A stretch of DNA of 35,598 nt, from assembly GCA_001802125.1 (NCBI GenBank), contig MGZK01000001.1:1-35598 (forward strand), given 5' to 3'. Both the position numbers and the translations under genes were made by a program. Source of the DNA: Geobacteraceae bacterium GWC2_55_20. Its GTDB lineage: Bacteria > Desulfobacterota > Desulfuromonadia > Geobacterales > Pseudopelobacteraceae. The notes beneath the pieces were generated by a model. That model did not search any database and was not told the DNA's origin. It saw only the letters and a program-made list of their open reading frames with translations. Of this stretch, positions 1 to 35,598 are shown piece after piece. Position 1 is the stretch's first letter; every line of letters begins with the position of its first letter.

Positions 1-30
1 GTTACTTCCAACAGGAATTCTTCCTGTGAA

Positions 31-102
31 TCACTCATCATCCAGCATGCGGTGCTTGGGCTTTTCCACATCTTCGAACTGCCCCTTCTTGACCGCCCAG
101 AG
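31..102 (-). pseudogene. Truncated second copy of the ccoS 3' end
   Basis: Read on the minus strand, this stretch encodes WAVKKGQFEDVEKPKHRM followed by LDDE and a TGA stop. It is almost the same as the C-terminal 22 residues of the intact ccoS at 1150-1290, which ends LDDD. The two DNA copies differ at about four positions in 71, mostly at silent sites. Homology starts abruptly around base 102. Upstream sequence in the same frame does not give the CcoS membrane helix, and no start codon with a ribosome binding site is evident. It is best read as a displaced 3' fragment of ccoS, separated from the intact gene by the toxin-antitoxin pair. Confidence 0.75.
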
Positions 103-127
103 CCTCCAAAAGAGGCCAACCGAGTGC

Positions 128-229
128 TCAACTTGCCATTTCTCGCAACCTCTCCAAAATCCTGACCATTGCCAAGGTATCTAAATGGCAGTATTCAAAG
201 AAATCAGCAGTACTAAGCCACTGATCCAC
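128..229 (-). CDS. Possible small ORF (33 aa) after the toxin gene
   Basis: A GTG-initiated frame of 33 codons overlaps the last bases of the toxin gene and ends in TGA. Its predicted product is polar and ends MVRILERLREMAS, a helix-like amphipathic tail. I do not recognise it. It could be a real small protein, a remnant of a gene brought in with the toxin-antitoxin pair, or chance. There is no clear ribosome binding site. Confidence 0.2.
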   Translation of the reverse strand: MDQWLSTADFFEYCHLDTLAMVRILERLREMAS

Positions 230-626
230 AATTTACGACAACATCGACTGCCAGACCATTCGCAACTCCTGCCAGTCGGCCATCGTTTGTCCAGAACTCG
301 GTGCAGTTATGAAACCTTGCAATTGCCAGATGGAGCGCATCAGGCGTCTTGAGGCCAAAATCCGCCCGGAGTTGCGTTGCTTCCTGATACACGGCTTCAG
401 GTATTTCAAGCTTCAGATTCAGAGAGAAGAACCGGACAAACTTGTCGAGCAGATCGTTGCGTTTCAGACGAAGTGGCAACACAAGGCATTCAAGCTCTGT
501 CAACGGGCTGTAACAAATGATCCCGTCACTTTCTGCTAACCTGTCTTCAATTGCGGCAGCATATATGGGGTGTTCCTCAACCAGATAGATTGCAATGCAC
601 GAGTCGAGATAGATCTTCCGTATCAT
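213..626 (-). CDS. PIN-domain toxin, VapC-like ribonuclease
   Basis: This is a 137-residue PIN-domain protein, the usual length for VapC toxins, which are Mg-dependent endoribonucleases acting on tRNA or rRNA sites. The acidic active-site set is visible: D8 in YLDS, E44 in PLTELE, D96 in KTPDALHLA and D115 in FWTNDGRLA. The ATG chosen overlaps the antitoxin stop as ATGA, with a G-rich stretch upstream; a GTG six bases earlier is an alternative. The overlap implies translational coupling to the antitoxin gene, as expected for a toxin-antitoxin operon. The exact RNA target cannot be read from sequence. Confidence 0.88.
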   Translation of the reverse strand: MIRKIYLDSCIAIYLVEEHPIYAAAIEDRLAESDGIICYSPLTELECLVLPLRLKRNDLLDKFVRFFSLNLKLEIPEAVYQEATQLRADFGLKTPDALHLAIARFHNCTEFWTNDGRLAGVANGLAVDVVVNCGSVA

Positions 627-961
627 TCCCACGCCTCACGCTCTTCGCGTATCTGGCAGTCTATTTCCTCCGAAGACAACTGTGAGGCTGCTGAGATTCG
701 GTTTTTTTTCAAAAAATCCAATAAGGCAGAGCTGTTTCCGGCAGTACCGTTTGAGGCCGTGGTTGATGTAGCTGCTATCATTTCAACCGCTCTTTCCAGG
801 CGTTCATAGACATCCGCTGCAATCAAAACCGCTTCCAGTCGGTTGTTTCTGATGATGGCGACTTTTTCACGCTGGTGTTTTACAACGCTGCTCAACACCG
901 CACCAAAATTGCGCACCACATCGCTGGATGACATGATTTCTTCTCGTGCATAATGTGCCAT
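623..961 (-). CDS. Phd/YefM-family antitoxin
   Basis: A 112-residue protein whose N-terminal half (SSDVVRNFGAVLSS, then REKVAIIRNNRLEAVLI, then AADVYERLE) has the Phd/YefM fold signature used for DNA binding. The C-terminal half should wrap and neutralise the toxin. The start at 961 is preferred because AAGGAG lies nine bases upstream and because the predicted transcription start falls close to an earlier in-frame ATG at 991. It sits directly before the PIN toxin with a 4-bp overlap. Pairing of a Phd-type antitoxin with a PIN toxin is common. Autoregulation through the promoter region is likely by family analogy but is not shown here. Confidence 0.85.
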   Translation of the reverse strand: MAHYAREEIMSSSDVVRNFGAVLSSVVKHQREKVAIIRNNRLEAVLIAADVYERLERAVEMIAATSTTASNGTAGNSSALLDFLKKNRISAASQLSSEEIDCQIREEREAWE

Positions 962-994
962 AACTCGCAACTCCTTACTTGAAATATGCATTAA

Positions 995-1022
995 ATTATA
1001 CGCAGTATTTTATGTATAGCAA
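995..1022 (-). promoter_or_regulatory. Sigma-70 promoter of the antitoxin-toxin operon
   Basis: On the minus strand TTGCTA (1017-1022) is followed after 16 bases by a perfect TATAAT (995-1000). The site is overlapped by a short imperfect inverted repeat, TATAC/GTATA, that could be an operator for the antitoxin. The antitoxin ribosome binding site lies just downstream. Confidence 0.65.
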
Positions 1023-1149
1023 TGGAAATTTAACGTTCTATTCCAAATTGAATTTGTTGCAGGTGGAACAGCGGTAATCTCACTGGCTCCGAATCAACAG
1101 AAGCGTCTTTCGGAAATCAAGGTGCCTGAGTTGAGCCTGAAAATGAATT

Positions 1150-1290
1150 TCAATCATCATCCAGCATGCGGTGCTTGGGCTTTTCCACATCCTCGAACTG
1201 CCCCTTTTTAACCGCCCAGATGAACACCAGCCAGCAGGCTGCACCCAGGCAGAGCGACAGGACAATCAGGATAATCAGGGTTTCATCCAT
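1150..1290 (-). CDS. ccoS: CcoS, cbb3 oxidase maturation protein
   Basis: A 46-residue protein: a short N-terminus, one membrane helix (about residues 5-26, LIILIVLSLCLGAACWLVFI) and a short polar tail WAVKKGQFEDVEKPKHRM. This is the CcoS/FixS pattern, in which the W-A-x-x-x-GQF/Y-D/E-D tail follows the helix. CcoS is needed for cofactor insertion, including copper and haem, into the CcoN subunit of cbb3 cytochrome oxidase. The gene starts one base after the ccoI stop, and its ribosome binding site lies in the end of ccoI, so the two are coupled. The 3' end is duplicated at 31-102. Confidence 0.9.
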   Translation of the reverse strand: MDETLIILIVLSLCLGAACWLVFIWAVKKGQFEDVEKPKHRMLDDD

Positions 1291-1291
1291 G

Positions 1292-3721
1292 TTACTTGAA
1301 CCTCATCAACCGCAGCGAATTTAGCGAGACCAGCAGCGAGCTGGCGGTCATGGCCACGGCCGCGTAGACCGGTGTCAGATGCCCCGACATCGCGATCGGG
1401 ATGCCGATCAGATTGTACAGAAAAGCCCAGGCCAGGTTCTGCTTGATGATACGTACTGTAGCACGGCTGATCCGCCAGGCGGTTACTATTCCGGACAGGT
1501 CATCACCGGTGATGATCACGTCGGCGTTTTCCAGCGCGATGTCGCTGGAACCGGTCAAGGAACAGCTGACCGTGGCGGCGGCCAGGGCCGGCGCGTCATT
1601 GACGCCGTCGCCGGCCATCAGCACCTGGCGCCCCTGCCCCTGTAAACTCTTGACATAGGCGAGTTTTTGATCCGGCGTCATGCCGCCGCTGGCCGATCCG
1701 ACTCCGATCTCGGCCGCGATGCGCTCCACGGTGGCCTGATGGTCGCCGCTGACCAACCTGACCTCGATCTTGCCCGCCGCTAACCCGGCCACCATTTCCA
1801 CGGCGCCGCGTCTCAACCCGTCCACCAGCAGGTATCGACCCGCCAACCGGCCGCCGATCGCGACCAGCACCGCTGTAGCGGCAGCTTTGTCCTTGTCCGG
1901 ATCACGCAGTTCTTCAAGCACTACACCATTTTCATTCAGAAACAGTTCGATGCCGCACAGCACCAACCGGCCATCCGGCAGATATCCGGAGATTCCCCGT
2001 CCGGGGATGTTGCGGAACTCGCGGCAGGTTTCGGGAAGAAACCCCTGTTCGGCGGCATGCCGCACGATCGCCCCGGCCAGGGGGTGGGCGGCCGGTTGCT
2101 CGACCGTGGCGGCAGACTGGATCAGCTCCGCTTCGCTATACCCTCCGCAGGTTTCAATTCCCATAACCCGGGGCTGTCCCCTGGTAATGGTGCCGGTCTT
2201 ATCCAGCAGCGCGATCCTGATCGTCGCCAGGCGCTCGATCACATCACCGCTTCGCAGGATGATGCCCAGTGACGCGGCCCGGCTGCAGGCCGCCAGCACC
2301 GCCGCCGGCACGGCCAGCCCCATGGCGCAGGGGCAGGCTATCAATACCACGGCCAGGGCCGACATCACGGCAGCGCCGGCCCCCTCCCCCGCCAGCAGGA
2401 ACCGGCCGAACCCGACCATAACCGCCAGCAGGATCACCGCCGGAACAAACCATCCCGAGACCCGGTCGGCCAGCAGCTGCAGACGCGGTTTTCCGGCCTG
2501 GGCCATCCGCACCAGCGACGCCACCCGCATCAGGTAACTCTGCCCGGCCGGCCTCAAGGCCTGGACAGTGACCGGCGCGGCCACATTGATGCAGCCGGAG
2601 CGGGCTTGATCGCCGACTTGCAGCAGCACCGGCAGGCTCTCGCCGGTGGCCAGCGACTGGTCCACCTCGGTTTCGCCTTCCACGACCAGGCAATCCACCG
2701 GGAAGCACTCCCCCTGCCTGACCAGCAGCAGGTCACCGGGGCGCACGCTGTCCACCTCCACCTGCCGGCTGCCCCCCTCACCCGTGATGGTTGCCCGCCG
2801 GGGCGCGGAGGCGTACAGCGCGCCGATGCCGGACATGGCCCGGCGGCGCACCGAAAGTTCCAGCAGCCGCCCGATCAGCACAAAGGTGACAATCATGGCG
2901 GCGCTTTCAAAATAGGTCTCCTGACCGGCAAACAGCGCCCACAGGCTGTAGATCCAGGCCGAGAGCGATCCCAGGGCGATCAGCAGATCCATCCCCGGCG
3001 CCCTGGTCTTCAGCGAGCGCCAGGCGCCGGACAGGAAGGGCCAGCCGGAGTAGAAGACCACCGGCGTGGTCACCGCCAGGGAAACATACTGCAGGAACAG
3101 TTTCATTCCGGCAGCCATGCCCTGGAAGTAGCCGGCGTAGAGGGCATAGGAGTAGGCCATCAGCTGCATCGTCAGGAAGAGCGCGGTGCCGAAACGGATC
3201 AGCAGGTCGTCCCGCTCACGGCGGGCATCCAGATCGGACTGTTCCGGAGAGAACGGACGGGGAGTATAGCCCAGCCTGGAAATCACCTCGAAGATTTCCA
3301 GCGGCGCAACCAGCCGCGGATCGAAACGGAGCGAGGCGATGCCACCGCTGTAGGAGAGGCTGACATGCTCGATACCGGGAATGCCGGCAATGATCCTTTC
3401 CAGCAGCCAGACGCAAGAGGGGCAGGTTATGCCGGCGATCAGGATATCCAGGCGGCAAAGATCCCCTTCCGGAACCAGGCGCCGCGCCAGGTCGGCATCG
3501 TTGAAAACCGTCTGCAGCAACGATTCAGCCACGGTCGGTGAGTGGCGGTCGCCGCGCAGGTAGAAGCTCTCCAGGCCAGCGCCGCAGATCAGTTGCCAGG
3601 CGCCCTGGCAACCGCGACAACAGAAACGGGATTCGCTGCCATTGTCGGACACTGTTACAATCGCCTTCCAGCGAAAGCTGATGCCGCAGTGGCTGCAGAT
3701 CGATTCGTTTTGAATACTCAC
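1292..3721 (-). CDS. ccoI: CcoI/FixI copper-transporting P1B-type ATPase
   Basis: An 809-residue heavy-metal P-type ATPase. The N-terminus holds an extra cysteine cluster (CSHCG near 10, CCRGC near 34) typical of FixI/CcoI, then a heavy-metal-associated domain with GITCPSCVW near 97. Several membrane helices follow, with the copper-site motif CPC in IACPCAMGLAVPAA, the phosphorylation site DKTGTITRG and the hinge GDGVNDAPA. CcoI supplies copper across the inner membrane for assembly of cbb3 oxidase. The start is GTG, overlapping the ccoG stop as GTGA, which signals tight coupling. The ccoG-ccoI-ccoS order supports the CcoI assignment over a generic CopA. Confidence 0.93.
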   Translation of the reverse strand: MSIQNESICSHCGISFRWKAIVTVSDNGSESRFCCRGCQGAWQLICGAGLESFYLRGDRHSPTVAESLLQTVFNDADLARRLVPEGDLCRLDILIAGITCPSCVWLLERIIAGIPGIEHVSLSYSGGIASLRFDPRLVAPLEIFEVISRLGYTPRPFSPEQSDLDARRERDDLLIRFGTALFLTMQLMAYSYALYAGYFQGMAAGMKLFLQYVSLAVTTPVVFYSGWPFLSGAWRSLKTRAPGMDLLIALGSLSAWIYSLWALFAGQETYFESAAMIVTFVLIGRLLELSVRRRAMSGIGALYASAPRRATITGEGGSRQVEVDSVRPGDLLLVRQGECFPVDCLVVEGETEVDQSLATGESLPVLLQVGDQARSGCINVAAPVTVQALRPAGQSYLMRVASLVRMAQAGKPRLQLLADRVSGWFVPAVILLAVMVGFGRFLLAGEGAGAAVMSALAVVLIACPCAMGLAVPAAVLAACSRAASLGIILRSGDVIERLATIRIALLDKTGTITRGQPRVMGIETCGGYSEAELIQSAATVEQPAAHPLAGAIVRHAAEQGFLPETCREFRNIPGRGISGYLPDGRLVLCGIELFLNENGVVLEELRDPDKDKAAATAVLVAIGGRLAGRYLLVDGLRRGAVEMVAGLAAGKIEVRLVSGDHQATVERIAAEIGVGSASGGMTPDQKLAYVKSLQGQGRQVLMAGDGVNDAPALAAATVSCSLTGSSDIALENADVIITGDDLSGIVTAWRISRATVRIIKQNLAWAFLYNLIGIPIAMSGHLTPVYAAVAMTASSLLVSLNSLRLMRFK

Positions 3722-4920
3722 GGGAGGATTGTCACCGAAGCGACCTGTTTATCGGCGCTGAAGAGTTGCAGCTCAACCGGTCCGGCCGAAATTGCGCCCG
3801 CTCTATGGCGGATCATGAAGGTAATTTCGCGGTGCTGATTGGGAGCGATCGAAATGTTATCGACCGGTCCCAGCAGTGTGACACTGCCGGCCGCGACAGG
3901 GGATACGCGGATACTGTAGCTGGCCGTTGATTGGGAGCGGTTGCCGATCACTGCCCGCCAGGGCTGGACCCGGGAACCGTCGGGCATCGTGCGCGGTGCG
4001 ACCGTCGCTATGCGCTGCAGCGCAAAGGCGCTCTGGTTCCTGTCGATCAGCCCCCAGACCAGCAGCACACCCAGCAGCAGGGTCAGGGCCAGCAGAATGA
4101 CGGTCTTGCCCCCCGGCTTGAATCCGCTCCCCTTGGCAACCCCGAAACGGTAATCGATCAGCCCGAAACCTTCCGGACGGCGTTCCATCACGCCCCGGCA
4201 GGCATCGATACAGCGGCCGCAGTTGATGCATTCGATCTGGAAACCTTCACGGATATCGATACCCATCGGGCAGCTTCGCAGACAGGCGCCGCAGCGCAGG
4301 CAGAGGTGGCGGTGCTCCTCGGGAAAGGCCAGGTTGAGGGTGCCCTGGTCGGTCAGCGCGGTCTGCAGCCGCCCATAGGGGCAGTAGCTGCGGCAGAAGC
4401 TGCGTTTGACCAGGATCAGGTTGATGTAGCCGAACAGTGTCACCAGCAGGAAACAGCTCAAAAGCAGCGGATGGGAATTGTAATCCAGCAGGCGGGAAAC
4501 GACCTGAGCGGGAGCCATGAACCAGCACAGCAGGTTGAAGGCTATCAGCTTGGCGATGATCAGCGCCGTGAAGTGTTCAATCAGGGCGGCAGCAAAAGGC
4601 GGGAGTTTTTTTTGGAAACGGCCGGCGGCCAGTTCGGCCAGATCGTTGAATACGGTTTGCGGGCAGAGCCAGCCGCACCAGACCCGCCCCAGAACGACCG
4701 TGATCAAAAGGAACAGGGCCAATCCCAGCAGAGTTGCCAGCAACACCAGGTAAAACTGGTCGATCCTGACCGGAATACCGGCCAGAAACAGTGTGCGCAG
4801 GCCGATATCCATGCGCAGGAAGGGGTTACCGCCAACGCTGGCAAACGGCAGCAGCGCCGCCGTTGCGATCAGCAGCGCCTGAACCATCCGGCGTTTATCG
4901 GTAATGCGTGGAAGCGGCAT
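3718..4920 (-). CDS. ccoG: CcoG/FixG/RdxA ferredoxin-like cbb3 maturation protein
   Basis: About 400 residues. An N-terminal membrane helix is followed by WCGWLCPQTVF, more helices, and SFCRSYCPYGRLQ. Two [4Fe-4S] ferredoxin motifs come next (CLRCGACLRSCP and CINCGRCIDACRG), then a late membrane helix and a C-terminal Ig-like periplasmic domain ending in VTILP. This is the CcoG arrangement. CcoG is thought to reduce Cu(II) to Cu(I) during cbb3 oxidase assembly. The ATG at 4920 with an upstream AAAGG is chosen; a TTG at 4971 would add 17 residues. No ccoH lies between ccoG and ccoI, although that position is common for it. Confidence 0.9.
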   Translation of the reverse strand: MPLPRITDKRRMVQALLIATAALLPFASVGGNPFLRMDIGLRTLFLAGIPVRIDQFYLVLLATLLGLALFLLITVVLGRVWCGWLCPQTVFNDLAELAAGRFQKKLPPFAAALIEHFTALIIAKLIAFNLLCWFMAPAQVVSRLLDYNSHPLLLSCFLLVTLFGYINLILVKRSFCRSYCPYGRLQTALTDQGTLNLAFPEEHRHLCLRCGACLRSCPMGIDIREGFQIECINCGRCIDACRGVMERRPEGFGLIDYRFGVAKGSGFKPGGKTVILLALTLLLGVLLVWGLIDRNQSAFALQRIATVAPRTMPDGSRVQPWRAVIGNRSQSTASYSIRVSPVAAGSVTLLGPVDNISIAPNQHREITFMIRHRAGAISAGPVELQLFSADKQVASVTILP

Positions 4921-4940
4921 ACCAGGCAAACCTTTCACTG

Positions 4941-5339
4941 TTAAGACCGATTTTCGCCGGAAAATGAACAATCAGTTAAGCTTTTTGTTCCTCCCCTTTC
5001 AAGGGGGAGGCTAGGAGGGGGATGGGCCTGAAGTTCCTGTACAGTCATCCAAATCTTCTCCATTACGGAATCGATTTCCGCAAACACTTCGTTGTTCCAG
5101 AATCTTATTACGGTAAAACCCGATTCCTGAAGTTTGTGAGTGCGGCTTTCATCATACTCAATCCGCTGCCCATGTTGTCCACCATCAACCTCAATCACCA
5201 GTCTGATTTCCAGGCAGGCAAAATCAAGAATGTAATCACCAAAGGGATGTTGTCGGCGAAATTTCAGACCGGAAACCTGACGTTCACGCAGCAAACGCCA
5301 TAAGGCCTGCTCCGCATCAGACATGTTGTTTCGCAACAT
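4941..5339 (-). CDS. DUF559 domain protein, Vsr/MTH-like nuclease fold
   Basis: The conserved part reads NNMSDAEQALWRLLRERQ, then FRRQHPFGDYILDFAC, then LVIEVDGGQH and FTVIRFWNNEV, which is diagnostic of DUF559. This family belongs to the PD-(D/E)xK/Vsr-like endonuclease group; the D in DYILDF and the E-x-D in IEVDGG are the likely metal-binding acidic residues. Function is not established for most members. The ATG at 5339 gives 132 residues; GTG at 5393 would be upstream, and the frame stays open into the neighbouring permease gene. The C-terminal tail (HPPPSLPLERGG) is just the translated flanking palindrome, so the gene reads into its own repeat. Confidence 0.75.
   Translation of the reverse strand: MLRNNMSDAEQALWRLLRERQVSGLKFRRQHPFGDYILDFACLEIRLVIEVDGGQHGQRIEYDESRTHKLQESGFTVIRFWNNEVFAEIDSVMEKIWMTVQELQAHPPPSLPLERGGTKSLTDCSFSGENRS
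4989..5025. repeat. Left inverted repeat of the DUF559 cassette
   Basis: A GC-rich imperfect palindrome (CCTCCCCTTTCAAGGGGGAGG) followed by AGGAGGGGGATGGG. It is the inverted, diverged counterpart of the element at 5393-5430. It overlaps the 3' end of the DUF559 frame. Confidence 0.7.
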
Positions 5340-5392
5340 CCGTTGCAGTTTTCCTGAGTGTATTTTTTTGTTCGTTTGTCCGATCACATTCA

Positions 5393-5430
5393 CCCCATCC
5401 CCACCCCGGACCTCCCCTTGAAGGGGAGGG
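5393..5430. repeat. Right inverted repeat of the DUF559 cassette
   Basis: Contains CCCCATCCCCACCCC followed by the palindrome CCTCCCCTTGAAGGGGAGG. Read in reverse complement, it aligns along its length with the element at 4989-5025. Together they bracket the DUF559 gene. Confidence 0.7.
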
Positions 5431-5460
5431 AGTTGATGTGTATTCCTACCAGTATGGTCG

Positions 5461-6219
5461 TCACTCCGCCATCTTGCGCCGGAATATCCAGACCGCCACG
5501 GCAAACAGGATCACCGCCGAAACCGATACCTGCAGCACATGCAGCGTTGACATGTCGCCCGAGACCAGCGCCCGCCTGGCGCCCTCGAACAGGGCCGTGG
5601 TCGGAATCGCCCGCACCCAGGGAAGCACATCGGGCGGATAGGAGGAGAGCGGAAAGAACAGCCCGGACATGAAAATCAGCGGCATCACCAGCACCGCCTC
5701 AACCTTGCCGATCGTCTCCGGTTTGTCCATGACCGTGCCGCTGATGACCCCGGCGCAGGAAAACAGCGCCGAGCCGGGTATCAGGAAAACCAGGTAATTG
5801 AAAAGGTGTTCAATCGGAAAGCGGAAGGGGGTGATGGCAAAGATCACCAGGCCGACCGCGCACCCCTTGATGATGCCATGGGTGAAGCCGGTGCAGATCT
5901 TGGCGATGATGATTTCGGATACGGAGATCGGCGTCACACGGTACGATTCCACAGTGAACTGTACCCGGCGGTGGAACCAGAGGCTCCAGACGCTCTCGTT
6001 GTAGGCGGCGTTGACCGCGGTCATCGTGATCAGGCCGGGTGCGATGAACAGGCTGTAGGGCGAACCCTCCACCGCTCCGATGTAGCTCTGCATGCCGATG
6101 CCGAAGGCCAGGTAGATCGTCAGCGGATAGGCCACCACCGCCACCAGTTCGGAGAATATGGCGCGACGCAGTACCTGCATGTCCCGCATCCAGATCGCCA
6201 GGGAACCGCGCATGATCAT
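5461..6219 (-). CDS. ABC-2 type transporter permease
   Basis: A 252-residue integral membrane protein with about six hydrophobic segments and the ABC-2 family pattern. Landmarks are LYPLTIYLAFGIG-like sequence near 30, YNESVWSLWFHRRVQFT near 73 and the late GLFFPLSSYPPDVLPWV segment near 190. It resembles NodJ-type exporters of lipids, polysaccharides or drugs. The start codon overlaps the stop of the upstream ATPase gene as ATGA, so the two form one export complex. The substrate cannot be inferred. Confidence 0.88.
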   Translation of the reverse strand: MIMRGSLAIWMRDMQVLRRAIFSELVAVVAYPLTIYLAFGIGMQSYIGAVEGSPYSLFIAPGLITMTAVNAAYNESVWSLWFHRRVQFTVESYRVTPISVSEIIIAKICTGFTHGIIKGCAVGLVIFAITPFRFPIEHLFNYLVFLIPGSALFSCAGVISGTVMDKPETIGKVEAVLVMPLIFMSGLFFPLSSYPPDVLPWVRAIPTTALFEGARRALVSGDMSTLHVLQVSVSAVILFAVAVWIFRRKMAE

Positions 6220-7145
6220 TCGCGCACCCCCGCTCCGGTCAGGCTGATGAAAACATCTTCCAGCGTGCGTTCCTTGAGGGAGATGCTACGAACCGGCGCG
6301 CCGTTCAGGGCGGTGACGATCTCCGACAGGCACTCCCAGCATTCAAGCGTCACTTGAAGTCTGTTGTTTAACACCCCGATATCGCGCACACACGGCATCG
6401 ATCTAAGCAGAGTTTCATACTGATCCACGTCCCGTTCCAACTCGATCTCGTAGACGGTGGCGCCGCTCAGGCGATCCTTCAGCTCCCGGGTGCTCCCCAG
6501 AGCTACCAGGCGGCCGTGATCCATGATCGCGATCCGGTCGCAGAGCTGTTCGGCCTCCTCCAGATAATGTGTGGTCAGGAAGATCGTCATGCTTCCTGCC
6601 AGCGAACGGATATAATCCCACACCGCCCGCCGCGACTGGGGGTCCAGTCCGGTGGTCGGCTCGTCCAGGAACAACAGCTGCGGCTGGTGCAGCAATGCCC
6701 TGGCCACCACCAGGCGCCGCTGCATGCCGCCGGAAAAGGTATCGGGGAAATCCTTCTGGCGCGCGGAAAGTCCCATCAGCTCCAGCAGCTCATCGATGCG
6801 CCGGTTATAGGTTTTCCTGTCCATGCCGTGCAGACGGGCATGCAGCACCAGATTTTCACGGGCTGTCAGATAGCGGTCGAGACTGTTCTCCTGGGAGACC
6901 ACCCCGATCATGCTGCGAATACGGCGCCCTTCGGTGCGAATGTCCAGGCCGTCAATGAAAACCTCGCCGGAACTCTGGCGCATCAGCGTGGTCAGGATGC
7001 GGATCAGGGTGGTCTTGCCGGCTCCGTTGGGCCCCAGCAGACCGAATATGGAACCTTGGGCCACCTCCAGATCGAATGAATTCAGCGCGGTCAGGTTGGC
7101 ATACTGTTTCGTCAGGGATTTGGTAAGAATCGCGGGAACCGGCAT
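6216..7145 (-). CDS. ABC transporter ATP-binding protein, NodI/CcmA type
   Basis: About 309 residues with a full nucleotide-binding domain: Walker A GPNGAGKTT near 38, Q-loop VVSQENSLD, signature FSGGMQRRLVVARAL, Walker B LLFLDEPTTGLDP and the H-loop TTHYLEEAE. A C-terminal extension of about 80 residues is typical of exporters that pair with ABC-2 permeases. It powers export through the permease encoded next. The ATG at 7145 starts one base after the ubiD-family stop, which places it in the same operon; an earlier in-frame start would lie inside the UbiD gene. Confidence 0.9.
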   Translation of the reverse strand: MPVPAILTKSLTKQYANLTALNSFDLEVAQGSIFGLLGPNGAGKTTLIRILTTLMRQSSGEVFIDGLDIRTEGRRIRSMIGVVSQENSLDRYLTARENLVLHARLHGMDRKTYNRRIDELLELMGLSARQKDFPDTFSGGMQRRLVVARALLHQPQLLFLDEPTTGLDPQSRRAVWDYIRSLAGSMTIFLTTHYLEEAEQLCDRIAIMDHGRLVALGSTRELKDRLSGATVYEIELERDVDQYETLLRSMPCVRDIGVLNNRLQVTLECWECLSEIVTALNGAPVRSISLKERTLEDVFISLTGAGVRE

Positions 7146-7146
7146 G

Positions 7147-9000
7147 TCAGATGATCCCGTGCAGCGGGCCGCCCTTGGCGCCCAATGCGTCCACGCGGCG
7201 CTCCACTTCAGGATCGGCTTCCAGTCCGGGGGCATGAAAAGGCTTGACCCGGGCGTCGATCACCAGCGGACCGCGGCAGCCCCAGTGACGGCCGCGACTC
7301 TCGGCCTTGATGCCATAGACGTCGCTGGCCGGGTTGGAACGGGTGAAGGTCACCCAGAGGAAGTTGTTCAGCGTGGCGGCTGTGAAAATACTGTCGTCGC
7401 AGATCACGATCAGCGGGACTCCGTCAAAAACGTCCCTCTGGCCGTAGAAGCGGCAGAATTCCTCGATAATAGGGTCGGATTCGCCCCTCTCCTGCCCGGA
7501 CGAAGGCCCCTTGATTGCCACGATTCCCGGCAGGCAGAGCGTCGCCGGGCCGAAGCCCTCCGGCAGTTCCAGGCCAGCCGGAAGCTCCATCACCAATTGT
7601 CGGCGGACCGGACCGGCGGCGGCTATCACCAGCTTCGATCCTTGGTTCAATCCCGAGCCGCTGTAATCCAGGGTATCGATGGTCGTGGAGGTCTGGAAAT
7701 GCAGGTTGCAGCGCCAGTCGGCCCGTTCCAGCACGTGCCCGAGAAAAGCCGCGATGTCGTGGGTGTGCAGCTGCGGGGCATCCTCATCGGCGGCGATCAG
7801 GAGATATTTGGCCAGCGACAGCTGCCCCTGTCCGAGGATGGCGTTGGCAACGGTCAGCAGCTCCTGGGGCTGGCGCACTGCGGCATAGGGGACATAGCGT
7901 TCCCTGGCGATCGCCAGCAGCAGCGGATGCACTCCGGCTGCGTCCACCGCGTGCACCTCCTTGACACCGCTGACCACGGTCGGTATCAGCGGACCGCTCA
8001 ACTCGTGGATGAAAGCGCCGAAACTGGTATCTTCCTGGGGCGGGCGCCCGACAGTGGTAAACGGGAAAATGGCATCGCGGCGGTGGTAAACCGCTTCTAC
8101 TTCGATATAGGGGAATTCGTGGGCCAGGCTGTAATAACCGAGGTGGTCGCCGAAGGGGCCCTCCGGCAGCGTGTTGCCGGGATGAACCACTCCGCAGATG
8201 CAAAAATCGGCTTCGGCCGAGAGCGGCGCCTGCCCCGGCATGCGGGTCATCGGTATGCGCTGGCCCGCCAGCAATCCGGCGAAGGAAAGTTCCGGCATCC
8301 CTTCCGGCAGCGGCATCACCGCCGCAACGGTCATGGACGGCGCGCCGCCGATGAAGACGTTCACGCGCAACAGGTCGCCCCGGGCGATGGCCTCGGCATG
8401 GTGCGCTCCGATACCGCGATGGATCTGGTAGTGCAGGCCGGCCTGCCTGTCAGGCTGATAGCGGTTGCCGGAGATTTGCACCCGGTACATCCCCAGGTTG
8501 GATTTGCCGAAGCCGGGTTGCGAGGGGCTCTCGGAATAGACCTGCGGCAGCGTGATGAAAGCGCCGCCATCCCTGGGCCAGGACACGACCTGGGGCAGAC
8601 CGGAAAGCGTTGTGCGGCACTCCAGCACCGGCGCGTCCGAGGTCACGCGCGGCAACAGGTTATAGGCGGCAAAAGGGGCCTTGACTGCATCCAGCGGGTG
8701 CTTCAGCAACGACAGCGGATTTATCTTCAAATCCACCAGACGGCGAATGTCTTCCAGGGTGTCGCGGAATATGAAACGGGTGCGTTCCAGCGTGCCGAAC
8801 AGGTTGCCCAGCAGCGGAAATTTGCTGCCGGTGGCATTGGTGAATAGCAGCGCCGGGCCGCCGGCCTGGTAAACCCGGCGCTGGATCACCCCCACTTCCA
8901 GGCAGGGATCACAAGGTACATCGATTCGCAGAAGCATGCCGTGCCGCTCCAGATCGGCGACACATTGCTGAAGATTGCCGTAACCCATCCTATCCACCAT
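7147..9000 (-). CDS. UbiD-family prenylated-FMN-dependent decarboxylase
   Basis: A 617-residue UbiD-family protein, longer than E. coli UbiD (about 500). The N-terminus GNLQQCVADLERHGMLLRI is the usual family opening. The catalytic block PEGPFGDHLGYY carries the E-x4-D pair that serves in the family's Glu/Arg/acid network. UbiD enzymes reversibly decarboxylate aromatic or unsaturated acids using prenylated FMN made by UbiX. In anaerobes of this type, candidate roles include quinone synthesis or aromatic acid metabolism; the sequence alone does not decide. It overlaps the end of the upstream TPR gene by 11 bp. ATG at 8988 is an equally plausible start. No ubiX is present in the window. Confidence 0.88.
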   Translation of the reverse strand: MVDRMGYGNLQQCVADLERHGMLLRIDVPCDPCLEVGVIQRRVYQAGGPALLFTNATGSKFPLLGNLFGTLERTRFIFRDTLEDIRRLVDLKINPLSLLKHPLDAVKAPFAAYNLLPRVTSDAPVLECRTTLSGLPQVVSWPRDGGAFITLPQVYSESPSQPGFGKSNLGMYRVQISGNRYQPDRQAGLHYQIHRGIGAHHAEAIARGDLLRVNVFIGGAPSMTVAAVMPLPEGMPELSFAGLLAGQRIPMTRMPGQAPLSAEADFCICGVVHPGNTLPEGPFGDHLGYYSLAHEFPYIEVEAVYHRRDAIFPFTTVGRPPQEDTSFGAFIHELSGPLIPTVVSGVKEVHAVDAAGVHPLLLAIARERYVPYAAVRQPQELLTVANAILGQGQLSLAKYLLIAADEDAPQLHTHDIAAFLGHVLERADWRCNLHFQTSTTIDTLDYSGSGLNQGSKLVIAAAGPVRRQLVMELPAGLELPEGFGPATLCLPGIVAIKGPSSGQERGESDPIIEEFCRFYGQRDVFDGVPLIVICDDSIFTAATLNNFLWVTFTRSNPASDVYGIKAESRGRHWGCRGPLVIDARVKPFHAPGLEADPEVERRVDALGAKGGPLHGII

Positions 9001-10249
9001 TCCCGCGAATTTTTTTGAGCATCATTTCCGTAAGTCGCAGCTTTTCACGCGCCGCGTTGAGTTCCGTGCGGGACGGCTCATCCTTGAAACGGTCAAGCGC
9101 CTTTTTCAGGATGGCCTCGGCCTCCGCGTAGTTGCCGGACTTGTGACGCCAGCGGGCCTGCACTATCAGGTATTGCACCGTCTCCGGATCCAGCTTGATC
9201 GCCTTCAGCAGTGAAGCCTCGGCTTCCGCCGGTCGACCGGCCTTGTCATCCTTCCTGGCTTTCTGGTAATGCACCAGCGCTATGGCGCCGCGCACATCGC
9301 GTCGGGCCGGCTCCGATTCCAGCCTTTTCTCCGTCTGCTCAAGAAACGCAATCGCCTCGTCATGTTGTCCGCTTCTCACATAAACCGACATGATCGCGGC
9401 TATTGCATCCCTGCTTTTATTGTTGATTGCCAGCACTTTCCTGAAGTGATCAAGGGCGGAGGGGTATTCTTCACGATTCATTGCCGAACGGCCAAGATGG
9501 AGATGGGACCTGAACAGGTGCTCGTTGAATGTTCTCCGCACCGCCTCATCAGCAATTGACGGATATCGCTCGGCATGCAGGCCGATAAAATCGGCAAAAC
9601 GCCCGAGACGCATATAACTGTTAGCCAGTCCCGTCAGATAGTATGCTAGCTTGGGGGAGTCCGAAGGAAAGACCTTGTCGGCATAGGACAGCGCTTTTTC
9701 GTAATTCTGTGCCGCTTCGGCGAATTTTCCGGCACGCAGCAGCGAGAGCGCTATGGAACGGGACAGTTGCGCGTCAAATTGGGCTGAAAGTTTCTGGTAA
9801 GCGGTGACGACGGCGTCATCCTGCTCCGACAGTGTCATGGTCAGGCGGGCAAGATCGAAATTGCAGTCATCCGCCGATGCTTCTATATGTTTGTCGCGCA
9901 GTTCACCGGTAAGTTTGTTGCCGGTTATGACAAATTTGAGGGAATGGCCTTCGGCGAGAGAGGCCTCTGAAAACGGGTAGCGCAACGACAGACGCTCGGG
10001 AGCTGCCCCCGCCAGCCTGCCGACCGCAATGCTGTCACCCCCCAACAGGCCGGAATAGGATCTTTCATCTTCATCGACATTGAGAACCATGTAAATCTGG
10101 TGTCTGCCCCGCATGCCTTCGCAGGCCTTACCCGAAGTAGTGACAACATCAAGGGTTCCGACGTAGAGGCGCAGATCAGCCCATACGGGAGCCGTTATCA
10201 ATAAGGCCAGCAACATCGTTACGGAGACTATCAGGGGGTATGGGCGCAC
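8990..10249 (-). CDS. Exported TPR-repeat protein of unknown function
   Basis: A 419-residue protein with a signal peptide (MRPYPLIVSVTMLLALLITA, cleavage likely after VWA near 24). A domain of about 120 residues with a few cysteines (GKACEG, DDCNF) follows, and from about residue 140 onward come tetratricopeptide-like helical repeats such as GKFAEAAQNYEKAL and EYPSALDHFRKVLAIN. TPR arrays bind other proteins, so a periplasmic or envelope scaffold is likely. It begins with GTG and leads the operon containing the UbiD-like and ABC exporter genes, but the link is positional only. I do not recognise the N-terminal domain. Confidence 0.8.
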   Translation of the reverse strand: MRPYPLIVSVTMLLALLITAPVWADLRLYVGTLDVVTTSGKACEGMRGRHQIYMVLNVDEDERSYSGLLGGDSIAVGRLAGAAPERLSLRYPFSEASLAEGHSLKFVITGNKLTGELRDKHIEASADDCNFDLARLTMTLSEQDDAVVTAYQKLSAQFDAQLSRSIALSLLRAGKFAEAAQNYEKALSYADKVFPSDSPKLAYYLTGLANSYMRLGRFADFIGLHAERYPSIADEAVRRTFNEHLFRSHLHLGRSAMNREEYPSALDHFRKVLAINNKSRDAIAAIMSVYVRSGQHDEAIAFLEQTEKRLESEPARRDVRGAIALVHYQKARKDDKAGRPAEAEASLLKAIKLDPETVQYLIVQARWRHKSGNYAEAEAILKKALDRFKDEPSRTELNAAREKLRLTEMMLKKIRGNGG

Positions 10250-10398
10250 TTGATTCTCTCGGAGTGGAATTACAGATTTTTCAGGATACCATTCCGGGCA
10301 GGCATTTACAATCAGCTTTCAAAATGGAACATCATCCTCATTAGTGATATTGTAAAGTAAATACAGAGTCGAAGTGATTACAGTCAAGGGAGTTTGAA

Positions 10399-12525
<2,127 letters not shown>

Positions 12526-12598
12526 TAATATTGTGATATAGTCGGCGGCGACGCAGGTTCAGTCAATCTGACGGAAACAGACGGGGTTACCGAAAGTT

Positions 12599-13546
12599 AT
12601 GACATCACTAATCCGTTTCATTTTCCAATGCGCGGCATTTGCGGCATGCCTGGCCGTCCTGCTGCCCCGCCCCGCCGATGCGGTGCAATGGCGAGCCCTG
12701 GCGGAGACAGCGCGTTACAAGGTAGCCATTGACGAAGAATCCATCAGATTGACTCCTCTGGGCAGACTGTCGGTCTGGCTGCGTTTCGTTCCGAAAGGTG
12801 AATCCCAGCGGCGGGCCGCTGCCGCCGATTATGGCGAAAACAACTACCGCTCCCATTTTGAATTCTATGAAATCGACTGCAGCGAAAAGAACGCCGTGCT
12901 GACGCTGATCGATATTTTCGGCGCATCAAACACGCGGCTGAAACGCCTGCGGGGCGGAATCCAGCCCGACGCGATCATCCCCGGTTCATCGCTTGACAAG
13001 GCCGCCGAAAGGATCTGTCCTGTAATGGATGAAGAGGTTATGGCCGAAGAAGATGAAACGCCCGATCCCGAACCGGATCAAGCGCCGGGAGACATGCCTG
13101 AAAAACAGTTGAGCGAGGAAATGAAGCAAAATATACAGGAGTTGACAAAGAGAACCCTGGCTCAGCCGGCCAACCTCGAAGCGTGGCGCCTGCTGGGCAA
13201 CGCCTATTTTGACGCGGACCTTCCCGAACAAGCGATCGAGGCCTACGGCCGGGCCCTGGCCATCAACCCGGATGACACCGACATCCTCAATGACCAGGGG
13301 GCGATGTATCGCCAGAAAGGAGAGTTCCATAAAGCACTCTCCAACTTTGAAAAGGCTTTCAAACTCGACCACAAAAACCTTGAAAGCCTCTATAACAGCG
13401 GCTACGTGCATGCCTTTGACCTGAACGACATCCCCCGTGCGCTGAAACTTTGGCGGCAATACCTGGAACTGGACCGGAACAGCGACACCGCCCGCCAGGT
13501 CCGGAGCTTCGTGGAGCGCTACCTGGACGAGCAGAAGCAGCCCTGA
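12599..13546 (+). CDS. Exported protein with adhesin-E-like N-terminus and TPR repeats
   Basis: A 315-residue protein. A signal peptide (about residues 1-28, ending ADA) is followed by a domain of about 110 residues with the opening VQWRALAETARYKVAIDEES. That opening, and its single disulfide-capable pair (EIDCSE, RICPV), recall surface-adhesin-E/CNP1-like domains. An acidic linker (EEDETPDPEPDQAP) leads to three TPR repeats (about 190-300), for example LLGNAYFDADLPEQAIEAYG and ALSNFEKAFKLDHKN. It is probably a periplasmic or lipid-free envelope scaffold. It lies 73 bp after the DUF255 gene and may share its transcript. The domain call for the N-terminus is tentative. Confidence 0.8.
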   Translation: MTSLIRFIFQCAAFAACLAVLLPRPADAVQWRALAETARYKVAIDEESIRLTPLGRLSVWLRFVPKGESQRRAAAADYGENNYRSHFEFYEIDCSEKNAVLTLIDIFGASNTRLKRLRGGIQPDAIIPGSSLDKAAERICPVMDEEVMAEEDETPDPEPDQAPGDMPEKQLSEEMKQNIQELTKRTLAQPANLEAWRLLGNAYFDADLPEQAIEAYGRALAINPDDTDILNDQGAMYRQKGEFHKALSNFEKAFKLDHKNLESLYNSGYVHAFDLNDIPRALKLWRQYLELDRNSDTARQVRSFVERYLDEQKQP

Positions 13547-13573
13547 GAGTTTTCAACGGCAAACAAAATATCG

Positions 13574-15019
13574 TCAATTAGCTGCCGCCTGCTCCGGACT
13601 TCCTTCCTTCCTGAACTCCCCCAGGCGTTTATTAAGCGTCTGCCGGGTTATTCCAAGCAGAGCGGCAGCGGCCCCCTGGTTTCCCTTCACCTCTTTCAAC
13701 GCTTCCACGATCAGGTAATCCTCCATCCGGCTGATACTGGGAAAACCGCCGAAGATAGACCTGATCATCTCAAAGTCCGGTTCCGGATCGTTTCTGTACT
13801 GGCTGAAATCACAATTATCCGCACCCTGTATGACCATACTGCTCCCGTTGAGTGACAATGTCCCCGAAGCCTGCCGTACCACGGCGTCGAAAACGATCGC
13901 CTCCAGTTCCCGGATGTTGCCGGGGAAAGGATAGGCTTTCAGCTGATCCGCAAAATCGGGATCGATGGCCAGCGGTTCCCGTCCCAAGGCGGCACATGCC
14001 TTGGAGGTAAAATGCTCCATCAAGAGCGGTATGTCGTCGGGACGGTCCCTGAGCGGTGGTATCTCAATCTGGTGGGTGCAAAGCCGGTAGTAGAGGTCAT
14101 GCCTGAATGAGCCGGCCGCCATTAATGACCTGAGCGGCTTGTTGGTTGCCAGGACGACGCGCGCGGTGCTTTTGCGGGTGACATCGGAGCCCACCGGATA
14201 ATATTCCTGTTCCTGCAACAACCTGAGCAGCTTGATCTGGGACAGGTCGCTCAGGTCGCCGATCTCGTCCAGGAAGATGGTGCCGCCGGCCGCCCGGGCC
14301 AGAAGTCCGTCGCGGGCCTGATCGGCCCCGGTGAACGCGCCCCGCTTGTGGCCGAAAAGCGTATCGGAAAACATGTTGTCATCGAGCCCGGCCACGTTTA
14401 CCGCGACAAACTGCCCCTTGCTGCGACAGACATTATGAATGGACTTTGCCAGCATATCCTTGCCGACACCGGTTTCACCGGTGATCAGAACCGGAAGCTG
14501 AGACGGCGCGATCACCTCCACGTACTGGAATATGGAACGCATGCGCTTGTCGCAAGTGATGATGGAGCTGAAGGCATCCGGATACTTGAGCCGGTCGGTC
14601 AGCAGGTAATCCTTCAGGGATGACATTTCACGGGAAAGGGTGCTGGCCTCCAGTGCCTTGGAAACCGTGGCTTCCAGCCGGTCCGACTCGACCGGCTTGA
14701 CAAGATAATCAAAGGCGCCGGCCCGCATGCATTCAACCGCCGATTGGGTTTCATCCAGCGCGGTCATTACAATTACCGAGATGTGCGGATAAGTCGCAAT
14801 TATCTGTGGGAGCAGTTCCTGTCCGGAGATCTGCGGCATGTACAGGTCGAGGACGACCACCGAAACCGGCTCCTCGGCAAGAATTTTCATCACATCACGG
14901 CTGTCGAGCGCGGTCAGAACCCTGCTGAAGCCCCGCCCCTGGAGCATCAGGCTGCTCGTCTTGAGAATGGCCGGTTCATCGTCAACCAGAAGGATTGTGC
15001 GGGTAAATTCATTAGACAT
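13574..15019 (-). CDS. NtrC-family sigma-54-dependent response regulator
   Basis: A 481-residue protein in three parts. The receiver has ILLVDDEPA and phosphoacceptor D58 in VVVLDLYMP. The AAA+ domain has Walker A GETGVGKD, the sigma-54-contact loop GAFTGA and Walker B GGTIFLDEIGD. A Fis-type helix-turn-helix (AAALLGITRQTLNKRLGEF) is at the C-terminus. It activates sigma-54 promoters when phosphorylated, most likely by the kinase encoded directly upstream. The start at 15019 overlaps the kinase stop by 8 bp and has GAGGTG seven bases upstream. It converges with the TPR gene at 13546 with only 27 bp between. Targets are not visible; I saw no clear -24/-12 promoter in the window. Confidence 0.93.
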   Translation of the reverse strand: MSNEFTRTILLVDDEPAILKTSSLMLQGRGFSRVLTALDSRDVMKILAEEPVSVVVLDLYMPQISGQELLPQIIATYPHISVIVMTALDETQSAVECMRAGAFDYLVKPVESDRLEATVSKALEASTLSREMSSLKDYLLTDRLKYPDAFSSIITCDKRMRSIFQYVEVIAPSQLPVLITGETGVGKDMLAKSIHNVCRSKGQFVAVNVAGLDDNMFSDTLFGHKRGAFTGADQARDGLLARAAGGTIFLDEIGDLSDLSQIKLLRLLQEQEYYPVGSDVTRKSTARVVLATNKPLRSLMAAGSFRHDLYYRLCTHQIEIPPLRDRPDDIPLLMEHFTSKACAALGREPLAIDPDFADQLKAYPFPGNIRELEAIVFDAVVRQASGTLSLNGSSMVIQGADNCDFSQYRNDPEPDFEMIRSIFGGFPSISRMEDYLIVEALKEVKGNQGAAAALLGITRQTLNKRLGEFRKEGSPEQAAAN

Positions 15020-16826
15020 GTTTCTGCACCTCATTGATCTTGTGTGTACGGTTGGCCGGAATGCGGATGACAAAGGTAGTTCCGGATGGTGATGAGCTGA
15101 AAGTCAGCGTGCCATCATGATCGTTAATGATGGAATTGGAAATCGAAAGCCCCAATCCGGTGCCCCCCTTATCCAGACGAGTTGTAAAGAAAGGCTCCAG
15201 AACCCTGCCTGAGATGTTGTCGGGTATCCCGATCCCCTGGTCGGAAACTTCAATGCAGACCATGGAGGTCAGCGCATCATAGCGGGAGGCGACCCGCACC
15301 TGTCGTTCCGGGTCGGGAAGCGATTGCAGGGCGTTCAGAATCAGATTGATCAACACCTGCTCGATCTGCTGTGAGTTCCCCTGCACTGTCGGCAGGGCCG
15401 GTTCGATGTCAACCTGGAAGCGATGGGTATTGCGTCTGATTTGATGACTGATTATGGTTGTAGCCTGCTGGATCACCTCATTGACATTCAGATCGTCACG
15501 CATCCCTTTTTTGCCTTCACGGGCAAAGTTTTTCAAACCATTGACGATGTCCCGGATTCGCCGCGATCCATCCGTTATGCTTTCGAGAAGATTGGGAATC
15601 TCGTGCCGCATCACATCGAACGACACTCCGCCTATCTCGAAATCCCCGCGATGTTGCTGATATTCGACCAGGATCGGACAGGCATCCTTCCATGATTTTG
15701 ACAACAGCTCCGAACTGACCAAGATGTAGTTATTCGGGTTATTGATCTCGTGCGCTATACCAGCCACCAGCACACCCAGCGAAGTCATTTTGTTGGCCTG
15801 GATCAGTTTGGCTTCAATAGCCCTATTTTCCTCCTCCGCCCGCACCCGGCTGCTGATGTCCCTGATCGTGCAGAGCAGTACCTGCTGGTCGGCCAGATCG
15901 ATCCGGCGGCAGCGGACTGAAACGTACATTTCCGCGCCATCCTTGCCATGGGCATGCAGTATATCCACCCAATACCCGGTCTCATTGCTCGTTTCAGAGG
16001 TCTGGTTGTGAATTATGCGGCACTCTTCCGGTGAAAAAAGAAAATCCGGCGGATGTCCGATTAGTTCGCTCTTCTCGTAGTTGAACATTTTCAATGCCAC
16101 CTGGTTAAGGTCTAGCACCAATGTGCAGGTCAGGTTGAAGAGAAAAATGGCGTCGGCGCTCTGTTCAAATATCTGGCGAAAGCGGGATTCGCTCTCCTGG
16201 ATCGCCTTCTGGGCCATCACCCGCTCGGTTACATCACGATAACTGAGTACTCGTCCCATTATCCGGCCATCAACATTTTGCGGCGTGCAGACCCGTTCGA
16301 TTACCCGGCCGTCCTTCAGATGCAGCACATCATGGTAGACTGAATCGGGACATTCATACAGATGACACAAGTGACCATCAAACTCATCAGGATTGATCAA
16401 CTGACTACGGATAGTATCATTGATACAAGTCACCGGACCATCATTGGCCATTGTTTCCGGTATTCCCCACATATTGCAGTACTGCCTGTTATGAATTGTA
16501 ATCTGCTTATCCATGTCAAACACGACGATACCGTCCGTGGAGGACTCGACGGTCGACTCCATCAGCGAAAGCAGGCGGTCCCGTTCATATTCGATTCTTT
16601 TCTGCTGTTCGGCGGACTGTTTCAACGGCCGCGCGATGGTCAGCCAGAGGATCGGGCCGCTAACCGCCACCAGCATGAGACTCTCCAGCAGGTGATAGAT
16701 ACCGGAGCGGGACGGCCCAAAAAGAGCAAACAACTCGTTGACCGACTCCACCAGAAACACCACCAGCAACACACGAAACAGAATCTTGCGGGAAGTCAAT
16801 CTGTTGTTGTTTTTAATACTTTGCAT
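15012..16826 (-). CDS. PAS-domain membrane sensor histidine kinase
   Basis: A 604-residue kinase. Two closely spaced membrane helices (about 17-37 and 45-66) leave almost no periplasmic loop, so the signal is probably cytoplasmic or membrane-borne. Two PAS domains follow (MESTVESSTDGIVVFD near 90 and IFEQSADAIFLFN near 220), then a dimerisation domain with the phospho-acceptor in GIAHEINNPNNYILV, and a catalytic domain with N box LILNALQSL and G boxes DQGIGIP and [10 protein letters not shown]. The start at 16826 has GGAG upstream; an ATG 69 bases earlier is less well supported. It overlaps the NtrC-type regulator, its probable partner, and is divergent from tRNA-Arg. Confidence 0.92.
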   Translation of the reverse strand: MQSIKNNNRLTSRKILFRVLLVVFLVESVNELFALFGPSRSGIYHLLESLMLVAVSGPILWLTIARPLKQSAEQQKRIEYERDRLLSLMESTVESSTDGIVVFDMDKQITIHNRQYCNMWGIPETMANDGPVTCINDTIRSQLINPDEFDGHLCHLYECPDSVYHDVLHLKDGRVIERVCTPQNVDGRIMGRVLSYRDVTERVMAQKAIQESESRFRQIFEQSADAIFLFNLTCTLVLDLNQVALKMFNYEKSELIGHPPDFLFSPEECRIIHNQTSETSNETGYWVDILHAHGKDGAEMYVSVRCRRIDLADQQVLLCTIRDISSRVRAEEENRAIEAKLIQANKMTSLGVLVAGIAHEINNPNNYILVSSELLSKSWKDACPILVEYQQHRGDFEIGGVSFDVMRHEIPNLLESITDGSRRIRDIVNGLKNFAREGKKGMRDDLNVNEVIQQATTIISHQIRRNTHRFQVDIEPALPTVQGNSQQIEQVLINLILNALQSLPDPERQVRVASRYDALTSMVCIEVSDQGIGIPDNISGRVLEPFFTTRLDKGGTGLGLSISNSIINDHDGTLTFSSSPSGTTFVIRIPANRTHKINEVQKHV

Positions 16827-16970
16827 CTTTTCTCCATTACTCCCGATATCGGCACGAATACGCGCGGATAATTGGATTGTAAAAAAATTTGACAAAAAGG
16901 CAACTGAATTCGCCTCGGCACGAAATTGTTTATTATTGAGGTGATTTTGTGGTATCGTCCAAAAAATTCA

Positions 16971-17047
16971 GCGCCCGTAGCTCAGCTGGATAGAGTCCCT
17001 GGCTTCGAACCAGGTTGTCGGCCGTTCGAATCGGTCCGGGCGCGCCA
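16971..17047 (+). tRNA. tRNA-Arg (anticodon TCG)
   Basis: A 77-base cloverleaf with acceptor GCGCCCG/CGGGCGC, D-arm GCTCAGCTGGATAGAG, anticodon stem CCTGG/CCAGG, loop CTTCGAA (anticodon TCG) and T-loop GTTCGAATC. The CCA end is encoded. It reads CGA arginine codons. Confidence 0.97.
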
Positions 17048-17058
17048 AACTTCATTGA

Positions 17059-17094
17059 ATCTGAGTACTTCTTGCGAGGTGCTCAGATTTTTTT
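17059..17094 (+). terminator. Rho-independent terminator after tRNA-Arg
   Basis: A stem formed by ATCTGAGTACTT and GAGGTGCTCAGAT (with G-U pairs) is followed by a run of eight T. It lies 11 bases after the tRNA CCA end. Confidence 0.85.
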
Positions 17095-17683
17095 ATTTCG
17101 TGGCAGTATTATGGCCCCCACCAGCGAGCAGTAACTTCCACGTACCATAGCCTGATGCCCTCTCAGCTCGACTTCCCGTCAAGAAGCTTCAGATATTCCT
17201 TCGAGAATTCAGTATTCCGGTTAATTCCAAGATGCGTTCAAGATGACAATAAAATCACTGTCTTGCTGCCGAATAAATTCGGCACGGATTGGGCGAACAC
17301 GACGGTTCGCCCCTACGCTTACATGTCATCTTGAATGCAAATGCGAATAAGCAGTCGTTCCCGCAGTTGGCCGGTACCGCGAACGACACCATTGTGGAAT
17401 GTCCACGCTGGTTAATTCCTTTGAGGTAATCGTACCGACTTTCAAGTACGGATACTAATATGCGTCCTAAAAGGAATGGAAAGTTGATCTCAGATCAAGA
17501 ATGATAGATTGTTGTTTCAAGTTAGAATATAATAATTTATCATTTAGTCTCCCAACCCGGACGAGCCGGTACTTAATGAAACAGTTTTTGAAGTGGTCCG
17601 GTTGCGGTGGATGGTTTGATGCCTATGAGCTTAAAAGCCATTCCATAAAGGAAAACGAGGGCATAATGCAGGAGGGGGTAATA
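17095..17683. other. 589-bp gene-free stretch before cheW
   Basis: No convincing gene on either strand; a frame open from 17501 into cheW has no ribosome binding site and no recognisable product. The stretch holds the nested palindromic repeat at 17232-17340 and a near-perfect palindrome, TTGATCTCAGATCAA, at 17484-17498 that could be an operator. A TATAAT at 17528-17533 is present, but I see no good -35 box at standard spacing. I found no c-di-GMP (GEMM) riboswitch consensus here. Confidence 0.5.
17232..17340. repeat. Nested palindromic intergenic repeat
   Basis: Outer arms GCGTTCAAGATGACA (17234-17248) and TGTCATCTTGAATGC (17324-17338) pair with one mismatch. Inside are a perfect 18-bp palindrome TGCCGAATAAATTCGGCA (17267-17284) and a hairpin GGGCGAAC...GTTCGCCC (17291-17311) followed by CCTACG. 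The inner hairpin resembles the element at 34264-34322, so this looks like a dispersed repeat family. Confidence 0.65.
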
Positions 17684-18172
17684 ATGGCTGACGAATTACT
17701 GACTACCCAGTATTTAACCTTTACGCTGGCCGAAGAGGTGTTTGCTGTAGATGTAGCCATGGTACGGGAGATTTTGGAGATACCTATCATTACGAAAGTG
17801 CCGCAGGTGCCTGATTTCATGCGAGGTGTCATTAACCTGCGCGGTTGCGTGGTACCGGTCCTAGACCTTCGACTTAAGTTCGGTATGCCAGAAACCGCCC
17901 AGACAGTAAACACCTGTATTATTGTGGTAGAGGTCAATATTGACAGCGAGAATGCTGTCCTCGGTGCACTTGCTGACAGTGTCCAGGAAGTGATCGAAAT
18001 GGAGCCGTCTCAGATCGAGGCTGGGCCCCACATCGGCAATCATCTCAGGACCGACTTCCTCAAGGGAATGGGGAAGTACAATAACCGTTTTGTCATGATT
18101 CTCGATATCGACAAAGTATTTTCATCAACTGAATTAAATGCAGTACAAGGCTTGGATTCAGTCACCGAGTAG
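17684..18172 (+). CDS. cheW: CheW chemotaxis coupling protein
   Basis: A 162-residue CheW: the sequence QYLTFTLAEEVFAVDVAMVREIL opens the fold, followed by VPQVPDFMRGVINLRG, VVPVLDLRLKFGM and the late KGMGKYNNRFVMILDIDKV. CheW bridges chemoreceptor tips and the CheA kinase. The ATG at 17684 follows AGGAGGGGG and is preferred over an upstream in-frame ATG. The receptor gene follows 27 bases later, so the pair is a receptor-coupler unit that must use a CheA encoded elsewhere. Confidence 0.93.
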   Translation: MADELLTTQYLTFTLAEEVFAVDVAMVREILEIPIITKVPQVPDFMRGVINLRGCVVPVLDLRLKFGMPETAQTVNTCIIVVEVNIDSENAVLGALADSVQEVIEMEPSQIEAGPHIGNHLRTDFLKGMGKYNNRFVMILDIDKVFSSTELNAVQGLDSVTE

Positions 18173-18199
18173 ATTTATAACTATAAGGAGGGCATTATA

Positions 18200-20716
18200 A
18201 TGGGATGGTTTAGTGCAAACACGGATATGCAGAAAGTATTGGAGTGTATTTCAGAGTTTGGCAAGGGTAATTTCGATGCGCCAATAGAGCAATTCCAAGG
18301 GAAAAAGACGCTTATAAACGAAACGATAGAAAAGTTGCGGCAAAACATGAAAGCCATTATTTCTGATGCAAATATTCTTTCCAAAGCTGCAGTTGAAGGC
18401 AAATTGACTAATCGTGCCGATGCTACCAAGCATCAAGGTGACTTCCGGAAAATCATCGAAGGGATCAATTCTACAATCAATGGATTGGTCGGTTTTCTGG
18501 ATGTCATGCCGGCACCGGCAATGATTATAGACAATGATTACAATATATTATACATGAATGACATAGGGGCGAAAGTTGGCGGTAAGAGCCAAGCTCAGGT
18601 TGTGGGATCTAAGTGCTATGACCATTTCAAGACCTCTGACTGCAGGACACATAACTGCGCCTGCAACAAGGCAATCACTACCGGCCAGATTGCTTCAAGC
18701 GAAACTGATGCACATCCCACCCATGGTCTTGATCTGGACATTGCGTATACCGGTGTACCGATCAAGGACAGTACCGGGAAGGTAATCGGAGCTTTTGAGA
18801 TTGTGACCGACCAGACTGCTGTTAAGAAAGCAGCACGGATTGCCCAGAAAGTTTCTGACTATCAAAACTCCGAAACATCCAAAATAGTTGCAGGGCTGTC
18901 CAAACTTGCCCTTGGAAATACTAACTTTGACTTAATTATTGCGGATGCTGATGAAGATACTCAGTCAGCAAAAGCAGCGTTTGACACAATTAACGATGCT
19001 ATCAATACCTGCGTTGGTGCTATCAATTCTCTGACAGCCGACGCCAATATGCTCTCCATGGCTGCAGTTGAAGGCAAGCTGACCACCCGTGCTGATGCCA
19101 ACACGCACAATGGCGATTTTCAGCAGATCGTGGCTGGAGTCAACGACACTGTCAACCGCCTAGTGGGTTTCCTTGACAACATGCCTGCACCGATCATGGT
19201 GATAGACAAGGACTTTAGCATCCTCTACATGAATGAAGTAGGAGCCAAGGTAGGCGGTAAGAGCCCACAGCAATGCATAGGTGTCAAGTGTTATGATCAC
19301 TTCAAGACCTCGGACTGCCGCACCGACCGTTGTGCATGCGGCCGTGCCATAAACAGTGGTCAGATAGTCAACAGTGAGACCGATGCTCATCCGATGGCTG
19401 GCCTAGATCTTGATATTGCTTACACAGGTGTACCTATTAAAGATCGTCGAGGAAATGTTATTGGTGCCTACGAAATTGTAGTCGATCAAACTGCAGTCAA
19501 GAAGGCTGCGAGAATCGCAGATAAACAGGCTCGGTTTCAATCGAACGAAGTTGTTAATCTGCTTATAAACATGGATAAAATGGCCAAAGGTGACCTTAAT
19601 GTTAACACCACGGTTGCGCAAAGTGATGAGGATACATGTGCGATTGCCGATAACTTTGAAAAAATAAATGTTTCAATCAAGCAAAACATAGAAGCACTTA
19701 ACGCTATAACAGCCAATGCCAGGTTGATGGCTAATGGTAATCTGATGGTGGACTTGAAGAAGCGAAGTGAAAATGATGAATTGATGGAGTCTCTTGCCAA
19801 CATGGTCGCCAAACTGAAGGAAGTTGTAACGGAAGTCCAAGGAGCTGCAGAAAATGTTGCTTCTGGCAGCCAGGAACTTTCAGCAACGGCCCAGCAGATG
19901 TCGCAAGGAGCAACTGAGCAGGCCGCCAGCGCCGAAGAGGTCTCTTCTTCAATGGAAGAAATGGCCTCAAGCATTCGCCAGAATACCGATAACGCTATGC
20001 AGACAGAAAAAATTTCCATTAAGAGTTCTGTTGATGCCAAAGAGGGAGGCAAGGCTGTCTTCGAAACCGTAGCGGCAATGAAAGAAATAGCTACAAAAAT
20101 AAGCATTATTGAAGAGATTGCCCGTCAAACCAACCTATTAGCGCTAAACGCAGCCATTGAAGCTGCACGCGCCGGTGAACACGGCAAGGGGTTTGCTGTG
20201 GTTGCATCAGAAGTCCGTAAACTGGCAGAGCGAAGCCAATCGGCTGCCGGTGAAATATCCGGGCTTTCCAAGCGTAGCGTAGCAATTGCCGAGCAGGCAG
20301 GAGAAATGCTGACCAAGATGGTGCCGGATATTCAAAAAACTTCTGAACTTGTTCAGGAAATTACCGCCTCCAGCAAAGAGCAGGATACCGGCGCAGAACA
20401 GATCAACAAGGCCATCCAGCAACTCGACCAAGTCATCCAGCAGAACGCCTCTGCATCCGAAGAGATGGCAGCCACTTCGGAAGAGCTCTCTTGCCAGGCA
20501 GAGCAACTGCAGGAATCAATAAGCTTCTTCAACATTGGAAATCAGGAGGCACGTCGAACAACAGCCGTTGCATCTCGCAAACCAGCTAAAAAAACTCAAA
20601 TCGCTCATGTCAAAAATGCATCAACACCGGCCAAGCGTATATTGGGTGGTGGCATAAAACTCCAACTGGGACACACCAGCTCAGATCAACTGGACGATGA
20701 ATTTGAGAAGTTTTAA
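18200..20716 (+). CDS. Soluble methyl-accepting chemotaxis protein with two Cys-rich PAS domains
   Basis: An 838-residue chemoreceptor with no membrane helix. Two homologous modules, offset by 225 residues, each contain a HAMP-like helical stretch ([19 protein letters not shown]) and a PAS domain (about 97-205 and 322-430). Each PAS carries the same cysteine pattern C-x8-C-x4-C-x-C: C139, C148, C153, C155 and C364, C373, C378, C380. A third HAMP-like region leads to the signalling hairpin with the conserved tip [21 protein letters not shown]. The protein ends DDEFEKF. The cysteines suggest a metal, haem or redox cofactor; this is inference. AAGGAGGG precedes the ATG. The gene looks AT-richer than its neighbours. 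Confidence 0.92.
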
Positions 20717-20950
20717 AATAACATAATCGATCACACCTCATGAAAAGCAGGGCGAAAGAAGAAGACTTTGCCGATTATCTGAAATCGGCTTCGTTATTTT
20801 CACGACTTTTGCGAAAAGTTGCGTGTTAATGGAGAGGCGGAGTCACATCGCATTCGCTCGTTTTTAATTTAGCAAAGAATCATATCCCATTGATATCAAT
20901 GCTTGTTTCCCAGTACAGATTATCATTTGTTTCGGCGCGCCATTTATATG

Positions 20951-20987
20951 ATCCGATAACTGCTTTATCAGTTGTCGGATTTTTTTA
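20951..20987 (+). terminator. Rho-independent terminator
   Basis: A 12-bp stem ATCCGATAACTG/CAGTTGTCGGAT (one G-U pair) with a six-base loop and seven T. It is about 235 bases past the chemoreceptor stop, so either a long 3' untranslated region or an unrecognised transcript lies before it. Confidence 0.8.
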
Positions 20988-21035
20988 TGCATAAAACATA
21001 AACAGTGGCAGCACGTAAGCTTTGATGTAAAAACA

Positions 21036-21044
21036 TGGTATAAC
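21036..21044 (+). promoter_or_regulatory. Putative extended -10 promoter element
   Basis: TGGTATAAC is a good extended -10, 45 bases before the chosen start of the multi-PAS kinase; no clear -35 box is visible. Confidence 0.35.
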
Positions 21045-21088
21045 CTTTCTGAATTATTACCATGCATACACCAGCCAGCGGAGGCAGC

Positions 21089-24000
21089 ATGAAGCCTGAC
21101 CAGAAAGATCAGAAATCGAGCATCAAGACCAAGGTAACCATAACCACCTTCATCACGGTTTCCCTGCTGGTCGTTGCCGTCTCCTCGACCCTGTTTTCAT
21201 ACTTCCACACCCTGCTCAAGGAAAGTATCTTCAAACAGCAATTCGTGCTGGTTTCGGAAATTGCCGGGCAACTGAACGGTCGCATAGAGTTTGCCCGCCG
21301 CCAGCTGTCACTGGAAGCCGCCGATATTGACAGCCATGCCATGGCTGACCCCGGGAAACTTAAGCATTTCCTTACTCACGCCAGCCCCGCCAGAATGATA
21401 TTCGACGCCGGTTTCCTGGTGATCGGCACGGACGGACGGGTAATTGCCGAAAGCATGGGATTTCCGGAGCTGGTCGGAAAAGATCTGCGCTTTCGTGATT
21501 ATGTCAGCGAACCTCTTCGATCCGGCAATTCGATCATATCAGCCCCATTTCGCCTGAGCGTGCCGCCCCACTCCCCGATGATAGCAATGGCCGTTCCGGT
21601 TCGCGATGGCAATAAGCGGATCATCGGACTGCTGGCCGGCTACCATTCTCTGTTAACCGGCGAATTTCTCACCGACCTTTCATCCGAGCGTGTCGGAGAA
21701 TCCGGGTACCTGTTTCTCATCAATGAACGTACCATACTGATGCACCCTGACAAAAAACGAATTCTCGAACCGATCCCCGAAGGAATAAACCGGGGTATAG
21801 ATCAGGCTTTGCGTGGGTTTGAAGGATCGCTGGATAACATGAATTCCAGCGGTCAACACATGTTGAGTTCGTTCAAGAAGGTTGGCCGGACCGGTTGGAT
21901 ACTGGGCAGCAATATTCCTTACAAGGAAGCCTTCAATCCCCTGAGGGTACTGGCGCTTACAGCCACGCTGATATCAGTCGGCGGCACCATGCTGTCACTG
22001 GTAGTCGTCTGGCTTGTAACCCGCCGGTTGACGCATCCGTTAAGCCAGCTCACGGCCCATATGGATGCTGCCGGCGCAAAAGATCAGACATGGCAACCGA
22101 TTGAACTGCGCACCGGCGACGAAATCGAACGGCTGGCCGACGCCTTTAACAACATGATGAAGGAAGTGCACGACACGAAACAGCTGCTCAAGGAAGAGAA
22201 GGATTTTTTCAGCGGCATCATCCAGCATGCTGCAGCACCGATGTTTGTCATTGACCGCAATCACAAGATTATCTTCTGGAACGGAGCGCTGGCAAAACTG
22301 ACCGGTAAAAGTTCGTTTCAAATGACCGGAACCAAACAGCAATGGACTCCATTTTATCCGTCAAAACGCCCAGTCCTGGCCGACCTGGTAATGGATCACA
22401 CCATGGAACGCGCTGATGAGCTATATTCCAGTCATTCAACCTCCCTGTTTAATGAAGGATCTCTGCGGGCCGAGGGGTGGTACGAGAACCTTGGCGGAAA
22501 ACGGCGCTACATCTTCTTTGAAGCGGCGCCGATCAAGAACAACAACAATGAAATCATTGCCGTGATCGAAACGCTTGAGGATATAACCGAAAGAAAACTG
22601 GCCCAGGAAGCGACGACCGCCCACAATCTCTTTCTGCAGGAGATCATGGACGCCATCCCCAACCCGGTCTATTACAAGGACACCAAAGGCGCCTACCTGG
22701 GGTGCAACGCGGCTTTCAAGATTTTTTTCTGTAAAACGGCCCAGGAGATCATCGGACATACTCTTCAGGACATCATGCCGGAAAGCTACGGCGATGTAAG
22801 CAGTCAAAAAGAGCAATACATTCTCGATTCCGGCAGAAGCGAGCGCTATGAGACACAACTGGTGCGGGCCGATGGAATGGTCCGGAACATACTGGTCAGC
22901 AAGGCGCCGTTTTCAAACACCGATGGCACTCTGGCCGGGGTTGTCGGCGCTTTCGTTGATATCACCGAACAGCGGAGAATGGACGACCAGATCAGGAAGA
23001 TGTCCCGCGCGATCGAACAGAGTCCCGCTACCATCGTGATAACCGACACCCAAGGTTTAATCGAATATGTAAACCCAAAATTTTCCCAGACCACCGGCTA
23101 CTCCGCGGAAGAGGCCATCGGCATGAATCCGCGCATTCTCAAGTCCGGAGAAATGCCGGAAGACTACTATACCGATCTATGGCGCGTGATCTCAGCCGGG
23201 AAGGAATGGCGCGGCGAATTCCGCAACAAACGCAAGGACGGGTCACTGTACTGGGAATTTGCATCCATTTCACCACTGTTTGACAAGAGCGGCGTAATTA
23301 CCGGCTATCTGGCGGTCAAGGAGGACATTACTGACCGGAAAGCCGATGAGGCCGAGCTGGCCAAGAGTCGCATGGAACTGGAGAAAGCCTATACCGAACT
23401 GAAGGAGGCCCAGCTGCAGATATTCCAGCAGGAGAAGATGGCTTCCATCGGCCAGCTGGCGGCCGGTGTTGCCCACGAGATCAATAATCCGATGGGGTTC
23501 ATATCCAGTAATCTCACCACTCTGACCAAGTACATCGAGCGCCTGTCTGAGTTCATAACTGCCGGTGACCGGGCGCTGGCTGAAGCCCCCGGAGCCGACC
23601 TGCTCAAGGAGACCCGCAAACGCCTCAAGATCGACTACATCATGGAAGACGCCCGCCAGTTGATCATCGAGAGCCTGGACGGCGCGGGTCGGGTACGCCG
23701 CATCGTTCAGGACCTGAAGAGCTTCTCGCGGGTTGACAATGCCGAACAGGCGTTGATCAACCTGAACGAGGCCCTGGAGACAACCATCAATATCGCTTGG
23801 AACGAAATCAAATACGTGGCATCCCTCAATCGCGATTTCGGAGATATCCCCGAAATACGCTGCTACCCGCAACAGCTGAACCAGGTTTTCCTGAATCTGC
23901 TGGTAAATGCCGCCCATGCCATGGAAGGAGAACAGGGCAGTATTACTGTCCGGACCTGGAGCGACGGAGCCGACATCAATGTCTCGGTGACCGATACCGG

Positions 24001-24235
24001 CTGCGGCATACCTGAGGAAATCCGGCAACGCATTTTCGAGCCATTCTTCACGACCAAGGAAGTTGGAAAAGGGACCGGCCTGGGACTTTCCATCAGTTAC
24101 GACATCATTCGCAAACATGGCGGTGAAATCAGCGTGGAAAGTGAACCGGGGCAAGGGACCACCTTTACGGTAAGACTGCCGGTGAGCGGACCGTCGAAAA
24201 AAGACGATGCGGTGAATCACGGTAAATCGTTATAA
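21089..24235 (+). CDS. Cache-HAMP-triple-PAS sensor histidine kinase
   Basis: A 1048-residue kinase. A membrane helix (about 17-42) and a second one (about 286-311) flank a periplasmic dCache-like domain of about 240 residues ([18 protein letters not shown] and [14 protein letters not shown] are typical). Then come HAMP and three PAS domains (starting near [33 protein letters not shown] and [16 protein letters not shown]), a coiled coil, the phospho-acceptor region [17 protein letters not shown], and the ATPase domain ([23 protein letters not shown]). It senses a small extracellular ligand by family analogy. GGAGG sits four bases before the ATG at 21089, preferred over the unsupported ATG at 21062. 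No receiver follows in the protein; its partner is not adjacent. Confidence 0.92.
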
Positions 24236-24329
24236 AACAATCCATGGTGATCAGTATCGGCATGAGTTTTACGCAAACCATGCTATATTAAAAACATCGT
24301 TGTAAAATCAGACAAGGGGTTACAGCCAG

Positions 24330-25238
24330 ATGAATCATATATCCGCTGAAAAGCTGTTGGACAGCATGTTTGACGGCGTATATTTCGTCGATCTCGACAG
24401 GCGTATTACCTACTGGAACAACGCGGCCGAACGCATTACCGGCTACAACAGGTCGGAAGTTATCGGATCGCGCTGTTCGGACAACCTGCTGCGACATATA
24501 GATGCGAATGGCCATCAACTCTGTCAGCATGGCTGCCCGCTGGCGGCCACGATGCAGGACGGCAAGACACGCGAGTCCAGCGTGTTTCTGCACCACGCCT
24601 TCGGTCATCGCGTTCCGGTTTCGGTCAGGACATCACCGGTGCGCGATGATGCCGGCCAAATCCTGGGTGCGGTGGAGATATTCAGCGACAATTCCAGCTC
24701 GTTGCAGATATTGCACGAATATGAGCGGTTGAAACAGGACGCCTACCTGGATCAGCTCACCACGGTGGGCAACCGCAGATACGGAGAGATGACGCTCTCC
24801 ACGCGAATCTACGAGCTGCGGACACATGACATTCCCTTTGGCGTTTTGTTCATCGATATCGATCATTTCAAAAGATTCAACGATCAATACAGCCATAAGA
24901 CCGGCGACGATGTGCTGGTAATGGTTTCCAAGTCCATATCGTTTTCATTGAGAAAGATGGATTCGGTCGCAAGGTGGGGGGGCGAGGAGTTTATTGTCAT
25001 ACTTCCCGGAGCAAGTCAGGTAATAGTCAAATCCGTATCTGAACGAATACGCATGCTGATTGAAAACAGCTTTATCATGGCAGGAAAAGACAAACTGAAT
25101 GTCACAGTTTCCATCGGCGCGACCATGTCGCGACCGGATGATACGATTGAAACGATAGTCGGTCGGGCAGACAGGCACATGTACCTCAGCAAGAGCAGGG
25201 GGCGTAACCGGGTTACGGAAGACGAGGATCATGAGTGA
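24330..25238 (+). CDS. PAS-GGDEF diguanylate cyclase
   Basis: A 302-residue soluble protein. The N-terminal PAS domain (about 1-125) carries C49, C65 and C69 within SRCSDNLLRHIDANG and LCQHGCPLA. The GGDEF domain (about 138-295) has GGEEF at 217-221 and an RxxD product-inhibition site (RKMD) exactly five residues before it. It should make c-di-GMP from two GTP and be feedback-inhibited. Asp is kept in NDQYSHKTGDD at the base-selectivity position, so it does not look like the Hypr-type cGAMP synthases known in Geobacter. An extended -10-like TGCTATATT lies near 24281-24289. Confidence 0.93.
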   Translation: MNHISAEKLLDSMFDGVYFVDLDRRITYWNNAAERITGYNRSEVIGSRCSDNLLRHIDANGHQLCQHGCPLAATMQDGKTRESSVFLHHAFGHRVPVSVRTSPVRDDAGQILGAVEIFSDNSSSLQILHEYERLKQDAYLDQLTTVGNRRYGEMTLSTRIYELRTHDIPFGVLFIDIDHFKRFNDQYSHKTGDDVLVMVSKSISFSLRKMDSVARWGGEEFIVILPGASQVIVKSVSERIRMLIENSFIMAGKDKLNVTVSIGATMSRPDDTIETIVGRADRHMYLSKSRGRNRVTEDEDHE

Positions 25239-25278
25239 CCTGAACAGGGACATTCCATCGCCGGAGGAGGTTGCTCTT

Positions 25279-25404
25279 ATGACGAAGACATCCGTTAAGA
25301 CGCAAACATCGCCTGAAAGGAATCAGCATGTATATGATTATTTCCGGAGCAACAGTGTGCCTGGTTACGTTTTTTTACACATGCGGAGCTGCCTTGGCAC
25401 TTGA
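25279..25404 (+). CDS. Possible 41-aa leader ORF overlapping the TonB-receptor start
   Basis: An ATG with a strong GGAGGAGG site opens a 41-codon frame (MTKTSVKTQTSPERNQHVYD at its start) that runs across, and out of frame with, the receptor start at 25328. It could be a leader peptide coupling or restricting receptor translation. Alternatively it could be the true N-terminus of the receptor separated by a frameshift, or chance. Confidence 0.25.
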   Translation: MTKTSVKTQTSPERNQHVYDYFRSNSVPGYVFLHMRSCLGT

Positions 25405-27364
25405 TCGAAACATCTACGATCTGAGCCTGGATAAACTGTCAGACCTGGTGATTACCGATACCAAGATTGGCCAGTCCCAGGAGACTGTGACACAAAAAGT
25501 TGAGCTATATTATCCGGAAGAATTCGATCAGCAGACCACCTACAACGGGAATATCGCCGAATTGCTCAAATACAGCTCCGGGCAGTTTGTAAACCCGCTT
25601 TCCCGCAATGACGCCAACTGGGGCTCATTCGGCGGCCTGGGGCCGAAATATAACGGCTATCTTCTGGACGGCCTGCCGATTGATTCCTTTGCCGACGCCA
25701 TGAGCCTTGATCCTTGGGCCTTCGGTCAGGTTGAGATTCACAAGGGGCCGGCCTCGGTCATGTATTCCAACTACCTGACCATGGACTTTGCCGGCAATGA
25801 AGCTCCGCTGGCCGGTATCACAAATTTCATTCTCAAGGACAGGATTGATTCTCCCGCCACCCGCGTCATGGTGGGAGGAGGAAGTTACAACACCCTTACC
25901 GGTCGCCTGTTCCACCAGGACAGAAAAGAAAACCTCAACTATTTCATCGGCGCAAGCTATGAGCAGTCCGACTACACCAACTACGGCACACCCAACTCCT
26001 GGCTGAATATCATCAATAACCCCGAATACCAAAAAACCAGGCTGTATGCAAAACTCACCTATCTTTTTGACCGCGATGACCACAAGCTGTCACTCTTTGC
26101 TCACCATACCCAGCATAGCGGAGATGCCGGCCGGCCCAATCGCGATTTCACCCACAAATATGACACCATCAACGCCTCCTACTCCAACCAGATCACCCAG
26201 ACGGTTAACTTCCAACTTAAGAGCGGCTATCGCAACTATGACCGCCGCTGGGCGGAAGACAATTTTCCGGCGGATCTGGGACTGCGCGAGCATGACGGAG
26301 TGGAACAGAGCATCTTTCCCTCCGACCTGACCATCAACTTCAGCCATGCCGGCAGCAGTATGTTGACGTTCGGAGCCGATTCCCAGGTCGCAACATACAA
26401 GACTTTTGCAGAGATTGACGGCATCAAAAAAACCGGCACTGATGTAAGTGCCTACTCTACCGGCCTTTTCCTGCAGGAGAAATATGTACTGGACAAATGG
26501 GTATTCAGAGCCGGAGGCCGTTTCAACTACACCAGCCACTCCTACGATCTATTTAATGGAATTTCACCGGCAAAACGGGAGAATTCATGGGACTCGTTCC
26601 TTTGGAGCACCGGACTCCGCTACAACCTAACACCCGGAATTGCACTTTACGGCAACGCCGCCTCAAGTTTCGTGGCTCCCTCAGCCAAGCAGCTCGGTGG
26701 AACCCTGAGCGCCGCCAGCGCCGGAGTGCCCGGCCAGAACGGACAGTTGCCAAGTCTTGACCTCAAGCCGGAAAAAGGTATCGGCTCCGATATCGGGCTG
26801 GACCTGCGCCCCATGGACACGATGATTATCGGCATCAGGGGATTCTTTAACCAGGTCGATGACGCAATCGTGGAAAATGTGATCAGCGCTACCCCGTCCC
26901 AGAGCAGGTCGATGAATGCCGGAAATGCACTCTCCTACGGTTTTGAACTGAACATTGATCACAAGTTTGCCGAAGCGGTACGCTGGTTTGCAAACCTGAC
27001 CTACACGGCCAGCCGGGTGGAAAACCCGCTGGACAGTGACCAGAACGGCGCCGACATACCTTTTGTTCCCGACTACATTGCCAACGCGGGTATAACCGCC
27101 CGGCTGCCGCTGGATATTTCAGTATCCCCCTATCTGCATATGGTGGGTGACTATTACGACAGCACATCCTTGAGCAATCGCAGAAAATTCGGGTCATATC
27201 AGCTGTTGAACATCAGGGCGCAAAAAAAGGTCTTCAAAAACGCAGACTACACCCTGAATGCCACAGTTGATCTGAACAACCTGTTCGATAATCGTTATGA
27301 AATGCCCTGGCAGTTCAGAGACCCCGGCTTCAATGCCTTCGGCAGCCTGGAGTTGACGTTTTGA
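25328..27364 (+). CDS. TonB-dependent outer-membrane receptor
   Basis: A 678-residue protein. A signal peptide (about 1-24, ending ALA) and a TonB-box-like segment (SDLVITDTKIGQ) precede the plug domain (about 50-170, with LDGLPIDSF and VEIHKGPASVMYSN). A long beta-barrel follows, with alternating aromatic residues, ending in LELTF; the terminal Phe is the usual assembly signal. It may take up or sense an iron chelate, cobalamin or another substrate; the sequence does not say. AAGGA precedes the ATG. YfiR is encoded 11 bases downstream, which is an informative context (see findings). No tonB-exbB-exbD genes are in the window. Confidence 0.9.
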   Translation: MYMIISGATVCLVTFFYTCGAALALDRNIYDLSLDKLSDLVITDTKIGQSQETVTQKVELYYPEEFDQQTTYNGNIAELLKYSSGQFVNPLSRNDANWGSFGGLGPKYNGYLLDGLPIDSFADAMSLDPWAFGQVEIHKGPASVMYSNYLTMDFAGNEAPLAGITNFILKDRIDSPATRVMVGGGSYNTLTGRLFHQDRKENLNYFIGASYEQSDYTNYGTPNSWLNIINNPEYQKTRLYAKLTYLFDRDDHKLSLFAHHTQHSGDAGRPNRDFTHKYDTINASYSNQITQTVNFQLKSGYRNYDRRWAEDNFPADLGLREHDGVEQSIFPSDLTINFSHAGSSMLTFGADSQVATYKTFAEIDGIKKTGTDVSAYSTGLFLQEKYVLDKWVFRAGGRFNYTSHSYDLFNGISPAKRENSWDSFLWSTGLRYNLTPGIALYGNAASSFVAPSAKQLGGTLSAASAGVPGQNGQLPSLDLKPEKGIGSDIGLDLRPMDTMIIGIRGFFNQVDDAIVENVISATPSQSRSMNAGNALSYGFELNIDHKFAEAVRWFANLTYTASRVENPLDSDQNGADIPFVPDYIANAGITARLPLDISVSPYLHMVGDYYDSTSLSNRRKFGSYQLLNIRAQKKVFKNADYTLNATVDLNNLFDNRYEMPWQFRDPGFNAFGSLELTF

Positions 27365-27375
27365 AGGGGATTTCC

Positions 27376-27924
27376 ATGGATACATCCGGCAAAAGGTTGA
27401 TATTAATCCGGACGTTTTTTGCGCTGATTGTTATCTGCTTTTCATCAGCAATCCATCAGGTACGGCCGGTCCGGGCCGGCGGCCTGGAAACCAAGGTAAA
27501 GGTCGCCTATATCTACAATTTCACCAAGTTTATCGAGTGGCCAGATGACGACAGCGACCCGATCAGAATCTGCGTAATCGGAAACGATCCGATTCGCACA
27601 ATGCTGGGTGAGCTTTCAAACCGGGAAGTCAAGGGGCGGCCGCTCAGGATCATTCGGGTGAAAGACCTGAACTCGATGCCTTCCTGCCATCTGCTGTTCA
27701 TCAGCCGCTCCGAAGAGTCCCAGGTCCCCAATATTCTGCAGCGTCTCCAGGGCACAAGGGTTCTGACGGTCAGCGACATCCCCCAGTTTGCAAAACGGGG
27801 AGGCATGATCAGTTTTACTACTGAAAAGGAGCGGGTCAAGATCGAGATAAACCAGCGGACTGTTCGCCAGGCCGGCCTGAAGGTAAGCGCCAAGCTGCTC
27901 GAAATAGCGAGGGTTGTTCAATGA
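27376..27924 (+). CDS. YfiR-family (DUF4154) periplasmic regulator
   Basis: A 182-residue protein. A signal peptide (about 1-34, ending VRA) is followed by [16 protein letters not shown], the family opening, then [25 protein letters not shown] and the late [18 protein letters not shown] block. In Pseudomonas, YfiR binds the periplasmic part of the diguanylate cyclase YfiN and holds it inactive. C66 and C104 are 38 residues apart, close to the spacing of one of the known YfiR disulfides. The ATG at 27376 has AAGGGGA upstream. The stop overlaps the next kinase gene (ATGA), supporting a functional pair. Confidence 0.9.
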
Positions 27925-29432
27925 CAGGACAACTATTCAATCTTACTGCTATAAAAAAACTGCCGATCAAAAAGAAGCTGGTGGTTATCTCGATGGCAGC
28001 CACGATCATCGGTCTGCTGGTGGCAGGTACCGCCTTCACTGTTTTTGACCGCTACCGGGTCAAACAGAACATGGTGCAGGATCTTTCGGCGCTTTCGATG
28101 CTTATTGCCGAGCGGACCAACGCCGCACTGTTGTTCGATGACCCGGATCTTGCACGGGAAAACCTTGCATCACTGCGGGTCAAACCTTCGGTCACCGGCG
28201 CCCGCATCTACACGGAAAACGGTTCCGTTTTTGCAACCTATAAGTCGGCTGGCAAAGAGACGGAGACTTTTCCCACGCCTGTGTATGAAAAGCTGCATCG
28301 ATTTGAACCCCGGCGCCTGGTTGTCTTCGAACCGATGATTTTTGAAGGAAAACGGATCGGCTCCGTATGTATGCAAGCCAGCCTCACGGAACTTGACACG
28401 GTCTGGAAGAACTATCTTGTATCCACCGTTCTGATCATGCTGGGTTCATGCCTGGCAGCATTCATACTGTCATCGCGACTGCAGAAGATCATATCGGCAC
28501 CGATTACAAATCTTACAAATACTGCCCAGCAGATCAGTGAGCAGAAAGATTATTCGGTACGGGCGGACCAGGAGAGCGATGACGATATCGGGGTACTGGT
28601 CAAGGCCTTCAACGTGATGCTGGAAACCATAGAATTCCAGAATGCAGAGCTTATCGATAACAACCGGCGCCTGGAACAACGCGTTGCCGAAAGAACCCTG
28701 GAACTTCAGGAAGCCAAGGAGCGTGCTGAAACAGCCGACCAGCTCAAATCGGCATTTCTGGCCACCATGTCCCATGAGCTGCGCACTCCGCTCAACTCGA
28801 TCATCGGTTTTACCGGCATTCTGCTGCAGGGCCTGGGCGGGGCGATCAACGAAGAGCAGGCCAAACAGCTCGGCATGGTCCGTAAGAGCGCCAATCACCT
28901 GCTTTCCCTGATCAGCGACATTCTGGATATCTCCAAGATCGAGGCCGGACAGCTGAAAGTGTCAATGGAGCCGTTCAACCTGCAGGAGTCGATCGCCAAG
29001 GTCGTGCAGAGCGTGCGCCCGCTGGCCGAGCAAAAAGGTCTGGACTTAACCGTCGAGGTGGCGTTCGACGTGGGAACGATTACTAACGATGTTCGCCGGA
29101 CGGAACAGGTCCTTCTCAACCTGCTCAGCAATGCGGTGAAGTTCACGGATCAAGGCAGCATCTCGGTTCATTGCGCACGTGAAGCGGAGTATTATGTAAC
29201 CACGGTAACCGACACCGGCATCGGCATCAAGGAAAACGATCTTGCCCGACTGTTCAAACCGTTCCAACAGGTTGACACCGGCCTGAGCCGTAAATACGAA
29301 GGCACCGGCCTGGGACTCTCGATCTGCAAAAAGCTGGTGGAGTTGATGGGTGGCAGCATACGAGCTGAGAGCAGCCCTGGAAAAGGCAGCACATTCGGTT
29401 TTTCACTTCCGCTTGAAAGGAATACGGCATGA
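27921..29432 (+). CDS. CHASE8-like/HAMP histidine kinase, probable YfiR target
   Basis: A 503-residue kinase. TM1 (about 20-42) and TM2 (about 165-185) flank a periplasmic domain of about 120 residues with [28 protein letters not shown] and [13 protein letters not shown]. That pattern matches the sensor region of YfiN-type cyclases (CHASE8). Then come HAMP, a coiled coil, the phosphoacceptor H285 in [17 protein letters not shown], and an ATPase domain ([33 protein letters not shown]). So a YfiN-like sensor is joined to a kinase, not to a GGDEF domain. It overlaps yfiR-like and the following receiver gene by 4 bp each. Confidence 0.92.
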
Positions 29433-29806
29433 AAAAGAAGATCCTGTACATCGAGGATAACGAGCAGAACCTCTATCTGGTTACCTTCATCCTGGAAAAG
29501 CACGGCTATCAGGTTTTTGCCGCGATGGATGGCCAGCAGGGAATCGACAGCGCTGCCACGATAAATCCTGACCTGATCCTGCTTGATATCCAGCTGCCGC
29601 TCATGGATGGTTATGCCGTTGCCAGGCAGCTCCGCACCAACCCTGGTCTTGCCGGCATTCCGATCGTGGCGGTAACCTCCTACGCCATGGCGGGAGACAG
29701 GGAAAAGGCTATTGCGGCGGGATGCAACGGCTATATCGAAAAACCGATCAACCCGGACACCTTCATGCAGCAGGTCGAGCAGCACCTGCCCTGCCGGGAA
29801 GAGTAA
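29429..29806 (+). CDS. Single-domain response regulator (DivK-like)
   Basis: A 125-residue lone receiver with YIEDNEQN at the acidic pocket, phosphoacceptor D53 in [11 protein letters not shown], a conserved Thr in VAVTSYAM and Lys in YIEKPI. It has no output domain, so it should act by protein-protein contact or as a phosphate shuttle. The start overlaps the kinase stop (ATGA), making that kinase the likely donor. Confidence 0.92.
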
Positions 29807-29817
29807 GGACAAAAATC

Positions 29818-31506
29818 ATGCAACGTATACTGATAGTCGACGATATTGCCGAAAATCTGTATTACCTTGAAGTGCTCCTCAAGGGAAACGGGTTTGAGGT
29901 GCAATCTTCCATCAATGGCGCCCAAGCACTTCAGCTGGCCCGGGAGATCCCTCCCGACCTGATACTTTCAGACATCCTGATGCCGGTAATGGACGGCTAT
30001 GCCCTCTGCCGGGAGTGGCGGAGCGACGAACGCCTGAAACAGATACCTTTCATATTCTATACCGCCACCTTTACCGAGAAAAAAGACGAGGAGCTGGCCC
30101 TGAGCCTGGGGGCTGACCGCTTTGTCATCAAGCCCCAGGAGCCGGATGCCCTGATGGACATCATCCGTTCTGTTCTTGCCGTTTCCCGCCCCGAAGACGC
30201 GGGACTCTGCGCCGATCCCCCCGGTAATGAGGGAGAGCTGCTAAAGGATTATAACGAGGCTCTGTTCCGCAAGCTGGAAAAGAAGATGGCCGATCTGGAA
30301 CGCACCAACATGGAACTTGAACTTAACATCGCCGAGCAGAAACGTCTGGAGGAGCAGCTTCGGCAGGTGCAGAAAATGGAGGCGATCGGACGCTTTTCGG
30401 CCGGTATCGCTCATGATTTCAACAACCTGCTGACCGTGATCATCGGCTTCGGCACCGTTATGCAGATGAAAATGTCCGTAGATGATCCGCAACGGGACAA
30501 GATCGACAATATACTTGCCGCTGCCGACAGGGCCGCGAATCTGACCCGCTGCCTCTTGACCTTCAGCAGAAAGCAGGAGATGCATCTGCGAGCGATAAAT
30601 CTCAACGACTGCATCAGGCATGTGGATATATTTCTCCGCAGAATCATCGGAGAAGACATCAAGCTGTCAATCTCCCTCAAACAAGAGAATCTCCAGGTAT
30701 TTGCCGATTGCGGACACATTGAGCAGGTACTCATGAACCTGGCTACAAATGCACGGGATGCCATGCCGGATGGCGGTATTCTCACAATCGATACCGACCT
30801 GATCGAAATTGACCAGGCATTTATTCAGATGCACGGTTATGGCACGCCGGGGCGCCATGCAATCATCACGGTAGCCGACAACGGCATCGGCATGGATGAA
30901 GCCACCCGGCAGCAGATCTTCGAACCGTTTTTTACCACCAAGGAATCCGGCCGCGGCACGGGATTGGGACTCTCGATCATCTACGGGATAGTAAGTCAGC
31001 ATAAAGGTCACATCAGCGTCTACAGCGAACCGCGACAAGGCACTACCTTCAGAATATTGCTGCCGCTGATGGAAGAGAAGGTTTCACCTAACGCGTCAAA
31101 AGTTTGCCATGAGCCGCTGCCGGGAGGAAACGAAACCATTCTGGTCGTGGATGACGAAGCCGCCATCAGGCAATATCTCGAGCTGTTTCTTACCAGCCTG
31201 GGTTATTCGGTACTGTTTGCCAGAGATGGGCAGGAGGCAATTGACATCTTCTCCGATCATAAACATGATGTGAGCCTGGTGCTGATGGATATCATCATGC
31301 CCAATAAAAATGGCAGGGAAGCTGCTCGTGAAATCAACAATATCAACCCGGACACAAGAATTGTTTATACAAGCGGCTACCCGTCCGATCTTATCAGTGA
31401 CAGAAACCTGCTGGAAGATGGAGCGGAACTTTTGATGAAACCGTTGATGCCCACCGAACTTGCCTTGCGATTGAGGGCGGCCTTGAATGGTAAAAGCAGT
31501 AATTGA
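29818..31506 (+). CDS. REC-histidine kinase-REC hybrid
   Basis: A 563-residue cytoplasmic protein. Receiver 1 has [10 protein letters not shown] and D52 in [12 protein letters not shown] coiled coil leads to the kinase core with H199 in [18 protein letters not shown] box [10 protein letters not shown] and G boxes DNGIGMD and GTGLGLSII. Receiver 2 (about 440-560) has [10 protein letters not shown] and [14 protein letters not shown]. An N-terminal receiver can gate the kinase, and the C-terminal one can pass phosphate on. The ATG at 29818 follows AAGGAC, 12 bases after the lone receiver gene. All phosphotransfer residues are intact, so it looks like a relay node within this cluster. Confidence 0.93.
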
Positions 31507-31529
31507 TGTGTGCCGGAAAGGATCATCTA

Positions 31530-32330
31530 ATGGAACGCACAAATGAACCCGTTAGAATTTTATGTGTTGATGACGAGCGCAATGTGCTAAGGGCTCTGGA
31601 GCGGATATTTCTTGATGACGACTATGAGATCGTGACCGCAGCTTCCGGGCAGGAAGGGCTGGATATTCTGGAAGAAACCGGTCCTTTTCAGGTGATAATT
31701 TCGGATTACCGCATGCCGGTGATGAACGGTGTCGAGTTTCTCAAGGCCGTCTACGACCGCTGGCCGGAAACCGTCCGCATCGTGCTGTCCGGCTATGCCG
31801 ATGCCGGAGCAATCGTAGCGGCAATCAATGAAGGGCATATATACAAATTCATCCCCAAGCCCTGGAATGACGAAGAGTTACGGGTGACTATCCAGAACTG
31901 CCTGGAACGCTATTTCCTTTTGCAGCGAAACCGGGAACTGCTGTCCGAACTGGAAACAGCAAATCATGCCCTGGAAGAAAAGGTGCTGCAGCGCACCGAA
32001 CAGCTGGAACTGCGCAACCGGGTGCTGGAATTCTCCCAGGGGATTCTCGGCACCCTGCCGGTAGGAGTTGTCGGCATAGATGATGCGGGCATGATTGCGC
32101 TTTGCAATACCAAGGGGATGTCGATACTCGGTGGAATCTGTAAGACAATCCTGGGTGGAGATGTGAAACACAATTGCTCATCGGAATTTTCGGCTCTGGT
32201 CAGCCGCATCCGCGAAGAGAAAAAACTGGACACGACTATTCAACTGAACGATAAATCTTGGCGGGTGATGGGATCTCTGGTTACCATAAATGACTGTGAA
32301 GCCGCCGTGGCGGTTTTTCTGGAGGTTTGA
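31530..32330 (+). CDS. Response regulator, receiver plus PAS-like domain
   Basis: A 266-residue protein. The receiver (about 8-125) has LCVDDERN, D59 in VIISDYRMPVMNG, the SGYAD stretch and the IYKFIPKPWNDEEL segment typical of RpfG-type regulators. A coiled coil (about 130-175) is followed by a PAS-like domain (ILGTLPVGVVGIDDAGMIAL and later). It has no catalytic or DNA-binding output, so it may work as a scaffold or sensor-linked relay. The ATG at 31530 follows AAAGGA and lies 23 bases after the hybrid kinase. Confidence 0.88.
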   Translation: MERTNEPVRILCVDDERNVLRALERIFLDDDYEIVTAASGQEGLDILEETGPFQVIISDYRMPVMNGVEFLKAVYDRWPETVRIVLSGYADAGAIVAAINEGHIYKFIPKPWNDEELRVTIQNCLERYFLLQRNRELLSELETANHALEEKVLQRTEQLELRNRVLEFSQGILGTLPVGVVGIDDAGMIALCNTKGMSILGGICKTILGGDVKHNCSSEFSALVSRIREEKKLDTTIQLNDKSWRVMGSLVTINDCEAAVAVFLEV

Positions 32331-32332
32331 AC

Positions 32333-32401
32333 GTGCGAACAGTACTTTTTGTAGACGACGAGCAGCCTATCCGCAACGCACTGGAGCGCATGTATAAATA
32401 A
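32333..32401 (+). pseudogene. Receiver-domain fragment (22 codons)
   Basis: A GTG start with GGAGG seven bases upstream encodes the first beta strand and acidic pocket of a receiver (TVLFVDDEQPIRNALERMYK) and then stops at TAA. It resembles the start of the next gene product (VLFVDDEENILRALKR). The rest of the receiver is absent; the bases to 32479 hold only a 28-codon frame with no recognised product. It is most likely the stub of a deleted response regulator gene, though the intact initiation site could still be used. Confidence 0.7.
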
Positions 32402-32479
32402 TGCATGAGAAGAATGCGACTCATTTTTATCCGCGGCTGATGGAACTTTTCCTGCCGATATCCGAGGAGGTTCGGAGCA

Positions 32480-33784
32480 ATGACTGATGAACAACCTGTA
32501 ACCGTGCTGTTTGTTGATGACGAGGAAAACATCCTGCGGGCATTGAAACGCTTGATGATGGATGAAGATTTCATTGTCGAAACCGCCTCCTCCGGTGAAG
32601 CCGGACTGGAAAAACTGAGGGGACTCGATAATGTCGGCCTGATTGTTTCCGATCAGCGCATGCCCGGCATGAATGGAGCGGAATTTCTCGGCCGTTCGCA
32701 GGAATTCGCTCCCTTTGCCCAGAGGATCCTGTTGACAGGCTACTCGGATATCAATGCCACGATAGATGCAATCAATAAGGGGGGCGCGGGACGCTACATC
32801 TCGAAACCATGGGATGACCAGGAACTGGTTAACACAATCCGCACTGCTCTTGAACAGTATGCCCAAGGGTCCGAAAAAAGGCGACTGAACGATATCATCA
32901 GCAACCAGAAGAAAGAACTGGAGGAGTGGAACGACAACCTGAAGAAACGGCTTCTGCAGAGTACCGCCACCATCAGGGAACAGAGCCAGGCCATAAAGAG
33001 CCTGGATGAACGGTCGCCATTGACCATTCTCAGCCGGACATTTGATAATTTTTTCGAGATAATGGGCGACCGCAACGCGGTCCACGCCCGGACTGTAAGC
33101 ACACTGGTGACCGACGTCGCCCGCAAGATGGGCCTGGATTCCGAAACGGTGGCGATCTTCCGTTTGGCGGCTCTGTTGCATGACGCGGGAAAATTCGGCA
33201 GCCTGGTTTCGAACCTGAACAAGCATCTTGAGGAAATGTCCGAGAGCGAGGCGATCGAATACAGACAGCATCCGCTGCGTGGTGAGGAGATGTTCAGTCA
33301 AGTTGAAGAGTTGGCCGGCATCGGGCCGCTGATTCGCCACCATCACGAGTCGTACGACGGCAACGGTTTTCCCGGCCGCTTGCAGGGCGATGCAATCCCG
33401 CTGGGAGCGCGCCTGATAACGATTGCCGACCATATCGAAAAAGCGGCCCGCTCGGTTGAACATAACCGCGCCGATTACGCGCTGATGAGCGCCCGTTTCC
33501 GCGGCGGGACTCTGCTCGATCCGCAGCTGGTAACCCGTTTTCAGGGAATCACCAAGGTAGTGTATTTTGAAGGCAAGAAATCAGGATCGCATTTCGAGGT
33601 TGAGGTCGGTCCGCTTGAACTTGCGCCGGGCATGACCATTGCCCGCGATGTGGAAAGCGGATCAGGCGTGCTGCTGATGCAACGTGGCTGCGTGCTGGAC
33701 CAGGCAAGCGTTATTCTGATCCGGAGCCATTACCGCAAAAACCCGCCCCCACAGGGCATTTTCGTACAGGTGGTCGAGGACTGA
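32480..33784 (+). CDS. Response regulator with HD-GYP-like phosphodiesterase domain
   Basis: A 434-residue protein. The receiver (about 7-125) has LFVDDEEN and D58 in LIVSDQRMPGMNG. A coiled coil (about 130-175) leads to an HD-GYP-like domain with H202, the HD pair H234-D235 in LLHDAGKFG, H264 in RQHPLRGEEM, H287-H289 in RHHHESYDGNGFPG and D317 in TIADHIEKA. The GYP motif reads GFP here. A C-terminal domain of about 90 residues (LAPGMTIARDVESGSGVLLM) follows. HD-GYP proteins hydrolyse c-di-GMP. The metal ligands look complete, but the altered motif makes activity uncertain. Confidence 0.88.
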   Translation: MTDEQPVTVLFVDDEENILRALKRLMMDEDFIVETASSGEAGLEKLRGLDNVGLIVSDQRMPGMNGAEFLGRSQEFAPFAQRILLTGYSDINATIDAINKGGAGRYISKPWDDQELVNTIRTALEQYAQGSEKRRLNDIISNQKKELEEWNDNLKKRLLQSTATIREQSQAIKSLDERSPLTILSRTFDNFFEIMGDRNAVHARTVSTLVTDVARKMGLDSETVAIFRLAALLHDAGKFGSLVSNLNKHLEEMSESEAIEYRQHPLRGEEMFSQVEELAGIGPLIRHHHESYDGNGFPGRLQGDAIPLGARLITIADHIEKAARSVEHNRADYALMSARFRGGTLLDPQLVTRFQGITKVVYFEGKKSGSHFEVEVGPLELAPGMTIARDVESGSGVLLMQRGCVLDQASVILIRSHYRKNPPPQGIFVQVVED

Positions 33785-33828
33785 GTCAACCTATCTTGCA
33801 GACCTGATTAAACTCGAAGGGAGGTTAT

Positions 33829-34245
33829 ATGAGCATTGAATGGAATGATACTTTTATAGTTGGAATTGACGAACTAGATCAGCAGCACCGCTCCATAGTG
33901 GAGCATTTCACCACTTTTTCCCAAGCGGTTCAGGATGGCAGCGGCAAAGAGATTCTGGCGGAGATGGCGGCTTTTCTGGCCGATTATGCGCAACTGCATT
34001 TTGTTACCGAGGAGCGCTATATGCAGATGTATGACTACCCACGTATTGAAGAGCAACGTCGTGAACACGAGGATTTCACGCGAGATGCGCGTGAACTTCG
34101 GAACAGAATCGATGAAGAGGGCGCATCCAGGGAGCTTGCCGTGGCCCTGACCGGCAAGATGGTGCGCTGGGTGATTCAGCACATTCGTAATCACGACCGA
34201 GCCATGGCAATTTACGTCAAGGAGCGTATGGCGGCATCCAAGTAG
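33829..34245 (+). CDS. Bacteriohemerythrin with one substituted His ligand
   Basis: A 138-residue single-domain hemerythrin. It keeps H20 in QQHRSI, H57 and E61 in LHFVTEERYM, H80 in REHEDF, and H118 and D123 in QHIRNHD. The usual H-x3-H pair reads Q76-x3-H80, so one of the five conserved histidines of the di-iron centre is Gln. Hemerythrins bind O2 or sense it; this variant may bind iron or ligand differently. GGGAGG precedes the ATG. It follows the HD-GYP-like gene by 44 bases and may belong to the same operon. Confidence 0.9.
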   Translation: MSIEWNDTFIVGIDELDQQHRSIVEHFTTFSQAVQDGSGKEILAEMAAFLADYAQLHFVTEERYMQMYDYPRIEEQRREHEDFTRDARELRNRIDEEGASRELAVALTGKMVRWVIQHIRNHDRAMAIYVKERMAASK

Positions 34246-34263
34246 CAAACCATGCGATTGGTC

Positions 34264-34322
34264 TGTAGGGGCGATTCTTGTAATCGCCCAACGTAGGGGC
34301 AAACACGAGGTTTGCCCCTACG
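34264..34322. repeat. Palindromic GTAGGGGC intergenic repeat
   Basis: Two hairpin units in tandem: GGGGCGATT...AATCGCCC and GTAGGGGCAAAC...GTTTGCCCCTAC. The second resembles the inner hairpin at 17291-17311, suggesting a dispersed repeat family. Confidence 0.65.
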
Positions 34323-34364
34323 TTTATACATACCATATTGATTGCAGTGTGAAATCATAAAATA

Positions 34365-34397
34365 AGAGGGCCAGCAGGTTAAACCTGCTGGCCCTCT
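34365..34397 (-). terminator. Terminator of tRNA-Pro, possibly bidirectional
   Basis: A perfect 14-bp stem AGAGGGCCAGCAGG/CCTGCTGGCCCTCT with a five-base loop. On the minus strand it follows the tRNA and is trailed by TTATTTTAT. It could also end transcription from the hemerythrin gene side. Confidence 0.85.
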
Positions 34398-34402
34398 ATT
34401 AT

Positions 34403-34479
34403 TGGTCGGTGCGACTGGATTCGAACCAGCGACCACTAGACCCCCAGTCTAGTGCGCTACCAGGCTGCGCTACGCACCG
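34403..34479 (-). tRNA. tRNA-Pro (anticodon GGG)
   Basis: A 77-base cloverleaf: acceptor CGGTGCG/CGCACCG, D-arm GCGCAGCCTGGTAGCGC, anticodon stem CTAGA/TCTAG with loop CTGGGGG (anticodon GGG), T-loop GTTCGAATC and encoded CCA. It reads CCC and CCU proline codons. Confidence 0.97.
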
Positions 34480-34485
34480 GTAAAA

Positions 34486-34839
34486 CTACAAAATATTTCG
34501 TAATTCCTGAAGTTCTCGACGCACTTCCTGCAATAAACCGGAAACATCACTCTCCGTGCAGGTTGGAATCTGATCCTCGGCGTTAATCAATTTCCCTTTT
34601 GGGGAAATCCTTTTTTTGACACCTTCGATAGTAAATTTCTCTTCATAGAGCAGGTGTCGGACCTGAAGAATAAGATCAACTTCCCGTTTTGAATAAAGGC
34701 GCTGTCCGGTCGCACTTTTTTCAGGCTTCAGAAAGGTAAACTCGGACTCCCAGAACCTGAGAACCGAGGTTCTTACCCTGGCAGCCTCAGCGACCTCGCC
34801 GATCTTGTAATACAGCTTGTCAGGTAAGGTCGTGGCCAT
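34486..34839 (-). CDS. MerR-family transcriptional regulator
   Basis: A 117-residue protein. The winged-helix region (YYKIGEVAEAARVRTSVLRFWESEF, given here in outline) and the wing (RLYSKREVDLILQVRHLLYEE) are typical of MerR. The C-terminal coiled coil is short (LLQEVRRELQELRNIL) and has no metal-binding cysteine cluster. This small MerR homologue commonly sits next to ihfA in proteobacteria. ATG at 34839 is preferred; TTG at 34848 is an alternative. Its targets are unknown. It lies 21 bases after ihfA and just before tRNA-Pro. Confidence 0.9.
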   Translation of the reverse strand: MATTLPDKLYYKIGEVAEAARVRTSVLRFWESEFTFLKPEKSATGQRLYSKREVDLILQVRHLLYEEKFTIEGVKKRISPKGKLINAEDQIPTCTESDVSGLLQEVRRELQELRNIL

Positions 34840-34860
34840 CTGAACCAACCTGTGCCGCGA

Positions 34861-35145
34861 TTATTTTTCTTCAGTATTAATTGCGTTTTTCAGAACCTGG
34901 CTTGGCTTGAAAGTCAGGATACGGCGGGCATTGATTGTAATGGTCTCACCTGTTTGGGGGTTTCTCCCCCTTCGGTCAGCTTTTTGTTTAACCACAAAGT
35001 TTCCGAAACCGGCAATTTTTATCTTTTCACCGGATTCCAGGGTGTTTTTCAGGAGTCCAAAGACAGTTTCGACCATTTCAGCCGATTCTTTCTTGGAGAA
35101 ACCAATCTTCTGATGAATTCTTTCTACGATGTCGGCTTTGGTCAT
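34861..35145 (-). CDS. ihfA: Integration host factor alpha subunit
   Basis: A 94-residue DNA-bending protein: MTKADIVERIHQKIGFSKKE at the start, the dimer core GEKIKIAGFGNFVVKQK and the beta-arm RRGRNPQTGETITINARR with the intercalating Pro. The alpha assignment rests on the position after pheT and on the TITINARRILTFKPSQVLK tail. It bends DNA at sigma-54 promoters and recombination sites. GAGG precedes the ATG. The pheT-ihfA-merR order is classical. Confidence 0.94.
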   Translation of the reverse strand: MTKADIVERIHQKIGFSKKESAEMVETVFGLLKNTLESGEKIKIAGFGNFVVKQKADRRGRNPQTGETITINARRILTFKPSQVLKNAINTEEK

Positions 35146-35229
35146 GACTACCTCAAACTAAACATAGTTAATACTCTGAAACAAAAGGAAAAATTTTATA
35201 CCACAGGGTTCGGCATTTCGCAACAGATT

Positions 35230-35598
35230 TTATCGCAAAGTAACCTGTAATTTATTTATCAGGCTGTCGGTTATCTTTTTGTGAATGGAACTGATCTCGT
35301 CATCCGTCAAGGTTCGTTCATAAGAACGGTAGCGGATTCTGATTGCAATACTTGCATATCCATCCGGAATCCCCTTGCCACGATAAACATCAAATATCTG
35401 TATTTGCTCGATTTCCTTGGCTTTGACACCCTTAACACACTCCACCACTTTTTCGGACTGAAGGTCATCCGGCACCAACATGGCAATATCGCGGGTGCTG
35501 TCCGGAAAACGGGATGGGGCCGTGATCGAAGATCCTGTCTTGGAATTTTTCAACAACTTTTCAAAATCAAGTTCAAAACAGAAGACCTGTTTTTCGAT
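35230..35598 (-). CDS. pheT: Phenylalanyl-tRNA synthetase beta subunit, C-terminal part
   Basis: The 3' end of pheT; the frame runs off the right edge of the window. The 122 residues present hold the C-terminal ferredoxin-fold anticodon-binding domain (FDX-ACB): PSRFPDSTRDIAMLV, IFDVYRGKGIPDGYASIAIR and RTLTDDEISSIHKKI. PheT pairs with PheS to charge tRNA-Phe. ihfA follows 84 bases downstream. Confidence 0.94.
   Translation of the reverse strand: MEKQVFCFELDFEKLLKNSKTGSSITAPSRFPDSTRDIAMLVPDDLQSEKVVECVKGVKAKEIEQIQIFDVYRGKGIPDGYASIAIRIRYRSYERTLTDDEISSIHKKITDSLINKLQVTLR

What the first reader, a model, noticed from the sequence alone, without database searches (positions are those of the whole stretch)
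25328..29432. TonB receptor + YfiR + YfiN-like sensor fused to a histidine kinase
Three consecutive, tightly spaced genes cover outer membrane, periplasm and inner membrane. YfiR is known in Pseudomonas as the periplasmic inhibitor of YfiN, whose periplasmic domain resembles the one here ([19 protein letters not shown]). Here that sensor is joined to HAMP and a kinase core, not to GGDEF. I propose a YfiR-gated histidine kinase with a TonB-dependent receptor as the possible signal entry or detection point. The adjacency, overlaps and domains are seen; the signalling model is inference.
Basis: partly seen in the sequence, partly recalled or inferred. Interest (0 to 1): 0.75.

Follow-up and report, generated by a model that had tools for sequence, protein, structure and literature searches.

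The report
Tagged outer-membrane receptor with gated kinase
Three overlapping genes encode an outer-membrane receptor, a periplasmic inhibitor-like protein and an inner-membrane sensor kinase; the set is widespread and partly described already, but here the receptor is of another kind than usual and still carries a short tag typical of receptors found beside this inhibitor.

Summary
A TonB-dependent receptor (TBDR), a YfiR-like protein and a CHASE8-HAMP-histidine kinase lie at 25328-29432; successive frames overlap by 4 bases, and a receiver gene overlaps the kinase end likewise. The genome holds one DUF4154, one CHASE8 and six TBDR plug genes; one of each sits here. As a kind it is not new: NCBIfam has models for all three partners (NF053590/1/2), and Malone 2012 reported YfiR/YfiN cores with kinase outputs. 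The YfiR-like protein and kinase pass those cut-offs; the window's receptor does not match the receptor model. It belongs to a separate TBDR family, seen in seven YfiR-CHASE8 pairs of Geobacter and kin. On a quick tree of 96 typed pairs receptor type needs 18 changes, so receptors are exchanged. What I did not find described: YfiR-linked receptors of different families share a 13-residue N-terminal tag (consensus ELSLEDLMNIEVT; here DLSLDKLSDLVIT). It occurs in 30 of 32 linked receptors (both misses start at a contig edge) and 2 of 100 unlinked ones in 39 genomes; 7 of 7 versus 2 of 62 in a later set; but in 4 of 20 unlinked in a third. Best reading: the tagged receptor controls YfiR, which gates the kinase. 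Docking is inferred, not shown.

The parts
25328..27364 (+). TonB-dependent receptor, 678 aa, plug and barrel, no STN signalling domain; type TC, a family apart from NF053590
25418..25456 (+). N-terminal tag DLSLDKLSDLVIT (receptor residues 31-43), after the likely signal peptide (by eye) and before the plug
   Evidence: 12.2 bits, threshold 3.84 (1% of shuffled segments)
27361..27924 (+). YfiR-like periplasmic protein (DUF4154), TTG start or ATG at 27376
   Evidence: NF053591 142.5 bits over cut-off 125; fold; start
27921..29432 (+). sensor histidine kinase, CHASE8-HAMP-HisKA-HATPase, with likely membrane helices on both sides of CHASE8 (by eye)
   Evidence: NF053592 239 bits over cut-off 194; model
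28062..28373 (+). CHASE8 periplasmic domain (kinase residues 48-151)
28122..28136 (+). AALLF stretch (residues 68-72), equivalent of the AAVVF stretch of YfiN
   Evidence: Phe 114 of 114; role of AAVVF from PMC3375315 passages
29429..29806 (+). single receiver domain, likely cognate response regulator
29722..31506 (+). receiver-kinase-receiver hybrid (true start probably 29818); downstream, membership uncertain
31503..32330 (+). receiver protein, downstream, membership uncertain
32480..33784 (+). receiver-HD domain protein (HD-GYP-like by its motifs, recalled), downstream, membership uncertain
   Evidence: HD_5 86.2 bits
24330..25238 (+). PAS-GGDEF protein just upstream, membership uncertain
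   Evidence: GGDEF 140 bits

Best explanation
The three genes encode one envelope-spanning signalling unit. YfiR sits on the CHASE8 domain of the kinase and sets its activity, as P. aeruginosa YfiR does for YfiN. The outer-membrane receptor is the input: when its ligand (unknown) binds or TonB pulls, its N-terminal tag becomes able, or unable, to hold YfiR, much as the N-terminal segment of YfiB holds YfiR in the known system. YfiR release changes kinase activity, and phosphate passes to the overlapping receiver protein. Shown by computation: gene order, families, conserved contact residues, recurrence, receptor exchange, and the tag-YfiR association. Inferred: that YfiR inhibits this kinase, that the tag binds YfiR, the direction of the switch, and the phosphate target.
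For: Adjacency: 33 of 34 YfiR genes in loci of the same order have a TBDR next to them and 27 of 34 also a CHASE8 gene; among 83 YfiR genes in 80 loci of named genomes 68 have an adjacent TBDR, 73 an adjacent CHASE8 gene, 59 both. CHASE8 Phe72 is invariant in 114 of 114, and YfiR pocket positions 150, 163, 175, 179, 180 stay mostly hydrophobic. Published structures put the N-terminal segment of an outer-membrane protein (YfiB) into that pocket (passages of PMC4887326 and PMC4655355). Tag: 30 of 32 linked versus 2 of 100 unlinked TBDRs, 0 of 43 TBDRs in 19 genomes without a YfiR match, 7 of 7 versus 2 of 62 in a later set. The window's receptor is of another family (15.8 bits to the main type's profile) yet bears the tag. 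OmpS of Alcanivorax, 40.3% similar to TOL_0244, is described as the sensor that triggers alkane chemotaxis (passages).
Against: No experiment was done and no complex was modelled. Pocket positions 165, 168 and 177 vary. Tag columns covary with CHASE8 at least as much as with YfiR, so the partner of the tag is not identified. Few independent origins: on a quick tree of 124 TBDRs the linked label needs 5 changes, and the independent-pairs test (3 pairs on well-supported branches; typically 2 the same way, 0 opposite, 1 without difference) cannot reach significance. In the third set 4 of 20 unlinked receptors score over the threshold, and one strongly tagged receptor in the second set (L369) has no DUF4154 match on its contig. 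Two linked Methylomonas outer-membrane proteins (L150, L171) lack the tag, and their pairs are the sister group of the window's clade on the YfiR-CHASE8 tree.
Confidence: 0.55

Rival explanations
1. Ligand relay: the receptor only imports a small molecule, YfiR binds it in the periplasm as a one-lobe binding protein and so changes its grip on the kinase. The receptor and YfiR do not touch.
Against: It gives no reason for a shared N-terminal tag on unlike receptor families. The reported small-molecule affinity is in the ten-millimolar range.
Confidence: 0.25
2. Co-regulation only: the kinase controls uptake genes, the receptor is a target of the system and not its input, and the tag is a special TonB box for a particular TonB paralogue.
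For: The tag lies about 19-30 residues ahead of the plug start (27 of the 30 measured; plug start approximate on the minus strand), where TonB boxes lie. Unlinked tagged receptors exist.
Against: No DNA-binding domain in the receiver beside the kinase. The tag is missing from 43 of 43 receptors of genomes without a YfiR match. I did not test which TonB proteins these genomes have.
Confidence: 0.15
3. Neighbours by chance or by general clustering of signalling genes, with no shared function.
For: The region is rich in signalling genes.
Against: 32 of 35 DUF4154 matches near a Plug against 0.25 expected in 39 genomes; recurrence over several phyla.
Confidence: 0.02

Closest known systems
NCBIfam set NF053590 (TonB_dep_TOL0244), NF053591 (YfiR_like_TOL0243), NF053592 (HK_near_YfiR_like)
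   Same: Same three-gene kind; the window's YfiR-like protein and kinase pass the two curated cut-offs.
   Different: NF053590 is not among the 15 families that the window's receptor matches at E up to 0.01; it is another TBDR family.
YfiBNR of Pseudomonas aeruginosa
   Same: YfiR fold, CHASE8-HAMP membrane protein with the AAVVF-like stretch, an outer-membrane partner.
   Different: Kinase in place of GGDEF; TBDR in place of the OmpA-like lipoprotein YfiB; of the two cysteine pairs named in PMC4655355 (passages) Cys71-Cys110 has counterparts in the window and Cys145-Cys152 has not (alignment).
YfiR-YfiN[PAS] cores with kinase output (Malone 2012, PMC3375315)
   Same: The paper reports sensor kinases in place of GGDEF in distant yfiNR operons and names Geobacter sp. 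M21 among the compared species.
   Different: TonB does not occur in that paper's main text; almost all the distant operons are said to lack yfiB.
OmpS/TOL_0244 alkane receptors
   Same: TOL_0244 names the receptor model NF053590; its relative OmpS is reported to sense alkanes and trigger chemotaxis (passages).
   Different: YfiR is not mentioned in two of these papers (0 occurrences; not searched for in the third); whether ompS lies beside yfiR was not tested.
FecA-type transducing TBDRs (cell-surface signalling; recalled)
   Same: An outer-membrane receptor that signals inward through its periplasmic N-terminus.
   Different: No STN domain; here a short tag, YfiR and a kinase in place of anti-sigma and sigma factors.

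Membership tests
NCBIfam TOL_0244/0243/HK set | YfiR-like protein over NF053591 cut-off | tested here: met
   142.5 bits, cut-off 125
NCBIfam TOL_0244/0243/HK set | kinase N-terminal part over NF053592 cut-off | tested here: met
   239 bits, cut-off 194
NCBIfam TOL_0244/0243/HK set | receptor over NF053590 cut-off (645) | tested here: not met
   no match at E up to 0.01; L078 and L127 receptors pass with 667.8 and 800
YfiBNR | YfiR equivalog model NF053586 cut-off 85 | tested here: not met
   50.9 bits
YfiBNR | YfiR fold | tested here: met
YfiBNR | CHASE8 periplasmic domain with AAVVF-like stretch | tested here: met
   CHASE8 70.3 bits; AALLF, Phe invariant in 114 of 114
YfiBNR | GGDEF output on the membrane protein | tested here: not met
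   HisKA and HATPase_c instead
YfiBNR | YfiB lipoprotein with OmpA domain in the operon | tested here: not met
   no OmpA domain in the nine genes 21062-33784 scanned; rest of genome not searched
Transducing TBDR (FecA type) | STN domain at the receptor N-terminus | tested here: not met
   only Plug and barrel at E up to 0.01
YfiR-gated kinase | YfiR binds the periplasmic domain and changes kinase activity | not testable with these tools
   no complex prediction or bench test available

The most novel reading that the evidence does not exclude
The N-terminal tag is a portable coupling peptide that plugs TonB-dependent receptors of several families into one periplasmic switch, YfiR, and through it into kinases or diguanylate cyclases: a third way, besides sigma/anti-sigma cell-surface signalling and YfiB, of carrying a signal from the outer membrane inward, with freely exchanged inputs and outputs. 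The window is a case in which the whole receptor was exchanged and the tag kept or regained.
Probability: 0.4. Interest if true: 0.8.

Novelty: new variant of a known kind. Interest (0 to 1): 0.6.

Why it matters
If the tag couples receptors to YfiR, one can pick from sequence alone which of the many TBDRs are likely sensors and not mere importers, and test it with a deletion of a dozen residues. It would also give OmpS-type alkane receptors, reported as sensors, a candidate route into the cell.

Tried and rejected
L200 looked like a natural fusion of receptor, YfiR and kinase. Its frame runs through a stretch of N between YfiR and CHASE8, and the receptor-YfiR joint lacks a normal receptor end: rejected as a likely assembly artefact. 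In the tally it counts as having neither partner.

Covariation of tag and YfiR columns: above within-type shuffles, but CHASE8 did at least as well; inconclusive. Phylogenetic independence test: too few origins. Foldseek with the whole kinase listed kinase-core matches in its first 50 rows and says nothing on CHASE8. phmmer of the CHASE8 part against the PDB gave only weak matches, best E 0.22.

Exceptions kept in the counts: G001 (L092) has a YfiR-like gene with neither TBDR nor CHASE8 beside it; G001's one TBDR has no tag. L091 has receptor and YfiR but no CHASE8 gene in the 16 kb held. L095 and L102, two of the 28 kinase-anchored loci, show no YfiR by my profile.

Independence of the tag tests: the motif was first seen by eye in sequences that included the 39 genomes; the matrix was then trained on main-type receptors from loci L093-L200 (48 used, 47 instances). 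Of the seven linked receptors in the second set two (L331, L332) are genes already seen as L104 and L110. Among the eight linked ones of the third set several were training or earlier test genes, so there only the unlinked counts are informative. In the second set 69 plug matches were looked at: 29 of the 30 loci that the tool returned (L312, the window's own genome, dropped) and 40 that I picked from the listing (6 linked, 34 unlinked). In the third set 30 loci were returned for 158 matches; 2 tandem receptors, both tagged, were left out of the table. Of 134 plug matches in the 39 genomes 132 were fetched; G002:C70 and G030:C7 were not. A first run of the second set read some loci on the wrong strand and was redone.

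Not found in print: the receptor-YfiR link and the tag were sought in an open-access library only, by words, not by sequence. The one paper (PMC9611778) holds both 'YfiR' and 'TonB'; I saw it in the listing alone.
Full report
What is there. Three frames on the + strand overlap by 4 bases each: TBDR 25328-27364, YfiR-like 27361-27924, CHASE8-HAMP-kinase 27921-29432 (the YfiR-like gene may instead start at the ATG at 27376). A receiver gene, 29429-29806, overlaps the kinase end by 4 bases. Domains were confirmed with Pfam. In this genome DUF4154 matches once, CHASE8 once and the TBDR plug six times, so their meeting here is not chance.

Recurrence. I fetched neighbourhoods around YfiR relatives in the same order (window plus 32 loci) and around kinase relatives in the phylum (28 loci), and took 80 loci of named genomes from one scan that kept the best 80 of 273. 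Genes were labelled with profiles that I built from the window's proteins. Tally (adjacent means same strand and under 400 bases): same order, 34 YfiR genes, 33 with an adjacent TBDR, 27 also with an adjacent CHASE8 gene, whose output is a kinase in 20 and GGDEF in 7. Named genomes, 83 YfiR genes: 68 with adjacent TBDR, 6 more with one a gene away, 73 with adjacent CHASE8, 59 with both; at least six of the 80 records repeat loci of the other sets. The kinase-anchored set is biased by its choice and gave 26 YfiR genes in 28 loci, 21 of the 26 with adjacent TBDR. In 39 related genomes, 32 of 35 DUF4154 matches have a plug within 3 kb, 0.25 expected; these are 32 of 134 plug matches. The kinase model NF053592 passes its cut-off in 26 of 395 phylum genomes.

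What is known. NCBIfam holds three consecutive models for this neighbourhood: NF053590 receptor, NF053591 YfiR-like, NF053592 kinase. Malone and colleagues (PMC3375315, section 12 read whole, passages) describe YfiR-YfiN[PAS] as a modular core, with kinases among the outputs.

What differs here. The window's YfiR-like protein and kinase pass their cut-offs; its receptor does not match NF053590 at E up to 0.01. A profile of the main linked type gives it 15.8 bits against 1533 for its own type. In a tree of 65 linked and 16 unlinked TBDRs it forms with its relatives a clade on a branch of 1.95, apart from the two large linked clades (quick tree, long branches flagged). On the YfiR-CHASE8 tree the seven pairs with this receptor type, all from Geobacter and kin, form one clade (support 99). 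Over the 96 typed pairs receptor type needs 18 changes, output (111 pairs) 6. This is a quick tree with weak inner branches; well-supported branches force at least 6 changes for each of the two large types.

The tag. Reading receptor N-termini side by side showed a shared stretch after the signal peptide: window DLSLDKLSDLVIT, others NLSLEALMDIDVT, ELSLEQLMQMKVE, DMPLESLLQLKVS. A 13-column matrix was trained on main-type receptors outside the 39 genomes, with a threshold at 1% of shuffled segments. In the 39 genomes 30 of 32 YfiR-linked receptors score over it; the two that do not begin at a contig edge. Of 100 unlinked ones 2 do; both genes lie at a contig end, on the side where YfiR would be. 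Receptors of the 19 genomes without a YfiR match: 0 of 43. Linked receptors of other types outside the 39 genomes: second type 24 of 25 (the miss is cut off; one hit is barely over the threshold), ambiguous 4 of 4, window type 1 of 1, Methylomonas type 0 of 2. Second set, 59 phylum genomes: 7 of 7 linked, 2 of 62 unlinked. Third set, 12 named genomes: 8 of 8 linked, 4 of 20 unlinked. So the tag is close to universal among the linked receptors seen and uncommon, not absent, elsewhere. The two highest unlinked scores in the third set (L377, L384) are in Agitococcus, whose genome has a YfiR on another contig.

Mechanism. In P. aeruginosa YfiR represses YfiN and is held by YfiB at the outer membrane. 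An N-terminal segment of YfiB puts a hydrophobic side chain into a conserved YfiR pocket that overlaps the proposed YfiN site (passages of PMC4887326, and PMC4655355). Carried over by the ranges, the pocket positions 150, 163, 175, 179 and 180 stay mostly hydrophobic in the 114 pairs, while 165, 168 and 177 vary (Q165, V168, A177 in the window); CHASE8 Phe72 is invariant. I propose that the tag plays the part of the YfiB segment. This is inference by analogy; covariation did not single out YfiR as the tag's partner. The sign of the kinase response, the ligand and the phosphate target are unknown. TOL_0244 rose sevenfold on n-C28 alkane against Tween 80, and its relative OmpS is called the alkane sensor that triggers chemotaxis (passages of PMC6304351, PMC5174103, PMC9788540). 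The window's receptor is too distant to carry that ligand over.

Verdict. Observation confirmed; interpretation plausible but largely known. The window is a variant with another receptor; the receptor tag is the part worth testing.

Noticed in passing
L150 3456-6389 and L171 4960-7893: In Methylomonas the gene beside YfiR is a 977-aa outer-membrane protein; L150's has a carboxypeptidase-regulatory-like domain and OMP_b-brl_4 barrel. Neither has the tag: another kind of outer-membrane partner.
   Followed up: partly
L086 5626-13342 and L191 5817-14109: Two receptor-YfiR pairs in tandem ahead of one CHASE8 kinase; Nitrospira L199 has three receptors in a row before one YfiR.
   Followed up: no
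L369 (G043 contig C133): A receptor with a strong tag (21 bits) and no DUF4154 match on its contig, in a genome that has a YfiR elsewhere.
   Followed up: no
L092 7503-8024: A YfiR-like gene without TBDR or CHASE8 near; a nearby gene (9819-10889) is DUF4382.
   Followed up: no
window 21062-33784: Dense signalling cluster: Cache-PAS kinase, PAS-GGDEF, the triad, several receivers and a receiver-HD protein, which suggests a c-di-GMP link.
   Followed up: partly
window 1292-9000, - strand: Heavy-metal P-type ATPase (E1-E2, HMA), a 4Fe-4S protein (perhaps FixG-like, that domain below its cut-off) and a UbiD-type decarboxylase.
   Followed up: no
window 16971-17047 and 34403-34479: tRNA-Arg (tcg) and tRNA-Pro (ggg) genes.
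   Followed up: no
G023 contigs C57 and C56: A tagged receptor runs off the end of C57, and C56 begins inside a receptor followed by YfiR; they may be one locus split by assembly.
   Followed up: no
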